Below, piece by piece: positions 1 to 64,000 of a DNA stretch of 64,000 nucleotides. Within the stretch, counting starts at the first letter, position 1; each line of letters begins with the position of its first letter. Under the pieces are notes generated by a model, which made no database searches, was not told the DNA's origin, and saw nothing but the letters and a program-made list of their open reading frames with translations. Source of the stretch: Desulfatibacillum sp. (GTDB taxonomy: Bacteria; Desulfobacterota; Desulfobacteria; Desulfobacterales; Desulfatibacillaceae); contig JAEINP010000001.1 in the NCBI GenBank assembly GCA_016342355.1, forward strand, positions 62,001 to 126,000, in the 5' to 3' direction. The position numbers and the translations under genes are program-made.

Positions 1-2
1 GC

Positions 3-1046
3 TCCAAAATCCTGGCCACCAAGGCCTCGTTTGGAACTGGCGCCGAGTACGCCCAGGACGCCCTCATCCCCCTGGGAAAAAGCATTGCCGGATGGGTGGC
101 TGCCAATTCCCAACCCTTGCTGTTAAACGGCCGGGTGGATATTTCGGCATTTCCCGGGACCATGCAAAAAGAACGGACCATCAGTTCCTCTTTATGCGTA
201 CCATTGAAAATGGCCGATAAAAATGTCGGCGTGCTCAATGTCAACCTGGTGGACAGAGACTGGACATTTTCGGAGGATGACCTCAAACTCCTCACTATCT
301 TTGCCAACAACGCTGCTGTGGCCATCCATAACTCGCTGTTGTTACAGGAAAAGGAGCGCCGGATTCGACTTCAGACTATGCTGGGTCAACTGCATTCTCC
401 TCAAATTGTCGCCCAGTTGGTGGACAAGATAGAAGATGGGCAGCGTCCCAACGTGATCCGCGAAAAAGTTAAGCTGACCATCCTTTTTTCAGATATCCGG
501 GGCTTTTCCGATATGCTCAATGTGGCCGAGGCCGAAGATATCATGTCTTTTCTAGATGAATTCTATAACGTAATGAATAAGGCTGTCTTTGATAACGAAG
601 GCAGTATTGACAAATTTATCGGCGATGAGGTCATGGCTTTTTTCGGGGCTCCCATTGCCCTGGAAAACCCCTCGGACAATGGTTTGCGAACAGCCCGGGA
701 AATGGTTACCTACTTCCAGGAACTGCGGCGGAAATTCGCAAAGCGCTCCCCGGCCTTTGCCAGGTTGGGTTTAGGGGTGGGCATGAACACCGGAGAAGTT
801 TTTGTGGGTAATGTGGGTTCCAAAACCCGCTATGAATATACGGTCATAGGAACAGCGGTTAACCTGGCCAGGAGATTGTGCGCTTCAGCCAAGGGAGACC
901 AGATTTTTACAACGGCTGAAACGCTCAAGCACATCAGTTATGATGTCGGCGCCAAGCATGTGGGAGATATGACCTTCAAAGGTATACGGGATCAAGTTCA
1001 TGTACATGTCATCGACATGCGCCGAAGGAAAAAGGACCCTGCATAG
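3..1046 (+). CDS. GAF domain / class III adenylate cyclase, 5' partial
   Basis: The reading frame is open from base 3, so the gene begins upstream of the window; the GTG at 96 is internal to the GAF domain and is not the likely start. The visible N-terminal third is a GAF domain (through ILIPLGKSIAGW-type and VPLKMADKNVGVLNV segments), followed by a short coiled-coil linker and a class III nucleotide cyclase domain. The two metal-binding aspartates are in FSDIRGF and FIGDEVMAFFG, and the transition-state Asn/Arg pair is in GTAVNLARRL. The purine-specifying positions read Lys (DKFIGD) and Thr (YTVIG), which fits ATP rather than GTP. It probably makes cAMP in response to a ligand or redox state sensed by GAF. 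A second GAF-cyclase lies at 62644-63882. The specificity call is inference from motif alignment by eye. Confidence 0.9.
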   Translation, partial: SKILATKASFGTGAEYAQDALIPLGKSIAGWVAANSQPLLLNGRVDISAFPGTMQKERTISSSLCVPLKMADKNVGVLNVNLVDRDWTFSEDDLKLLTIFANNAAVAIHNSLLLQEKERRIRLQTMLGQLHSPQIVAQLVDKIEDGQRPNVIREKVKLTILFSDIRGFSDMLNVAEAEDIMSFLDEFYNVMNKAVFDNEGSIDKFIGDEVMAFFGAPIALENPSDNGLRTAREMVTYFQELRRKFAKRSPAFARLGLGVGMNTGEVFVGNVGSKTRYEYTVIGTAVNLARRLCASAKGDQIFTTAETLKHISYDVGAKHVGDMTFKGIRDQVHVHVIDMRRRKKDPA

Positions 1047-1178
1047 AAAATGCTGTATTTTGGTAGCTGAATCTGGTAAACCTAATCACCCGGGATTGCC
1101 CCGCATTGTGATTGTTTTGCATCGCGTGGGCAAGGGCCCACCGGATACTGAACGGACTCCCAAGCCACAGAGGCGCAG

Positions 1179-2207
1179 ATGGATCTGAGAACACGAATAC
1201 AAAATCTGTTCAAGGAAGCAGAGATCTACCGTCAGCAAGGGCTCTATGGGGAAGCCAAAAAGAAATATCTCATCGTCGCTAATTTTCTCAAGAAAAACGA
1301 TAATATAACTAACCGTGATCAACTGCTGGACGCCATATCCAAAAAAATTTCCGCTATTGATAAAGATATCAGTGAACTGGACGATGTAGCCAGCCCCGAA
1401 GAAATGGCTTCTTCCAATGTCCAGGACCTTGTAAAAGGCTTTTTTTCCAGTTCTTCCTCCCAAAATAAAAACAAGGGCGCAGTGGCTTTTAAAGGAGCCG
1501 TAGCCCTGGCCCAATTGCGGCAGTTTGAAAGAGCCCTGGTAGAGTTCGATCGCTTGGTGCCAAACGAATCTGTTCGGGTGCCCGCCGCTAAAAACGTGCT
1601 TAAATGCTATATGGCCCTGGGCGCCCCGGATAAAGGCATCGCACAATATGACAGCTGGCTCCGGGACGACATGTTTACAGACGAACAAGTCGAATCCGTC
1701 CGGGTTTTCTTTGAAGACCTTCTGAAAAATAAAGGCCTCTCCGTCAACCTGGAACGAAGGCACGGGGTGGCTCCCATGGTTCCTTCAGCTCCCCAAAGCG
1801 CACCCAAACCCCCTCCCGTGGAAACCGAACCCATCTCGTTTTCGCCGGAAGACACATCGGCTATCATGGAAGCCGCCGAAGCTGCTGCCGAAGAAGCCAT
1901 GGACGAGGATCCCATCGAAATTTGTTCCCTGGAAATTACCTACGACGCTGGCCCGGAAAAAGGCCAGACTGTGGAACTGGAGGTGGATCAACAGATTGGA
2001 AACAAGCTCACCATGTTGATTCCGGGAAAAAACAAGGATTATGTGGACAACCTGGGCATCGGCCAAAGACTGAACGATCTCCAGTTCTTTTCCCACTTTA
2101 TCATGTTCCGGGGCGCCGGGGTGGTCCTGGCAAAAACCCTTGTCAGCTCCGGAGTTAACAAAGGGGATTATAGCCTTGTTATCCGCATGGAAACCCAGAC
2201 AAACTAA
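1179..2207 (+). CDS. TPR-like cytoplasmic protein of unknown function
   Basis: The protein has 342 aa and no signal peptide or membrane segment. Residues about 10-60 and 95-175 are helical and TPR-like (IYRQQGLYGEAKKKY; FKGAVALAQLRQFERALVEF). A Pro/Glu-rich linker (about 195-240, with EAAEAAAEEAMDEDP) leads to a C-terminal beta-rich domain of about 95 aa (from IEICSLEITYDAG) that I cannot assign; a PilZ-like fold is possible but the RxxxR signature is not seen. Its stop overlaps the start of the next gene by one base, so the two are translationally coupled. Spacing from the cyclase gene is 132 bp, so it may or may not share its transcript. The ATG at 1179 has only a weak purine-rich site (agagg) upstream. 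Confidence 0.75.
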   Translation: MDLRTRIQNLFKEAEIYRQQGLYGEAKKKYLIVANFLKKNDNITNRDQLLDAISKKISAIDKDISELDDVASPEEMASSNVQDLVKGFFSSSSSQNKNKGAVAFKGAVALAQLRQFERALVEFDRLVPNESVRVPAAKNVLKCYMALGAPDKGIAQYDSWLRDDMFTDEQVESVRVFFEDLLKNKGLSVNLERRHGVAPMVPSAPQSAPKPPPVETEPISFSPEDTSAIMEAAEAAAEEAMDEDPIEICSLEITYDAGPEKGQTVELEVDQQIGNKLTMLIPGKNKDYVDNLGIGQRLNDLQFFSHFIMFRGAGVVLAKTLVSSGVNKGDYSLVIRMETQTN

Positions 2208-2833
2208 TGTCCCTGATGCAATGGATAGAACAGAAAGAAAGCATATACGATTTTCCAGGATTTTTGTGGACCAGGGGTAAACCCTGGCGACAAATGATCC
2301 TTGGCCTGCTTTGCGGGATAAGCCTCTTCACCCTCATCACTTCCCTGTTTGTCAATCAACCAAACCCCAAAGAGTTCCTGTTGCTGTTTGTAAGGCCCGG
2401 GGCGCCCATTCTCCTATCTGTTCTCATGGCGCTGGGGGCCACGCTGTTGGTTACAGCCGCGTTCTGTTTGCTCCTGGCAGGCTTTTCCGGCCTGTTTTAT
2501 ACTCTGGTGGGCAATGCCCTTCACCTGCTATGGCCCTGGGGAGCTCACAGGTTCCGGGCTTTAGCCATGGCTTTTTTCTCTACCTGGGCACTGGCAGCCC
2601 TTTTTAATACCTTTTTGTTTGTCCTTTATCGAACCGACCTGGGAAGCCACCAGTTCGTGGTCATTTATGCGGGGCAAGGCCTGGAGTTTTTTTACGGTTT
2701 TTTAAAGGCGCCAGGTTTTTTTCTGTTGGTCCTGGGAGTTGCCTTTCCTGCGTGGGATTTCCACTGCATGCATAGGGATTCCCACAGCCGCGCCACTCAG
2801 GCTGCCCGGCTCTTCAATCATCCGGATTCTTGA
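2207..2833 (+). CDS. Integral membrane protein of unknown function
   Basis: This 208-aa protein starts at an ATG that overlaps the stop of the upstream TPR-like gene (TAATG), which indicates coupled translation and a probable joint function. Four or five hydrophobic segments are visible, around residues 30-48, 65-90, 92-112, 122-142 and 172-190. A short charged N-terminus (WIEQKESIYDF) and a His-rich C-terminal tail (DFHCMHRDSHSRA) follow. The layout recalls Yip1-type small membrane proteins, but I see no defining motif and make no functional call. It is not an obvious DctQ subunit even though a TRAP-type binding protein gene follows downstream. Confidence 0.7.
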   Translation: MSLMQWIEQKESIYDFPGFLWTRGKPWRQMILGLLCGISLFTLITSLFVNQPNPKEFLLLFVRPGAPILLSVLMALGATLLVTAAFCLLLAGFSGLFYTLVGNALHLLWPWGAHRFRALAMAFFSTWALAALFNTFLFVLYRTDLGSHQFVVIYAGQGLEFFYGFLKAPGFFLLVLGVAFPAWDFHCMHRDSHSRATQAARLFNHPDS

Positions 2834-3154
2834 CTATTCCTGGGAAATGTGTTTCAATTCATAAAATTCCACATGCGTCCAAAAAAAGTGCGGTCCCTGA
2901 ACGCTTATCTGTAAATACCATGTTCCATACTGCCTTATCCATTGGCAGGGGCGGTTGTTTCCCTAAAAGGCCTTGAAACCCGTCCTTTCGGTCCAATCCG
3001 GCAGGAGAAATATTCATCGGCGCCCAGCCTGGCACGGGCGTTAAATCGTGAATTGCATCAGAGATGCGTCATTTCAGCTGTATCGCCCATAGAGGGATGC
3101 AGTCCACAAAGTCCAACCACACAATCCGCATCACAAGGAATCAGGAGGGGGATC
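2834..3154 (+). other. Intergenic region upstream of the first TRAP-type binding protein
   Basis: This 321-bp stretch holds no convincing gene. A frame open from 2942 runs into the next gene, but its translation has no start context and precedes a textbook signal peptide. A possible promoter is TTGACT at 2830-2835 with TTCAAT at 2853-2858 (17-bp spacing); it overlaps the end of the upstream gene and is weak. A strong ribosome-binding site (tcaggaggggg) sits just before the ATG at 3155. Confidence 0.4.
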
Positions 3155-4174
3155 ATGAAGTTCCGTAAAATCAGTTTGTTGTTAGTGCTTGCCGTGGCTT
3201 TTTTCACGGCGTTGTCCCAAAGCGCCCTGGCAGGCGAAGCCTCGGTTTGGAAAATTGCTACCCTGGCCCCCAAGGGGGTAGGGTGGGCGCGGCATGTGGA
3301 AAACACCTTTCTTCCGGAAATAAAAAAGGCCACGGATGGAAGTGTGGATTTGAAGGTCTTCTGGGGCGGCGTGATGGGGGACGACGAAGACTACGTTAAG
3401 AAAATGCGTATAGGCCAGCTGGATGGCGCGGGCATGACAGCCCAAGGCGCCGTAATGCTGACCAAAGAGTGGGCCGTGCTGGAAATACCCTTCATGTTTA
3501 CAAATTACGGCGAAGTGGATTATGTACGCAAAAAAATGACACCCGCCTTTGACCAGTACATGGAAGACAACGGATACAAACTCATCGTCTGGATTGATCA
3601 GGACTTTGACAAGTTCTACTCCATCAACCACAAACTCACCAGGTTGGAGGATTTTTCCAAGGCCAGGATCGTGACCTGGTACGGCGAATTGGAGCAACGG
3701 GTCCTGGAAAGGCTGGGCGCCAGTCCCATCCCTGTCAATGTGCCTGAAATCCCGGCGGCTCTCCGGTCCGGAATCGTGGACACCAACATCGCTCCGGCGA
3801 TTTGGATGGTGGGCACCCAAATGTACTCTATCAGCCGATACGTTAATACCATGAACATCCGTTATGCACCGGCCATCATTGTGGTGACCAGGGAGGCCTG
3901 GGACTCTGTTTCTGACAACCATCAAAAAAACATGCTTGGAATCCGGGAAGAGCTGACAGCCAAGTTCGTGGCGGGAATCCGCGAGGACAACCAAAAAAGC
4001 CTGGCAGCCATGCTGCGCTATGGCATGGTGGAAACCACACCCGAGCCGGAAGAAATGGAGAAAATCAAAAAGGCCCTGGCTCCGGTGGCAGAGGAAATGG
4101 TGGATGTAATGTACCCGCAAGAATTACTTGACGAAATGGTGGGCTACCTGAAAGAATATAGAACGTCACTTTAA
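3155..4174 (+). CDS. TRAP-type (DctP-like) periplasmic solute-binding protein
   Basis: The ATG at 3155 is chosen because it follows a strong ribosome-binding site and opens a clear Sec signal peptide (MKFRKISLLLVLAVAF...SALAGEA). The mature part (339 aa in total) has the DctP-family layout: WKIATLAPKG at the N-terminus, then LKVFWGGVMGD, and a RLGASPIPVNVPEIPAALRS segment corresponding to the usual LGA-P...E-aLq-G-vDg region. The Arg that normally pairs with a ligand carboxylate appears to be a hydrophobic residue here (ARIVTW), so the ligand may not be a simple C4-dicarboxylate. No DctQ/DctM genes are next to it. A paralog follows at 4462-5490. TRAP binding proteins capture organic acids in the periplasm; the substrate here is unknown. 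Confidence 0.88.
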   Translation: MKFRKISLLLVLAVAFFTALSQSALAGEASVWKIATLAPKGVGWARHVENTFLPEIKKATDGSVDLKVFWGGVMGDDEDYVKKMRIGQLDGAGMTAQGAVMLTKEWAVLEIPFMFTNYGEVDYVRKKMTPAFDQYMEDNGYKLIVWIDQDFDKFYSINHKLTRLEDFSKARIVTWYGELEQRVLERLGASPIPVNVPEIPAALRSGIVDTNIAPAIWMVGTQMYSISRYVNTMNIRYAPAIIVVTREAWDSVSDNHQKNMLGIREELTAKFVAGIREDNQKSLAAMLRYGMVETTPEPEEMEKIKKALAPVAEEMVDVMYPQELLDEMVGYLKEYRTSL

Positions 4175-4461
4175 ATGTCTCGGGGGTCGTAGCCCCCAAA
4201 AAAAAAAATTTTGGCTTAGACCTTTCATAAAAAGCCCGGCGTCCAAAGGAGGGAATCCTTATGGATACCCATGTCAAGCCTGGTTGCGCTCGGCAAGCCC
4301 GCCCGATATCAAAATGCACTTGAATCGGTGGGGTGCAAAGTGTTAAGTATTCTGATTTCAAGGGAACTGTTGGAGTTCACATTGTATCCTGCTCCATATG
4401 GCCTTTCTACACCTTAGCCCCGGGATTCCGGACTTCCGGGCAAAACCATGAGGATATCCCC

Positions 4462-5490
4462 ATGCTTCGAGCCTTTTCCGTTGGGTTTGCCTTTATGCTC
4501 ATGATCCTGGCCCTTGTCGCCCCGTGCGTCCACGCCGAAGGGGATGAGCCCCCAGTGGGCTTTTGGAAAGTGGGAACTCTCGCCCCAAAAAATGTGGGGT
4601 GGGCTATTTATGTGGACCAGATCCTGATTCCTGACATTAAAAATGCCTCGGATGGCAATGTTATCCTCAAAACTTACTGGGGTGGGATCATGGGGGATGA
4701 TGAGCACGTCCTGGAAAAGGTGGAGCAAGGGGTGCTTCAGGGGGCGGGCCTCAGCGGCGGCGGCACCTTCCTGGCATGTGAGGAATTTTCCGTTCTGTCC
4801 CTGCCTTTTCTTTTCCGCGGTTACGAGGAAGTGGATTATATCCGGGAAAAGATGATCAATACCTTCGACAAATACATGGAGAATAATAATTTTGCCCTGA
4901 TAGCCTGGATCGATCAGGATTTTGACCAAGTCTACTCCATCACCAAGCCCCTTACCAAGGCAAGTGATTTCAAAGGCACCCGCTGCATCAACTGGGCTGG
5001 ACGCCTGGAAGAACAAACAATGCTGGCTCTTTCCGCCATTCCCGTACCCACCAATGTGCCCGACGTGGCCAAGGAAGTGAAAAGGGACATGGCAGACGGA
5101 AACATAGGACCGGCAATATGGGTGGTTGGAACACAGCTCTATTCCAAATTCCGGTATGTCAATCCCATGAAAATCCGCTATTCGCCCGTGACCATGGTCA
5201 TTTCCTCCCATGCCTGGAACAGTGTGGATGCCAAGTACCAGAAGTCCATCAAAGGGGAACGCCAGGGCATTACCAACCGTTTTGTCGCCAAAACCCGGGT
5301 TGCCAACGAAAAGTGCATGGAGGCCATGATCCAGTACGGTGTGGAACTCGTGGAGTCCTCGCCTGAGGAGTTGAACGAACTTAAGGCTCTGACAAAACCG
5401 GTATGGAACGATCTGGTAGGCACGGCCTATCCCCAGCCCCTGCTGCAGGAAGTCATGGGACACCTGGAAGAGTTCCGCGCCAGGAAATAG
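4462..5490 (+). CDS. TRAP-type (DctP-like) periplasmic solute-binding protein, tandem paralog
   Basis: The start at 4462 (MLRAFSVGFAFMLMILALV...CVHAEG) gives a clear signal peptide and has a gagga site upstream; the longer open frame from 4333 is not needed. It encodes 342 aa and is clearly paralogous to the preceding gene: shared blocks include WK-GTLAPK-VGWA, YWGGIMGDDE, WIDQDFD, PAIWVVGTQ and Y-QPLLQEVMG. The ligand-Arg position again looks hydrophobic (FKGTRCINW). It probably has a related but distinct ligand. The gene lies 287 bp after its paralog and 31 bp before the flavodoxin-like gene, so it may be the first gene of a 4462-6627 unit. No TRAP membrane subunits are visible in the window. 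Confidence 0.87.
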   Translation: MLRAFSVGFAFMLMILALVAPCVHAEGDEPPVGFWKVGTLAPKNVGWAIYVDQILIPDIKNASDGNVILKTYWGGIMGDDEHVLEKVEQGVLQGAGLSGGGTFLACEEFSVLSLPFLFRGYEEVDYIREKMINTFDKYMENNNFALIAWIDQDFDQVYSITKPLTKASDFKGTRCINWAGRLEEQTMLALSAIPVPTNVPDVAKEVKRDMADGNIGPAIWVVGTQLYSKFRYVNPMKIRYSPVTMVISSHAWNSVDAKYQKSIKGERQGITNRFVAKTRVANEKCMEAMIQYGVELVESSPEELNELKALTKPVWNDLVGTAYPQPLLQEVMGHLEEFRARK

Positions 5491-5521
5491 GCCGGATGCC
5501 CGGGAGCATCAGGAGACCAAT

Positions 5522-6001
5522 ATGCAGGTTTTAGTACTTTATTACTCCAAAGGGGGGAATACCCGGCGGCTTGCCGAGGCCATCGCCTCTGGAGTGGACG
5601 CTGTTCCTGGCGTCCGTGCAGTCCTTAAAAATACTGAAGAAGTTGTCAAGGACGACTTTACCCAGTCCGCAGGGATCATTGCAGGCTCTCCCGTGTATTT
5701 TGGAAGCATGGCCGCAGAGTTGAAAAAGGTTTTTGATGACTTTGTAAGCACCCGCAAACAAATGGAAAATAAAGTGGGCGCCGCATTTGCAACCTCGGGA
5801 GACGCCACCGGCGGCAAGGAAACCACCATGCTTTCCATTATCCAGTGCATGTTCATTTATGGCATGATTGTGGTGGGAGACCCCATGAGCGCCACAGGCC
5901 ATTACGGTGTGGCCTGCGTTGGCAAGCCCGGCGAGCCTGCTTTGTTAAACGGGGAGAAACTAGGCCGCCGCGTTGCCGAACTCAGCCTTAAAATAGGCTG
6001 A
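5522..6001 (+). CDS. Flavodoxin / NADPH-dependent FMN reductase-like protein
   Basis: This is a 159-aa cytoplasmic protein of the flavodoxin fold. The FMN phosphate loop is visible at the N-terminus (YYSKGGNTRRLAEAI), followed by AGSPVYFGSMAAELKKVFDDF and FATSGDATGGKETTM, which are flavin-binding loops of the WrbA/flavodoxin family. The ATG at 5522 follows an aggagacca ribosome-binding site. It likely carries electrons or reduces quinones with an FMN cofactor; the partner is unknown. It lies directly after the second TRAP-type protein and two bases before the following membrane-protein gene, so the latter pair is almost certainly cotranscribed. Confidence 0.85.
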   Translation: MQVLVLYYSKGGNTRRLAEAIASGVDAVPGVRAVLKNTEEVVKDDFTQSAGIIAGSPVYFGSMAAELKKVFDDFVSTRKQMENKVGAAFATSGDATGGKETTMLSIIQCMFIYGMIVVGDPMSATGHYGVACVGKPGEPALLNGEKLGRRVAELSLKIG

Positions 6002-6003
6002 AA

Positions 6004-6627
6004 GTGCGAATTATGATTCCCATTCTGTGCATAATGTCTTTTATGATCGCGGGTGAAATGACGGGTTTTCGTGGCCTTGCGGTCAAGGCAGCGGCGCCTG
6101 TGAGCCTGGTTGTCATCAGCGCCTTTTTTATGGTCATGCGCAGTAAGGATGAGGCTTCTCCAGTTCTCAAGACCATGGTCGTATTCCTGGCCTTGGAAAC
6201 CGTAGGCGTATGGGTTTTGCCCCCGGACGCCAGGGTGGTATTGGGACAATATACCGTTGTATTGTTGTATGGCCTTTTCCTGGCCATGGCCCTCATTCCC
6301 CTTTTGGCTGGCTGGACTCCCTTCACGACCTTTTTTGCAAAAAAGACAGCTTCCAAGGATTTTTGGGAAACAGATATCTTCAGGCAAATCAATCGGAACA
6401 TGACCGGATCATGGGCCGGGCTATTTTTTGCATGCGGCCTTCTTTCCCTGTCACCCAGCATTTTCCCCAAACTGGGTGTCATGCCCTGGACCCTGGTTTT
6501 CCGGCTTGTCTTGCCCGCAGCTTTGCTTTTGGGCCCCGGACGCATGCTAAATAAAAGATACCCCCCTTACTACTTGAAAAAAATCGGCCTGGGCCCCCAA
6601 AACCCGGAAACCACCGCAAGGGGATAA
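6004..6627 (+). CDS. Polytopic membrane protein of unknown function
   Basis: The frame opens with GTG at 6004, two bases after the flavodoxin stop, with an in-frame ATG at 6013; neither has a strong ribosome-binding site, so translation probably depends on coupling. The 207-aa protein shows about six hydrophobic segments (around residues 5-20, 28-47, 57-75, 80-105, 137-158 and 163-182) and a basic C-terminal tail (KRYPPYYLKKIGL). I do not recognise the family. Its tight linkage to a flavodoxin-like protein allows a membrane redox partner, which is speculation. It converges with the sensor kinase gene with only five bases between the two stops. Confidence 0.7.
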   Translation: MRIMIPILCIMSFMIAGEMTGFRGLAVKAAAPVSLVVISAFFMVMRSKDEASPVLKTMVVFLALETVGVWVLPPDARVVLGQYTVVLLYGLFLAMALIPLLAGWTPFTTFFAKKTASKDFWETDIFRQINRNMTGSWAGLFFACGLLSLSPSIFPKLGVMPWTLVFRLVLPAALLLGPGRMLNKRYPPYYLKKIGLGPQNPETTARG

Positions 6628-6632
6628 AAGCC

Positions 6633-9600
6633 TCAGTTGCCCGTGTTCCTGTTCATCGCTTTGTAAACCACCTCGGCAAGATGCTTCATTATCACGGGCT
6701 TTAAAATGTAATCCGAAATCCCTATCTCCCCGGCCTCTTCCCGTGAGAGCCTTTCGGAAAAACCTGTGCACAGGATCACCGGAATTTCCGGTCGAAGATG
6801 CATGACCGCCTCAGCCAGCTTATCCCCTGTCATGTCAGGCATGGTCATGTCCGTTAGCACCAGGTCAAAGGAGTACGGATCATCCCTGAACAGTGACAAT
6901 GCCTCGGCACTGCTGACCTGTGCAGTCACCGTATACCCCAGTTTTTTCAGCATTTGATAGGTCAGTTCAAGAACCTGCACCTCATCATCCACCAGAAGCA
7001 CATGGCCCGATCCGGTGGGCGCCGGGCCGGTCTCGTTTTCTTTCAATTCATCAGAGTTATTGACGACGGCTGGTATGTGCACATCAAATCGGCTGCCCTC
7101 ACCCAACCGGCTCCGGACCCGAATGGCCCCGCCATGCTTGCGAATAATTCCATGGGCTGTAGCCAGACCCATGCCTGTTCCTTCCCCTACGGCCTTTGTT
7201 GTGAAGTAGGGCTCGAAAAGGTGGTCCAATACATCCTGGCTCATTCCTGGCCCGGTGTCGCTTACGCTAAGCCTTACATATTTGCCAGGGGGAAGTTCGG
7301 AGGGAGAATCTTGATCCATTTCCTCCTTCAAATCCACCTGGCCCAGACTTACCTTAAGTTCCCCCCCGTTCTCACGCATGGCCTGGAAGGCATTTGTGCA
7401 AAGGTTCATGGCCACCTGATGGATCTGATTGGGATCGGCAAACACCACGCCGCAATCCTTATCCAGGTGTTGCCTTATCTTAACGTAGGAAGGGACCGTG
7501 GCCCTAATCAGGCTCAGAACATCCTCCAAAATGGGCTTCAGCCGTACCGGTTTGAGACTCTCGCTGGTCTGGCGGCTGAAAGTGAGTATCTGAGACACAA
7601 GGGCCTTGGCACGCAGTGTGGCTTTAAGGATTTCGTCCAGGTTTTCCCGATTGGGATCATCCGGAGCTGCCTGCTCCAGGGCCATTTCCGTAAAACCCAG
7701 GATGGGAAACAAGATATTGTTGAAGTCATGGGCAATTCCTCCTGCCAGGGCGCCGATAGCTTCCATTTTGTTGGATTGGCGCAGGCTGCCTTCCAGCCTT
7801 TCCTTTTCCTTCCGGGTCAGAACAAGGTCTGTTATATCCAGCAGGCTGGATATCCGGTCATTGGTTCCCTCCACCATCGCCACCCGGTTATACGTGTGCC
7901 GAACCTCTCCGCCCCTGGTAAGCACCCTGATTTCGTATAACTTGGGCGCCAGCAACCCCAAAGAACGCCTGCGATGATAGCCCTGCAATCGAGGCACTTC
8001 ATCCGGGTGGAAAAAGGAAGACCAGTGCATTTGGCCGACAATCTGGTCCCGGGAATACCCGGTCAACCGGGAAAATTCACTGTTGCACATGCTCACTATG
8101 CCGTCGTCCCCGAATACAACTGTGGCGGCCCCGGAATTTTCAAACAGGCCCCTATAAAGGTTTTCGTTTCTCTCCAGGGCTTCCTCGGCCATTTTCCGGT
8201 CAGTTACATCCATGCCGTTGACCAAAAATCCGTCCACCCCGGGCGTGTCCGGAAGGTAGGTCATGAGTCCTTGAATAAAGGCGTAGCTGCCGTCCTTTCT
8301 TCTCACCCGGATTCCATTCATTCGTGCGGGTTTTTCAGGAGTCCGGGCCGCGGTGCTGACAGCCCCCGCCAGTTCCCTTACGTCGTCAGGATGAATAAAC
8401 CCCTTATATCCTTGCGATAGAACCTCCTCAGGAGTCCATCCAAAGAATTTTACCGAAGGGCTGACGTAGATTGGTTTCAGGCTGTGGTCCAATACCAGGA
8501 TCACGTCTGCGGAATTCTCCGTCATAGCCCTGAAGCGCGCCTCATTGGCCCGCAGGGCCTTTTCAGCCCGCATGCGCGCTGTCACATTGCGGATGGTCCC
8601 AACAGCAAGGTGCGGCCGAAGTTTCTCATCGTACGTCAAAGCTGCGCTGACCTCCAAACCCACCACGGATCCGTTCTTATGAAACTCCTGCAACACCATA
8701 GTGTCCGTGTATGGCGCCCCTGGGTTTTTCTCCGCAAAATCCAGGGCGGAAGATAAGGCCTCCATAAAGGTGTGCTGGGATTCAGGTATGGTGAGACTAA
8801 AGGGGGCGTCCGCCATGGCCTCGTGCACGGAATACCCCAGCATATGCTCAACGGACGGGCTGATGTAGGATAATCGTTTGGTATTCAGGTCCAAGGCCCA
8901 AACCACGTCGGTCATGTTTTCCGCCAGAATGCGGTATTTCTCCCAAGTATCTTCCAGGGCGCTTTCACTATCAAGCCTTTGGCGTTCAGCAGCCAAATTG
9001 CGCTTGATCGCCATGACCATCAATAGAATGGCCATGACAAGAATGCCCAGGCTCCACCAGATCAGATTGCCGGTTATCCGGTTGACCTCGGTGTGCAGGT
9101 CATCCACATACACGCCGGTCCCTATAATCCAACCCCAAGGGGCATAGCCCTTAACATAGGATAACTTGGGCGTGAAACTGAGAGGATTGTTCTTGTATTG
9201 CCAGTAATAGGAAATAAAGCCCTCCCCCTGCTTCTCCACCAGATGCGCCATTTGGCCAAACAAAGGCAGGCCATGGGAGTCCATGATATCCGATACATCC
9301 TGGCCGACAATATCAGGCCGGTACGGATGAACTATCATTCGTGGGACCATGTCCTGAACCCAAAAATAGTCCAGACCATCCTTGCCATATTGCATGTTTC
9401 CTATAATCTGTTTGGCCTGCTCCCGCGCTTCCCAGGCAGTGAGTTCCCCCGACTTCTCCATGCGCCCGCAGGAGTCCAGCACTTTCCAGGCGGATTCTGT
9501 TAGCTGGCGAATATTTTCCCTCTTCTGGTTTATGATGGTGGAACGGATTGCAGGCAACAGAACGGCAAAAACCAAAAGCCCAAAAAGGACTATGGGCACA

Positions 9601-9677
9601 ACGGAAGGGAGTATGATCCCCAGGACAATGGCCCTGGCAGGCGGGTTAATGTGATTTTTGTCGGTGCTGAACCTCAT
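6633..9677 (-). CDS. Membrane hybrid sensor histidine kinase (Cache-PAS3-HisKA-HATPase-REC)
   Basis: A 1014-aa hybrid kinase. Two membrane segments (about 17-38 and 206-228) enclose a periplasmic single-Cache-type sensor (YGKDGLDYFWVQDM, VGQDVSDI, GWIIGTGVYVDDL). Three PAS domains follow (about 245-370, 378-500, 510-625). The dimerisation/phospho-acceptor helix has His at about 650 (LAGGIAHDFNNIL). The ATPase domain shows the N box (NLCTNAFQAM, about 761-770), DTGPGM (about 807) and GTGMGLA. A C-terminal receiver has Asp at about 943 (LVLTDMTMPD) and the conserved Lys in ILKPV. No output domain follows, so the receiver may act in phosphorelay or feedback. Small-molecule ligands such as organic acids are typical for this Cache type; the ligand is not known. 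The ATG follows an aagga site. It may form a unit with the two upstream genes on the same strand. Confidence 0.95.
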   Translation of the reverse strand: MRFSTDKNHINPPARAIVLGIILPSVVPIVLFGLLVFAVLLPAIRSTIINQKRENIRQLTESAWKVLDSCGRMEKSGELTAWEAREQAKQIIGNMQYGKDGLDYFWVQDMVPRMIVHPYRPDIVGQDVSDIMDSHGLPLFGQMAHLVEKQGEGFISYYWQYKNNPLSFTPKLSYVKGYAPWGWIIGTGVYVDDLHTEVNRITGNLIWWSLGILVMAILLMVMAIKRNLAAERQRLDSESALEDTWEKYRILAENMTDVVWALDLNTKRLSYISPSVEHMLGYSVHEAMADAPFSLTIPESQHTFMEALSSALDFAEKNPGAPYTDTMVLQEFHKNGSVVGLEVSAALTYDEKLRPHLAVGTIRNVTARMRAEKALRANEARFRAMTENSADVILVLDHSLKPIYVSPSVKFFGWTPEEVLSQGYKGFIHPDDVRELAGAVSTAARTPEKPARMNGIRVRRKDGSYAFIQGLMTYLPDTPGVDGFLVNGMDVTDRKMAEEALERNENLYRGLFENSGAATVVFGDDGIVSMCNSEFSRLTGYSRDQIVGQMHWSSFFHPDEVPRLQGYHRRRSLGLLAPKLYEIRVLTRGGEVRHTYNRVAMVEGTNDRISSLLDITDLVLTRKEKERLEGSLRQSNKMEAIGALAGGIAHDFNNILFPILGFTEMALEQAAPDDPNRENLDEILKATLRAKALVSQILTFSRQTSESLKPVRLKPILEDVLSLIRATVPSYVKIRQHLDKDCGVVFADPNQIHQVAMNLCTNAFQAMRENGGELKVSLGQVDLKEEMDQDSPSELPPGKYVRLSVSDTGPGMSQDVLDHLFEPYFTTKAVGEGTGMGLATAHGIIRKHGGAIRVRSRLGEGSRFDVHIPAVVNNSDELKENETGPAPTGSGHVLLVDDEVQVLELTYQMLKKLGYTVTAQVSSAEALSLFRDDPYSFDLVLTDMTMPDMTGDKLAEAVMHLRPEIPVILCTGFSERLSREEAGEIGISDYILKPVIMKHLAEVVYKAMNRNTGN

Positions 9678-9756
9678 GGAGCAATCCTTGACGGAAGGTC
9701 TTTTGATAAGGAGGAAAACAAAAAAAGTTATTCAAATACCAATGAACCAATTATTT

Positions 9757-11772
9757 TTATTTGTCGCCTTTCAGCCGCAAAAGCGCCTCCAAACCCTGAG
9801 TTGCTTCCACATTATTGGGATCACCCGTCAAGACTGCCTCGTATTGGCTTTTGGCTTGGGGATTCTGCCCCAGGGCGATCAGGGTTTTGGCCAACAAAAT
9901 TCTTGCTTCCCAGTCTCGTGGAGAGTGCTGGACGACTTTTTTCAAAACAGACCGGGCTTTTTCAAATTCATTCATGGCCGCCCACAATTTTGCAAGGTTG
10001 AACCACGCGGCGGAATATTGGGAATCCCCCTGAAGAGTCTGCTGAAAACACTGCATAGCCGTGCCAAATTCCCCATCGGCTATGGCCATAATTCCCAGGT
10101 TGTTGTAGACATCGAGTAAGTCTGGTTTTAGTTCCAGGGCCTTGTGGTAATAGAGTTTTGCAAGCCGGCGGTCGCCCATCTGCTGGTAAACCATGCCCGT
10201 GTTGAAGTGAACCTGATGAGAGCCAGGTTCTCTTTCCATAGCTTGTTTAAAGGCCTCCAGCGCGCTTTCTTCCTTCCCTGCCTTGAGAAAAGCCACCCCC
10301 AGATTATTGTAGTATTGGTAGGCCTTTGCTCCATCCCCGATAGCCCGAAGGTATAGTTTCACAGCCTTTTCATACTCGCCACGGGCAGCCATTATCATTC
10401 CCAAGGCGTTGTAGGTAGGAGGAAAATCCGGGTGCCGCTGTAAGGATCTTTTCAAGTGAACAATGGCTTCATCCAAACGATTTTCCTTGTAAAGAGCGGA
10501 GCCTAAAACCTGTTCTGCAAACCAATTGTTTTCTGTTACCTCAAGAGTATGCTCCATAATGGTTATGCTGTTTTTCCAGTGCGAAACCTGCTTGGCGGTG
10601 AGCAAAGGGCACACAACCAGCGCCGCAACACCCGCCAAAATTGCGGGTATTTTGGCTACAGGAAATCGCCTGGTCAGCTCTCCCAACCCAAAAACCACCA
10701 AGATAAAGACTCCAATGACCGGAATATAGGCAAAACGGTCCGCCATTCCCTGGAGTCCCGACTGCAAAATGCCGCTCACAGGAAAAAGCACTCCCACAAA
10801 AAGGAACCATCCCACGAAAAGGTATGCATGCTTTCTGTAGATCGTTACCAAGGCGGAAATGACACCCAATGCACCCCAGGAGAAGGCTTTCAGGAGCCCC
10901 AGGCCATCAGGGACCGCAGGATAGAAAATTGCAAGCCGGGAGGGCCAGAAAATGTTTTTCAGATAGATCAGGTACGTCGCGCCCATATTTCCCAGCCGAA
11001 CCTGCATAGGCGCTGATTCCAGGCCAACCATGGCATTTGGCCCCTGAGTAATCACGGTCAGGACTGAAAAAATAGCAGCCAATACAAAAAGAGGCGCCTT
11101 TTCCCAAACCAGCCTCGCAAAATGCCTGGACTTTTCTCTCGTGGAACTGCCTTCCATTCTCCCCAAAGGCCAGAAATCAAAAAGCAGCATCACGCAGGGC
11201 AGGGTAACAATCATGGGCTTGGCCATGAGCCCCAGAGTGAACAAAAGCGCCATCAGCAGATAGGTTGATCTTCGGGGATTTTCCACATAAGCGAGGTAAG
11301 CATGAAACGTGAGCATCCAGAAAAAAACCGAAAGCACATCCTTTCTTTCAGTGATCCAGGCCACGGATTCCACCTGGATGGGATGCACCATAAAAAGGCC
11401 AGCCACCAGAGCGCTCAACCACAAGCGCCTGGTGGCCCGGTTCAATAGCAGGAAAAGCAAAAACCCGTTGGCGATATGAAACAGGAGGTTGGTCAAATGG
11501 TAACCCCCTGCATTCATGCCGTAAAGATGTGCATCCAAGAGCAATGACAACCACGTAAGCGGTATCCAGTAGCTGCCATGCAAGGTGGTAAAAGCCCATT
11601 TGATGCTGTGCAGGGAAATTCCATGGCCCATAACAGAATTATTTTGCACATAGTTGCTGTCGTCCAGGTTGGTGAAATCACACTGGGGCAGGGCGTGAAA
11701 TCCCGCCAAAGCAAGCACTAACAGCATCAGGCAAACAAGCAATTTTTTTTTTCGGGCGTCCATGGTCCCCAT
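9757..11772 (-). CDS. TMTC-like multi-spanning membrane protein with C-terminal TPRs
   Basis: This 671-aa protein has a long membrane domain (about residues 1-400, roughly 10-12 hydrophobic segments) and about seven TPRs (about 410-671; for example TYNALGMIMAARGEYEKAV, VYNNLGIMAIADGEFGTAM). Motifs NLDDSNYV near the first extracytoplasmic loop, HPIQVESVAWITERKDVLS and MADRFAYIPVIG are typical of the TMTC / GT-C protein glycosyltransferase-like family, which uses lipid-linked sugars. Catalysis is inferred, not shown. The gene ends 79 bp before the sensor kinase start and begins 25 bp after ettA, all on one strand. Starts at 11772 (ATG) or 11763 (ATG) are both possible. A shorter paralog is at 57501-59114. 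Confidence 0.85.
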   Translation of the reverse strand: MGTMDARKKKLLVCLMLLVLALAGFHALPQCDFTNLDDSNYVQNNSVMGHGISLHSIKWAFTTLHGSYWIPLTWLSLLLDAHLYGMNAGGYHLTNLLFHIANGFLLFLLLNRATRRLWLSALVAGLFMVHPIQVESVAWITERKDVLSVFFWMLTFHAYLAYVENPRRSTYLLMALLFTLGLMAKPMIVTLPCVMLLFDFWPLGRMEGSSTREKSRHFARLVWEKAPLFVLAAIFSVLTVITQGPNAMVGLESAPMQVRLGNMGATYLIYLKNIFWPSRLAIFYPAVPDGLGLLKAFSWGALGVISALVTIYRKHAYLFVGWFLFVGVLFPVSGILQSGLQGMADRFAYIPVIGVFILVVFGLGELTRRFPVAKIPAILAGVAALVVCPLLTAKQVSHWKNSITIMEHTLEVTENNWFAEQVLGSALYKENRLDEAIVHLKRSLQRHPDFPPTYNALGMIMAARGEYEKAVKLYLRAIGDGAKAYQYYNNLGVAFLKAGKEESALEAFKQAMEREPGSHQVHFNTGMVYQQMGDRRLAKLYYHKALELKPDLLDVYNNLGIMAIADGEFGTAMQCFQQTLQGDSQYSAAWFNLAKLWAAMNEFEKARSVLKKVVQHSPRDWEARILLAKTLIALGQNPQAKSQYEAVLTGDPNNVEATQGLEALLRLKGDK

Positions 11773-11797
11773 CCGGTTGTATCGAAAAAGCTCCCTG

Positions 11798-13471
11798 CTA
11801 CTTGGTTAGTTTCCTGTGACGAACCCTGTGAGGGGTGTCTGCGTCCGAGCCCAACCGCCGCCTGCGGTCTTCTTCGTAGTCGGAAAAGTTTCCGGGGAAA
11901 AACACCACCTTGCTTTCGTCTTCAAAAGCAATCACGTGGGTCGCCACCCTGTCCAGAAACCAGCGGTCATGGCTCACCACAATGGCGCTGCCCGCAAAGT
12001 TTTCTATGGCTTCCTCCAAGGCCCTGAGGGTGTTGATGTCCAGGTCGTTGGTGGGTTCGTCCAAAAGAAGCACATTGGCGCACTTGGCGAGCATTTTCGC
12101 CATATGCAGCCGGTTGCGCTCCCCGCCTGAAAGGGTTTTCACCTTTTTCTGCTGGTCTGAGCCTGCAAAATTAAAACTGGAGGCATAGGCCCGGGAGTTG
12201 ACCTGTCTGTTTCCCAACACAAGGATGTCATTGCCGCTGGAAATCTCCTCCCATACGGATTTTTCACCGTCCAGGACGTCCCGGGACTGATCCACATAGG
12301 CCAACTTCACGGTTTGGCCCATAGTAATGGTTCCGGCGTCCGGCTCCTGGGCCCCGGTGATGAGGCGGAGCATGGTGGTCTTTCCGGCGCCGTTGGGGCC
12401 TATGACACCCACTATGCTGCCGGGTGGTACGATCATGGAAAAGTTGTCTATGAGCACGTTGTCGTCGTAAGCCTTGGTGACCCCCTGGAACTCAATGACC
12501 GAGTCTCCCAGCCTGGGTCCCGGGGGAATGTAGATCTCCAGCTCTTCCCGGCGTTTTTCGAATTCGTTACTCAATAATTTTTCGTAGGCGTTGACCCTGG
12601 CCTTGCCCTTGGCCTGCCGGGCCTTGGGGCTCATGCGAATCCAGTCAAGCTCTCTGGCCAGGGTACGTTGGCGCTTGGACTCGGCCTTTTCCTCTTTGGC
12701 CAAACGGTCCTTTTTTTGCTCCAGCCATGAAGAATAGTTGCCCTTCCAGGGGATGCCGTGGCCCCGGTCCAATTCCAGAATCCAGCCAGCCACGTTGTCC
12801 AGGAAATACCGGTCATGGGTCACGGCGATGACCGTGCCCTTGTAATCCCGTAAGTGGCGCTCCAGCCAAGCCACGGTTTCGGCGTCCAAATGGTTGGTGG
12901 GCTCATCCAAAAGCAGGATGTCAGGCTGAGTAAGCAACAGGCGGCATAAGGCCACCCGCCGCCTTTCCCCGCCTGAAGTCACCGAGATCGGCGTGTCGGG
13001 AGGCGGACATCCCAGGGCTTCCATGGCCAGTTCCAGCCTGCTGTCCAGGGTCCAGGCATCGGCAGCGTCCAGGGCGTCCTGAACCTTGGCCTGTTCGTCC
13101 ACCAGGGCGTCTATGTCGGCGTCCGGGTCTCCAAAGCTGTTGTTGATCACCTCAAAGCGCGCCAGCAGGTCCACAATGGGCTGAACAGCCTCCTCCACAA
13201 TTTGTCTCACGGTCTTCGTGTCATCCAAAACCGGTTCCTGTTCCAAAAGGCCCCGGGTGTAACCTTTGGAAAGAATGGTTTCGCCAAGGTAATCATTATC
13301 CAGGCCTGCCATAATGCGCAACAGGGTGCTTTTTCCCGACCCATTAAGGCCCAACACCCCGATTTTGGCGCCATAGTAAAAGCCCAGGGTGATGTCCCGC
13401 AGAACCTGCTTGTTGGGAGGGTGAACCCTGCCAACGCCCACCATTGAATATATCACCTGTTTGTCACTCAT
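11798..13471 (-). CDS. ettA: Energy-dependent translational throttle protein EttA (ABC-F ATPase)
   Basis: A 557-aa protein with two ABC ATPase domains and no membrane segments, matching the usual EttA length (about 555 aa). First domain: Walker A GLNGSGKST (about 41-49), signature TSGGERRRVAL, Walker B LLLDEPTNHLD. Second domain: Walker A GPNGAGKTT, signature LSGGERNRLHM, Walker B LLLDEPTNDLD. The arm and the linker between the domains (SPKARQAKGKARVNAYEKL) are EttA-like. EttA binds the ribosomal E site and gates the first steps of elongation according to the ATP/ADP ratio. It starts at an ATG with an aggga site and is the first gene of a possible three-gene minus-strand unit. Confidence 0.96.
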   Translation of the reverse strand: MSDKQVIYSMVGVGRVHPPNKQVLRDITLGFYYGAKIGVLGLNGSGKSTLLRIMAGLDNDYLGETILSKGYTRGLLEQEPVLDDTKTVRQIVEEAVQPIVDLLARFEVINNSFGDPDADIDALVDEQAKVQDALDAADAWTLDSRLELAMEALGCPPPDTPISVTSGGERRRVALCRLLLTQPDILLLDEPTNHLDAETVAWLERHLRDYKGTVIAVTHDRYFLDNVAGWILELDRGHGIPWKGNYSSWLEQKKDRLAKEEKAESKRQRTLARELDWIRMSPKARQAKGKARVNAYEKLLSNEFEKRREELEIYIPPGPRLGDSVIEFQGVTKAYDDNVLIDNFSMIVPPGSIVGVIGPNGAGKTTMLRLITGAQEPDAGTITMGQTVKLAYVDQSRDVLDGEKSVWEEISSGNDILVLGNRQVNSRAYASSFNFAGSDQQKKVKTLSGGERNRLHMAKMLAKCANVLLLDEPTNDLDINTLRALEEAIENFAGSAIVVSHDRWFLDRVATHVIAFEDESKVVFFPGNFSDYEEDRRRRLGSDADTPHRVRHRKLTK

Positions 13472-13799
13472 AGGGTCCCTGTTCCTTAAGCCAGTATAAT
13501 TTCAAAGTTATATGTTGCGCTCTCTCTGGCAGGACAGCCGGATGAGCGATCCACAACAGCCTGTTCACATGCCTGATTTTTGTCATGTTCCATATCTTTT
13601 AGCAAGACGTTTTTCCCGGAATGGATGTCTGCCGACCAGGGGATTTACCCCTGGACCCTTACCCGATCAGGGCGCGCGAGGAACTGCCCATGGACGGATA
13701 TCTCCTCTTATGATATCCTGGCAAGAAACATAGCCCGGCCTGCCCCTGGCAGGACCCGACACAACCCAACCTTCAGTCATGATAACGGATTGGTCTCTC
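13472..13799. other. Divergent intergenic region between ettA and the Sel1 lipoprotein gene
   Basis: This 328-bp stretch separates two divergently read genes and should hold both promoters. I see no gene. A perfect 7-bp inverted repeat (CCAGGGG, 5-nt spacer, CCCCTGG) lies at 13636-13654 and could be an operator, but there is no independent support. No consensus -35/-10 pair stands out. Confidence 0.4.
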
Positions 13800-15518
13800 A
13801 TGAAACACACCATGCGTTTTTCCCCGGCAAGTTGTTTTTTTCTTAACGCCCTTCCTGGCAGAAAATCTTTGTTTCTCCTGGCTTGCTTCCTTTGCGCCTT
13901 GCTTGCGGTCACGGGATGCCGCCACGCCACGCTGGCGCCTGCCAGTGAAAGTCCGGCCCCGGAGTCCGCATCTTCCGCCCTGGTGGTCAAAATCATTAAA
14001 CAAAGTCCCCTGTCCAGGATTTCCGCCAAACTGTCGGTGGACGGTAGAGAACTGGGAACCGTGGAGGCGGGGGAATCCAACGAAGACAATCCCGGGGCCA
14101 CCGGCAGTTGTCATTTGTTTTCGGCCCCTGCCCAAGCCTATAAGCTCACCATGGAGTTAAGCACCCAAAATCAGAATTCCGTGGCTCTCAAACATCAGCA
14201 CACCGTGGACCTGGACGGAGAGCCCGGCGCGACCGATTACGTGGTCATATCCCTTGGCGGACCCGGGAACGAAAGCACCACCAGGGTGGGCACATTCAAG
14301 ATTAAGCCTCCGGCTGCGGAAACCCTTGCCCAAAGCGCGGCAAAGGGCGGATGCCTGCCCTGGACGGATATCCGGGACCACGCTGAAAATTACGCAATCA
14401 GGGCCACTGTGGAAAACGAGGTCCTGGACAAGACCCTGGACAAGGCCAGGGCAGGAGACCCGGAAGCCCAACTTCAACTGGCCCGGATGTACCTCCAGGG
14501 CGACGGCGTGGAAAAGGACGGGCAAAAGGCTTTGGAATGGGCGACCAAGGCCGGAGAAGCCGGACACATTCCGGCGCAGATCCTATTGTCAGCCGGACAC
14601 CTGAAAGGGCTTTTTGGAGATACAGACAACCCCCAGGCATTTGCCTGGGCCTCCCGAGGTGCAGACCAGGGCGATGCCAAAGCCATGGCCCTGGTGGCAT
14701 CCTATTATAAAAACGGATTTGGCGTGCAAAAGGACCCTGAAAAAGCGTTTGAATGGTTTTTGAAGGCTGCGGAAAAAGGCCACATGGTCTCCATGATCGT
14801 GGCGGGAGAATCCTATTACAATGGCGTAGGCGTGGAGAAAAATCTGGAAGAGGCCTTTGCCTGGAGACTTAAGGCAGCCTACGGAGGATCTCCGGCCGCC
14901 GCCAACACCGTGGGGCAGATGTACTATCGGGGAGAAGGAGTGGCCCAAAATTATGAAAAGGCCTTTACCTGGCTCCAATGGGCCGCCGAACGAGGCAGCG
15001 GGAATGCCTGCGCCACCCTGGGCCTCATGTACTTCCAGGGCCAGGGCGCGGCCAAGGACCCTGCCAAGGCTATCGAATGGTTCACCAAAGGCGCCGCCGG
15101 GGGAAATCTCCTGTGCATGAGCAACCTGGGTAATTGTTACCTGGGAGGCGCCGGGGTGGACAAAGACCCGGACGCGGCCAAACAATGGCTGGCCAAGGCT
15201 GGCGCCAAAGGCTATGTGCCGGCCCTAAACAAGCTGGCCCTTCTTTTTCTTCAGGAAAAAGACTCGGCCCGGGCACAGCAGTGGGCCGCCCTGTCAGCCA
15301 AGGCCGGTAATCCCTCAGGCGTATATCTTCTGGGCTTGGCCCTTGCCCAGGCCGGGGATTTGGAAAAATCGCTTGAAGTGTTGGATGTGGCCTTAAAAGC
15401 AGGGCACCCCCAGGCCGCCGAGGCCATGGAAAAAATCCGCACATTGCAAGGCCAACCCGTCCCGGGAGATGACAGCCCGGAAATCGTACCGGCCGACCCG
15501 GCCTCCAGCGAGGAATAA
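13800..15518 (+). CDS. Sel1-repeat (TPR-like) lipoprotein
   Basis: From the ATG at 13800 the protein has 572 aa. An earlier in-frame ATG at 13779 is possible; neither has a clear ribosome-binding site. A basic N-terminus and hydrophobic stretch end in a lipobox-like LLAVTGC, indicating a lipoprotein. After a beta-rich N-terminal segment of about 170 aa (VVKIIKQSPLSRISAKLSVDG...), about eight Sel1 repeats follow (pattern A-xx-LG-xY--G-GV-KD--KA--W--KAA--G; for example ASYYKNGFGVQKDPEKAFEW and GQMYYRGEGVAQNYEKAFTW). Sel1 proteins scaffold protein-protein contacts, often in envelope or signalling complexes. The specific partner is unknown. A strong terminator follows at 15584, so it is likely monocistronic. 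Confidence 0.88.
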   Translation: MKHTMRFSPASCFFLNALPGRKSLFLLACFLCALLAVTGCRHATLAPASESPAPESASSALVVKIIKQSPLSRISAKLSVDGRELGTVEAGESNEDNPGATGSCHLFSAPAQAYKLTMELSTQNQNSVALKHQHTVDLDGEPGATDYVVISLGGPGNESTTRVGTFKIKPPAAETLAQSAAKGGCLPWTDIRDHAENYAIRATVENEVLDKTLDKARAGDPEAQLQLARMYLQGDGVEKDGQKALEWATKAGEAGHIPAQILLSAGHLKGLFGDTDNPQAFAWASRGADQGDAKAMALVASYYKNGFGVQKDPEKAFEWFLKAAEKGHMVSMIVAGESYYNGVGVEKNLEEAFAWRLKAAYGGSPAAANTVGQMYYRGEGVAQNYEKAFTWLQWAAERGSGNACATLGLMYFQGQGAAKDPAKAIEWFTKGAAGGNLLCMSNLGNCYLGGAGVDKDPDAAKQWLAKAGAKGYVPALNKLALLFLQEKDSARAQQWAALSAKAGNPSGVYLLGLALAQAGDLEKSLEVLDVALKAGHPQAAEAMEKIRTLQGQPVPGDDSPEIVPADPASSEE

Positions 15519-15583
15519 ACCGGCCCTTGTCATAAATAATATAAATTTCCCCACCTTTATTGGGGGATAGATAAGATTTTTTC

Positions 15584-15619
15584 AGGGTTTCCGCCCAACG
15601 GGTGGAAACCCTTTTTTTT
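15584..15619 (+). terminator. Rho-independent terminator after the Sel1 lipoprotein gene
   Basis: AGGGTTTCC and GGAAACCCT pair perfectly around an inner CCC/GGG extension, giving a stem of about 13 bp with a short loop. It is followed directly by a run of eight T. It separates the lipoprotein gene from the DUF11 operon. Confidence 0.9.
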
Positions 15620-16099
15620 GCGTCAATACTTCCATTGAGGCCAAAGTTTATGATTTTCTAAAAACTGAACAAAGATAAATTACATTTAAAGCAACTTCAT
15701 TTATGCAGTTCGGTATAATTTACCGATGTTCAAAAGATCGTCCTTTTTTTGGTATGTTTTTAATTTAATTAAAATCAGTGTGTTATCCATTAGGACCTCC
15801 TGGGCTATAATGCCTTACCTATTGTATAAAAAAAGTACATAGTTCTATATAATATCAAAAAACAAGTTATTTATTGGAGGAAATTACTCACGATACCCCA
15901 TAAAAAATGATTTGAGATGCATTTTTCATATTGGGCCTTTTTAAAATCCTGACCAATAGCACTATTCCTATGTTTTTTAGAAATAGTTTCTTCCGGCCTC
16001 CATATATTTAGACAAAAAATACTGTAAAAACAATTAGTAACATATTCTATCCTAAATTTTATTCCGTCCTGTTAAGTGGGAATAAATGACCGGCCTTTT

Positions 16100-16114
16100 T
16101 GATAATGAGTATCA
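16100..16114. promoter_or_regulatory. Fur-box-like operator
   Basis: TGATAATGAGTATCA matches the classical 7-1-7 Fur consensus (TGATAATnATTATCA) at 13 of 14 defined positions. The symmetry extends outward with T and A runs, giving a perfect TTTTTGATA/TATCAAAAA inverted repeat at 16096-16118. It ends eight bases before the -35 hexamer of the promoter for the giant surface-protein gene. A ferric-uptake-regulator family protein could bind here. Some Desulfobacterota Fur motifs differ from the enterobacterial one, so this is a candidate only. Confidence 0.55.
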
Positions 16115-16122
16115 AAAAAAAC

Positions 16123-16151
16123 TTGACACTACTTTTGACCTTAGTTTAAAT
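16123..16151 (+). promoter_or_regulatory. Sigma-70-type promoter for the DUF11 operon
   Basis: A perfect -35 TTGACA (16123-16128) is followed after 17 bases by TTAAAT (16146-16151), a four-of-six match to the -10 hexamer. Transcription would start near 16158, about 75 bases before the ATG of the first surface-protein gene. The Fur-box-like palindrome lies just upstream. Confidence 0.55.
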
Positions 16152-16232
16152 TTTCAATCTCGTGCGTGGCGGTCATTCTGTGCTAGTCATGCTCCTCTAT
16201 TGTTACTTATAGTTATTTCAGGCTAGAACACT

Positions 16233-19200
16233 ATGTTTCGCCACATTTTTGTGATATTATTCTTGGGGTGCACCCTCGCCGCAAGCGCCCAGGCCGGTCC
16301 TCTCACCATCACCCAGACCATCCCGGACGCCTTTATCAACGATTCCATCACAGGCTCCCAGGGCCAGACCTACCAGCTTGCCCTATCCAATGCCACGGCC
16401 CTTACGTCCACCAATATCACCGTCTCCGTGGACATACCCGTGGGCTTTTCCTATGTGAACGGCACCCTGACCAACAACCGGGGGCTCACACGCAGCGTCA
16501 CCCCTGGCGATCCTTTCACCATCGACTTTGTGGAGGGCCTGACCCTCAACCCGGGCGAAAGCATTGACATGACCTACAGGCTGGCGACGGACTGCAACGC
16601 CCTTCCCGGCCAGCAACTGATCTCGGCAACCGCCACCTATGACGAGCCCCAATCCCCGGACGCCAACTCCGACCTGGTTACCATCAAGTCCGGCCTCATC
16701 GAGGTGGACCTGATTCCGGTTTTGCCCAACCCCTTCAACGTGGAGGTGGGCGATACGGTCCAACTGACGGCCCGGATCACCAACGACGGCGAAGGCTCCC
16801 TGTTTAAAGTAGATTTTGCAGCCAATTGGGGTGCGGATTTTTCCAGCCCATCCCTGGTGGGCGGAACCCTGACGCCTACCCTTGCCGGAAACAGTTACAC
16901 AGTTACCACCGGAGAAATTCCAGCAGGCGAAAGCCGGGAGTTCACCTTTGAACTGGCGGTGGCTGGTTGCGATGACTTGTCCATCGACGTGGAGGCTGAA
17001 AATCCCTGCGACATAGGCACAACTTACACGGATGACAGTTCCCCCTTCCTTACCCTCAAGCAGCCTAACGTGACCATCGGCACGGCCGACGCCTCCCTGG
17101 ATTATTGCGGAACCGGGGACATGGTCCTGACCATTCAGAATCCGGACAACCCCGTGAACACCCGGGGAACCGCCTATAATTTTTCCATTTCCACCGCCCT
17201 TCCGGGTGACGTGAACGTTGACAGCGTTTCCGCAGGCTGGACACATAACGGCGCTGGCGTTTTTACCCTGGACAGCGGAACCATCGCCGTGGGCGATACG
17301 GAAACCCTGACCATCTCCCTGTCCGCAGATGATCCCTGCGCCGGGGCGTCGGGCACCCTGATTTTCTCCCCCGCGTACGCCAATGCTTGCGGCGACGCAT
17401 TCGCCCCGCCTGTTGTGATCGCCACATACGACAGCCAGACAGGCCCTACTCTGGACATTGACCAGTCTTTCGTAACAGAGGGAGGGGATCAGGAGCGTGT
17501 GTTCCTGGGCGAAAAAATCACCTTTACCATCACTCCGTCCCTGACCGAAGCGGACCGGTGGAAGGAGGGTGAAGATATTGTTGTCACGGACACCTTCCCG
17601 GCCACACTGACTAATCTTACGCAGATTAACTTTCCAATTGGCACAGTTGACATAGACCTTGTGGGAAATGCCATCACTTGGGAGCTTTCTCCGGCCCAGG
17701 CTGCCACGTCCCCCTTTTTAATTGTGGAAGCCACCACCACCACTGATCCCTGTTTAGCAGGCAACTATATTTCCAATACCGCCCAGATTCTCAACGCTCA
17801 AACCAAATGTCCCTGCCCGGAGTCCGCCAGCGCCACGGCGAGCGTGTACCTCCAAAGCAAGGAACCCCCGGCAGGAGTGGAACTGGACGAAACCAAGGAA
17901 ATTCTCAACACCCCGGCAGGCGGCAGCTTTAACGTATGCCCGTCTTCGGATGTGAATTACTCCGTAACTCTGAATTTTGACCCGCTCAGCGGCGGCGTAT
18001 GGACCGGCTCCTCCATGATAGACCGGCTCCAGGGAAGTCAGACCTATGTGCCTGTTTCCCTCACATACGACGCAGGAGGCGGGTTTGTGGCTGTGCCGCC
18101 GGGAAGCATCCTCTCGGTTTCACCCCTCACCGTGGACCTGGGTTTCCTCACCGCAGCCACTGGCGGTGATGCGGTAGCCAACAAAACTGTGGAATTCCGT
18201 TATTCCCTGCGGGTGAGCAACAGCTCCCTGGCCCCTTGCACTCCCACAGGCGCGTTTTTGTCCGAAACCGAAGTCTATATCGCCCAATCCACGGCTGGTT
18301 GTTCCGAGGTGGGCGGCAGCCGCTTTTTTCTGGGAGAAATCGTGCCTGTGTCCCGGGCCGCCATGGAACTGGGCGTGGACCTCAGAACCAACTCCATCTC
18401 CAAATCCCAGCCTTTGTCCGTGGCTGAAACTTTGCCCGTAGCTGTTTCGGTGAATAAACTCACCCCCTGGAACGCCAATAATACGGTCGTCACGGTAGAC
18501 ACCACCAATTACGAATACCTGGGCAATCCAACTTTCAGCGGTTTTGGCGGGGCAGCCAATTATCCGGCGGTGAGTGAATCGGGTTCTGATGTCATTTTTA
18601 CATTTCCCAATCCATTAGGCTCCGGCGAGTCGGGCATGATTTACTTTGACGCCGTCAAAACTTGCTCCGGCGATTACTCCATCGACGCCCAATTGGACTA
18701 TGACGACGACTGCGGACAATCCTGCTCCGACACGGCCAGCGACTCCCCCATCATTCAACTGGTGGGCGATCTTCGGGTGAACGCCACTCCCGCCCAGGTG
18801 CAGGCCAGTTCGGGAGAACTCTCCTGGACCTTTTACGTCACCAACAAAGGCTCGGGAACCGCCTACAATGTCCGGCTTGTCGAAGAACTAAACAAGATGT
18901 TCAATTTTGTGGACTCCACCATAGACGGAGCCCCGGATAACCCGGGCGTCAACCCTGCCGTCGCAGATGGAGGCGCCGCTTGGGATATTACATGGGAGTT
19001 GGGAGACCTGGCCCCCAATCAGGTCCGTCAAGTGCAAGTCACCGTGGAACTGACCGGCGCATCATGTAACTACACCAACTCCAGCATGGTCCGGGCAACC
19101 TACGGCTATACGGACAGCACCGCCGCATTCCAGGAATGCCAAGTGGCGGCGGCAAGCACAGTTCCTGTTTTCACCCAGCCGCCCTCGCTCATGACCCTGT

Positions 19201-22200
19201 CCAACTCGTCTGTTGGCGCAGCCATGTGCGGGACAGGCATCATCAATCTGACCCTGGTCAACAACGGACGCACCTACAACTACAACGTGGTGGCCACCCA
19301 AAACCTGGGAACCACCGGATTGGAATATGTCAATGGCACCGCTGCATTGCTGGTTAACGGAGTGCCCGGGGTCATCGGCGACCCTGTCATTATTGGCAAC
19401 GAATTCACCTGGTCAGGAGCGTCCAACCCAGGGGACACGGGCTACGTGGCCGTGTTGGAAGACATGAACATAGGCGACACCTACATCATTTCTTTCGAGG
19501 TCAATGTGGACGAGGATTTCAACTCCAGCCAGCTCATTGCAGCCACGGCCACCTGGGAAAAACCCTGCGAGCGCGGCGGCGTGGGAACCGGCGTGGCGGG
19601 CGGCGCTGGCTTTGACGTGCCCATTGACCAGCCGGAAATCACCCTCACAAAAACCGGCTGGAACCAAACAGCGGGACAAACCGAAGCCAATCAGGCCAAC
19701 ACCGTGTACGGCGGTCAGGGCGACACCATCATCTGGCGGGTGAGCATTGTCAATAACGGCCCCGAACCCGCTGAAAACGTGGAACTGCGGGATGTCATCG
19801 GAGGCAATTTCACCCTGACCCGATGGGACGATAACGCTACTTTTTCCAGCCCCAACGCACTGGCTGGGATAGACACCGGTTATATGTCCATCCCCGACAT
19901 ACCGGCGGGAAACACCATTACCTACTATTTTGAGGGAACTGTTCAGAACGCCTGCTCCAACCAGACAAACACAGCCTATGTGCAGTGGGGCTGCGGGAGC
20001 ACAGCCCTCACATCCCCGGACGACAACGAAGACCCGGCGTACCTAAGAACCGTACCTGTTTTGGGGAACTCGGCCAACATCACGCAATCCATTACCGGTT
20101 TGGGCGGGGTAGGCGCCCTGAGCACCAGCGGCAGGATAGTTCTTACTGTGACGAATGAAGGTGGTACGGCCCGGAACCTGGTTTTGACCGATACCCTGCC
20201 CGGTGGATTCAGCCTGGATACCTCCCTTAACGCGGTCTCCATCGGAGGGACCGGAAGCCTGACCCATTTTGTTCAAACGGGATCTGCAACCGCCCCCGTG
20301 TTTTCATTGTATGATAATGTCGGCGCCATTGGCAGTGTGGATGTCCAGGAAAACATCCTCAGGTACGGAGAAACCGTCACCCTGACCTTTGACATTGTCC
20401 AGACAGGGGCAATTGACAGCACTGAAAATCAGGACGACCGCCAGGAAACCACCGGCGATGGCCTGGATCCCGTTCCGCCTGCCACGAGCAACAATCAGGT
20501 CAGCCTGGCCTATGAAAACACCTGCGGGGCTGGAAGCACCGCCACCGACAACGTGAGCGTCAATCCACAAACGCCCGACCTGGACATAGATATCGACCCG
20601 GGCAATCCCATAGTCCGCACTGTGTCAGGCACTGGCGATACGGAGACCTTTTCCATCAGGGTAAACAATCGGGGGGATGCCAGGGCATACAACGGAACCT
20701 TGACCGTGGATGTGGGCAGCGGCTTTACCGTCACCAATAGCGGCGGCATGACGGATAACGGCGGCGGTAACTATACCCTGGCCCTGAACAACATTGCGGC
20801 GGGCGGAAACCAGACCGTCACCTTCCAACTCACCGTGGCCAATGAAACCGACCCATTGACCTTTCACGCCCAAGTGGAAGGCATGATCCAGGATGCATCT
20901 GGCGCGGACATCGACCTTTACTCTCTGGACACCATTCGCGCCAGGATCATCGGGTTCAGGATGGACAAGAGCTTGCTGTCCAACACGGAAGCGGACTCGG
21001 TTGATCCGGAAGTCCTTATCGGCGAGGATGTCACTTATCGCATCGAGGGAACCTGGTTTGGTATGGACGGCGCGGAAAATGTGACCGGCATCAGTGTTAC
21101 CGATACCATGGCCACAGGCACGGGCTACATGAGCTATGTGGTGAATCAAGCCTATAGCGGCCTTTCCAGCAGTTCGACCCCAATCGCCTATGGTACCGGG
21201 AGTGTTCTTTTTAACCTGAGTAACACCAATGCGTCCGGGACCTTTCAGGCGGACATCACGACCCGTGTGCTGAACCAGAACCAAAACGCGGAAACCGGCG
21301 CCAACGTGGACGGGACCGACCTGACCAACACGGCCACGGCGGCGTTCACCTATTTGGGCACTACGTACAATTCTTCCACCACCGGATTTCCAGCCCTGGT
21401 CGACCGCCAGGAAACCGTGACGGTCAGCACTCCCAGTGTCTCCATTACAAAGCAGGTGCGCAATGTCACCGAAGACTCCCCGGCTGGCGCAGGCAATTTC
21501 GCCAACAGTGTGAACGCCAAAGCAGGGGACACCCTGGAGTACCAGATCACCATCACCAACGCCAATGGAAGAGCGCCTGCCTATGATGTGGAAGTCACGG
21601 ACGCAGTAAACGCTAAGTTCCAGCTATTGGCCTTTACTGTGGATGGCATTGATAATGACGGGGACGGAGCCACTGACGGCGGAGATGTGGGAGAAAACAA
21701 TCTTGGCGGATACGGAGCGGCAATCAGTTTTGACGATACTCAAAACGCGGGCCTGGACAAGCTGGATCCGAACGCCAGTGTTACCTTTGGCTATCAAGTG
21801 TACGTAGGCATTACAGTTAATCCCAATGAAACCATTCAGAATACGGCTACTGTCACCTACGACACCCTGGACGAAGCCTCGGGCAGCCAGACGGTTGGTA
21901 GCGAAGTAGCCAGCGGAGAAGTGGCGGGCGCCAGGGAATACTCCGCCACGGCCAACGCGGATGCGGATGTGGACCCCGTGGACGTAACAGGCTCCAAGGC
22001 TATTATGGCGACCTCGTCAACCCCATTGGGCGGCGTGGCGCCCTTTGCCGGACCCCAAAACGCGGTAGTCGGAGAGGAAATTCAATATCAGTTGAAGTTT
22101 ACCGTACCTCCCTCCACCCTGGAAAACTGGGTGCTGGAAGACACTCTTCCCCTTGGTTTGGTTGCTATTGAAGGATCCACATTTAATTTGCCTGGGGGAT

Positions 22201-25200
22201 TTGTTCCTGGCGGAAACATCGCTCCCGCCATCACTACCAACGGTGGCGGCCAGTCAGTCATCACTTGGAATTTTGGAGCTTTCGGAGATCAAACCCTGGA
22301 TCCGGCGTCCGGTTCCCAGACCATTACGGTGACTTTTATCGCTCGTGTAACGAACGTGGCTGGCAATGTGGAAACCACCAGCCTGGACAACACAGACGCA
22401 GAGGTCAGGTACGAGTTGAATACCGTGCCTCAGACTGTGGAATTGGCGGACGTGGAAGTCATTGTTCGGGAGCCGGTGGTTACTATCACCAAAACAATCG
22501 CCCCCAAGGCCAATGTGGACGCGGGCGACCAACTGGTGGTCACCATCCAGGTGCGAAACACCAGCGGAACCGTGACCGCCCACAACGTGCGGGTAATTGA
22601 GGATTTTTCCGGCGAGGATTTCTCCTATGTGACTTTGAACGTGGGGGGAACCGTTCCGGACACCGTGGACGAAACCAACGCCGACGCCCCGTTCTTTGTC
22701 TACGATACCCTGACTCCGGGCCAGACCAAATCCTTCACCTATCCCATCACGGTGAACACCGAGGCCCAGCCCCTGGAAAACCTGGACAACACGGTCCACC
22801 TGACCTGGACCTCCCTGGCCGACAATACCGTGGCCCTGAACACCACCGGGGGAACCCCCGTCGGAGCCCTCCCCGGAACCATAGGCTCGGACGGTACAGC
22901 CTTTGGTATGCGCAATGGGGATGTACCAGGAGATGGCGGCCTGAACGACTACGAAGCCTCTGCCACGGACAACCTCACCCTGGGCGCCGTGACTGCCACC
23001 AAAGCCGACGAAGGCCTGGTTGGCGTTTTCCCAGCCAATGTTATAGGCGCACGGCGTTCCTTCTCCATCACCATTGACCTGCCCGAAGGCACAACAAACG
23101 ATCTGGTGGTTACGGACCAGCTTGACGCCGGTTCCGCGGGGCTGGTCCTGGAAAACAACGCCACCTACGATGTGAGCTTTACCTTCACGGATATAGCCAC
23201 AGTCAATGGAATCGATCCGGCCACCTACGTTGATAACGCCGCAGTGGAGGCCAATCTTGTCAACAACGGAACCCATCCCGTGGATGGAGCGACTGGAACC
23301 CTCACCTGGGATTTCGGAATAATCGTGACCGACGAGGAAGATGATCAGTCGGTCAATTCAGTCAGCCCCCAGATTATCATCGAGTATACGGCCCGCATTG
23401 ACAACGTGAACGATAACCAGGCGGGAACCGCCCACGAAAACCTGGGCGCGGTCACCTATGATCACGGCGAGACCGCGGCTACGGAAACCATCAACGCCGG
23501 GGCCGTCAGTTTTACCGTGCTGGAACCCGCGCTCACCGTGACCAAGCTGGGCAGGAACGTCACCCGAGGCAACGCGGACTTTTCGGCCTTCACCGCGCCG
23601 GACGCAGGAGATGTCCTGGAATTCCAGGTCACCATCACCAACGGCAACACCAACGCCTATACAGCGTACGATATCAATATTGAAGACACCCTGCCCGAAG
23701 GCCTGGCTATCACAGCCGACGCGCCCGTGGGAGATATTGTGACCGACCCCGATACTTCGGGAACCGGCGGGGCCGGGGACGCCCAGACCCTGGTTTGGGG
23801 CCGCACCCAGGGCGCACCCCTGGTCATGAATCTGGCCGCCAACACCTCCATGGTCTTCACCTATCAGGTGGACGTGCTTGGCGCCGTGGAACCGGGCCAG
23901 GAATTTCTCAATACGGTGGATGTGGACTGGACCTCCCTGTCCGGCGCCAACGCCGACGAACGGGACGGCGCAGGCGGCGTGGACGACTACACCGACTCAG
24001 ACACCTCCACAGTCACAAACAGGGACGACACCTCCTTTGCCAAAGCCCGCACCTCCGACACCTACGGACCCGGAGACAACGACGTGCGCATCGGCGATTT
24101 GGCGACCTTCACCCTCACTATAGGGTTGACCGAAGGCCTGACAAGCAATCTGGTGGTGGAAGACACCCTGCCCAACGGCTTGGCTTTCTATGATACGATC
24201 TCTTTGAATGGCGACGCAGCCGCCCCATACTCCAGCGCCAACAAGTTCACCTACTCCGATATTCCCGCAGGCGATACGCCTTTGGACGGAGAAACCGGAA
24301 CTGTCACCTGGACCATGGGAGATGTCACCAACGCCAATTTCGACTCAAATACGCCCGAGGTGGATACCTTCACCATCGTGTACCGCGCCAGAATAGGTGA
24401 CGCAGCGGGCTTTGGGTTGACACCCTCCACCCAGACCGTGGCCAACGCCGCCACCCTGGATTATGTGGAGTACGATAATACCCCGCAACAGTTGAGTGAT
24501 TCCGAGAATATCGACGTGGTCCAGCCTGTTCTGGAGTCCTCCAAGGGCCTGGCTGTCGGTCAGACCGCCCTGGTCAATCCTCTGGGAACGGTGGATTATG
24601 AAATCACCATCACCAACACGGGTGATGCCCCGGCATACAATACCCTGGTGGCCGACACCCTTCCCGCGGGCATGCGCATGAATGCGCCTGTCCTGGCGTC
24701 CGCCACTTTGGGTGGAGCGCCTGTTGTTCTGGCTCCTCTCAGTTTCGCGGCCGCCACAGGCACTGTTTCCTGGACCCTGACCGACGCACAGCCCATTTTG
24801 CCCGGCGAAAGCCTGGTCATAGAATACACGGCCACCGTGGACGACCGCGTAAAGGCAGGCACGGAACTCACCAACCAGGCCGCCGCGATTTCCTATTTTT
24901 CCAAAGAAAGCGCGGACGCCGACGAGCGCAGGCAATACCCTGCCACCACCAAGTCCTCCACCACGGTTACGGTTTTCGGCATGCTGTTTACCCCTAATCA
25001 TGAGCAAACCACCCAGGCTGGAACAAGCATTCATTATGTCCATCAGGTGGATGTTTACGCTGCGGGAACCACCGCCGATCTGTCCTTCAGCGCGGCTTCC
25101 TCCCAAGGCCTGGTTTGGACCATCTATTACGACACCAACGGCTCCGGCGAACTGGACGCGGGAGACGCCCGGTACACCAACGGCACGTCCTTCCCCACCG

Positions 25201-25736
25201 GGGATTACACTTTTTTCATGCGGACCGTGGTGCCCGGCCAGGTGACCGACGGCTGGAATGACACCACCATCTTTACCGCAAGCCTTGTGTCAGGCGCTTC
25301 CACCCAAAACCGCACGGTTACGGACATCACCCGGGTGGTGCTTACGGGCGGCGAAGGCGCCGGAGAAGTGACCGCTTCCAAGGAAGCCGCCATCGACACC
25401 AACTGCGACGGCAACCTGGGGGACGAACTGCTCATCGACTCCACCTTTGAAATCATCAAGGACGCCGAGCCCGGAGAATGCGCCGTCTACCGCATAGAAT
25501 TCACCAACCAGGGCACCGGAAGTATATCCAATGTAAAAGTCGTGGACGACGTGGTGGACTACTCCACTTACGTGGGCGCCTCGGCGGAATTCGAGACCAC
25601 ACCGGCAGGCCTTACTGAAGGCGTCATCACTGAACCCGCAGACGGCGCCAAAGGTACAGTCACCTGGACCTATGGCGGAACCCTGGAACCCGGATTAACC
25701 GGCAGCGTGAAATACACTGTAAAAATAGACCAATAG
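16233..25736 (+). CDS. Giant secreted DUF11-repeat surface protein (3167 aa)
   Basis: The ATG at 16233 opens a Sec signal peptide (MFRHIFVILFLGCTLAASAQA) cut before GPLTI; the ribosome-binding site is weak. The rest is a chain of beta-sandwich repeats of the DUF11 / conserved-repeat (B_ant_repeat) type, recognised by N-x-G-x-x-x-A-x-x-V-x-x-x-D-x-L-P motifs (for example ITNTGDAPAYNTLVADTLPA and VTNEGGTARNLVLTDTLPGG) and regular T-x-T and GD/NPGE turns. Many Asp/Asn loops may bind Ca. There is no LPXTG or transmembrane anchor. The last 250 or so residues (from about nt 24976) match a two-part C-terminal module also found in the two mid-size proteins downstream (DTNCDG...PGECAVYRIEFTN). Likely an extracellular fibre or adhesin. 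First gene of a five-gene unit; 15 bp to the next. Confidence 0.88.
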   Translation: MFRHIFVILFLGCTLAASAQAGPLTITQTIPDAFINDSITGSQGQTYQLALSNATALTSTNITVSVDIPVGFSYVNGTLTNNRGLTRSVTPGDPFTIDFVEGLTLNPGESIDMTYRLATDCNALPGQQLISATATYDEPQSPDANSDLVTIKSGLIEVDLIPVLPNPFNVEVGDTVQLTARITNDGEGSLFKVDFAANWGADFSSPSLVGGTLTPTLAGNSYTVTTGEIPAGESREFTFELAVAGCDDLSIDVEAENPCDIGTTYTDDSSPFLTLKQPNVTIGTADASLDYCGTGDMVLTIQNPDNPVNTRGTAYNFSISTALPGDVNVDSVSAGWTHNGAGVFTLDSGTIAVGDTETLTISLSADDPCAGASGTLIFSPAYANACGDAFAPPVVIATYDSQTGPTLDIDQSFVTEGGDQERVFLGEKITFTITPSLTEADRWKEGEDIVVTDTFPATLTNLTQINFPIGTVDIDLVGNAITWELSPAQAATSPFLIVEATTTTDPCLAGNYISNTAQILNAQTKCPCPESASATASVYLQSKEPPAGVELDETKEILNTPAGGSFNVCPSSDVNYSVTLNFDPLSGGVWTGSSMIDRLQGSQTYVPVSLTYDAGGGFVAVPPGSILSVSPLTVDLGFLTAATGGDAVANKTVEFRYSLRVSNSSLAPCTPTGAFLSETEVYIAQSTAGCSEVGGSRFFLGEIVPVSRAAMELGVDLRTNSISKSQPLSVAETLPVAVSVNKLTPWNANNTVVTVDTTNYEYLGNPTFSGFGGAANYPAVSESGSDVIFTFPNPLGSGESGMIYFDAVKTCSGDYSIDAQLDYDDDCGQSCSDTASDSPIIQLVGDLRVNATPAQVQASSGELSWTFYVTNKGSGTAYNVRLVEELNKMFNFVDSTIDGAPDNPGVNPAVADGGAAWDITWELGDLAPNQVRQVQVTVELTGASCNYTNSSMVRATYGYTDSTAAFQECQVAAASTVPVFTQPPSLMTLSNSSVGAAMCGTGIINLTLVNNGRTYNYNVVATQNLGTTGLEYVNGTAALLVNGVPGVIGDPVIIGNEFTWSGASNPGDTGYVAVLEDMNIGDTYIISFEVNVDEDFNSSQLIAATATWEKPCERGGVGTGVAGGAGFDVPIDQPEITLTKTGWNQTAGQTEANQANTVYGGQGDTIIWRVSIVNNGPEPAENVELRDVIGGNFTLTRWDDNATFSSPNALAGIDTGYMSIPDIPAGNTITYYFEGTVQNACSNQTNTAYVQWGCGSTALTSPDDNEDPAYLRTVPVLGNSANITQSITGLGGVGALSTSGRIVLTVTNEGGTARNLVLTDTLPGGFSLDTSLNAVSIGGTGSLTHFVQTGSATAPVFSLYDNVGAIGSVDVQENILRYGETVTLTFDIVQTGAIDSTENQDDRQETTGDGLDPVPPATSNNQVSLAYENTCGAGSTATDNVSVNPQTPDLDIDIDPGNPIVRTVSGTGDTETFSIRVNNRGDARAYNGTLTVDVGSGFTVTNSGGMTDNGGGNYTLALNNIAAGGNQTVTFQLTVANETDPLTFHAQVEGMIQDASGADIDLYSLDTIRARIIGFRMDKSLLSNTEADSVDPEVLIGEDVTYRIEGTWFGMDGAENVTGISVTDTMATGTGYMSYVVNQAYSGLSSSSTPIAYGTGSVLFNLSNTNASGTFQADITTRVLNQNQNAETGANVDGTDLTNTATAAFTYLGTTYNSSTTGFPALVDRQETVTVSTPSVSITKQVRNVTEDSPAGAGNFANSVNAKAGDTLEYQITITNANGRAPAYDVEVTDAVNAKFQLLAFTVDGIDNDGDGATDGGDVGENNLGGYGAAISFDDTQNAGLDKLDPNASVTFGYQVYVGITVNPNETIQNTATVTYDTLDEASGSQTVGSEVASGEVAGAREYSATANADADVDPVDVTGSKAIMATSSTPLGGVAPFAGPQNAVVGEEIQYQLKFTVPPSTLENWVLEDTLPLGLVAIEGSTFNLPGGFVPGGNIAPAITTNGGGQSVITWNFGAFGDQTLDPASGSQTITVTFIARVTNVAGNVETTSLDNTDAEVRYELNTVPQTVELADVEVIVREPVVTITKTIAPKANVDAGDQLVVTIQVRNTSGTVTAHNVRVIEDFSGEDFSYVTLNVGGTVPDTVDETNADAPFFVYDTLTPGQTKSFTYPITVNTEAQPLENLDNTVHLTWTSLADNTVALNTTGGTPVGALPGTIGSDGTAFGMRNGDVPGDGGLNDYEASATDNLTLGAVTATKADEGLVGVFPANVIGARRSFSITIDLPEGTTNDLVVTDQLDAGSAGLVLENNATYDVSFTFTDIATVNGIDPATYVDNAAVEANLVNNGTHPVDGATGTLTWDFGIIVTDEEDDQSVNSVSPQIIIEYTARIDNVNDNQAGTAHENLGAVTYDHGETAATETINAGAVSFTVLEPALTVTKLGRNVTRGNADFSAFTAPDAGDVLEFQVTITNGNTNAYTAYDINIEDTLPEGLAITADAPVGDIVTDPDTSGTGGAGDAQTLVWGRTQGAPLVMNLAANTSMVFTYQVDVLGAVEPGQEFLNTVDVDWTSLSGANADERDGAGGVDDYTDSDTSTVTNRDDTSFAKARTSDTYGPGDNDVRIGDLATFTLTIGLTEGLTSNLVVEDTLPNGLAFYDTISLNGDAAAPYSSANKFTYSDIPAGDTPLDGETGTVTWTMGDVTNANFDSNTPEVDTFTIVYRARIGDAAGFGLTPSTQTVANAATLDYVEYDNTPQQLSDSENIDVVQPVLESSKGLAVGQTALVNPLGTVDYEITITNTGDAPAYNTLVADTLPAGMRMNAPVLASATLGGAPVVLAPLSFAAATGTVSWTLTDAQPILPGESLVIEYTATVDDRVKAGTELTNQAAAISYFSKESADADERRQYPATTKSSTTVTVFGMLFTPNHEQTTQAGTSIHYVHQVDVYAAGTTADLSFSAASSQGLVWTIYYDTNGSGELDAGDARYTNGTSFPTGDYTFFMRTVVPGQVTDGWNDTTIFTASLVSGASTQNRTVTDITRVVLTGGEGAGEVTASKEAAIDTNCDGNLGDELLIDSTFEIIKDAEPGECAVYRIEFTNQGTGSISNVKVVDDVVDYSTYVGASAEFETTPAGLTEGVITEPADGAKGTVTWTYGGTLEPGLTGSVKYTVKIDQ

Positions 25737-25751
25737 AGGCAACGAAAGTCC

Positions 25752-28583
25752 ATGAAGCAAAAACCAATCCGGATGCGTCGAATCAAACAAGCATGCCTCT
25801 ATGCCTCGGCCTTGGTGTTTTTGGTTGTCATGGGCCTGGGCGTCGCCCTTTCCGCCATGCCGGATGCAGGTACTAAAATCGTCAATCAGGGTACGGTGTT
25901 CTTCACCGATGAAAATGGCGAAGACCGCCAAACCACCACCAACCTGGTCACTCTCACAATCCGGCAGGTCTATGCCGCCAGCCTGGAGGGCGACAGATCC
26001 GCCTATGCCTCCCCGGACGGAGAAGCGGTCATGTTTCATACCCTCACCAATGAGGGCAATGGTCAGGATACCTACTGTGTAACCGTGGCGGAAGCTGCGG
26101 GAGATTCCGGGAATTTCGAACGCCTCCAGGTTGTCTGGGACGAAAACCAAAACGGCGCAGTGGACTCGGGCGAGGAAGTCCTCCATCTTTCCGGTCAGGC
26201 AGGTTACGGAATCCTGACCCTGGAACGGGACGCCACCGCCAGCCTCATCGTGGTGGGCAAGGTTCCCTTTGGGGCTTTGGACACTCAGACCTATGGGGCA
26301 GTCCTCACGGTCCGTGCCCAGGAAGGAACCGGCGCCTGCCAGAACGGATTGGTCACCGATACGGGCGCCAACGCCGACGCCGCGGACGACACCAACCAGG
26401 ATACGGTCAACATAACTAACGACGGAGTCCTGGCGATCACCAAAACATCCGTGTACCAGGAAAACGCAGGCGGTACGGATGACGACACCATTCTCTATAC
26501 TGTCCGTATTGAAAATCAGGGTGCAAGTGACGCCAGAAACATTGTGGTCATCGATGATCTTCCCTTGGGCGCCAGTTATCAAGACACATCCCTGGCGTTT
26601 GATTTCCCCAAATGGGTTGGAACCGGGGCCGACGGCCAAGTGGGAGAGGCGCCCACCCACGACACAGCCATTCCCGGAACCATATCCGGCGAGGTTGACA
26701 TCCTGGCAGCGGGCGATTTTGTGAGTTTCAGCTACGTGGTGGAACTGGATAATGACCTGGATGGCGGCGCTGTCATTGAAAATTTTGCCGCCTGTCAGGG
26801 CGACCTGGACGACGACAACCTCACCACCGAACCTGAAGTGGAATCCAACACCACCCGGGATGTTTTCCCCAAAATTTTCAGCGTGACAATAGCCGATACC
26901 GGCACAGGCGCCCTTGCCGGGGTGAATGACGGCGGAGACGACGATGCAGCCAATGATAGCCAGTTGGTGGATGAAGCAGGCCAGGGGCAATCCGTCCTGT
27001 TTACCAATATAGTCACCAATCTGGGCAATAGCGAAGACAGTTTTAACCTGGCGGTCACTGCCGAGAATTTTCCCCCGGGAACCACCTTTGTGTTCTACAA
27101 TGCATCGGGCACGGTCCGGTTGCTTGATACCAACGGGGACGGCGCAATAGACACCGGTCCCATGGCCAAAGGCGCTATTCTCAATATCATGCTTAAAGCG
27201 GTTCTGCCGTCAGGCGTTTTTGGCGGCGGGGCATACACAGCCACGGTTACCGCTACATCAGCCCTCGACCCCTCCGGCATTCCGGCGGCAGACACGGTGA
27301 CCGAAACCCTTACCACCATAGTGGCCCATATCGTGGACTTGGCCAACAGCAACCCGGCCCCCGGTTTGAATGACGGAGGCGTTGCCAATGCCGACACGCC
27401 TCCGGCGGTGGTCAATTCCCTCGCCGCCGTTCCGGGCCAGACAGTCATCTTTACTCTTTATGCCGCCAATGAAGGCAGTTTTCAGGATGATTACGAACTT
27501 TCCGCCTGGGCCAACATGGCTGGCACAGTGGCCCTGCCTGCGGGTATCCAAGTGGAATTCACCCTGCCTGCCGGGGAAACAATAACCCACACGGGTCCTG
27601 TGGACCCGGGCCAGATTTTTACCTGTTACGCCAGGGTTACCTCGAATCCGGAGATGTCCACGGGCGCAGTCACCTTGTTTTTTATGGTCAAATCCCCTGT
27701 TACCCTGGCTCAGGATGTCAAGGCGGATCAACTGGTGGTGGCTACCGATGAAAGCTTGGCGCTCAGTCCTAACCAAACAGCGCCCATCTATCCCGGTTCG
27801 ATTGTTCACTATGTGCATCTTTTGCAAAACACCGGCAATACCCGGGAAGATGTAATCGTTTTTGTGGAAAGCCAGTCGCACCTCCGTAACGAGTTGGAAT
27901 TCCCCACCGCCTTTGCAGGAACCGAAGTGTCGGGCTGGACCAAGGTGGAATACCTCAATATTGGCGACAATGTGGTGGTCTACGATCCTGATACGGCGGC
28001 CTGGAAAACCGTGACCCTGGTGGACGACGGCTCCGGCGGCCTGGCCATACCCATGGACCCGGGCGATTTCACCAATATCCGGGTGCGGGTGCAGGCCACA
28101 TTGAACGAAGTGGAATTCACGCGGGATATGCTGGTTCTCAAGGCTCAGGTGGCTGTGGGTTCCGCATCTGCCAGCGTGTTGGATATCACCACGGTCAACG
28201 GAACCCAACTGACCATCACCAAAACCGGAGCGGTGGACACCGATTGCGACGGAACCCCCGAAACCCCCTTTGGTACAGGTATCCTGGAAGCCAAGCCAGG
28301 CGAATGCGTCATATGGAAGCTGGAAGTGATCAACTACGGCGTGGAACCCATCTGTGAAGTGACCGTCCACGATGCGGCCGTGGCTTTTACGGTCCTGGAC
28401 GGATTACCCGCTATTATTTCCGAACCAGCTCCAGGCGGCACGGGAAGTTGTGTGGTTACCGGAGAGGAATTTGACTGTACCGTAGGAAATCCCTACGACA
28501 TTGATAACAGCGGCTTGGACGATTCTTTTTGTCTTCAGCCCGGAGAACAAGCGGAAATACGTTTCCGCGTTAGGGTGGAATAG
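25752..28583 (+). CDS. Secreted DUF11-domain surface protein (943 aa)
   Basis: A basic N-terminus and one hydrophobic stretch (CLYASALVFLVVMGLGVAL) form a signal peptide or uncleaved anchor. An N-terminal module (AGTKIVNQGTVFFTDENGE...VYAASLEGDRSAY) is shared with the 999-aa and 1994-aa proteins of the operon. DUF11 domains follow (ITKTSVYQENAGGTDDDTIL; NIVVIDDLPLGASY), with Ca-loop-like strings such as WDENQNGAVDSGEE and LDTNGDGAIDTG. The C-terminal two-part module (NQTAPIYPGSIVHYVHLLQNTGN, then VDTDCDG...KPGECVIWKLEV) is shared with the 3167-aa and 999-aa proteins. The start is 15 bp after the giant gene; an agagg site lies somewhat far upstream, and the ATG at 25773 is an alternative. Confidence 0.87.
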   Translation: MKQKPIRMRRIKQACLYASALVFLVVMGLGVALSAMPDAGTKIVNQGTVFFTDENGEDRQTTTNLVTLTIRQVYAASLEGDRSAYASPDGEAVMFHTLTNEGNGQDTYCVTVAEAAGDSGNFERLQVVWDENQNGAVDSGEEVLHLSGQAGYGILTLERDATASLIVVGKVPFGALDTQTYGAVLTVRAQEGTGACQNGLVTDTGANADAADDTNQDTVNITNDGVLAITKTSVYQENAGGTDDDTILYTVRIENQGASDARNIVVIDDLPLGASYQDTSLAFDFPKWVGTGADGQVGEAPTHDTAIPGTISGEVDILAAGDFVSFSYVVELDNDLDGGAVIENFAACQGDLDDDNLTTEPEVESNTTRDVFPKIFSVTIADTGTGALAGVNDGGDDDAANDSQLVDEAGQGQSVLFTNIVTNLGNSEDSFNLAVTAENFPPGTTFVFYNASGTVRLLDTNGDGAIDTGPMAKGAILNIMLKAVLPSGVFGGGAYTATVTATSALDPSGIPAADTVTETLTTIVAHIVDLANSNPAPGLNDGGVANADTPPAVVNSLAAVPGQTVIFTLYAANEGSFQDDYELSAWANMAGTVALPAGIQVEFTLPAGETITHTGPVDPGQIFTCYARVTSNPEMSTGAVTLFFMVKSPVTLAQDVKADQLVVATDESLALSPNQTAPIYPGSIVHYVHLLQNTGNTREDVIVFVESQSHLRNELEFPTAFAGTEVSGWTKVEYLNIGDNVVVYDPDTAAWKTVTLVDDGSGGLAIPMDPGDFTNIRVRVQATLNEVEFTRDMLVLKAQVAVGSASASVLDITTVNGTQLTITKTGAVDTDCDGTPETPFGTGILEAKPGECVIWKLEVINYGVEPICEVTVHDAAVAFTVLDGLPAIISEPAPGGTGSCVVTGEEFDCTVGNPYDIDNSGLDDSFCLQPGEQAEIRFRVRVE

Positions 28584-28637
28584 CACATGCCGGAGCCGCA
28601 GGCCCGGATCTGCCCACACCTTGTCAGGAGTTTAGCC

Positions 28638-29132
28638 ATGCCTCAGCAAATCAAAAAAAGAACCTACGCCCTGGTGTTGTTGGCGTTTTTCGCCGTATGC
28701 GCCGCTGTCTATGCCGCTCCCCTGGAAAGCCTCATGGAGACGTTGCTGGTGAAGACGGATAAAGCGGGCCAGGAAATTCTGGAAAAAACCGAGTCCGCCT
28801 TGCCCGGGGATATCGTGGAATACAGGACGACTTATAACAACGCAGGGAACTCGACCCTCACCGGTTTGGTGGTTGAAGTCCCCATTCCTGCAAACACACA
28901 ATACCTGTCGGGCTCTGCTGCAAGCAAAGTGCCTCATACGTTTATGGTCAGCATAGACGGGGGCGCCACCTGGGACCACGAGCCGGTCCGGCGCATGCGC
29001 AAGGGATCCGATGGTGTGGAACAGGAAGTAATTGTCGGCACTGAGGAATATACCCATCTCCGGTGGATACCTAAAAAGGCCATCCAACCCGGAGAAGTCC
29101 AGGTGTACCGGTGCCGTGTGAAAATATCGTGA
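28638..29132 (+). CDS. Small secreted single-domain DUF11-like protein (164 aa)
   Basis: The ATG at 28638 follows a caggag ribosome-binding site and gives a clean signal peptide (MPQQIKKRTYALVLLAFFAV...VYAAPLE), so it is preferred over the open frame from 28587. The mature protein is a single DUF11-type beta-sandwich (ALPGDIVEYRTTYNNAGN, VVEVPIPANTQYLSGSA, AIQPGEVQVYRCRVKIS). Its size suggests a minor subunit, cap or adaptor of a structure built from the larger repeat proteins; that is inference. It lies 54 bp after the 943-aa gene, and a hairpin follows at 29154. Confidence 0.82.
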   Translation: MPQQIKKRTYALVLLAFFAVCAAVYAAPLESLMETLLVKTDKAGQEILEKTESALPGDIVEYRTTYNNAGNSTLTGLVVEVPIPANTQYLSGSAASKVPHTFMVSIDGGATWDHEPVRRMRKGSDGVEQEVIVGTEEYTHLRWIPKKAIQPGEVQVYRCRVKIS

Positions 29133-29153
29133 TTCAAGCTGTTTAATTTAAAT

Positions 29154-29181
29154 CCCGGCCTCTTGCCAAGGCCAGGGTTTT
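29154..29181 (+). terminator. Weak intra-operon hairpin, possible attenuator
   Basis: CCCGGCCT pairs with AGGCC(a)GGG (8 bp with one bulge, 7-nt loop) and is followed by TTTT. It is too weak to be a certain terminator, but it sits between the small DUF11 gene and the 999-aa gene and could lower transcription of the distal genes. Confidence 0.4.
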
Positions 29182-29217
29182 GCGCCCTTAAACCTTAATT
29201 AATAACTGGAGGATGTT

Positions 29218-32217
29218 ATGAAAACCTATAACCCTGTCCGGCAAAGATGCCTGAAAGCCGCCATTGCGGTGTTTTTGGCAATGTGTGTCTTGCCAGGCGT
29301 GCTCTTGGCCGTTGGTACCAACGCCGGTGAGCGCATTCAGAACCAGGCGACCGCCACCTATGTGGACGCCAACCTCAACCCCCAATCTGCACAGTCCAAC
29401 ATCGCCACTGTGGAAGTAGGCCAGGTCTATTCCGCAACCCTGGCGGAAGACCGTTCCCTGTTTGCGGCTTCCGGGCAGTCTGTCAACTTCGCCCATGTGC
29501 TGGCCAACACCGGTAACGGCGAAGACACCTATACCATATCCCTATCCCAAATTCTTAACGGGGCAGGCGATAACTTGGACTTTGACAATCTGGCCGTGTA
29601 CATCGACCAGAACGGCGACGGCGTGGCCACCGCCGGTGAAACCCTGGTCGCCAACGCGGGCGGATCAGGCGCCATCACTCTGCAAGCAGACACTCAGGTG
29701 GACCTGGTTGTCCTTGCCAAGCTGCCCGCGTCTTCTCCCGGACAGACTGCCGGGGCGCTCCTGACCGCTACGCCCACCAACGGAATCGTGGATGACCTCA
29801 CGGCAGCAAACGGTACTGACGGCCTGGAAGGCACCAACCAGGACTTGGCGACAGTGACGGACAACGCCGTGCTGAACGTCAACAAATCTTCCACATACAA
29901 TAACAATAGCACGGCCACGGTGAATGACGATACCGTTACCTTTATCGTCACCATCACCAACACCGGCCCGGTCGCTGCGTACAACGTGGAAATTCAGGAT
30001 ACCCTGGACCTCACGAAATTTGACGTCACCGCTATTGGCGATATCATTATCAACGCCACAGAAGGCGATTATGTGGATGTAGTGGGAAATGCGTCCGAAG
30101 GCGCTGCTGTCATTGTCGACACCATCAACGGCTTTAATCCTGTGGCTGTCAACGACGCCAATAACGACACCACAACCGGCGACTTTGGCGTAAGAGGCCA
30201 TGACGACAAACTGGCCGCCAATGAGACGGTCTCCTTTACCTATACCGTTCCTGTTATCGCCACCCTGCCCGCCGGAACCATTCTGCCCAACTCGGTGCAT
30301 ATCCTGGGCGATGTAAATGACAATGGCGACAAAGTCGACCCCGGCGAAGACATCACGTCCAACACCACCACCCAGATTGTTCCCCAGGAATATGGGGTCG
30401 ATGCAGCAGATACGGGTGGCGTTGCATCTCCCGGCGTCAACGACGGCAGTGATGACGACAGCACTGCAAACGATATTCAGTACGTCAACACAGCCGCTTC
30501 CGGCGAGCAAGTGCTTTTCGCAAATATTATAACCAATGAGGGTAACGGCACGGATACCTTCGAGCTTTCCGTGGTCATTGGAAATTTTCCCGTAGGCACA
30601 GTGTTTAGTTTTTGGCACGCAGGGGGCACCACCGCACTGCTGGATACCAACGATAACGGAACCGTGGATACCGGCCCCATGGCTGCTGGCGCTGTGAAAA
30701 ACATTATGGTTAAGGCTCAACTTCCTGCAGGTGCTTATGGGGCAGGATTCTTTGACGCAACCATGACCGCGCTGTCCGCAGGGGACGGAGTCACCTCAGA
30801 CACCAAAACCGAGCGGTTGTTTGAAATCACAGCCCCTGGAGTCGACCTTTCCAACGAAGCCGCCATTGGCGCCAGCACACCTGACGGTGATCCCGGCGAC
30901 AATGAGAACGAATATGGTGTGGGAGATACCGCCCCCGCCACCCTGTACAACGCAGCTCCCGGCGCCGCGGTGAACATTCCTCTCACCATACAAAACGACT
31001 CCGGTGTGCCCGATTCCTTTCAGCTTACGGCTGGAGGAACCTGGAATGGAGCCGTATTGGGTAGCCTGTCCACTGGTTGGTCCTATGGGTTCAAGAACAC
31101 TTCCGGCACCACCATTACAACCACTCCAGCCATTCCCGCAGGGGGAAGCTATTCCTTCTACCTGAGAGTGGTTGTGCCTTCCAACCCGATTTACGCCCTG
31201 GCCAATTTTTCCTCGGACATTGACGGCGATGGCAGCATTGAAGAGGTGGATGGCCCCACGCTGGCAACCCAGGATGGAGATTATGACTATCCCATTTTCA
31301 TTCGGGTTACCTCCACCAACACCGGTGCTTCGGACATCAAAATGGACGCCGTGGATGTGACAGATTCTGAAAAGGTCACCCTCCTGGCCAACCAGACCGG
31401 CCAGATTCAGCCCGGCGGTTCCATTGGCTATCCCCACACCCTGCGGAATGACGGCAATACGGCGGAGGCCTTTACGCTCTCCGCAGTCAATAGCCTTTCC
31501 GCTGCAGGTTGGGGTCATAATGTCCTGGTGGATACCACCGGTGACGGTAACGTCGACACCCCCATTTCCACCCTGACCAATGAAACTGTCTGGTACACCA
31601 ACGCCGCCGGAGTTTATGCCTCCCAGGTTTTTGGTCAGACAGTGGCAAATAGCCTGGTTTTCCAGCCCGGGGAAAAATTGGATGTGACGGTTCTGGAATT
31701 CGCACCTTCCAGCGCTCCCGACGGAACCTTGGATATTCTCACCATTACTGCAAGATACAACCTGGGCGCTTCCCAGGTGATTAATATTGACCAGACCACG
31801 GTTATCCAGGGGCAGATTCGTCTCACCAAAACCGTGGCAGTGGACGCGGATTGTAATGACGTGGCCGATGCAGCCTTTGCCGTGGAAGCCACAAGCAAGG
31901 CCAATCCGGGTGAATGCGTATCCTGGCGGTTGATTGTCACCAACGAAGGTACGGCGCCTGCGGATAACGTTATCATCTACGATACGGTGCCTGCATTCAG
32001 CGACTATGTTCCCGGATCCCTGCTCAGCGGCGCTGGAGACTTTGGAACCACCGCCGACCCGGGCGTTTTGCTCATTCCGCATACGGATGCCGATGATGCC
32101 GAAGGCCGTTTGGACGGGTACACCGCCAAGGTGGTGGGTGACGACATTACCTTTGAACTCGGAACCATCGCAACCGGCGCTTCCGTTACCTTGCAGTTCC
32201 AGACCACGGTCCAGTAA
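29218..32217 (+). CDS. Secreted DUF11-domain surface protein (999 aa)
   Basis: A ctggagg ribosome-binding site precedes the ATG. The signal peptide (CLKAAIAVFLAMCVLPGVLLAVG) leads into the shared N-terminal module (AGERIQNQATATYVDANLN...VYSATLAEDRSLF). Then come DUF11 domains (VNKSSTYNNNSTATVNDDTV; YNVEIQDTLDLT) and Asp-rich loops (DQNGDGVATAGE, LDTNDNGTVDTG). It ends with the shared two-part C-terminal module (NQTGQIQPGGSIGYPHTLRN, then VDADCND...NPGECVSWRLIV). It is paralogous to the 943-aa protein along its whole length, with the same block order including FPxGTxFxFxxAxGTxxLLDTN. Likely an extracellular fibre component. It has its own strong ribosome-binding site after the candidate attenuator. 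Confidence 0.88.
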   Translation: MKTYNPVRQRCLKAAIAVFLAMCVLPGVLLAVGTNAGERIQNQATATYVDANLNPQSAQSNIATVEVGQVYSATLAEDRSLFAASGQSVNFAHVLANTGNGEDTYTISLSQILNGAGDNLDFDNLAVYIDQNGDGVATAGETLVANAGGSGAITLQADTQVDLVVLAKLPASSPGQTAGALLTATPTNGIVDDLTAANGTDGLEGTNQDLATVTDNAVLNVNKSSTYNNNSTATVNDDTVTFIVTITNTGPVAAYNVEIQDTLDLTKFDVTAIGDIIINATEGDYVDVVGNASEGAAVIVDTINGFNPVAVNDANNDTTTGDFGVRGHDDKLAANETVSFTYTVPVIATLPAGTILPNSVHILGDVNDNGDKVDPGEDITSNTTTQIVPQEYGVDAADTGGVASPGVNDGSDDDSTANDIQYVNTAASGEQVLFANIITNEGNGTDTFELSVVIGNFPVGTVFSFWHAGGTTALLDTNDNGTVDTGPMAAGAVKNIMVKAQLPAGAYGAGFFDATMTALSAGDGVTSDTKTERLFEITAPGVDLSNEAAIGASTPDGDPGDNENEYGVGDTAPATLYNAAPGAAVNIPLTIQNDSGVPDSFQLTAGGTWNGAVLGSLSTGWSYGFKNTSGTTITTTPAIPAGGSYSFYLRVVVPSNPIYALANFSSDIDGDGSIEEVDGPTLATQDGDYDYPIFIRVTSTNTGASDIKMDAVDVTDSEKVTLLANQTGQIQPGGSIGYPHTLRNDGNTAEAFTLSAVNSLSAAGWGHNVLVDTTGDGNVDTPISTLTNETVWYTNAAGVYASQVFGQTVANSLVFQPGEKLDVTVLEFAPSSAPDGTLDILTITARYNLGASQVINIDQTTVIQGQIRLTKTVAVDADCNDVADAAFAVEATSKANPGECVSWRLIVTNEGTAPADNVIIYDTVPAFSDYVPGSLLSGAGDFGTTADPGVLLIPHTDADDAEGRLDGYTAKVVGDDITFELGTIATGASVTLQFQTTVQ

Positions 32218-32305
32218 GGACCGGGATGCACAGGTTTTTGTGACATCCTCCTCCTTATGAACGGGAGTGTGTTTTGGGTTTATCAAGGCGCAAACTAAGG
32301 GCAAC

Positions 32306-32329
32306 CCGGTCAGCCAACAGGCTGGCCGG
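32306..32329 (+). other. GC-rich hairpin between the 999-aa and 1994-aa genes
   Basis: CCGGTCAGCC and GGCTGGCCGG form a 10-bp stem (one G-U pair) with an AACA loop. No T run follows, so it is not a terminator. It lies in the 176-bp leader of the barrel-protein gene and may stabilise or process the mRNA. Confidence 0.4.
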
Positions 32330-32393
32330 GCCCCAAACGATTTTCAAGCACCACGCGGGAGCTTTATTCCGCAAAAATAAGGGTATAGAGTTA

Positions 32394-35300
32394 ATGATCC
32401 GGCATAAGCTATTCCAAATTGTCGTGGCTGTCCTGGCGTTGCTGCTGGCAACAGCAGCGCCCCTGTGGGCTGTCACCCCTGCCGGTGTGCTCATTACCAA
32501 CCAGGCGACAGCCACCTATCTGGATACAGAAACAGAGGTGGCGGGCAGGGCGCTTTCCAATATCGCCCTTGTAAAAGTCGCCAACCTGTATGCCTTGTCT
32601 CTGCAAACGGACCAGAACCTGAACGTTGCAGCCGGACAATGGGTGAATTTTCAGCATGTTTTAACCAATACCGGCAACACCGCCGATGTATACGACCTTG
32701 CTTTCACCAACCATGCCGGGGATGATTTTGATTTTGAACTGGCTACCCTTGTGGAGGATATCAACCAGAACGGTTTGGTGGACGCCGGCGAGCCCGCCAT
32801 CACCACCACTTCCCTGGTTATGCCCGGGGACTCCGTTCATCTGGTTCTGGCCGGACGGGTTCCGGGGATGTATATTCCCGGCCAAGTCGGCGTCATATCC
32901 GTTTTCGCCATAAGCCAGGCAGATCCTACCATCACGCAAACCAATACGGATACCGCCACCCTGGCCTCCAATGAAGCCGTGTTTCAATTTTCCAAAACCT
33001 CGGAACCCAAATGCGAGGAAGAGGTAGGACCGGGTCAGGAAATCCAATACGCCATCACTCTCACGAACGTGGGGGGTGCAGCGCCCAATTTCCGTACAAT
33101 TGTGGTGGATGGAGCCCTGAAAACCGGTCTTCTGGTGGAAGATCCCCTTCCCTCCAATGTGACTTTGGCGATTGATATTGTCCCACAGGCCGCACCGGTT
33201 GGAAGCCTGCAACTGGCGAAACTGCCAGGCTCGGCCGTGAGTGAATGGATTTCCTTCGCCAATGTGGTGGAAGGCGATTTGGTGGAACGGGTTGGGGTTC
33301 TGTATCCCGACGTTGCCCTGGGGTCCAATGAAAGCGCTTCCTGGGAATTTTCCGTCCGAGTGATCGACCAAATCACCCCGGGCACCAAAATCGTGAACCA
33401 GGCGGAAATCGACCTGGAAGGCGATGGTTTTCCCGATCTCTATTCCAATGAGGTATGCAATAGCCTCAAGCCCGCTACTGTGGACGACCCTGTTACCCTA
33501 AATGACGCCATTATCCGGTTTCTGGAGCCGGTGGACGCCCTGCGGGTCACCCAGACTCCTCCGGATTTCACAGACGATGATGACTATCAGGATGCAGGCG
33601 TGTACCGCCTGTCCTCCTATCCCACATACAATGATGTGCGGGACGGCGTGTACCTGGAAGTACGCTCCTCCAGCCTCAATTCCAGCCCGGTGGCGGCGGA
33701 TATTATTGTTGTTTATCTGGTTTCCAAACTCACCGGGGACGATATTTATGTCCAGTTGGAGGAAACCGGGCCCAACACGGGCATTTTTCGCTCCCGGGCG
33801 CCCATCACACTGGATACCAATCAGACTTCGGGCGGAGGAAACTGCTCTGCCTCCAATCCAGGCGGTTGCACTCTCAAAAGCATCTCACGGGACACCCTCC
33901 AGGCATCCATCCAGGACCCTGGAACCGGATTTGTGCTGGTGGACGCAGCCACGGTTGACCCCTTGGGCGTGGTCTTCGATTCCGTCACCCTTGATCCCAT
34001 TGCAGGCGCCTTGGTGTCCATCCGCACCCCGGACGGACAACTGGCCCTGGACCCGGATACCGGCGGCGCAACGGTTCTGGAGCCCCAGTTGACAGCCAAT
34101 GACGGGGCCTACCAGTTTCCCAGAGTTTACCCGGGAACCTATTATATTCTGGTGCAGCCCCCTGAGGGATACAATTTTCCGTCCGTTACTCCTGCCCACA
34201 CTTTTTCCGGCCAATACCTGGTCGGCGCCTACTCCTACGGGCAGAACGGACATCAAAAAACTCCCAACGCAGGCCAGTTCACCCTGGCTGCGGGCGACCC
34301 GGCCCTGATTGTGGATATCCCCCTGGACCCGGATAACAACGGCCGGTTTGTCCTGGAAAAATCCACCACAGACGCCATTGTCCAAGTGGGCGATTTTGTG
34401 CCCTACACCCTCAGGGTCCGCAACAACGCAGGCGCCAAGCTCTTCCACACGAAGGTGCGTGATCAATTGCCCTACGGTTTTAAATACGTGCGTGGCAGCG
34501 TTAAGGTGGACGGCGAAAAGACCGACGACCCCTCAGGCGAAAAAGGCCCGGTCCTGATTTTCAGCATAGATACTATGGATGACGGCCAGACAGTGGAAAT
34601 AACCTATGTCCTCATGGTCACCCCGGGCGCGTTGGACTCCGACGGCATCAACCGGGCCACCGCCTATACAAAGAGCGGTCGGGGAGTCAGTTTTACTTCC
34701 GCCACGGTCCAGGCCCAGGTGGATATAGAGCAGCAGGGCCTCTTTTCCGACAGAGCCATCCTGTTTGGTACTGTTTTCGTGGATGCAAACGACAACAAGG
34801 TCAAGGACGAGGAAGAACTGGCCGTAGGCGGCGTCCGCATATTCCTGGAAGACGGAACCTGGGTCATTACCGACGAAAAAGGTCAGTATTCCCTGTACGG
34901 ACTCAAGCCCGGCATGCATGTGGTTAAGCCCGACCCCATCACCCTGCCTCAGGGCATGGAACTCTCGGCCATTGACAACCGTTTTGGGCATGATCCCGGC
35001 TCCCGGTTCGCAGACCTTGTGGACGGAGACTTCCACAGGGCGGATTTCGCATTCATTCCCCCGGAACAAGGGGCGGAAGCCATTTACGAAAGTATAAAAG
35101 TACGCAATGAGGCTTTGGATGACTCGTGGGTTTACGACGCCGCAATTGAATATGACGGCATCTTATTCGATGATTCAGAGTATGAAAAAGACCATACGCC
35201 CGCCAGCACGGATGGCGATATCTCTTCCGGCGTAGCCTATCCGGCGGATAAGGCTTTGCCCGATCCCGTGGCCGGTGCGCCGACAACCGTCGTGACCGAG

Positions 35301-38300
35301 GAGGCGGAACAGCTTCTTAAAGCCATGCCGCCGGTGGAGGACACAGCCAGGCAGGCAACAGCCCAGCAGGCTCGGGAAGGCGTTTTTGTGTGGCCTCAGG
35401 GCGTAGTTGCCAGGGATGGCCGCTTTATGGTCATCGTGCCCAAGGGCGTTCAGCCGGTCCTGTCCGTCAACGGAGAGGAAGTCCCGGCAAACAAGATGGG
35501 AGAGCAGGTGCTCAATACCACCACGGGGGCGCAGGTTTTGGCTTGGTACGGCGTTCCCCTTACTCCCGGCTCTTGCGATGTGACGGTCTCGGGCAAGGAT
35601 ATGTTCGGTAACCTGCGCACATTGGCCCAAAAAACTTTTGTCCATCCCGGCCCTCCCACGGGCCTGAGAATTGTACCCAAGCAAAAAAGCGTTCCCGCCG
35701 ATGGCGGACGATCCGCTCTGCCGGTGGAAATCCAGATAAACGACAAGGATGGCATTGGCGTGCTGGGCGTCCACTTTGTCACCGTGGAAACCAGCGACGG
35801 CAGGTTCCTGGAACCGGATATTCAGGACAAGGAACCGGGCCATCAGGTTCGTGTGGAAAACGGCCGCGCCACCCTTCATGTGCAAAGCAGTTTTCGATCC
35901 GGTAAGGTGGACCTGGCTGCCACAGCAGGAACCACTTTGAAAGATAAGACGGAAATTAATTTTTCTGCGCCTCTCCGGCCTATTGTAGCAGCAGGTCTTG
36001 TGGATTTTTCCGTCCATTTCAATGAGATCAGCGAGGAGTCCATCCTGCCCACAGATCAGTCCGATTCCTTTGACGAAGAATTGGATTACCGGGGCAGGGG
36101 CGCCATTTTTCTCAAAGGTAAGATCAAGGGGAATGTTCTTTTAACCCTGGCTTATGACTCGGACAAGGATGAAAACGAAAAGCTCCTCAGGGATATAGAT
36201 CCGGAAGCCTACTACCCCATCTACGGAGACGCATCGGTTAAGGGATACGACGCCCAAAGCAGAAGCAAGCTCTACGTTCGCCTGGAAAAGGGCAAAAGCA
36301 GCGTCATGTGGGGCGACTATCGTACGGACTACAACGAGAAGAGTCTTGCGCGGGTGGACCGCACCCTCACAGGCGCGAATGCTAATATCGAGGTAGGCGG
36401 AACAAAGGTTTCAGGTTTTTACGCCGAGCCGGATTACGATCGCCGCACCGAGGAAATTCGAGGCAACGGCACGGCCACCTTCTATAGAATTTCCGGAGCG
36501 CCCATTGAGGAAAACAGCGAAACCATCGAAATAATCACCCGCTCCAGGGAAAACCCGGGCCTTATCATTAATACCCAGGCCATGACCCGATTGGATGATT
36601 ACCAGATAGATCCGGTGAGCGGTTACATCACCTTCCATGAGCCCATTGCTTCTGTGGACAAAGATAATAATCCCTTGTATATCCGCATATCCTACGATAC
36701 GGAAGGCGGCAAAGAACGCCATGCCATATGGGGAGCCCGCGCCGAACAACAAATTACCGAAAATCTGGCCGTAGGCGGCACCCATACCCAGGACGAACAT
36801 CCGGAAGACGGAAGCCGGATTTCATCAGGCTATGTCAAGTACAAGCTCAAGGACAAGCACGATGTGGAAGCGGAATTTGCCCACATGGTCCATAAGAACG
36901 GAGATCCCGCCGGGGACGCTACCCGGGTAGAAATGGAAAACCGTTGGCACGAAAAATTCAGCACCAAAGCCAAGTACATGGCGGCCCAACCCGGGTTTGA
37001 TAACTCCAGCGGTTCCGGTTCAGCGGGCCGTCAGGAACTGACCGCCGAGGCGGAATACAAGCCATACACCCATACCACCATAACCGTAGAAGGCTTGGAG
37101 AGCAAAGACCTCCAGGGCGAGGATGAACGCATATCCGCAGGGCTTTTGGGGGAACGCAAGTTTGGTCTGTGGCGTACCGAAGCAGGCGGGCGGCTTATTC
37201 GCCAGATGGAAACCGCTGATAAGGAAGAAGAGGATATTTACACCTACCGCTTGGGCCTGGGGCGTGACTTCTATCTGCTCGAACGCAAGGGACAGGCAGG
37301 GGTTTCGTGGGAACAGGATATATCCAACTCCTCAAGACGCTCTTTGGAAGCCAATGCTGACTGGCAGGTGCACAAAATGGTTCAGCTCTATGCCAAGCAG
37401 GAGCTGATCAACAGTCTTTCCGGCATTACCAGCCTATCCGAGGACGCAGACCGCTCCACCACAACCTTTGGCGTGTCCTCGGACTTCATGACCAATACCA
37501 AGGCTTATTCCGAGTATAGAATTCGGGGAGGTTCCAGCGGACGGGAGCAGGAAAGCGCCACCGGCGTACGCAGGACCATCGACCTTCAGCCCGGTCTGTC
37601 CTTTTCGCCCCAGTTGGAATACGTCAACACCTTGGACGGGGAAAACGCAGGCGACGCCTTTTCCGCCTCCATGGGCATGGTGGACAAAAGGTCCCGGCGC
37701 AGCAAAAAATCCGGCAGGGTGGAAACCCGCCTGGGCAAGGAAAGCAATATGTACGGGGTCCGGGCAGCCTGGGCAGCCCGGCTTTCCAATCATTGGACCG
37801 GGGTAGTCAAGGAGGAGTTCAACATAGAATTGCCCAACGAAAGCCCGGACGTGCTGCGTCAGGCACTGACTCTGGGTATCGCCCGCAGGCCAATCTCCAC
37901 CAATCAATACCATTGGATAGGTGTGTACCAGTGGAAGGAATCCCGGAACGCTGACAGCGTGGAATCCAAACGCGCCCATATTCTATCCTCCCACCATAAC
38001 TACCAGGCATTGGAAAATCTGATCCTTTCAGGCCGTTTGGCTGGCAAGTGGCAACGTGTGGTGCTTTTCGGCGATTACTACGAGTCCTTCACCACGCTGG
38101 GTGGAGCGCGTATTATTATAGACATCACTGAATGGCTGGATTTTGACATCCACGGCGGCGCGATGAACACGAACGGCGACTCCACCCGGTATTCCGGCGG
38201 GGCGGCTATCTTTTTCAACGCCTTTAAGAACACCAGACTGGGTGTGGGCTATAACTTTGCCGGATTCACGGATGACGACCTGGACCCGGAAAGATATTAC

Positions 38301-38378
38301 GCAGAGGGCTTGTTCTTAGGCCTGAGCTATAAGTTTGACGAATCCCTGTTTGAATGGCTTGGGCCGGACGAAGACTAA
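32394..38378 (+). CDS. DUF11/SdrD-B-like surface protein with C-terminal outer-membrane beta-barrel (1994 aa)
   Basis: The ATG at 32394 gives a signal peptide (MIRHKLFQIVVAVLALLLAT...LWA) after a modest aaggg site. Domains by eye: the N-terminal module shared with its neighbours (about 25-200); DUF11 (about 200-350); an uncharacterised beta region; a carboxypeptidase-regulatory/SdrD-B-like domain (about 520-640, GALVSIRTPDG...GAYQFPRVYPGTYYILVQPP); DUF11 (about 650-775); a second SdrD-B-like domain (about 790-890, VFVDANDNKVKDEEE...KGQYSLYGLKPG); and an invasin-like Ig domain (about 1085-1200, VPADGGRSALPVEIQINDKDG). The last 770 or so residues show alternating amphipathic strands with many Tyr/Arg/Trp (YDAQSRSKLYVRLEKG, SSVMWGDYRTDY), as in outer-membrane barrels. 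Probably the anchor or export partner of the operon. It lacks the DCDG-type C-terminal module. Confidence 0.87.
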   Translation: MIRHKLFQIVVAVLALLLATAAPLWAVTPAGVLITNQATATYLDTETEVAGRALSNIALVKVANLYALSLQTDQNLNVAAGQWVNFQHVLTNTGNTADVYDLAFTNHAGDDFDFELATLVEDINQNGLVDAGEPAITTTSLVMPGDSVHLVLAGRVPGMYIPGQVGVISVFAISQADPTITQTNTDTATLASNEAVFQFSKTSEPKCEEEVGPGQEIQYAITLTNVGGAAPNFRTIVVDGALKTGLLVEDPLPSNVTLAIDIVPQAAPVGSLQLAKLPGSAVSEWISFANVVEGDLVERVGVLYPDVALGSNESASWEFSVRVIDQITPGTKIVNQAEIDLEGDGFPDLYSNEVCNSLKPATVDDPVTLNDAIIRFLEPVDALRVTQTPPDFTDDDDYQDAGVYRLSSYPTYNDVRDGVYLEVRSSSLNSSPVAADIIVVYLVSKLTGDDIYVQLEETGPNTGIFRSRAPITLDTNQTSGGGNCSASNPGGCTLKSISRDTLQASIQDPGTGFVLVDAATVDPLGVVFDSVTLDPIAGALVSIRTPDGQLALDPDTGGATVLEPQLTANDGAYQFPRVYPGTYYILVQPPEGYNFPSVTPAHTFSGQYLVGAYSYGQNGHQKTPNAGQFTLAAGDPALIVDIPLDPDNNGRFVLEKSTTDAIVQVGDFVPYTLRVRNNAGAKLFHTKVRDQLPYGFKYVRGSVKVDGEKTDDPSGEKGPVLIFSIDTMDDGQTVEITYVLMVTPGALDSDGINRATAYTKSGRGVSFTSATVQAQVDIEQQGLFSDRAILFGTVFVDANDNKVKDEEELAVGGVRIFLEDGTWVITDEKGQYSLYGLKPGMHVVKPDPITLPQGMELSAIDNRFGHDPGSRFADLVDGDFHRADFAFIPPEQGAEAIYESIKVRNEALDDSWVYDAAIEYDGILFDDSEYEKDHTPASTDGDISSGVAYPADKALPDPVAGAPTTVVTEEAEQLLKAMPPVEDTARQATAQQAREGVFVWPQGVVARDGRFMVIVPKGVQPVLSVNGEEVPANKMGEQVLNTTTGAQVLAWYGVPLTPGSCDVTVSGKDMFGNLRTLAQKTFVHPGPPTGLRIVPKQKSVPADGGRSALPVEIQINDKDGIGVLGVHFVTVETSDGRFLEPDIQDKEPGHQVRVENGRATLHVQSSFRSGKVDLAATAGTTLKDKTEINFSAPLRPIVAAGLVDFSVHFNEISEESILPTDQSDSFDEELDYRGRGAIFLKGKIKGNVLLTLAYDSDKDENEKLLRDIDPEAYYPIYGDASVKGYDAQSRSKLYVRLEKGKSSVMWGDYRTDYNEKSLARVDRTLTGANANIEVGGTKVSGFYAEPDYDRRTEEIRGNGTATFYRISGAPIEENSETIEIITRSRENPGLIINTQAMTRLDDYQIDPVSGYITFHEPIASVDKDNNPLYIRISYDTEGGKERHAIWGARAEQQITENLAVGGTHTQDEHPEDGSRISSGYVKYKLKDKHDVEAEFAHMVHKNGDPAGDATRVEMENRWHEKFSTKAKYMAAQPGFDNSSGSGSAGRQELTAEAEYKPYTHTTITVEGLESKDLQGEDERISAGLLGERKFGLWRTEAGGRLIRQMETADKEEEDIYTYRLGLGRDFYLLERKGQAGVSWEQDISNSSRRSLEANADWQVHKMVQLYAKQELINSLSGITSLSEDADRSTTTFGVSSDFMTNTKAYSEYRIRGGSSGREQESATGVRRTIDLQPGLSFSPQLEYVNTLDGENAGDAFSASMGMVDKRSRRSKKSGRVETRLGKESNMYGVRAAWAARLSNHWTGVVKEEFNIELPNESPDVLRQALTLGIARRPISTNQYHWIGVYQWKESRNADSVESKRAHILSSHHNYQALENLILSGRLAGKWQRVVLFGDYYESFTTLGGARIIIDITEWLDFDIHGGAMNTNGDSTRYSGGAAIFFNAFKNTRLGVGYNFAGFTDDDLDPERYYAEGLFLGLSYKFDESLFEWLGPDED

Positions 38379-38450
38379 GTTTTACGGGCGCGAGGGAACG
38401 CCCTGCAAATATATTTTCCTGCAAAGGGAAATATCAAAAGGGGATGGACG

Positions 38451-38487
38451 GACCCCGGAGCGCTATGCTCCGGGGTCTTCCTGTTTT
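38451..38487 (+). terminator. Rho-independent terminator of the DUF11 operon
   Basis: GACCCCGGAGC and GCTCCGGGGTC form a perfect 11-bp stem with a five-base loop (GCTAT), followed by the T-rich TTCCTGTTTT. It lies 72 bp after the barrel-protein stop and before the convergent DsrE-family gene. Confidence 0.88.
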
Positions 38488-38551
38488 ACGGGTAGTCTTC
38501 AGTACCGCTTGTGGGAAGTCCATGCTTACTTCCCAGAAGACAGCAATTTTT

Positions 38552-38911
38552 TTACAGGCTGATGACTGCGCTTTCACAGGAAAGGCGAATCAACTCGGCA
38601 GCCGTGGCCATCCTGGACCCTTCAATAAGGTCTGCCTCCTCCACCCTGCGGGCCTTGGCGCATGGTGTGCAAACCAGAATAGGCACCTCATGGGCCTGGA
38701 GATAGGTCAGCAGGTCGTCGGCCACATCCCCGGTGGCCGCCCGCACATGTTCAATCAGGCCTTCCTTGGCCAGGTACACTGCCTCATCCAGCAGGAACAA
38801 GGTTACTTCCTTGCCTTCCTTATGGGCGACCGTAGCCAAGTGAAAGGCCCTGGTGGAGCGGTTGGTGTTGTTGGTTCCGCAAGAGAGGGCGATAAGCACT
38901 TTGTTTGTCAT
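38552..38911 (-). CDS. DsrE/DsrF-like family protein
   Basis: A 119-aa cytoplasmic protein with the DsrE fold: VLIALSCGTNN at the N-terminus, AVYLAKEGL in the middle and the conserved VCTPCAKAR near the C-terminus. The Cys pair (CTPC) includes the position used by DsrE-type sulfur carriers. Related small proteins are common in sulfur-metabolising bacteria, where DsrE relays sulfane sulfur, but this one stands alone without dsrF/dsrH, so the trafficking role is inference. The start has an aaagga site. It is convergent with the DUF11 operon. Confidence 0.85.
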   Translation of the reverse strand: MTNKVLIALSCGTNNTNRSTRAFHLATVAHKEGKEVTLFLLDEAVYLAKEGLIEHVRAATGDVADDLLTYLQAHEVPILVCTPCAKARRVEEADLIEGSRMATAAELIRLSCESAVISL

Positions 38912-39232
38912 GGTCTGTTCCTTTCGTTAAAAGGGCAATTACAGGTTCCTATACTCTCGATCCAATATTTCAAGGCGCCTGTTTCCATATTACCGGCGTA
39001 TCAGCGAGGAGGTGAGCCGCACGATACTTTGCAAGGCGGCTCAGCAGGGAAACTGCATTTGGCGCCAACTCCCGTTATGCGGGTTGTTATAACTTGCAAT
39101 GAAGCCATATCTTAACATGAAACAGACGTCGTGTGAATATTTCCACCCGGTATGGAGCAACGTGTGGAGCTAGGCGCAGCGGTTTGGCGTGAATCGGGCT
39201 GATTGGGTATAGAAGCCTGATCTGTTTTACAC
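38912..39232 (-). other. Intergenic region between groEL and the DsrE-family gene
   Basis: About 320 bp without a gene; it should carry the promoter of the DsrE-family gene. I see the ribosome-binding site (aaagga) but no consensus promoter and no notable repeat. The groEL terminator lies at its right edge. Confidence 0.4.
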
Positions 39233-39271
39233 AAAAAAAGGGCGCTTTCCCTTTTGCGGAAAAGCGCCCTT
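39233..39271 (-). terminator. Rho-independent terminator of groES-groEL
   Basis: On the minus strand AAGGGCGCTTTTCC pairs with GGAAAGCGCCCTT around a seven-base loop and runs into seven T. It is a strong hairpin 38 bp after the groEL stop. Confidence 0.93.
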
Positions 39272-39308
39272 GGACTATCTATGCAGGCTGTTAAGCCGGG
39301 GTGGAATC

Positions 39309-40961
<1,653 letters not shown>

Positions 40962-41013
40962 CTATATTTCCTCCCTAAGAGTGGTGATTGTTTGTGGGTT
41001 TTGAAAAATTAGC

Positions 41014-41301
41014 TTACTGCACGATTCCCAGGACATCGTCTTCGCGCATGATCAGGAATTCTTCGCCCTCGATTTTCACCTCGGTCCCGGAATACTTCCC
41101 AAAAAGGACACGGTCTCCCACCTTGACTTCCAAAGCGGTTTTGGTTCCGTCGTCATTGGTTTTGCCAGGGCCTACGGCCACGATCTCGCCTTCAGCAGGC
41201 TTTTCTTTAGCCGTGTCAGGGATGATGATTCCGCCTTTGGTTGTGGTTTCTTCTGCCAGACGCTTCACCAGAATGCGATCTGCTAGTGGTTGAAGTTTCA
41301 T
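41014..41301 (-). CDS. groES: Co-chaperonin GroES (10 kDa)
   Basis: From the ATG at 41301, preceded by a strong aaaggag site, the protein has 95 aa ([18 protein letters not shown]), the normal GroES length. The upstream extension in the longer open frame is not translated in any known GroES. The mobile loop ([18 protein letters not shown]) and the beta-barrel core ([24 protein letters not shown]) are intact. First gene of groES-groEL. I see no CIRCE element (TTAGCACTC-type) and no convincing sigma-32 promoter upstream, so the mode of heat-shock control is unclear. Confidence 0.99.
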
Positions 41302-41572
41302 AAGCTGTCTCTCCTTTTTTTCTTTAATGTAGTGGCTCCCACACAAGTCCTATCAGCCAGCGGCCCATGTGAAACGCAAAATGCGAAAAAAGATATCCAA
41401 ATTTTGTTGGAAAAGTTAATCACCCATAGCAATTTGTAAAGAGGCTGAATTCGTTTTTTTTTGATTTTGCCGATCTCAACCTCGGGCTCAAATCAGGCCC
41501 TTTTCACCACACAGAACCATCAAACCCGGGAAAGAGCTTTCCCCGGGTCTCCCGGTCCCTCAGTTTGGCTTC
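41302..41572 (-). other. groES upstream region
   Basis: This region should hold the groESL promoter. A weak minus-strand candidate is TTTACA with TAACTT after 16 bases, around 41415-41442. No CIRCE palindrome is visible. A near-perfect hairpin without a T run (ACCCGG-GAAAG / CTTTC-CCGGGT) lies at 41523-41549, between the groES promoter area and the FmdB-type terminator. Confidence 0.4.
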
Positions 41573-41615
41573 AAAAAAAAGAAAGGCAGGGTTGCCTGAA
41601 CGGCCGCCTTTCTTT
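41573..41615 (-). terminator. Rho-independent terminator after the FmdB-family gene
   Basis: On the minus strand GAAAGGC and GCCTTTC (extending to AAAGAAAGGC/GCCTTTCTTT) flank a loop of about 18 bases and are followed by eight T. It begins six bases after the stop codon. Confidence 0.8.
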
Positions 41616-41621
41616 GCCGGA

Positions 41622-41912
41622 CTAGGCAGAGGTGCTGTCTTTGGTACTACTGCCGGCTGCGCAACCCGAAGCGCACTCCGAAGAGCAGGTCGCCGGTTTG
41701 GATTCCTTGTTGTCCCCGGATGTGGAAGTATTTTTTCCCGCATAATCCGTCACATACCATCCCGTGCCCTTGAGATGGAAGCTGGAATTGGATATGAGCT
41801 TCCGCAATTTGCCAGAGCAAAATTCACAGGTGGTAAGAGGTTCCTCGGAAAATTTTTGTAAGGCCTCAAGTGTTTTTCCGCATTCCGTGCATTCGTACTC
41901 GTAAATTGGCAT
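41622..41912 (-). CDS. FmdB-family zinc ribbon protein
   Basis: A 96-aa protein beginning [19 protein letters not shown], the hallmark of the FmdB/CxxC_CxxC regulatory-protein family. Two Cys pairs (CTEC and CEFC) form the zinc ribbon in the first 40 residues, and [15 protein letters not shown] is the usual second block. The Ser/Thr/Cys-rich tail ([13 protein letters not shown]) carries extra cysteines. Members are proposed regulators of amide or C1 metabolism, but most have no proven role. It has its own promoter at 42005-42032 and its own terminator, so it is monocistronic. Confidence 0.92.
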
Positions 41913-42004
41913 CTTTCTTTCTCCCTGCTTGTCAGAACTGCTTATAAGCTCTGTTTTTTCAATAATTTTCGGCCCGAACCAATGAACCTTGAATCACACA
42001 TCCA

Positions 42005-42032
42005 AATATAGAGCGCCCGACAAATTTGTCAA
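42005..42032 (-). promoter_or_regulatory. Sigma-70 promoter for the FmdB-family gene
   Basis: On the minus strand TTGACA (42032-42027) and TATATT (42010-42005) are separated by 16 bases, matching six and five of six consensus positions. Transcription would start near 41998, about 86 bases before the ATG at 41912. The -35 lies within a GACAAATTTGTC palindrome that could be an operator. Confidence 0.7.
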
Positions 42033-42056
42033 GGGCATTTGAATATTTCAACCTCA

Positions 42057-43535
42057 CTATTTTTCCGTAATCCGCTCCCAAAGCCTTTGGGAAACAAATA
42101 GTTCCACAATGTCCTTGTCCAGACGCCCGGACTCGGCGTCAGACTGCAAAATGGCGCAGGCCCTTTCCGGCGGGGCTGCCTTTCGGTATGGCCGGTCAAT
42201 GGCCGTGAGGGCGTCAAAAATATCCACCATGGCAAGGATGCGGGCTTCAATAGCAATCTGGTCATCGTGTAAATGGCGGGGATATCCGGTGCCGTTGAGC
42301 ATTTCGTGGTGAGAGGCGGCAATAGAAGGTACGGCTTCCAAATGGCCGGTAAAGGGGATGTTCTTCACAATATTCAGGGTATGTTCCACATGCCCCTGCA
42401 TGGTCTTGTATTCCTCGGGTGTGAGGTTTCCCTTTTTCACCGTCAAATATACCATCTCCTCATCCTTGAGCAGATGGCGCCTTTCTCCCTCGGCATCCTG
42501 GAACGTCCTGGCTTGGAGTTGGTCCAAAAAGGCCTCGTCTTCGTCCGGAAGCCAATTGGCCCGGTTGATGTTTTTCAACCGCTCCAAATCTTCCTTCAGC
42601 GCCTCCCGTTGGGGCCGCGTGATCTCTTGAGGTCTGGGGTCCCCGGCAAGAGCCGCTTCCAAAACCAAGCATGCCGCGCAATGCTTGAAACGCTCCTCAA
42701 TAATTTCCTCCGTCCCTGCGGGAAGCCTTAAATGCTTGTCCAGTATAGCCTCGGGCACACCAATTTTTCCCAGGTCGTGGAGCCAGGCTGAATAATTCAA
42801 GCGTTCCAGTTCATCCCGGGTAAACCGGATGTTTTTGAAAGGCCCGTGGTTCAATTGGTTGATTTCCTCGGCAATGATGGCGGAATAGGCCGCAACTCTC
42901 CGGGAATGCCCAGCCGTGTGAGGGCTCCGTGCGTCAATTGCCGACGCGGAATAGCGAATCAACGCCTCGAACAGACTTTTTATATAGGAGATAAGCCGGG
43001 CATTGCGTATAGCCACGGCAGCCTGGGAGGCCAGGGACATGGTCAGGCTTATGATGGACTCGGGAAAACGCACAACCTGCCCGTTTTCTTCCTTTGCATT
43101 GATGAGTTGCAGTACTCCAAGGACCTCGCCGTCGGGCTCTTTCATGGGCACAACCAGCATGCTTTGGGACCGGTATTTATTCTTGCGGTCAAAATCCTGG
43201 TTAAACGAATAAGGCAACTCCCCGGAAAGATGATACACATCATCAATATCCAGGACTTCCCCGTTCAGGGCCACATACCCTGCGATGCTCTGGGTGTTCA
43301 GGGGAATGGGCACGGGCTTGAAAGAAGAGCGCGAACCCTTTTGGTCCAAAGTATCGTTTTGAGCGATACGGAATAATAATTGCTCCTTTTCCAGGGTGTA
43401 AAGACTTCCGGCATCTGCGTTGGTAAAGCTGCGTGCTTCGGTGACGATCAGAGCCAGCAGCTTTTCAAGGTGGATTTCGTGGGAAAGGGCAATGCCTATC
43501 TGATTGAGTCGCTCGATCTGGGGATGCAATTTCAT
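42057..43535 (-). CDS. GAF / HD-GYP domain protein, probable c-di-GMP phosphodiesterase
   Basis: From the ATG at 43535 (gggat site 7 bases upstream) the protein has 492 aa; an upstream ATG at 43586 lacks a ribosome-binding site. Residues about 15-175 are a GAF domain. The HD-GYP domain follows: HTAGHSRRVAAYSA, the metal-binding HDLGKIG, and HHEMLNGTGYP, which is the GYP signature with its conserved histidines. HD-GYP proteins hydrolyse c-di-GMP through pGpG to GMP. Unusually, about 100 charged residues are inserted between the HD motif and the LTPEEYKTMQGHV helix that normally follows within 20 residues. It may help control the surface structures encoded nearby, which is inference. Confidence 0.9.
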   Translation of the reverse strand: MKLHPQIERLNQIGIALSHEIHLEKLLALIVTEARSFTNADAGSLYTLEKEQLLFRIAQNDTLDQKGSRSSFKPVPIPLNTQSIAGYVALNGEVLDIDDVYHLSGELPYSFNQDFDRKNKYRSQSMLVVPMKEPDGEVLGVLQLINAKEENGQVVRFPESIISLTMSLASQAAVAIRNARLISYIKSLFEALIRYSASAIDARSPHTAGHSRRVAAYSAIIAEEINQLNHGPFKNIRFTRDELERLNYSAWLHDLGKIGVPEAILDKHLRLPAGTEEIIEERFKHCAACLVLEAALAGDPRPQEITRPQREALKEDLERLKNINRANWLPDEDEAFLDQLQARTFQDAEGERRHLLKDEEMVYLTVKKGNLTPEEYKTMQGHVEHTLNIVKNIPFTGHLEAVPSIAASHHEMLNGTGYPRHLHDDQIAIEARILAMVDIFDALTAIDRPYRKAAPPERACAILQSDAESGRLDKDIVELFVSQRLWERITEK

Positions 43536-43647
43536 GTTTCTATCCCATATACGAAGATTGATGGAAGAATGCCTCAGTTCTAGCATCTTGAGTATAACAG
43601 GTCAAGCAAAAGGTGTTCCACCTTTTCCTCGTAAACGAAATCAAAAC

Positions 43648-43676
43648 AAAAAAAGGGCGTCTGCAAACAGACGCCC
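43648..43676 (-). terminator. Rho-independent terminator of the tRNA-Gln gene
   Basis: On the minus strand GGGCGTCTG and CAGACGCCC form a perfect 9-bp stem with a TTTG loop, followed by seven T. It lies 13 bases after the tRNA 3' end. Confidence 0.93.
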
Positions 43677-43689
43677 CATATGCTCGTTT

Positions 43690-43763
43690 TGGCTGAGGGA
43701 CAAGGATTCGAACCTTGGTTAACGGGGCCAGAACCCGTCGTCCTGCCTCTAGACGATCCCTCA
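43690..43763 (-). tRNA. tRNA-Gln (anticodon CUG)
   Basis: Read on the minus strand, a 7-bp acceptor stem (TGAGGGA/TCCCTCA), a D arm, an anticodon stem ACGGG/CCCGT with loop TTCTGGC, a T arm with GGTTCGAATCC, discriminator G and an encoded CCA are all present. The anticodon CUG decodes CAG. U1 opposite A72 is typical of tRNA-Gln. It is a single-gene transcription unit with its own promoter and terminator. Confidence 0.97.
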
Positions 43764-43779
43764 GCAAATTTACCGGAAG

Positions 43780-43808
43780 AATATATGCCGCCTCGAAAAA
43801 TTTGTCAA
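43780..43808 (-). promoter_or_regulatory. Sigma-70 promoter of the tRNA-Gln gene
   Basis: On the minus strand TTGACA (43808-43803) and TATATT (43785-43780) are separated by exactly 17 bases. Transcription would begin about ten bases before the tRNA 5' end, as usual for tRNA genes. Confidence 0.85.
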
Positions 43809-43989
43809 TATGGAATCAGGACACAATCTGAAAAAATTTGTTGTAAGGGCTTTCGGCAAAGGCATTTCCAATGCGCCTGTTGCCATGCGGAGCCGGAAGG
43901 TATTTGCTCTTCATGAACGGATACGTCTTGCATCCTGACCCGTTTCCATCTAAGCTCCGACTCATCAACCACGCTCAGGAGGGGAGATT

Positions 43990-44355
43990 ATGGATCTAAA
44001 AACCATTTCCGATTACCTGGATCAAAAACCCGGGGCAACCCCCGATTTTCCCTTTGGGCCGGACGCCATGGTGTACAAGGTCATGGGCAAAATGTTTGCC
44101 CTCATCAGCCTGGAAAACACGCCCCTGCGCATGAACCTCAAATGCGACCCGGACCATGCCCTGGCGCTTCGGAGCATGTACCAATCCGTCTTGCCGGGAT
44201 ACCATATGAACAAGAACCATTGGAACACACTCGTCCTGGATGGAACCGTTCCTGCGGACCACATCTTTGAAATGGTGGACGATTCCTACAAGCTGGTGGT
44301 CAGGGGCCTGAAAAAGGCGGACCGGGAAAAACTAAGCCGGTCCGGACAGGAATAA
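43990..44355 (+). CDS. MmcQ/YjbR-family protein
   Basis: A 121-aa protein with the MmcQ/YjbR (CyaY-like fold) pattern: a short N-terminal helix (ISDYLDQKPGA), the FPFGPDAMVYKVMGKMFALISL block, LNLKCDP-type strand (RMNLKCDPDHALALR), YHMNKNHWNTLVLDG, and a C-terminal helix DDSYKLVVRGLKK. Family members have been proposed to bind double-stranded DNA; the biological role is unknown. The ATG follows an excellent caggagggg site. No partner genes adjoin it. Confidence 0.92.
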   Translation: MDLKTISDYLDQKPGATPDFPFGPDAMVYKVMGKMFALISLENTPLRMNLKCDPDHALALRSMYQSVLPGYHMNKNHWNTLVLDGTVPADHIFEMVDDSYKLVVRGLKKADREKLSRSGQE

Positions 44356-44897
44356 ACCGGTTCCCGAAACCCCCTGTGGCAGCGTTCTTACAACTTCGTT
44401 ATAACAGTGCTTAATTCATCCTTCCCGGTCCCGCCCTTTGCCCGGTATTGATCCGGCACTTAGTATTTTAATGGAGTTTTTGCATTTGTTTATATAATAT
44501 GGTATCTGTTTACGGTGGATTTAGTATCCTTCCTAAAATTCCGGCCGGGTTGGCCTTGGACCGCTGGATCAGGAGAAATAAATGAAACGATTCTCCATAA
44601 TCGCCCTGTTGATGGGGCTGTGCGCCCGGACCCATGGCGGGATGCAGGCGTGATGACAAACCTTGTCCTTGAAAACCTGTCCGGGGAAGTGGAAAAGGTA
44701 CAGCCAAAAGCCGATGACCAGCCAACCTGTTCATGATTAGAAATGGAAGTGTACGGAGAACAGCCTGAATTTTTGGAAGATGTTTGTACGGGCTGTCTTT
44801 TGAAGACTAACCGGAAGGGATGGTTCCCTTCCCTTTAGACCAGCTTAACCATTTGTCCGCCTGTCACGTGTCAGGGCTAATAGCAGGATGTATTGAT
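44356..44897 (+). other. Intergenic region with a possible gene remnant or short leader ORF
   Basis: A 542-bp gap. The only coding-like item is a 23-codon frame at 44582-44653 (MKRFSIIALLMGLCARTHGG...) with a well-placed caggag site. It looks like the start of a signal peptide or lipoprotein leader, then stops. Its stop overlaps an ATG (44653) that begins a 27-codon frame to 44736. This could be a decayed small secreted protein or coincidence. AT-rich promoter-like DNA lies at 44465-44515. The downstream large gene probably starts at 44898. Confidence 0.35.
44582..44653 (+). pseudogene. Possible remnant of a small secreted protein (23 codons)
   Basis: ATG with a caggag ribosome-binding site eight bases upstream; MKRFSIIALLMGLCA has the charge and hydrophobicity of a signal peptide. 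The frame stops after 23 codons and a second short frame begins in the stop codon (44653-44736). A frameshift in a former lipoprotein gene would explain both, but no homologous remainder is recognised. Confidence 0.25.
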
Positions 44898-47183
44898 ATG
44901 AACTTTCCAGCAGAGCTTGATATCAACACCGATCTGGACGAGGAAATCGAGGGCCTTTTCAAGGACCTTGGAGAAGATGACGCCGTAGAGCATCTGGTGA
45001 CTCCGGACATGCCGGGCCTTTCCGAAACCCTGCATCATGAAGAACAACGCATGGATGTGTACCGGGTGCATCTGGTGGACTACACCCGCCAGGTTTCCAG
45101 CTTTCTTGGCGCCTCCCTGTCCGGAGGGTTCCGGGCAACCGAGGCCGCAGTAAGCCGCCTGTTGGATCGCCTGTCCGCGCTCCATGAACTGGGCGACCAT
45201 GTGGGGAAGGTGCTTATTCGCCATCGGGGCAGGGGCTTGGAAGGGGAGGCGCAAAATTCAGCCCTGTACGACTATATCGTGTGTTTCGGCGCTCTGAAGT
45301 TGGACATTCCCTTATTAAAGGACGCGGAAAAACGCCTGGGCCAACCCGCCGAGCACGCAACCGTGGATTTCCGCAACGCCCTCAAAACCCTGGGTTCCTA
45401 CGGTATCAACACCCTCTATGCCTCCACCCTGCCTCACGACGCCCAAGCCCGGCATAGTCTCCGCCTGTGCCTGAATGTGCTGGCGGACTATTTGCGCATG
45501 TTCCAGGAGGGCAAAAGCATCAAATACGAAGGGGGCGACCCCTGGCAGGGACTGCCCGTGGTCCTGAACCAGGCGGGTTTTCCGGACCCCAACCTCACCT
45601 GCCTGGCTGCGGTGAACGGCCTCAAGCCCCGGACTGTCTCCCGGCTGGTGGATAAAATCGGCCGCCTTATGCTGGAAGCCGGTCCCGGACATCCTCTCAA
45701 ACAATACGCCAGCGTGTACGACGCGGTTTTCGGGTTTGAAAAACTTTCCGAGGTCCTGGTGCGCCCACCCATGGAGATTAATAACGCCCGATGGCTCATC
45801 AACGAGCACGAAAGCCAGCCCCTCACAGGATCCCAGGCCAGACTGGTCCGTTTTTTGGCCCGGGAGTTCCCCAACGGGTCCCAGGCGCCGGGCCGCTTGG
45901 TGGACAGCCTGTACGCCACGGATTTTGGTTGCATAAACCCCATGCACCTCATGGACCGCATGACCCTTTCTTCCGACCTTCTCAAGGCCCTGAACAAAGC
46001 CGCCCCCCACCGGAAAGGCCAGGTGGATTTTTCTTTGGAAAACCTGGAAATGGAAGTCCTGGCAAACCTGGAAAAAGGCCTGGCAAGGGTTTCCGAGCCG
46101 GTATTCAAAAGCCTTTGCGTCACCAACGACGCCCTGGTGGCCAAACCTTTTGGCTGCGATGAAATCCGGGCCTGTGTGGACGGAAGAATCCTGGATCTGG
46201 TCTCATTTTTCCACCATCGGGGCCAGACCAAAAAGAAAATGGAATCCCTGCCTTATGCGACCAGCGAGTTCGATAAGGCCGACTACCAGACCATCGCCAG
46301 GGATTTCGGCTCCACCATCGAGGAATCCACGGAACTTGTGAGGATATTGAAGCTGTGCTTTAACGACGAGGGCCACTTTATCCGTCCGATTTTCGAGGAA
46401 TACATACCAGCCCTTGCCAGGCACCAGGACCATGTATTTGAATTCCTGTGGCATTACCTCCAAAACAGTATGCATAAGGGAGACCGGGTCGCGTTTTTGA
46501 ATGCCCTGCAGGTGCTCATAGACAAGATGAACCAGCCCCAAAAAGCCCTGACCGTGCTCTTGGAGGATTTCATCCATAATCCCGAAACCGTCCAACTGCA
46601 CGACCGCAACGCCCTCATGCTGTGCAGCGTGCTTATGCGCACCTTTAACAAGGAACTGCACAGGGATACGGAATACACGCCCCAGGAAGTGCTGAAGGTA
46701 AAGGCCGGACTGGACGAACGGGCCGTGATTCATGCCAGGGAATTCCTGGACAACAACCGGGAACGGTTTTTCGTGAAGGTGCGCACCATCCATACCATGC
46801 TCAAACAGGCCCTTGGCAAGTATCGGATTACCGGCAAACCACCCACGCGCTACCTTTTAATCCTGGAATGGGAAACTTATATACTCCTCTCCCTGGTGGG
46901 AGGAACCACCGCTGAAATGGTGGTGGGAAGCGCCCTGGGAGAATACGGCAACCCGGACTCCGAGATCTACAACCTGCCCCGGAGCAACCAGGCCCTTTTG
47001 TGGCTTTTGCTGCTCCTGCAAGTGGTGGCCCAGGGCGCTGCAAGGTTCGGCAGGCCCAGTGACGCGGCCCTTTTGACGCACATTGCAAACAGGAAGGAGT
47101 CCTTTGTGGCCTTGGGCGGGGGAGAAAGAGCTCGTAAACAGATAAGAAACCTGGTTCGGCAGTTAAGCCGGAATTTTAAATAA
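44898..47183 (+). CDS. Large helical cytoplasmic protein of unknown function (761 aa)
   Basis: The ATG at 44898 (MNFPAELDINTDLDEEIEGL) follows an aggat site and is preferred to the frame opening at 44820, whose first 26 residues look non-coding. The protein is mainly alpha-helical, without a signal peptide, clear membrane segment or nucleotide-binding motif. It begins acidic (LDEEIEGLFKDLGEDDAVE). Near the C-terminus a hydrophobic stretch (ALLWLLLLLQVVAQGAARFG) could be a buried helix or membrane contact. I do not recognise any family. It is transcribed alone and ends at a strong hairpin (47233). Codon use matches its neighbours, so recent transfer is not suggested. Confidence 0.8.
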   Translation: MNFPAELDINTDLDEEIEGLFKDLGEDDAVEHLVTPDMPGLSETLHHEEQRMDVYRVHLVDYTRQVSSFLGASLSGGFRATEAAVSRLLDRLSALHELGDHVGKVLIRHRGRGLEGEAQNSALYDYIVCFGALKLDIPLLKDAEKRLGQPAEHATVDFRNALKTLGSYGINTLYASTLPHDAQARHSLRLCLNVLADYLRMFQEGKSIKYEGGDPWQGLPVVLNQAGFPDPNLTCLAAVNGLKPRTVSRLVDKIGRLMLEAGPGHPLKQYASVYDAVFGFEKLSEVLVRPPMEINNARWLINEHESQPLTGSQARLVRFLAREFPNGSQAPGRLVDSLYATDFGCINPMHLMDRMTLSSDLLKALNKAAPHRKGQVDFSLENLEMEVLANLEKGLARVSEPVFKSLCVTNDALVAKPFGCDEIRACVDGRILDLVSFFHHRGQTKKKMESLPYATSEFDKADYQTIARDFGSTIEESTELVRILKLCFNDEGHFIRPIFEEYIPALARHQDHVFEFLWHYLQNSMHKGDRVAFLNALQVLIDKMNQPQKALTVLLEDFIHNPETVQLHDRNALMLCSVLMRTFNKELHRDTEYTPQEVLKVKAGLDERAVIHAREFLDNNRERFFVKVRTIHTMLKQALGKYRITGKPPTRYLLILEWETYILLSLVGGTTAEMVVGSALGEYGNPDSEIYNLPRSNQALLWLLLLLQVVAQGAARFGRPSDAALLTHIANRKESFVALGGGERARKQIRNLVRQLSRNFK

Positions 47184-47232
47184 TCGGGGATGTGTATACA
47201 ATTTTGTAGGAAAATCGGGCAGGCTAATGGGT

Positions 47233-47277
47233 TTCCAAGGGGTGGTCCATTTAGCCAACCACCCCTTGGAATTTTAT
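47233..47277 (+). terminator. Rho-independent terminator after the 761-aa protein gene
   Basis: TTCCAAGGGGTGGT and ACCACCCCTTGGAA form a perfect 14-bp stem with an 11-base loop, followed by TTTTATT. Because it lies between convergent genes it may also slow minus-strand transcription of the porin unit. Confidence 0.88.
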
Positions 47278-47308
47278 TCAAGGAGTCTATACTGCAGTAT
47301 CCCCTGAC

Positions 47309-48595
47309 TTAAAAACTATAAGAAGTTTTAATGGCGAACATGGTCCAGTCGTCCGGGCGGCCGTTGGGATTATTGAAGTCATAGCAACGGGCGCTGCCAT
47401 CCACAAAATGGATTTCTCCTTTGATCACCCAGTTTTTAACGGGGTCAAACCGCAGGGTGGGCACCCATTCCTTTTGCCAGCCATAAGAGGCGGGCAATCC
47501 GGCATCGACATACCATTGTCCATCCTTGTCTTCCAGGTCCCGATAGAATTCTGAATAGTAGAGCCCTGCGGTAAACCAGTCCAGGAACTGATAGGAAGCA
47601 CTCGCATACCAACCGCCCTCGTGTTCCACATAGGAGCTTTTGCTGTCCAGGTCCAGCATGGGCCCCAGGTCAGGCCCGTCCACATTATCTGTGGCGGGGA
47701 TGCGCATGTGGAAATATTCCCCGGCCAGGATGAGGTTCCTCCAGGAAAATTCTCCGGAATAGACAAAGACTTGCGCCTCAGCATCCACCCAGGCCTTGGC
47801 GGGGATGGTCATCCCAGCCGGAGGGACCAGGAGGGGGGAGATCTCCACCATCATATCGGAGGTGATCTCCATTTTGGTCAGGTTATACGTGGCGCCAAGG
47901 CGGAGGCCTGGCAACGGGGTTTCCCACCGGAGCGTCGCTCCTCCTGTGCTTTTGGCTTCAAAGTCCATGTTGGATACTTCCGCCGATAAACCGGGAGGGA
48001 GGCTCGATTTGAGGCTTTGATCAATCCCCTCGGCCTTGCCTTTCAAAAACAGGCTGTCCTCATCCATGTTCAGGCCTCCGACATAGGCTTCATACTCAAA
48101 GCCACCAAGAAATTTGGCGTCGATTGCCCCGAAAATGGCGAATCCATTGTATGCGCTGCACACATCCCGCATGCTTTCATCATAGACAGAGTTAGGCAAA
48201 AATATTGGGGTCCGCAGTATGTCCACGTCCCTGCCCTGGTTGTAAAAACCAACGGGCATTTTGCACCGGCCAGCCCGAAAACCCAATTCGTCAAAAAGCC
48301 GGTATTCGCCCATGCCCCAGTCCAGGAGCACGTCGTTATTGCCAAAATCTCCCAGATCCCGGGAAAAAAACTGAGCGCCCACCCGGAGTTTGTCCCGGGT
48401 GTAGTTGAAGTTTATACCCGCTTCATTGAACTGATAAGTGCCTTTGGTGGTATCCGCCAAGTAGTTCACATCGTCGGTTTTTAGATAGCCTTGGCTTACA
48501 AAGCCGTGAATGGCCACGTCGCCAATATTGGCGGCCTGGGCCAAGCCACTCAGCCCCACAAGCAGGCATGCCAGTGTCAGTATCATTTTTTTCAT
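47309..48595 (-). CDS. Outer-membrane porin-like protein (paralog 1)
   Basis: The ATG at 48595 is chosen because it follows a gcgagg site and gives a signal peptide (MKKMILTLACLLVGLSGLAQAAN); the upstream part of the frame is non-coding. The 428-aa product is rich in alternating aromatic strands and ends in Phe (FAIKTSYSF), the usual barrel C-terminus. N-terminal blocks (IHGFVSQGYLKTDDVNYLAD, YQFNEAGINFNYTRDKLRVG, NQGRDVDILRTPIFLP) are nearly identical in the second porin at 49199. The family is porin-like; the solute is unknown. It is the last gene of a receptor-porin-binding protein-porin unit. Confidence 0.88.
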   Translation of the reverse strand: MKKMILTLACLLVGLSGLAQAANIGDVAIHGFVSQGYLKTDDVNYLADTTKGTYQFNEAGINFNYTRDKLRVGAQFFSRDLGDFGNNDVLLDWGMGEYRLFDELGFRAGRCKMPVGFYNQGRDVDILRTPIFLPNSVYDESMRDVCSAYNGFAIFGAIDAKFLGGFEYEAYVGGLNMDEDSLFLKGKAEGIDQSLKSSLPPGLSAEVSNMDFEAKSTGGATLRWETPLPGLRLGATYNLTKMEITSDMMVEISPLLVPPAGMTIPAKAWVDAEAQVFVYSGEFSWRNLILAGEYFHMRIPATDNVDGPDLGPMLDLDSKSSYVEHEGGWYASASYQFLDWFTAGLYYSEFYRDLEDKDGQWYVDAGLPASYGWQKEWVPTLRFDPVKNWVIKGEIHFVDGSARCYDFNNPNGRPDDWTMFAIKTSYSF

Positions 48596-48728
48596 GCTTA
48601 TTACCTCGCAATCACGGAAAACGCTTTTGGTGCAATAGTTGCAAAATTTGGAACTCAAGGCCTGGTTCCGGAATACCCCCTCCGCAAATTGCTTGCCGGG
48701 TTTTGGTCGACCCGGGCATTTTTTAACC

Positions 48729-49145
48729 CTATTCCACGGGAACCACTTTGACCCCAATGGCCGGCGCCGTATCTCCCACATAGCCTACTGCTCCGGGTTG
48801 TGTGGCCACAAATTGCGTTAAATCCGCCTCAGACTGGAAGGTTTTGATTTCTTCAGCCTTGCCCGTAAAGGTCATGCGTTTCCAGTGGGTGGAAAACTGG
48901 GAAGGGGTCTGGCGCACATAAGTTTTTAAAAATTCCTTATGTACAGGGCCGCCTTCCAGGGCGACGGGGATAACGCGCATTCCTCCGTCCCAAGAGGTCT
49001 TTTTTCCCAAAAAAATATAACGGATGGTTTTGCTGTCCAGGGAGTCTATATTCACTCCTGGATTGACTATTAACACAGGGCCCGCAGCCAATGCGGGGCC
49101 ACAAAGCAAAGCCAGAATCAGACAGATGCCTGCAATACGTTTCAT
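48729..49145 (-). CDS. Small PstS-like periplasmic substrate-binding domain protein
   Basis: A 138-aa secreted protein (signal peptide MKRIAGICLILALLCGPALA) with a good ggagg site. The mature part is a single half of a type II periplasmic-binding fold as in phosphate-binding PstS relatives: LDSKTIRYIFLGKKTSWDGG, the HKEFLKTYVRQTPSQFSTHW block and GAVGYVGDTAP. Full PstS proteins have two lobes and about 300 residues, so this is a short-family member, not a truncation by mutation. It lies 53 bp after one porin and 133 bp before the other, which suggests it handles the same solute. Phosphate as ligand is not established. Confidence 0.85.
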   Translation of the reverse strand: MKRIAGICLILALLCGPALAAGPVLIVNPGVNIDSLDSKTIRYIFLGKKTSWDGGMRVIPVALEGGPVHKEFLKTYVRQTPSQFSTHWKRMTFTGKAEEIKTFQSEADLTQFVATQPGAVGYVGDTAPAIGVKVVPVE

Positions 49146-49198
49146 CTTTTAATCCTCCACTTGGTATTCCTTAATACTATGGTCACACTATTGATCCC

Positions 49199-50542
49199 TT
49201 AGAAACTGAAAGAGGTCTTGATGGCGTACAATACCCAGTCATCGGGTCTGCCGTTGGTGTTGTTATAGTTGTAGCAACGGGCGCTGCCGTCAATGAATCG
49301 GGTTTCCAGCTTAATCACCCAGTTTTTAACCGGGTCAAACCGAAGGCTTGGCACCCACTCTTTTTGCCAGGCATAGGAGGCAGGCAGGCCCTGGTCAATA
49401 TAACGTTGGCCATCCTTGTCTCCGGCACTGGAATAGTACGCATTATAATACAAGCCCAGAGTCATCCATTCGAAGAACTGGTAAGACCCCATAATGTACC
49501 ATCCCTGGGATTGGCCGGTCTGGTCAGGCACCGGTGGCAGGCCGGTTACGCCCATCCATGCAGGCAGGGTGGAAAAATCCAGGCCGGTGATTTTGGTTTT
49601 TTGGGATAGGCGAAGTGTGGTGTATTCTGCGGCCAGGGTGAGATTTTCGTGGACAAATTCAGCAGAGTAGACCCACCCGTCATCAATGGAGGATTCCACG
49701 TCCACCACCCCTTGGGTTTCCATTCCGGCAAAGGCGGGTTGTCCGGGAAAGACGGTATTGGCGGGAATTGGAGGAACTCCCACGGACATGGCGCCTTCCA
49801 CATCGTTTTCTCCCCACAAAAAAGAGGCGCCCAGGCGCAGGCCCGGTAACGGCGTTCCCCATCGTAAAGCCCCCCCGGCTACTATCTTATTGTCAATGGA
49901 AACGTCGGAGATACCGCCCATCACACCAGCAGGCAAGCCGGCGATGAGGCCTTTTTCAAACATTTCCACGGTGCCCTGGAGGAAAATGCTGTCCTCTTCC
50001 ATTTCCGTGGCGCCCAGAAAGGCCTCGTATTCAAGATCCCCCATAACCCTGGCGTCTATATTGCCAAAGAGCCCAAAGCCGTTGACCCCGGAAAGCAGGT
50101 CCCGGGCGCCTTCTTCATAAACCGCCTGGGGCAGGAACACCGGTGTACGCAGAAGGTCGATATCCCGCCCCTGATTGTAGAGGCCAAAGGGCATTTTTAT
50201 CCTGCCCGCCCTTACGCCCAATTCGTCAAACATGCGGTATTCGCCCATGGCCCAGTCCAGTTTGACATCATTGTTGCCCAAGTCTCCAAGATCCCTGGAA
50301 AAAAGCTGGGCGCCCACCCGTAATTTGTCGTGGGTGTAATTGAAGTTGATGCCAGCTTCATTGAACTGGTACGTTCCCTTTTCCGTATCTGCCAGATAAT
50401 TCACATCATCGGTCTTCAGGTACCCCTGGCTTACGAAGCCATGGATATCGACTCCTCGTAGATCCACTGCATAAACACTGGAACAAAGGCAGAAAACCAA
50501 TAGAATTGCGGCAAATAGAGCAATTCTTTCCCCTCTCCTCAT
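49199..50542 (-). CDS. Outer-membrane porin-like protein (paralog 2)
   Basis: The ATG at 50542 follows a perfect aaggagg site and gives a signal peptide (MRRGERIALFAAILLVFCLCSSVYAV). The 447-aa protein is a close paralog of the 47309 porin in the first 120 and last 60 residues (GFVSQGYLKTDDVNYLAD; LPASYAWQKEWVPSLRFDPV; AIKTSFSF). It diverges in the middle, where loops facing the outside or the pore would lie. Together with the small PstS-like protein it probably forms an uptake or sensing route. The chemoreceptor gene ends 133 bp upstream. Confidence 0.88.
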   Translation of the reverse strand: MRRGERIALFAAILLVFCLCSSVYAVDLRGVDIHGFVSQGYLKTDDVNYLADTEKGTYQFNEAGINFNYTHDKLRVGAQLFSRDLGDLGNNDVKLDWAMGEYRMFDELGVRAGRIKMPFGLYNQGRDIDLLRTPVFLPQAVYEEGARDLLSGVNGFGLFGNIDARVMGDLEYEAFLGATEMEEDSIFLQGTVEMFEKGLIAGLPAGVMGGISDVSIDNKIVAGGALRWGTPLPGLRLGASFLWGENDVEGAMSVGVPPIPANTVFPGQPAFAGMETQGVVDVESSIDDGWVYSAEFVHENLTLAAEYTTLRLSQKTKITGLDFSTLPAWMGVTGLPPVPDQTGQSQGWYIMGSYQFFEWMTLGLYYNAYYSSAGDKDGQRYIDQGLPASYAWQKEWVPSLRFDPVKNWVIKLETRFIDGSARCYNYNNTNGRPDDWVLYAIKTSFSF

Positions 50543-50675
50543 AACAGTTCCTCCTTCTGCAAAACAAATGGATTTGGTTTGATATGGATTCATATCAAAT
50601 GGCCCCAGGCTGCAACAGCCGCAGGGCCTGCATAAATCGGGCGTGAAGCATCCCCTCTCATGCGGTGCTTCAGGC

Positions 50676-52331
50676 CTATAATTCAAAACGATTAGCCAGC
50701 TCTTTGAGGGTGTCTGCAATCTTGCTGAGATCGTGGGTGGAGTCCTCCAGGCGTTTGGCGCCTTCCACATTTTGTTCGGCGGCGTCCTGGATGCTCCCCA
50801 TGGCCTGGGCCAGTTGGTCCATGCCTGCAAGCTGCTGCCTGCTGGAAGCGGCAATTTGGGCGGCTGAATTTGCGGATTCCGACATGCTTTCCGACAGGGC
50901 TCGAATGGCATGCCCGGAGCTGGAGGCCAGATCAACACCGTTATCCACGGCCTTGGATCCCCGTTCCGTAGCCATTACTGCCTGGCTGGTTGCGTTCTGG
51001 ATATCATTGAGAATAGTCCGAACCTGGGCGGTTGCCTGCTTGGACAGATCGGACAGGGATTTCACTTCCTGGGCTACCACCGCAAAGCCTTTGCCGAATT
51101 CCCCGGCCTTGGCGGCCTCAATAGAGGCGTTCACGGATAGCAGATTGGATTCGTTGGCAAGGTCGTTCACCGCATCAATGATTTCACCAATGCTTTGGGT
51201 CTGCTCCGAAAGTTTGACTATGCTCTCGGCAATGTACTCCATTTCCTCTTTGATCCGGGACATACCCGAGACCGCTTCTTCGGTTGCCATTCTTCCCTGG
51301 TCCGCCACTCGGGCCACTTCTTCTGCAGCTTCCGCCACCTGGTTGGCCTTTTCCGTGGAAAGCTGGACCGTTTGTTTGACCTCCTCCGCCGTGGTGGTGA
51401 TCTGGTTGACAGATATGGAGGCTTCGGAAGCTGTGGCGGCCAGCTCGGTGGCGGTGGTGGAAATCTGGGAGGTGGATACGGCAATGGTATTGGCCCCGTC
51501 TGACAGGCCGGAAACCTGGTCCCGCAATGTGGCAACCATTGCGGAAAAACCCTCCATGAGCAACTTCATTTCCCGAGTGCGCGCTTTCGTATTTAATCGG
51601 GTCCCAAGCTGGCCCTTGGCCATTCTGCTTACCCCTATGGACAACTCGGACAAAGGCCGGGTAATGATACGCGTAATGCTGATGGAAAGAAATATGGCGG
51701 TGACAAAGCCGATAATGCTGACAACCGCCAGAACCTTTACGGCCCCTTCCCGGGATTTCGTAGCTTCCGTACTGGTCGTTTGGGCATCGTCCAGATAGAA
51801 ACTCTCCAATTTCGCCAGGGCTTCGGTAGCATCAAACAAGTGCCCGGAAATAGCCTCCATGGCATCCTGGGGATTTTTCTCGGCTTGGTTCACCAGACTC
51901 ATTCCCGAAGAGGTCCATCCTTTCAGGGCGTTGTCAAATCCGTTAGACAGTCTGAATTCTTCGTTTTCGGTCTCGCTTTCAATGACTCCCCCCCTATGCT
52001 CCCGGACCGTGTCCTTGGCGATGCCCCAGTTCTGGATGGCGTTTTCAAGGGTCATCCCATATTCCATCAGGGCTTCGTCAAAGACCTCTGATTGGGCGTC
52101 CGTGTTCTTCAAAGCGACTTCCAAGGCCTGAGCCCTGGCCAGATCTGATTTGATGGTGCTCAGTCCGGATATGACTGGTACCCCTATAAAAACTCTGTCC
52201 AGGTTCTGGCTTAATCTTTCGGTACTCCAAAAAGCGGTGATGCCTATGGAAACTAAAAGCACAAACATGGCCACATATCCACCGGCCAAGAGCCAACTAA
52301 TACGCATATTGCTGAACATCTTGAGCTTCAT
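50676..52331 (-). CDS. Methyl-accepting chemotaxis protein (four-helix-bundle sensor)
   Basis: The ATG at 52331 has an ideal aagggga site eight bases upstream, so it is preferred to the GTG at 52340. The 551-aa protein has two membrane segments (about 9-31 and 191-212), a helical periplasmic domain between them of the 4HB_MCP type, a HAMP domain (about 213-265) and a long signalling hairpin. The hairpin tip is visible as IGEIIDAVNDLANESNLLSVNASIEAAKAGEFGKGFAVVA, cited in parts because it is the family hallmark. No C-terminal receptor-docking pentapeptide is present. It precedes the two porins and the small binding protein on the same strand, which suggests sensing of the solute they handle. 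Confidence 0.95.
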   Translation of the reverse strand: MKLKMFSNMRISWLLAGGYVAMFVLLVSIGITAFWSTERLSQNLDRVFIGVPVISGLSTIKSDLARAQALEVALKNTDAQSEVFDEALMEYGMTLENAIQNWGIAKDTVREHRGGVIESETENEEFRLSNGFDNALKGWTSSGMSLVNQAEKNPQDAMEAISGHLFDATEALAKLESFYLDDAQTTSTEATKSREGAVKVLAVVSIIGFVTAIFLSISITRIITRPLSELSIGVSRMAKGQLGTRLNTKARTREMKLLMEGFSAMVATLRDQVSGLSDGANTIAVSTSQISTTATELAATASEASISVNQITTTAEEVKQTVQLSTEKANQVAEAAEEVARVADQGRMATEEAVSGMSRIKEEMEYIAESIVKLSEQTQSIGEIIDAVNDLANESNLLSVNASIEAAKAGEFGKGFAVVAQEVKSLSDLSKQATAQVRTILNDIQNATSQAVMATERGSKAVDNGVDLASSSGHAIRALSESMSESANSAAQIAASSRQQLAGMDQLAQAMGSIQDAAEQNVEGAKRLEDSTHDLSKIADTLKELANRFEL

Positions 52332-52682
52332 TACAAACACTCCCCTTGAACGAACCCGTTCATTGAATCAAGATTCGAGGCAGAACAACATGAATTCTTC
52401 AGTATGATTTTTGGGTTGGGGAAACAGACTGGTGCATACAAACCAAGGCCTTCCTCCGTTGCACAGAAATGCAAGATAAGAGCCAAGACCCTATATCAGG
52501 CGAAAATATGCAATACTGGCACAAATGATGGTAATAAGGCTGTTGGTAATCAGGTGTGCTATCTCTTGCACCGAAAAACAGGCATGAAAAATTTTCTCCC
52601 TAAAGGGAAAAAACGCCCCAAAGCTCCCCCCTATTCCGGCGCAAACCTTATAATAAAAAAAGGTTACAGTCCACCATAAAAC
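52332..52682 (-). other. Region between the chemoreceptor and the molybdopterin enzyme genes
   Basis: A 351-bp gap that should contain the chemoreceptor-porin promoter on the minus strand. I see no consensus promoter, no clear terminator for the molybdopterin gene and no gene; a 91-codon plus-strand frame (52404-52679) has no start context and looks random. Confidence 0.4.
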
Positions 52683-54842
52683 TCAACGGATGGAGGATAA
52701 GGTGGTTTTTAAAACCTTTACAGGCACTCCGGAAAAAACCGCGTTCCCGCATAGGGGATCCACCCGCAAGTTGTCCGTGATATCGTTGACGCTCACCCCG
52801 GGATGCTTGGCAGCCACGCTTAGCTTAACGCCATCATAAAGGTGGCCCCATCCATGGGGCACGCTGACCACCCCTGGCATGACATTATCCGAGATTTCCG
52901 CCTCCAGCTCTACGGCTCCAATTTTTGATTCCAGGCGGACCAGGTCTCCGGATTCAATGCCTCTGGAAGAAGCATCGGCAGGATGCATCATGGCCGTACA
53001 TCGGTTGGTGGGTTTGTGCATTCTTTCCAGGTTATGGAACCACGAATTGTTGGACCTGCGGTTTCGCCTGCCAATGAGAAGCATGTCGTACCGCTCATCC
53101 CCACCCGATTCGTAATCTGTTAAACTCTCTGAAATTGCTTCCATTTCTCGTGCTATTACCCGGGGGGCCAGGTTGATGCGCTTGTTCTTCGTGAATAACC
53201 TGCCCGGCAGGCAGGAGCGCGTGGGACCCAGGTCCACTCCGTGGGGGGAGTCCGCAATTTTGCCCAGGGTAAGGCCCTTTCCCCAGGGATTGACGCCAGC
53301 TCCGTGGGGCCCTAATCGGATTCCCGCCTTTAGAAGCCTTTCCGGCGTTGTCAGCCTTAAGGCGTTCCGCATCAGGGGATTGGCCTCCATGCGAATGGCC
53401 AGTTCTTTTAAAATTTGCCAGTTATGCCTGGTATCTTCTCCGGGCTCAAAAACCGGCGGCGAATATTTGACCACATTCCGGGAGCCTGCCACATGGCACA
53501 TGGTGGGCATATGAGCGTGTTCCAGCATGTTGGTTGGCGGTAAAATAATATTAGCGTGCCGGGACGACTCGGCGATGTACCAATCCATGGCCACCATGAA
53601 ATCCAGGCTGGCCAGAGCCTTTTCCACAAGTTTGCCGTTGGGGGCGGAAAGTACGGGATTGCCGCAAATACTTACCAGAGCCCGGATCTTTCCCTCGCCG
53701 GGGGTCAAAATCTCCTCTGCCAGGGCTGCCACTGGAAATTCATCCCCAAAGCTCGGCAGATTCCGCACTTTGGATCTGTGTTTCCCCAAGTGCCCTGTGT
53801 GGCCTATCAAAGACAGAGCCTTGGCCACATCCAGGGCGGGCGTAGGAAACATGAACCCCCCGGGCCGGTCGAATTTTCCCGCTACGATGTTCACCAGCAT
53901 GATCAGCCAGTTCGCCACCGTGCCATGCTCCTGGACACACGCCCCCATGCGACCGTAACATACCGCCGACTTCGCCTGGCAAAATTCCCGGGCTACGGTT
54001 TCCATGTCCTGCACGGATATGCCGGTGATGGGCGCGGCCTTTTCCGGGGTGAATTCCCTAACCAGATCATGTACATGGTCCGTGCCATCGCAAAAGTGGC
54101 CCAGCCAGCCAAAATCAGCCAGATCCTCCCGGAACATGACATGGAGCAGGGCAGCCAGGAAAAAAACGTCCGTGCCAGGGCGTATGGGCAGGTGCTTGTC
54201 AGCCTGGGTTGCCGTCGCAGTCTTCATGGGGTCCACCACCGCCACCTTGCCGCCCCGTTCCTGGATGGCCTTGATGCGGCGGGCAAAACCCGGCAGGGTC
54301 ATAATGCTGCCCCCGGAAACCACCGGGTTGGCGCCCACAAGCAGAAAATAGTCTGTCCTGTCTGCGTCCGGTGTGGGAAGCAGGAACATGTGGCCGAACA
54401 TTTGCTCGCACACCACCATCAGCGGCAACTGGTCCGCAGAACTGGCGGAGTAGCGGTTTTTGGTGTTCATGGCCAGTAAAAAAGGCAAAAGGTAAAGTAA
54501 AGCGCCGTGGTAGTGGGCGTTGGGGTTGCCGAAATAAACGGCCAGGGCATCCTTGCCGTGCTCTTTCCGGATGGCCTTTAATCCGGCCTCGGTCTGGTCA
54601 AAGGCCTCTTTCCAGGAAATCCTTTCCCATCCTCCGGAAGTGCGCAAAACAGGTTGCTTTAGACGGTCTGGATCATTGTAAAGATCCTTGACAGCCGCCC
54701 CTTTGGGGCAGATATATCCCCGGGACAAAGGGTCTTCCTTATCCCCCCGGACAGACAGAATATCAGGCCCGCGGGTAATGATTTCTAAACCGCACATGGA
54801 CTCACAAATGGAGCAGGAACGAAAGTGGCGCTTGGTTTCCAT
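52683..54842 (-). CDS. Molybdopterin-dependent oxidoreductase with 4Fe-4S site (BisC/formate dehydrogenase-like family)
   Basis: The ATG at 54842 follows a G-rich site and opens METKRHFRSCSICESMCGLEI; no Tat signal is present, so the enzyme is probably cytoplasmic. It has 719 aa, close to the size of single-subunit members of the DMSO-reductase superfamily. The N-terminal cluster ligands are CxxCxxxC (CSICESMC) and a fourth Cys in GYICPKG. Molybdopterin-binding segments include FGNPNAHYHG, LVGANPVVSGG and VVDPMKTATATQAD, and the C-terminal domain has MHPADASSRGI and VSVPHGWGH. The active-site ligand looks like Ser in SASSADQLP but this is uncertain. No small Fe-S or cytochrome subunit is adjacent, so the electron partner and substrate are unknown. 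Confidence 0.9.
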   Translation of the reverse strand: METKRHFRSCSICESMCGLEIITRGPDILSVRGDKEDPLSRGYICPKGAAVKDLYNDPDRLKQPVLRTSGGWERISWKEAFDQTEAGLKAIRKEHGKDALAVYFGNPNAHYHGALLYLLPFLLAMNTKNRYSASSADQLPLMVVCEQMFGHMFLLPTPDADRTDYFLLVGANPVVSGGSIMTLPGFARRIKAIQERGGKVAVVDPMKTATATQADKHLPIRPGTDVFFLAALLHVMFREDLADFGWLGHFCDGTDHVHDLVREFTPEKAAPITGISVQDMETVAREFCQAKSAVCYGRMGACVQEHGTVANWLIMLVNIVAGKFDRPGGFMFPTPALDVAKALSLIGHTGHLGKHRSKVRNLPSFGDEFPVAALAEEILTPGEGKIRALVSICGNPVLSAPNGKLVEKALASLDFMVAMDWYIAESSRHANIILPPTNMLEHAHMPTMCHVAGSRNVVKYSPPVFEPGEDTRHNWQILKELAIRMEANPLMRNALRLTTPERLLKAGIRLGPHGAGVNPWGKGLTLGKIADSPHGVDLGPTRSCLPGRLFTKNKRINLAPRVIAREMEAISESLTDYESGGDERYDMLLIGRRNRRSNNSWFHNLERMHKPTNRCTAMMHPADASSRGIESGDLVRLESKIGAVELEAEISDNVMPGVVSVPHGWGHLYDGVKLSVAAKHPGVSVNDITDNLRVDPLCGNAVFSGVPVKVLKTTLSSIR

Positions 54843-54983
54843 GATCCCCCCCGAGCTGTTGGCGGACAGTCCCGACGCAAAAAAGCAGCAAGGCTGGATT
54901 GCAGACAAGGCTCCGCTCCAACAGGTTAGGCTTCCGGCCACGGCGCAAACTGCCCGGGCCTGCTTGTTATAGGGCAAAAAGAC

Positions 54984-55018
54984 AAGGCGGGTGGACCATC
55001 CTCAAATCCACCCGCCTT
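54984..55018 (-). terminator. Rho-independent terminator after the ACT-domain gene
   Basis: AAGGCGGGTGGA and TCCACCCGCCTT form a perfect 12-bp stem with an 11-base loop. On the minus strand it is followed by GTCTTTTT. It separates the ACT-domain gene from the molybdopterin enzyme gene. Confidence 0.85.
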
Positions 55019-55064
55019 ATTTATAGCAATTGCGCCGCCCACATGCAACCCGGGATGTTTTAAC

Positions 55065-55784
55065 TCAGGACCTGGGCTGGTCCAAAACCGCCATAAGGGA
55101 ATCCTGAATTTCCTGCAAACGAGCCCTTTCCAGGATCTTTTGTCCGTCCCTTCCCTGGATAAAAAAAACGTCCATGACCAAGTATCCAAAGGTTGCAATA
55201 CGGGCCGTGCAAACACTAACATCAGATCTGTGCAGAGCCCGTGCGATCCGGTACAGCAATCCCAAACCATCCCCGGCGCTGACGCTGATGACCGTGAAAA
55301 ATCGCGAGGCATCGTTGTCCAGCCTTACCGAGGGTGTTGCGTGATATCGGGCGTCCGGGGCCGCATCAGGCGAAGCCATTTTTCTCTCCAGGATTGCCTC
55401 CAGGTGGTTTCGGTTTTCCAGGGCGCCCATTAAATCCTTTTTTAAACGCTGGCTCCAGGTATCATCCAGCAAGGCGTCTATGGGAAGTTTTACCTTAAAA
55501 ATGTCTATGGCGGTCTTATTGGTCCATGTGTATATCCGTGCTTCCTGGATGTCCATTTCATGGAGAAAAAATGCCCCGGTGATCTTGGTGAAAAGACCTG
55601 GTTGATCCTTGCAACATATGGTTATCATCCTGGAACGGTCATCATCAGCAGGGGATATCTGAACCAAAGCCGTAGCATGGGCCAACTTCTGGTGGAGTTC
55701 AATATGGGTGGCAATGTCTTCCGGGGAATTTTCCCGGGTATACCGGGCGGGCATATGGTTAAATAGTTCTTTCCAGTCGTACAT
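55065..55784 (-). CDS. Free-standing tandem ACT-domain protein related to the GlnD C-terminus
   Basis: A 239-aa protein starting at ATG 55784 with an agagg site. The beginning (LFNHMPARYTRENSPEDIATHIELHQKL) matches the segment that links the HD and ACT domains of the PII uridylyltransferase GlnD. Two ACT domains follow (about 53-120, MITICCKDQPGLFTKITGAF; about 160-235, FTVISVSAGDGLGLLYRIARALH). In GlnD these bind glutamine and control the transferase and hydrolase domains, both missing here. The protein could be a stand-alone amino-acid sensor; a truncated glnD is less likely because start, ribosome-binding site and terminator are all intact. Cytoplasmic. Confidence 0.82.
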   Translation of the reverse strand: MYDWKELFNHMPARYTRENSPEDIATHIELHQKLAHATALVQISPADDDRSRMITICCKDQPGLFTKITGAFFLHEMDIQEARIYTWTNKTAIDIFKVKLPIDALLDDTWSQRLKKDLMGALENRNHLEAILERKMASPDAAPDARYHATPSVRLDNDASRFFTVISVSAGDGLGLLYRIARALHRSDVSVCTARIATFGYLVMDVFFIQGRDGQKILERARLQEIQDSLMAVLDQPRS

Positions 55785-56428
55785 AATGAGGCCTCTCTTT
55801 TTGTTCTTTCTATTAAAGGGTAATCCCCCCCTTTGGTCCTAAAGAGTGGCAAGATTGGTGCCATGATTATAACTATCTGAAAATGCGTTAATAAAAACAC
55901 AATTTCGGCTATAGAAAATTACAAAAACGTACTATCATGAAAAATATTATACAAAAATGAGCATTTTTTGGCCATGCCCCCAAGGGAAAATCAACGTTAC
56001 TTCACGCTTTAAAGCCCGGGCTGCCACGTTGGTTCCACCAATTGCTAAAAATTGGCGGTCATAGGCAAAGCACTCCTTGTGCTCCCAGGCAAAATCCTTC
56101 CCGTCTGTTTCCCGGGCCAGCAAACGGAACAGGCGGGACTGGATAAAGAGCCAGAATTGTCCAGATGCAGGCAAGGGCCAGGTTGTTTCGGATTCCTCAT
56201 AATCGTGGTTTCATGGAAAGCAATTCGTGGACGCCATGGCGAATACGCCTTGTTTTTATATAACCATGTGGAATCCGGCCTCCCTTCCTGACAGAGAAAT
56301 ATACCGAAATCCTTGACTTTTGTCCTATCACGTCATATTGAATTATTCGAGGCCTTGACTCCGTAGTTCCCATGGCCACACGCTGCTGTGTGCCAACCCC
56401 ATGACTATCATGAAAATTAGGAGCACCC
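55785..56428. other. Divergent intergenic region, partly AT-rich
   Basis: About 640 bp between divergent genes. The part at 55850-55970 is very AT-rich and probably contains the promoter of the ACT-domain gene. A 75-codon minus-strand frame at 55947-56174 has a plausible amino-acid mix but no ribosome-binding site or recognised family, and could be a gene remnant. A weak -35-like TTGACT lies near 56313. The ribosome-binding site of the next gene (aggagc) is clear. Confidence 0.4.
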
Positions 56429-57487
56429 ATGATGAATCGGTATCTTCCTGTTACCTGTTTGGCTGTGACATGCGCATGGCTGTTTTTTGCTTTGCTTCCT
56501 CAGCCGTCCATGGCGGATTTTGTCCTGGACTCGAACACAGACTATTTTCTAGATATTGACAGTGTGTTTTATTCGGACCAGGCAGGAAGAACCGTGAATT
56601 GCGATTTTTCAGCCCTCCTAACCGGTGACGACGGGAACCCCATTTCCACCACGGAACAAATTATATATTTTGGCAATGACTCCGTAACTTACGCTCCGGA
56701 CCATGAAGGTGTTTATTACTATAATATTCAGGCGGATGAGGAAACCACACCCGCCGCCTGCATCCAACGGATGGCGAATGATCAGGCGGTGGAATACTCA
56801 GCTCGCATTGGAATCAATCATAAGCTGGGTACTTTTGCCTGGTTTCCCCTGGTCATGGGAGATACCCCGGCCCGCAATATTTACCTGAAAGTAACCTTTA
56901 AGAACTTCCAGCATGTCACCAAAGCTCAAACCGGTTATCATTTTGAACTGGTCGCCGGAGGATGCAGGGTTACAGCCCTGTGGTTCACGGGAACCCGGCC
57001 CGATGGAAAGGTCTACGAAGACGCCCTAATTTTTAACGGCAGCATTTTGGGCAGCAACGGAATCACCTATCCTGTAACTGGGGATGACGGATATCCTGTG
57101 GAAGACATTATCACAAGTATCTCCGATCCTTCCAAGGCTACAGTTATCCTTTGGCTAATCATTAGCAGCGGCGCCAATAGTTCAGGAGAACCTGTCCAAG
57201 GCGGCTACTTCAGCGCCAAGTATCAAATTGACAATGATGAACCGGTGGTGCTTTTTACCGGAAGCACCCTCAATGTGCGGCAGGTCACCGGGTATGATGG
57301 AACCTATACGGACGATTACAATGTAGAGCATCACTACGATGCTGGCGATCCAGTGGGGGAGTTCTCTTTTCCTTTCGTGAATCTCTATACGGCGCCATAT
57401 TCTGCAGGAGGAGGATCAAGCTCCGAGGCTCTTATCGACGAACATGTGAGCGGATCCTGCTTTATTTCCGGGTCCGCTAAGGAATAG
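56429..57487 (+). CDS. Secreted protein of unknown function with a C-terminal CFI-like tail
   Basis: The ATG at 56429 follows an aggagc site. The 352-aa product has a signal peptide (PVTCLAVTCAWLFFALLPQPSMA) and a beta-rich, Asp/Tyr-rich mature part (SNTDYFLDIDSVFYSDQAG; YNIQADEETTPAAC). I do not recognise the fold; the composition suggests an extracytoplasmic beta-sandwich. The last residues (GGGSSSEALIDEH...GSCFISGSA) resemble the Gly-rich CFI-type C-terminal motif seen on many secreted Desulfobacterota proteins, but it stops ten residues early. It stands alone and converges with the TMTC-like gene 13 bp away. Confidence 0.75.
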   Translation: MMNRYLPVTCLAVTCAWLFFALLPQPSMADFVLDSNTDYFLDIDSVFYSDQAGRTVNCDFSALLTGDDGNPISTTEQIIYFGNDSVTYAPDHEGVYYYNIQADEETTPAACIQRMANDQAVEYSARIGINHKLGTFAWFPLVMGDTPARNIYLKVTFKNFQHVTKAQTGYHFELVAGGCRVTALWFTGTRPDGKVYEDALIFNGSILGSNGITYPVTGDDGYPVEDIITSISDPSKATVILWLIISSGANSSGEPVQGGYFSAKYQIDNDEPVVLFTGSTLNVRQVTGYDGTYTDDYNVEHHYDAGDPVGEFSFPFVNLYTAPYSAGGGSSSEALIDEHVSGSCFISGSAKE

Positions 57488-57500
57488 ACAAGGGCCGGGC

Positions 57501-59114
57501 CTAATCAGTCCGTCTGCCGTATTCCCTGGCCACTAACAAGTGTAGATTTTTTTGCGCGGCGGCATGGCCCGGGTTTTTTGACAAAACCTTTTCCAGGTTG
57601 AGTTGGGCCTCCTTTACCCTGCCAAGGTGCATTTGGGCTGTGGCAAGCCCGTACAGGGCCTCGATGTGGCTTGGCTGAACCGCCAGGGCCGCCTTGAAAC
57701 GTCCCGCACCCTCCTCAAACCGTCCCTGGTTGACCGCCACGCATCCCAAGCCGTAAAGGGCATCCCCATGGAATGGGTTGATGGCCAGGGCTTTTTCGTA
57801 TTCCCGGACTGCCTCCTTGTTGTAACCCCTGGCAGCCAGGGAAGATCCCAGGAATTCGTGAACCATGTAATTGTTTTCCGTCACATCCAGAGTGTGGGTA
57901 TATAGGGAAATGGAATTTTTCCAATACCCTGCCTGCACCACAGACAAGCCAGACAATAGAATAATACTGGCGCAGGCCATGCCTGTCATGGGCTTTTCCC
58001 ATAATGGTTTGCGTTCCCAAAGCCAGGCTCCTGCCCAAACCACAACCATAATCAGGCCCAGCACAGGCAAATACATAAATCGGTCGGCCATGCCCTGGAT
58101 TCCCGATTGCACCAAGCCCATAACCGGCAACAAAGTGATGATAAAAAGCCACCAGCCCACGGTAAACCAGGGCGCCTTTTGTCTCGCTCTCCAGGCAAGG
58201 CTGCATGTAACGGCAAAAAAAAGACCCGCTGCCACAGCCTTTGCTGCTTCAATGTTCAGGCCCGGGTGAGGATAAAAAACACCCAAGCCTACTGGCCACA
58301 GGCTTTTCCAAACATAAACCCCATAGGAATACACGGCATTGCCCAGACGGGCGCCCAAGGGAAACTGTTCCAGCCCCTGAATTCCCTGATAAAGATTCTG
58401 GGCGTACAGGGTCAGCAGGCCAAAAACCAGGCACAGGCCAATCAGGGGTGTTTTTTCCCAAACAGGCCGCCATCCTTCCTGCTTAAACCGGCCCAAGGGC
58501 CAAAAATCCAGTAGCAACAGGACAGCGGGAAGGCTGACTGCCATGGGCTTGGCTGCCAGGGACAATGTCCCGGCCCCCAGGATCACCCCGGCCCAGAATT
58601 TTTTCCCAGTCTGAAAATACTTTCCGTGGGCGCCCATGGCGATGAGGAAAAAAAACGCGTACAGCACGTCCTTTCTCTCCGAAACCCATGCCACAGACTC
58701 CACATGCAGAGGATGGACCGCAAACAGCAGGGCCGCAACGAGGCTGGGCCTAAAATTCCGGGTGAACAGGAAGAAAACCCAAAGCACCAAAAAACTGTTG
58801 GCGCCGTGCAGAAACAGGTTGGTGAGGTGAAAGCCCCAGGCGTCCCCTCCGAAAAGGCTCTGGTCAGCCATGAAAGACAACCATGTTGCGGGAATCCAGA
58901 AACCCCCGTGGAGGGTTTGAAAAGCCCACCGCAAGCTATCCGCGGTAAGCCCGGCTTGCACTCTTGGATTCTGGGTCACATACACCCCGTCGTCCAGGTC
59001 GATAAAATCAAAACCCAGGCTTTGGGCGTAAATCCCCAGAACTGCGCAGCCTATAAGGGCAACAGCCAGCACCCATTGGGCGCAGGAGACTTGGGATGGA
59101 TTTGCTATTCTCAT
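57501..59114 (-). CDS. TMTC-like multi-spanning membrane protein with TPRs (paralog)
   Basis: A 537-aa paralog of the 671-aa protein at 9757. The membrane part (about 1-400) keeps the same landmarks: DLDDGVYVTQNP in the first loop, HPLHVESVAWVSERKDVLY, AAKPMAVSLPAVLLLLDFWP and GMADRFMYLPVLG. The tail is shorter, with three to four TPRs (for example ALYGLGCVAVNQGRFEEGA). The acidic pair in the first loop is the expected metal or lipid-phosphate site of GT-C-type transferases, and the TPRs may bind the protein acceptor; enzymatic activity is inferred. It is a single gene, convergent with the preceding secreted protein. Confidence 0.85.
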   Translation of the reverse strand: MRIANPSQVSCAQWVLAVALIGCAVLGIYAQSLGFDFIDLDDGVYVTQNPRVQAGLTADSLRWAFQTLHGGFWIPATWLSFMADQSLFGGDAWGFHLTNLFLHGANSFLVLWVFFLFTRNFRPSLVAALLFAVHPLHVESVAWVSERKDVLYAFFFLIAMGAHGKYFQTGKKFWAGVILGAGTLSLAAKPMAVSLPAVLLLLDFWPLGRFKQEGWRPVWEKTPLIGLCLVFGLLTLYAQNLYQGIQGLEQFPLGARLGNAVYSYGVYVWKSLWPVGLGVFYPHPGLNIEAAKAVAAGLFFAVTCSLAWRARQKAPWFTVGWWLFIITLLPVMGLVQSGIQGMADRFMYLPVLGLIMVVVWAGAWLWERKPLWEKPMTGMACASIILLSGLSVVQAGYWKNSISLYTHTLDVTENNYMVHEFLGSSLAARGYNKEAVREYEKALAINPFHGDALYGLGCVAVNQGRFEEGAGRFKAALAVQPSHIEALYGLATAQMHLGRVKEAQLNLEKVLSKNPGHAAAQKNLHLLVAREYGRRTD

Positions 59115-59305
59115 GGGTAAAGGCCTGATTTAGGCTGGGATTCCGTGCCAGCCCTGAATGGATTGCTGGTCTATCTTAAAACATTTTTTATTTTGGAGAA
59201 AGCCCGTAATTTTAAAGGCCTGGAATTCATGTTAAATTTTGGTGGGTAAGGGGTGCGGATGATCCTGTATTGGTCGGAAAAGTTGCCAGTAGAATAAACA
59301 TCTTA

Positions 59306-59337
59306 AGTTTCACAGAGCCCATATCAGCTGCGAAACT
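59306..59337 (-). terminator. Possible weak terminator of the partner-switching cluster
   Basis: On the minus strand AGTTTCGCAG and CTGTGAAACT can form a 10-bp stem with one mismatch and a 12-base loop, just after the phosphatase stop. The following T content is modest (taagatgtttatt), so this is uncertain. Confidence 0.3.
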
Positions 59338-59341
59338 ATAG

Positions 59342-60793
59342 TTATGAAGAACGTTTCATTACCAGCACGGTGATATCATCATCCAGTATATCGACCTGGC
59401 CCCTGAAGGAATCCAACCGGTCAATGAGCGCCTTTATAAACTCCGTAGGATCGAGCAAGCGGTTTTCCTCCAAAAAGGACATAAGATTTTCGTCGCCAAA
59501 AAGATCCCCGTTTTCATTAAAGGTCTCAGTGACTCCATCAGTGTATATCAGAAGCCCTTCGCCTTCTTTTAGTTGGATCTCTTTTCTGGTGATTTCCGTT
59601 TCCCAGAGTTCGCTTTCCACCATACCAAGAGGAACGCCGGCGCTTTCCTCAAATAAATTGACTATTTCATGGGCGCCAAAATGATACATTTCCGGGTGTC
59701 CGGCCGACGCAAGAGTGAGCGTGTTCTGCTCTGGATCAAACACGGCAAAGGCCATGGTGACAAACATGGTTCCGGGAAGGTTCTCCAGCAGTTCTTTATT
59801 GACTGCGCTCATGATCTTGAGTGGGTCGTCCAGGCCGCGGCTTATCACGGTGTGGACCATGGTGATGGTGATGATCATACCCAGGGCCCCCTCCACGCCC
59901 TTTCCGGCGACATCCGCCACCATGAATCCAATTTTGCCGTCGGCCAGCGGGAAAAAGTCAAAGGCGTCCCCCCCGACCTGTCTTGCGGGTTTGAAGTAGG
60001 TCTCGTATTGTAAATTCGGGACTTGAATTTTTTCTTTGGGCAAAAATTGCTGCTGGATATTCTGGGCGATTTCAAACTCCTGCTCCAGCAACTCCTTCTG
60101 GACCAGGTCGTTTTGTGCAGTTAAAAGCTCACTGGACATCCAGTTCATGACACCAGCAAGGCGGCCGATCTCATCTTTGCGTTTAATCTCTATTTGCCTT
60201 CCCAAGTTGCCTGAGCCAAGGTCCTTGGCGAATTCCCCGATGTCCGAGATAGGCCGTAGCATGCGGTTGGTGGCCAGCAAGGCGAATAGCATAAAGAACA
60301 GGGTGAGCAGGGAAGCGATGATGGTGGCCCGTTCTATGGTCTCGGCCGTTTTTTTCCGAAGGCTGGCCAGAGACAGGCCCAGGACGTATTTTCCCAGCAC
60401 CTTATCCCCCACGGCCGCCTCTTTTTCCAGCACCAGCACAGTCTCCTTTTGGAAAATAAATTCGGATTCGCCTGATTCGGCAACCTTTTGCAAAAAGGCT
60501 TTGTCCCCTTCTTCGGTCACAAAAAGCCGGTTATCGCCGTACTCCAGCAGCAGAAACAGAAAGTCCTGATTTTTTATAAACCGCCTTGAAGATATCTCCA
60601 GGGCGAAGTGATCCTTTAGGATGAGCGTTTCTTTATTTTGTATGATGAGATTATCCAACAGAGATTGGGCCCTGATTATCTTTTCATGAAGAAGATCCCG
60701 TTTTTGCATTGACGCCGTATAGGCGGTCAGGGTGATTCCCACCACCAGGATGAGCAATAGGTTTAGCAGGGTAAGTTTTATTCGCAGACTCAA
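59342..60793 (-). CDS. Membrane SpoIIE/RsbU-type serine phosphatase with HAMP domain
   Basis: The start is a TTG at 60793, supported by a ggaggg site nine bases upstream and no better in-frame codon. The 483-aa protein has two membrane segments (about 7-27 and 158-178) around an extracytoplasmic sensor, a HAMP domain (about 180-232), a short coiled coil and a PP2C-type SpoIIE phosphatase domain. Metal ligands are visible in VGGDAFDFF, VADVAGKG, YTDGVTE and DDDITVLVM. Such phosphatases dephosphorylate a STAS-domain antagonist so that it can capture an anti-sigma kinase. The likely substrate is the STAS-like protein at 62144 in the same gene cluster. It lies 33 bp after the lipoprotein gene. 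Confidence 0.93.
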   Translation of the reverse strand: MSLRIKLTLLNLLLILVVGITLTAYTASMQKRDLLHEKIIRAQSLLDNLIIQNKETLILKDHFALEISSRRFIKNQDFLFLLLEYGDNRLFVTEEGDKAFLQKVAESGESEFIFQKETVLVLEKEAAVGDKVLGKYVLGLSLASLRKKTAETIERATIIASLLTLFFMLFALLATNRMLRPISDIGEFAKDLGSGNLGRQIEIKRKDEIGRLAGVMNWMSSELLTAQNDLVQKELLEQEFEIAQNIQQQFLPKEKIQVPNLQYETYFKPARQVGGDAFDFFPLADGKIGFMVADVAGKGVEGALGMIITITMVHTVISRGLDDPLKIMSAVNKELLENLPGTMFVTMAFAVFDPEQNTLTLASAGHPEMYHFGAHEIVNLFEESAGVPLGMVESELWETEITRKEIQLKEGEGLLIYTDGVTETFNENGDLFGDENLMSFLEENRLLDPTEFIKALIDRLDSFRGQVDILDDDITVLVMKRSS

Positions 60794-60826
60794 GAAAAAG
60801 GCCCTCCATGGATTTTTATAAAATCC

Positions 60827-61606
60827 CTAATTGGATTCCAAGGCCTCGGAAAGTTTGCGGGCCTTTATGCTCAACTCCTTGACTGATTTTTCCGGCCTGT
60901 ATTGGTATTCCTCCTCAAACAAGTCCGCAGCGATTTTATATTTGGATTGCTGATAATTGACCAGGGCGAGTTTATGCAGAGCCGAAGCGAGTTTGTCCTG
61001 AACCTCTTTGGACATGAGGGGAACTTGGGCAATAGGCCTTAACATGTCAATAATTTCCTGAAACTCGTACTTTTGATCCAAGGCGTCTGCTTTTTGCAGT
61101 TTCGTCTGTATCGCGGATAGGGCCTTTGGTTCCATTTCCATTTTTCTTGTCTGGACAATGTTGGACAATCCTTTATCTAAGACCACCTCTTTCTTGGCGC
61201 GATGATAGGACAAATAGGCGAGTTCATATTCTTTTTTATCGGCATACGCCTTTGCCTCTCCCATAAGTTTTTTGTATTCTGCAAGTTGCCGGGCTGAGAT
61301 TTTTTTTACGGGCTTTGGCGTGGCCTGGGGTTGGGCGCGCATCAAATCTATGTCCTCCATCTCCTTTCGTGCGAGCAGATAGAGATGGTGGCTTTGTTCC
61401 ACTTGATCGAAAACCTCGTAGGCCTGGTCATATTCCCCTTGGTAGGCGAAAAGCATGCCGTCCAAAAACAACTGTTCATTCTTGTCGGGCTTCTCGCTGT
61501 TGTTGATAGCGCCGCTGATTGCGTCGTTGATAGCGCAGCCGGGCATGCATATTAACGACAGCATGATGAAAATTACGGAAAGGCCGGCAAATTTCTTTAC
61601 TATCAT
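60827..61606 (-). CDS. Probable TPR-like lipoprotein in the partner-switching cluster
   Basis: From the ATG at 61606 the product has 259 aa; a GTG at 61615 is an alternative with a closer aagga site. The N-terminus (MIVKKFAGLSVIFIMLSLICMPGCAIN) has a lipoprotein-type Cys, although the residues just before it (MPGC) are a loose lipobox. The rest is helical and TPR-like (FLDGMLFAYQGEYDQAYEVF; HKLALVNYQQSKYKIAADLF). It could sit in the envelope and feed a signal to the membrane phosphatase encoded next to it, which is inference from position (17 bp from the upstream gene, 33 bp to the phosphatase). Confidence 0.78.
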   Translation of the reverse strand: MIVKKFAGLSVIFIMLSLICMPGCAINDAISGAINNSEKPDKNEQLFLDGMLFAYQGEYDQAYEVFDQVEQSHHLYLLARKEMEDIDLMRAQPQATPKPVKKISARQLAEYKKLMGEAKAYADKKEYELAYLSYHRAKKEVVLDKGLSNIVQTRKMEMEPKALSAIQTKLQKADALDQKYEFQEIIDMLRPIAQVPLMSKEVQDKLASALHKLALVNYQQSKYKIAADLFEEEYQYRPEKSVKELSIKARKLSEALESN

Positions 61607-61632
61607 GAGATCCACTATTCCTTTTTTTGTTC

Positions 61633-62133
61633 TTATTGGTTTTCAACTTTGGATGTGGCCTTGATATGTATCACGTTATTATCATCCATGCAGGCATCGA
61701 GGGAAAAATTACCCTCGTAGGCAACCCGGACAAGACCCAGGCAGCTCAGCTTGGATTCCTTGGGTTGTTCCGCCACTTGCTGCATGCGGGTCATGTAGGC
61801 TTCTGCAGGGGAAGAAAATTGTTTGATCCAGTCAATGGTGTCCAAAAGCTCTTTGGGCGTGTTTTCGTCGGCCGAAACGGGATTGGAAACCTGGACGACG
61901 ATCTCTTCATTGCTTAATAGAAAGCTAAACTGGAAAAGAGAGGGGTCGGAATGCTCCCAGTCGCCGTATTTAATGGCGTTTTCCACCAACTCCCTGCTGA
62001 CCATCCCCACCGCCTGCCCAAAGTCCCGGTTCCTGAAAAGGGCCTCCAGGCAACCGACAATTGCGACGCGTAAGGCTTCGACGCTTTCCCACTCCTGACC
62101 CAGCGGAGTGTTCAGCCTAATGTCAACTTCCAT
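61633..62133 (-). CDS. Anti-sigma-factor-like ATP-binding regulator (slr1658-type)
   Basis: A 166-aa protein with an aggagg site. The GHKL ATPase N box is visible (VSRELVENAIKYGDWEHSD) and a later strand (SFLLSNEEIVVQVSNPVS) corresponds to the region before the G1 box, but the usual DxGxG is not obvious, so kinase activity is not certain. The size and the adjacent STAS-like gene fit the slr1658/slr1659 regulator pair known mostly as a conserved unit without assigned function. It is expected to bind the STAS-like protein encoded 10 bp upstream. Confidence 0.8.
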   Translation of the reverse strand: MEVDIRLNTPLGQEWESVEALRVAIVGCLEALFRNRDFGQAVGMVSRELVENAIKYGDWEHSDPSLFQFSFLLSNEEIVVQVSNPVSADENTPKELLDTIDWIKQFSSPAEAYMTRMQQVAEQPKESKLSCLGLVRVAYEGNFSLDACMDDNNVIHIKATSKVENQ

Positions 62134-62143
62134 CTTCGCCCTC

Positions 62144-62515
62144 CTATTCGATGGAGCTTATTTTTAACAACCCTTCCTGTTTTTTCTCAAATATCTTTAA
62201 GGCGTGGAAACTGAGCTTCTGCCATTTCGTGGTCTGATCATAGATTATCACTAATGGCACCTGCTTGTTCCGCAAATCCTGGATTAACTGAATGATGGCG
62301 GTAATGGTGGAGGAGTTGAAATATTCCAGGTCTTCAAAATGCATCTCAATGGCGGTTTGCATTTCTTTGGCCGCATTGCTGATCTTTACGAAGAACGGGT
62401 CGAGGATTTTCCGGGGCTGGCGGTCGTTGCTTTTACCTTTCCAGTCCAGTCTGACTTTGCCCGAAACGGGATCACCGACCTCGATGGTTAAATCATTGAA
62501 AACGAGATTTTCCAT
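62144..62515 (-). CDS. STAS-like antagonist protein (slr1659-type)
   Basis: A 123-aa protein resembling STAS-fold anti-sigma antagonists: IEMHFEDLEYFNSSTITAIIQLIQDL matches the D-x-x-x-x-D-S-S/T-x-x-x phospho-site segment, with Ser/Thr at the expected position. VPLVIIYDQTTKW and the C-terminal LKISSIE are strands and helix of the fold. It pairs with the ATP-binding protein 10 bp downstream. The phosphorylated Ser would be the substrate of the SpoIIE phosphatase. The ATG at 62515 follows an aaaggtg site. The cyclase gene lies 128 bp upstream and may or may not share the transcript. Confidence 0.8.
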   Translation of the reverse strand: MENLVFNDLTIEVGDPVSGKVRLDWKGKSNDRQPRKILDPFFVKISNAAKEMQTAIEMHFEDLEYFNSSTITAIIQLIQDLRNKQVPLVIIYDQTTKWQKLSFHALKIFEKKQEGLLKISSIE

Positions 62516-62643
62516 TTGGTCACCTTTGTACTTTGTATTTTAATTGTTCAGGCTCGTTAAACTGATCCGGTGACTTTTTTAACTTGCCCGATGCTGACTT
62601 GGCAAGCCCTTTTGTAAGGCTTTCTCACAACGCAATGCAAACA

Positions 62644-63882
62644 TCAATCGGCGTCCGGGTCTTTGAGGCCCTTCACCAGATACATTTGAGTCTTTCCAAT
62701 TCCCTTAACGCGAATCATCCCTCGCGGGTCGCATTGGAAACGTTTTTTTACCTGCAGATAGGCGGCCTCTGAAATATTCACTTGGTTGGGAATGCCGTTG
62801 GCCTCCATCCGGCTGGCCAGATTGACCGCATCACCCCACACGTCATAGGTGAATTTTGTCTGGCCGATGACGCCCGCCACCACAGGCCCTGTATGGATGC
62901 CCACGCGCACGTCCCAGGAATTCATGCCCAAGGCCTTCCTGGCCTGCTTGATCGCCTTAATGCTCTCCACCATGTCAAGACCTGCCTGCACGCAATCCAT
63001 GGCATGGTTCTCGTTTAAGACCGTCAACCCGCCAGCGCACATGTAGGAATCGCCAATAGTTTTGAGCTTTTCCAGGCTGCGGGTTTCCACGATCTCATCG
63101 AATATGGCGTAGCAGGTTTCCAGGTCGTCTATCAGCTCTTCGGGCGATATCTTCTCGGCATGGGCGGAAAAATCCACAAAATCCGCAAAAAGGATGGTGA
63201 CGCTATCATGGCGCTTCGGCGTGACGCGCCCCCGCTCCTTAAGCTCCCGGTACACTTCCTCCGGCAGAATGTTGAGCAACAGTTGTTCGGATTTATTGCG
63301 TTCGGCCTCCAGGTCGCGCGTGCGGAGTCTTACAAGCCGATCCTGCTCCTTGTAAAGCCGGGCGTTCTCGATGGCGATCCCGGCCTGGGCCGCAAGCAGA
63401 TTTAAAATTTCCCCGTCATAGGCTGAAAAGGATTCGCCGCTGAGCTTGTCCTCAACAATGAGAGCGCCGATCGCCTCCCGCTTTCCCGAAACCGGAACCA
63501 CAATGGCTTCCCATTCACAGCCGGGATTTAAAAACGGCAGTTTTGGGCGATCCTTGGGCTGCACCACCGCAAAAGGGGTCTTTTCCGTCATCCACTCCGT
63601 GTTGAATGACTCCTTGCATGATTTATCCAGCATTTCATGTTCATTATCATATCCATGGACCGCCTTCACCATATGCTTGTTCGTCTCGGGATCGATGATG
63701 CAGAGCACCGCCTTATCCGCCTCTAAAAGCACGGAGGCGTAGAAAACAACGAGATAGAACAGGGAGTCCGGTTCCAGCTCCGAAGTCAGCTTCAGGCTGA
63801 TTTCGCTGATGGTTGTCAGGTCCCTGAGTCTTCGCCTGTCCGATATCAAATCCGGCGCCTTTCCCCAATAACTGTTTTTCAT
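62644..63882 (-). CDS. GAF domain / class III adenylate cyclase
   Basis: A 412-aa soluble protein. Residues about 25-185 form a GAF domain (LRDLTTISEISLKLTSELE; PVSGKREAIGALIVEDKL), followed by a coiled coil and the sequence SEQLLLNILPEEVYRELKERG typical of cyclases of this type. The catalytic domain (about 220-405) has metal-binding Asp in FADFVDF and TIGDSYM, the adenine-specifying Lys/Asp pair (LKTIGD and YDVWGD) and NLASRM with the transition-state Asn/Arg. The active site is therefore complete for cAMP synthesis. The ATG at 63882 lacks an obvious ribosome-binding site. It is probably upstream of, and functionally linked to, the partner-switching genes. Confidence 0.94.
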   Translation of the reverse strand: MKNSYWGKAPDLISDRRRLRDLTTISEISLKLTSELEPDSLFYLVVFYASVLLEADKAVLCIIDPETNKHMVKAVHGYDNEHEMLDKSCKESFNTEWMTEKTPFAVVQPKDRPKLPFLNPGCEWEAIVVPVSGKREAIGALIVEDKLSGESFSAYDGEILNLLAAQAGIAIENARLYKEQDRLVRLRTRDLEAERNKSEQLLLNILPEEVYRELKERGRVTPKRHDSVTILFADFVDFSAHAEKISPEELIDDLETCYAIFDEIVETRSLEKLKTIGDSYMCAGGLTVLNENHAMDCVQAGLDMVESIKAIKQARKALGMNSWDVRVGIHTGPVVAGVIGQTKFTYDVWGDAVNLASRMEANGIPNQVNISEAAYLQVKKRFQCDPRGMIRVKGIGKTQMYLVKGLKDPDAD

Positions 63883-64000
63883 TATTTCAGATTGTGCGGC
63901 AACCCGTCATCAAAAGAGTTCCCACAAGCCTGTTTTCAAAAATATCCTTCACGTCCGATTCACGCAACCCTTTTTTAAAATAGAACTGATTATCATTTAC

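Follow-up and report, generated by a model that had tools for sequence, protein, structure and literature searches.

A conserved Fur-type operator at a DUF11 operon of Desulfatibacillum is a candidate target of a PerR-like peroxide sensor

In a 64,000-nucleotide stretch of Desulfatibacillum sp. DNA (the window), a Fur-type operator stands beside the promoter-like sequence of a presumed operon of DUF11 proteins, and both are conserved in Desulfatibacillum alkenivorans. We favour, with moderate confidence, the reading that a PerR-type, peroxide-responsive repressor of the Fur family would bind this box and hold the operon down, given the genes at which the box recurs and the residues carried by the regulators. 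The original prediction was one of iron control through Fur. Its operator part stands; specific iron control is not supported, since boxes of this type are found at peroxide-defence genes, none with two or fewer mismatches is found at feo, and the feo-linked Fur protein L003 lacks the expected reading residues.

A Fur-type palindrome beside a promoter-like sequence

The candidate operator TGATAATGAGTATCA (16100–16114, + strand) agrees with the 7-1-7 consensus TGATAATNATTATCA at 13 of 14 positions, as predicted, the sole mismatch being a G for T at 16109. Judged by its letters, it would be an operator of the Fur-superfamily type. The box lies within a larger inverted repeat, TTTTTGATA-ATGAG-TATCAAAAA (16096–16118, no strand assigned), whose 9-bp arms (16096–16104 and 16110–16118) are perfectly complementary around the ATGAG centre and give a 23-bp palindrome. 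Eight nucleotides 3' of the box there is a −35-like TTGACA (16123–16128, +), a hexamer that the D. alkenivorans ortholog has too; the larger palindrome and the perfect TTGACA had likewise been called correctly. A putative −10 region at 16146–16152 (+) offers either TTAAAT with a 17-nt spacer or TAAATT with an 18-nt one. A promoter scan gives TTGACA-18-TAAATT a score of 10 out of 12, promoter-like sites being no commoner in the whole region than in shuffles (3 found, 2.7 expected).

The near-consensus palindrome exceeds chance expectation. No other site in the window has one mismatch or none, and those with up to three number 8 against 1.7 expected from shuffles. For the 714-nt, 32% GC intergenic region before ORF A, the first gene of the presumed operon, an order-1 model puts the expected number of sites with no more than one mismatch at 0.0008 (22 in 20 Mb of simulated sequence). 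The whole genome (5.26 Mb, 142 contigs) has three sites that deviate by no more than one base; with up to three mismatches allowed there are 289, as against 68 for the reversed control pattern and 119 for an order-1 model of the window's composition.

Conservation in D. alkenivorans and beyond

One close ortholog of ORF A was found, in D. alkenivorans DSM 16219, with 73–75% identity. The lack of a conserved site upstream of orthologs had been named as grounds for dropping the prediction; a box, CGATAATGATTATCA, does precede the D. alkenivorans gene, 9 nt 5' of TTGACA and with one mismatch to the consensus, at a position other than that in the window. The outer arms of the palindrome are not kept there; the Fur-type core is. 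Over the stretch that runs from the palindrome to the start codon, the two species have the same base at 89 of 136 aligned positions (65%; 20 base shuffles gave a mean of 45% and a maximum of 51%), whereas the 577 nt that open the 714-nt intergenic region are near background, at 253 of 539 (47%; mean 43% and maximum 47%, equal to the observed value, in 20 shuffles). Box, −35 and leader survive in an intergenic region whose sequence has for the most part drifted to near-background similarity, and the spacer TGACCTTAGTTTA before the −10-like region is conserved as well.

Downstream of the promoter-like sequence, a leader block of the form GCGTGGCGGTC..TCTGTGCT..TCATGCTCC (16164–16195, +) is also conserved in the ortholog and could constitute a second regulatory layer. 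A short hairpin with GCRUG/CAUGC pairing is possible in both species; its folding z-score is −1.45, with 14 of 200 shuffles folding as well, and the z-scores of the whole leader and of its ortholog are 0.00 and +1.73. A lax Rfam search of 15500–16400 returned six matches, none at the threshold of its family, and on this basis the leader was not taken to contain a riboswitch or any other known RNA. A short upstream reading frame, considered by eye, was also rejected: it has no ribosome-binding site and few synonymous changes.

These observations bear on a third kind of explanation, in which an unrelated regulator, a DNA-structural feature or chance accounts for the palindrome and the Fur-consensus match is a coincidence. 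The perfect TGATA-N5-TATCA palindrome with A/T arms at the operon's box would suit such an explanation, and the conserved leader block and spacer suggest other elements at this promoter. We nevertheless hold it to be quite improbable, given an expected frequency of 0.0008 in the intergenic region, the retention in D. alkenivorans of the Fur-type core but not of the outer arms, and the presence of the same core at peroxide-defence genes of both species.

ORF A itself is rare. Its first 800 residues have matches in 3 of 59 genomes (its own, D. alkenivorans and, weakly, G005), and it occurs in 2 of the 291 genomes of the order, its own included, so the conservation evidence amounts to one species pair. 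With the whole of ORF A, a first scan of named genomes gave no match and a second gave D. alkenivorans only. The ORF A-led operon (16233–38378) appears to be genus-restricted. The DUF11-related genes of G005 and G008 have no box with two or fewer mismatches in the upstream sequence examined, G005 showing one three-mismatch site at −293. In G006, which belongs to another genus, the sole site with at most one mismatch (1174–1188 of L118/L152) is followed about 610 nt downstream by a DUF11-like gene, the first piece of which falls just below the Pfam cut-off. This is a hint only, because the contig of the sister genome G003 ends at this locus and G005 and G008 are without such a box in the sequence examined.

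The DUF11 operon

The genes behind the promoter all lie on the + strand. ORF A (16233–25736) encodes 3167 aa with DUF11 repeats and has a start that looks signal-peptide-like by eye. It is followed by ORF B (25752–28583; 943 aa, DUF11), ORF C (28587–29132; 181 aa, with a DUF11-type repeat above the NCBIfam cut-off and below the Pfam one), ORF D (29218–32217; 999 aa, DUF11/DUF7619) and ORF E (32274–38378; 2034 aa, SdrD_B-like plus DUF11). D. alkenivorans has ORF A to ORF E in the same sequence, the ORF E ortholog being covered only in part as the fetched stretch ends. We presume that these five DUF11-type genes, reaching to about 38.4 kb, form one operon and are co-transcribed. DUF11 is named among the stalk domains of fibrillar adhesins in the part of PMC9210967 that was available, and the operon may therefore build surface fibres. 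An apparent literature match linking DUF11 with a Fur box was discarded, the excerpted passage being about DUF1178 rather than DUF11. Convergent with the end of the operon there is a gene at 41014–41346 (−) for what is, by eye, a GroES-like protein.

Other genes carrying the box

Allowing two mismatches, the window genome has 35 sites (3 with one mismatch, 32 with two) and D. alkenivorans has 32, against 7 for the control. We listed as targets all ORFs of at least 60 aa within 400 nt on either side of each such site, which gave 34 site–gene rows for the window genome and 30 for D. alkenivorans. Orthologous targets common to both species are msrAB (75% identity), an SprA-related gene (58%), the DUF11 operon (75%) and the rubrerythrin locus, as against about 0.2 shared targets by our estimate of chance, made with some 5000 genes. 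The rubrerythrin locus was matched through its divergent neighbour (80%), because the ORF picker had missed the D. alkenivorans rubrerythrin; the two rubrerythrins are orthologs with 90% identity, and the box that both species have in this intergenic region can be aligned. A match of rubrerythrin to a paralog (36%) and weak matches among signalling proteins were left out of the shared set. All three window-genome sites with at most one mismatch belong to that set, at msrAB, the SprA-related gene and the DUF11 operon.

The motif is therefore found at peroxide-defence genes, msrAB and rubrerythrin, in both species. In the window genome a further box with two or fewer mismatches stands 11 nt before perR-katG, where the D. 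alkenivorans counterpart is degenerate (4 mismatches); in D. alkenivorans a box within the same limit precedes a thiol peroxidase gene. For the majority of the 35 sites no connection with peroxide defence is apparent, and many lie within ORFs. With promoters judged by eye, the rubrerythrin box overlaps the −35 and the msrAB box falls between the likely −35 and −10, both of which would be repressor positions.

The SprA-related gene (572–1360 (−) of L005 and 1652–2518 (+) of L064) is preceded in both species by a conserved box of the TGATAATA.ATATCA type, 137–141 nt upstream. It is an unexpected member of the set and not a known peroxide gene.

Fur-family regulators

The window genome has three Fur-family genes. 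L002 is directly upstream of katG and L001 lies elsewhere; L003 encodes a Fur-FeoA fusion and is followed by a small feoA-like gene and feoB. For both L001 and L002 the best solved match is 2fe3, "Peroxide operon regulator", which we take to be B. subtilis PerR. By hand count on the 2fe3 alignments, both keep the metal-site residues aligned with His37, Asp85, His91, His93 and Asp104 of PerR. Both have Arg where PerR has Asn61, and the boxes have Fur-type rather than B. subtilis PerR-type ends; L001 and L002 would therefore be PerR-like but not canonical PerR. Two publications bear on these positions, each in the part available to us: in B. subtilis, Asn61 versus Arg61 selects the PerR box versus the Fur box (PMC8638851), and Asp104 confers peroxide sensitivity (PMC8638851, with PMC4866751 in agreement). 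Because L001 and L002 pair Asp104 with Arg61, we would predict a peroxide sensor that reads a Fur-like box. In L003, by comparison, the sensor position is occupied by Glu and VRET replaces VYRT in the reading helix, so that the usual Tyr-Arg reading residues are missing; the orthologs of L003 likewise have no TVYR pattern. Taken together, the residues of L001 and L002 and the VRET of L003 mean that the candidates for reading a Fur-type box look like peroxide sensors.

L002-type regulators were found in five of nine genomes of the family. These five have 12 sites with no more than one mismatch and the other four have 1, a tally that is suggestive only, because the genomes differ in size, completeness and composition and some of the sites lie within ORFs. 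A Fur-family protein of G002 with 21% identity was not counted as L002 type.

The iron reading

The iron reading holds that L003, the Fur-FeoA fusion, would sit on the box when iron is replete and keep the operon repressed. It can draw on the near-consensus match to the E. coli Fur box and on the existence of a feo-linked Fur with a Fur-type Glu. We consider it unlikely, since no box with two or fewer mismatches was found at the feo loci of either genome, fur-feoAB and the other feoB loci included, and L003 does not carry the Tyr-Arg pair; the motif is thus missing from the iron-uptake genes covered, those of feo, and the genome's iron-type Fur is without the expected Fur-box-reading helix. 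The ideas of mineral contact and iron acquisition gained no support. Boxes with three mismatches do precede D. alkenivorans feoB ORFs, one at 458 nt and one at about 2.6 kb.

The published delta-proteobacterial Fur box also differs. In the portion of PMC545781 at hand it is given as WTGAAAATNATTTTCAW, at feoAB and fur; according to the same portion, a search of the delta-proteobacteria studied with the E. coli Fur profile brought up no sites, and PerR sites differ by lineage. A scan with a Fur motif from Desulfobacterota had been proposed as a check alongside the original prediction; WTGAAAATNATTTTCAW with at most one mismatch occurs 4 times in the window genome and 7 times in D. alkenivorans, never at feo and always inside mechanical ORFs. 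The contrast with the delta-proteobacterial box is weakened by its absence from feo at this level, and to that extent the iron reading gains. The second feoB of the window genome has two delta-Fur-like sites with three mismatches in its vicinity. A neighbour of that feoB (L159, 1735–2238 (−)) resembles, by eye, a DtxR/MntR-type regulator, and iron or manganese control may therefore use another family.

Proposed mechanism

A motif alone cannot tell Fur from PerR, and iron is used by both. On the PerR-type reading, the box would most likely be read by L002, encoded beside katG, or possibly by its paralog L001. Fur/PerR-type footprints usually exceed 15 bp, and a metal-bound dimer covering the box would therefore reach the adjacent −35 and could repress the DUF11 surface-protein operon. 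Peroxide or oxygen would oxidise the sensor and release it from the box, and the operon would then be induced along with katG, rubrerythrin and msrAB.

The sign of control could be the opposite. Because the box is upstream of the −35 and not over the promoter, activation is conceivable: a PerR-type or other Fur-family protein might act as an activator from about −51, counted from the putative start site, or as a dual regulator. In both species the box stops short of the −35, by 8 nt in the window genome and 9 nt in D. alkenivorans, unlike the rubrerythrin and msrAB boxes, which overlap the promoter. We regard activation as rather improbable, as a footprint of more than 15 bp would reach the −35 and PerR and Fur usually act as repressors.

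Comparison with known systems

The box shares its 13 of 14 positions, 7-1-7 spacing and palindromic form with the E. coli-type Fur box TGATAATNATTATCA, but the companion sites common to both species include peroxide-defence genes and no feo, and its likely reader is a PerR-type paralog. With the B. subtilis PerR box, given as TTATAATNATTATAA in the available part of PMC545781, it has in common the 7-1-7 layout and the ATAAT core, and the target classes (katG, rubrerythrin, peroxide defence) are those of B. subtilis PerR. The outer bases here are TGA/TCA as in Fur boxes, which fits an Arg rather than an Asn at position 61 of the reader. Table 7 of PMC545781, in the excerpt used, lists a PerR site for another sulfate reducer, Desulfotalea psychrophila, as GTTAATGATAATCATTAct, with a similar GATAATCAT-type core; that site is itself a prediction, and its target is roo. 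The delta-proteobacterial Fur box from the same excerpted source is a palindrome that belongs to this family and has an identical centre, but with a GAAAAT half-site in place of GATAAT.

Should the PerR-type reading hold, its outcome would be remodelling of the cell surface on exposure to oxygen or peroxide, which we put forward tentatively. Oxidative stress would then switch a very large system of surface proteins in an anaerobic sulfate reducer, which would suggest that they serve in aggregation, shielding or attachment at oxic–anoxic boundaries rather than in contact with iron or minerals. Because Arg61 has the Fur form, an E. coli-type Fur box in Desulfatibacillum may be read by peroxide sensors, and caution is due with TGATAATNATTATCA in Desulfobacterota, not every instance of which need be an iron-Fur box.

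A second conserved motif, AATAGGAAT..., is present at the perR-katG promoter, together with ATTCCTAT, and at the promoter of the L001-type regulator itself; these promoters are upstream of L002 1863 (−), L109 1438 (+), L001 1875 (−) and L103 1875 (−). It resembles the Desulfovibrio PerR sites, AATAGGAATCGTTCCTGTT, published in the part of PMC545781 consulted. Given its presence at the perR-katG and L001 promoters, L001 may read something other than the Fur-type box.
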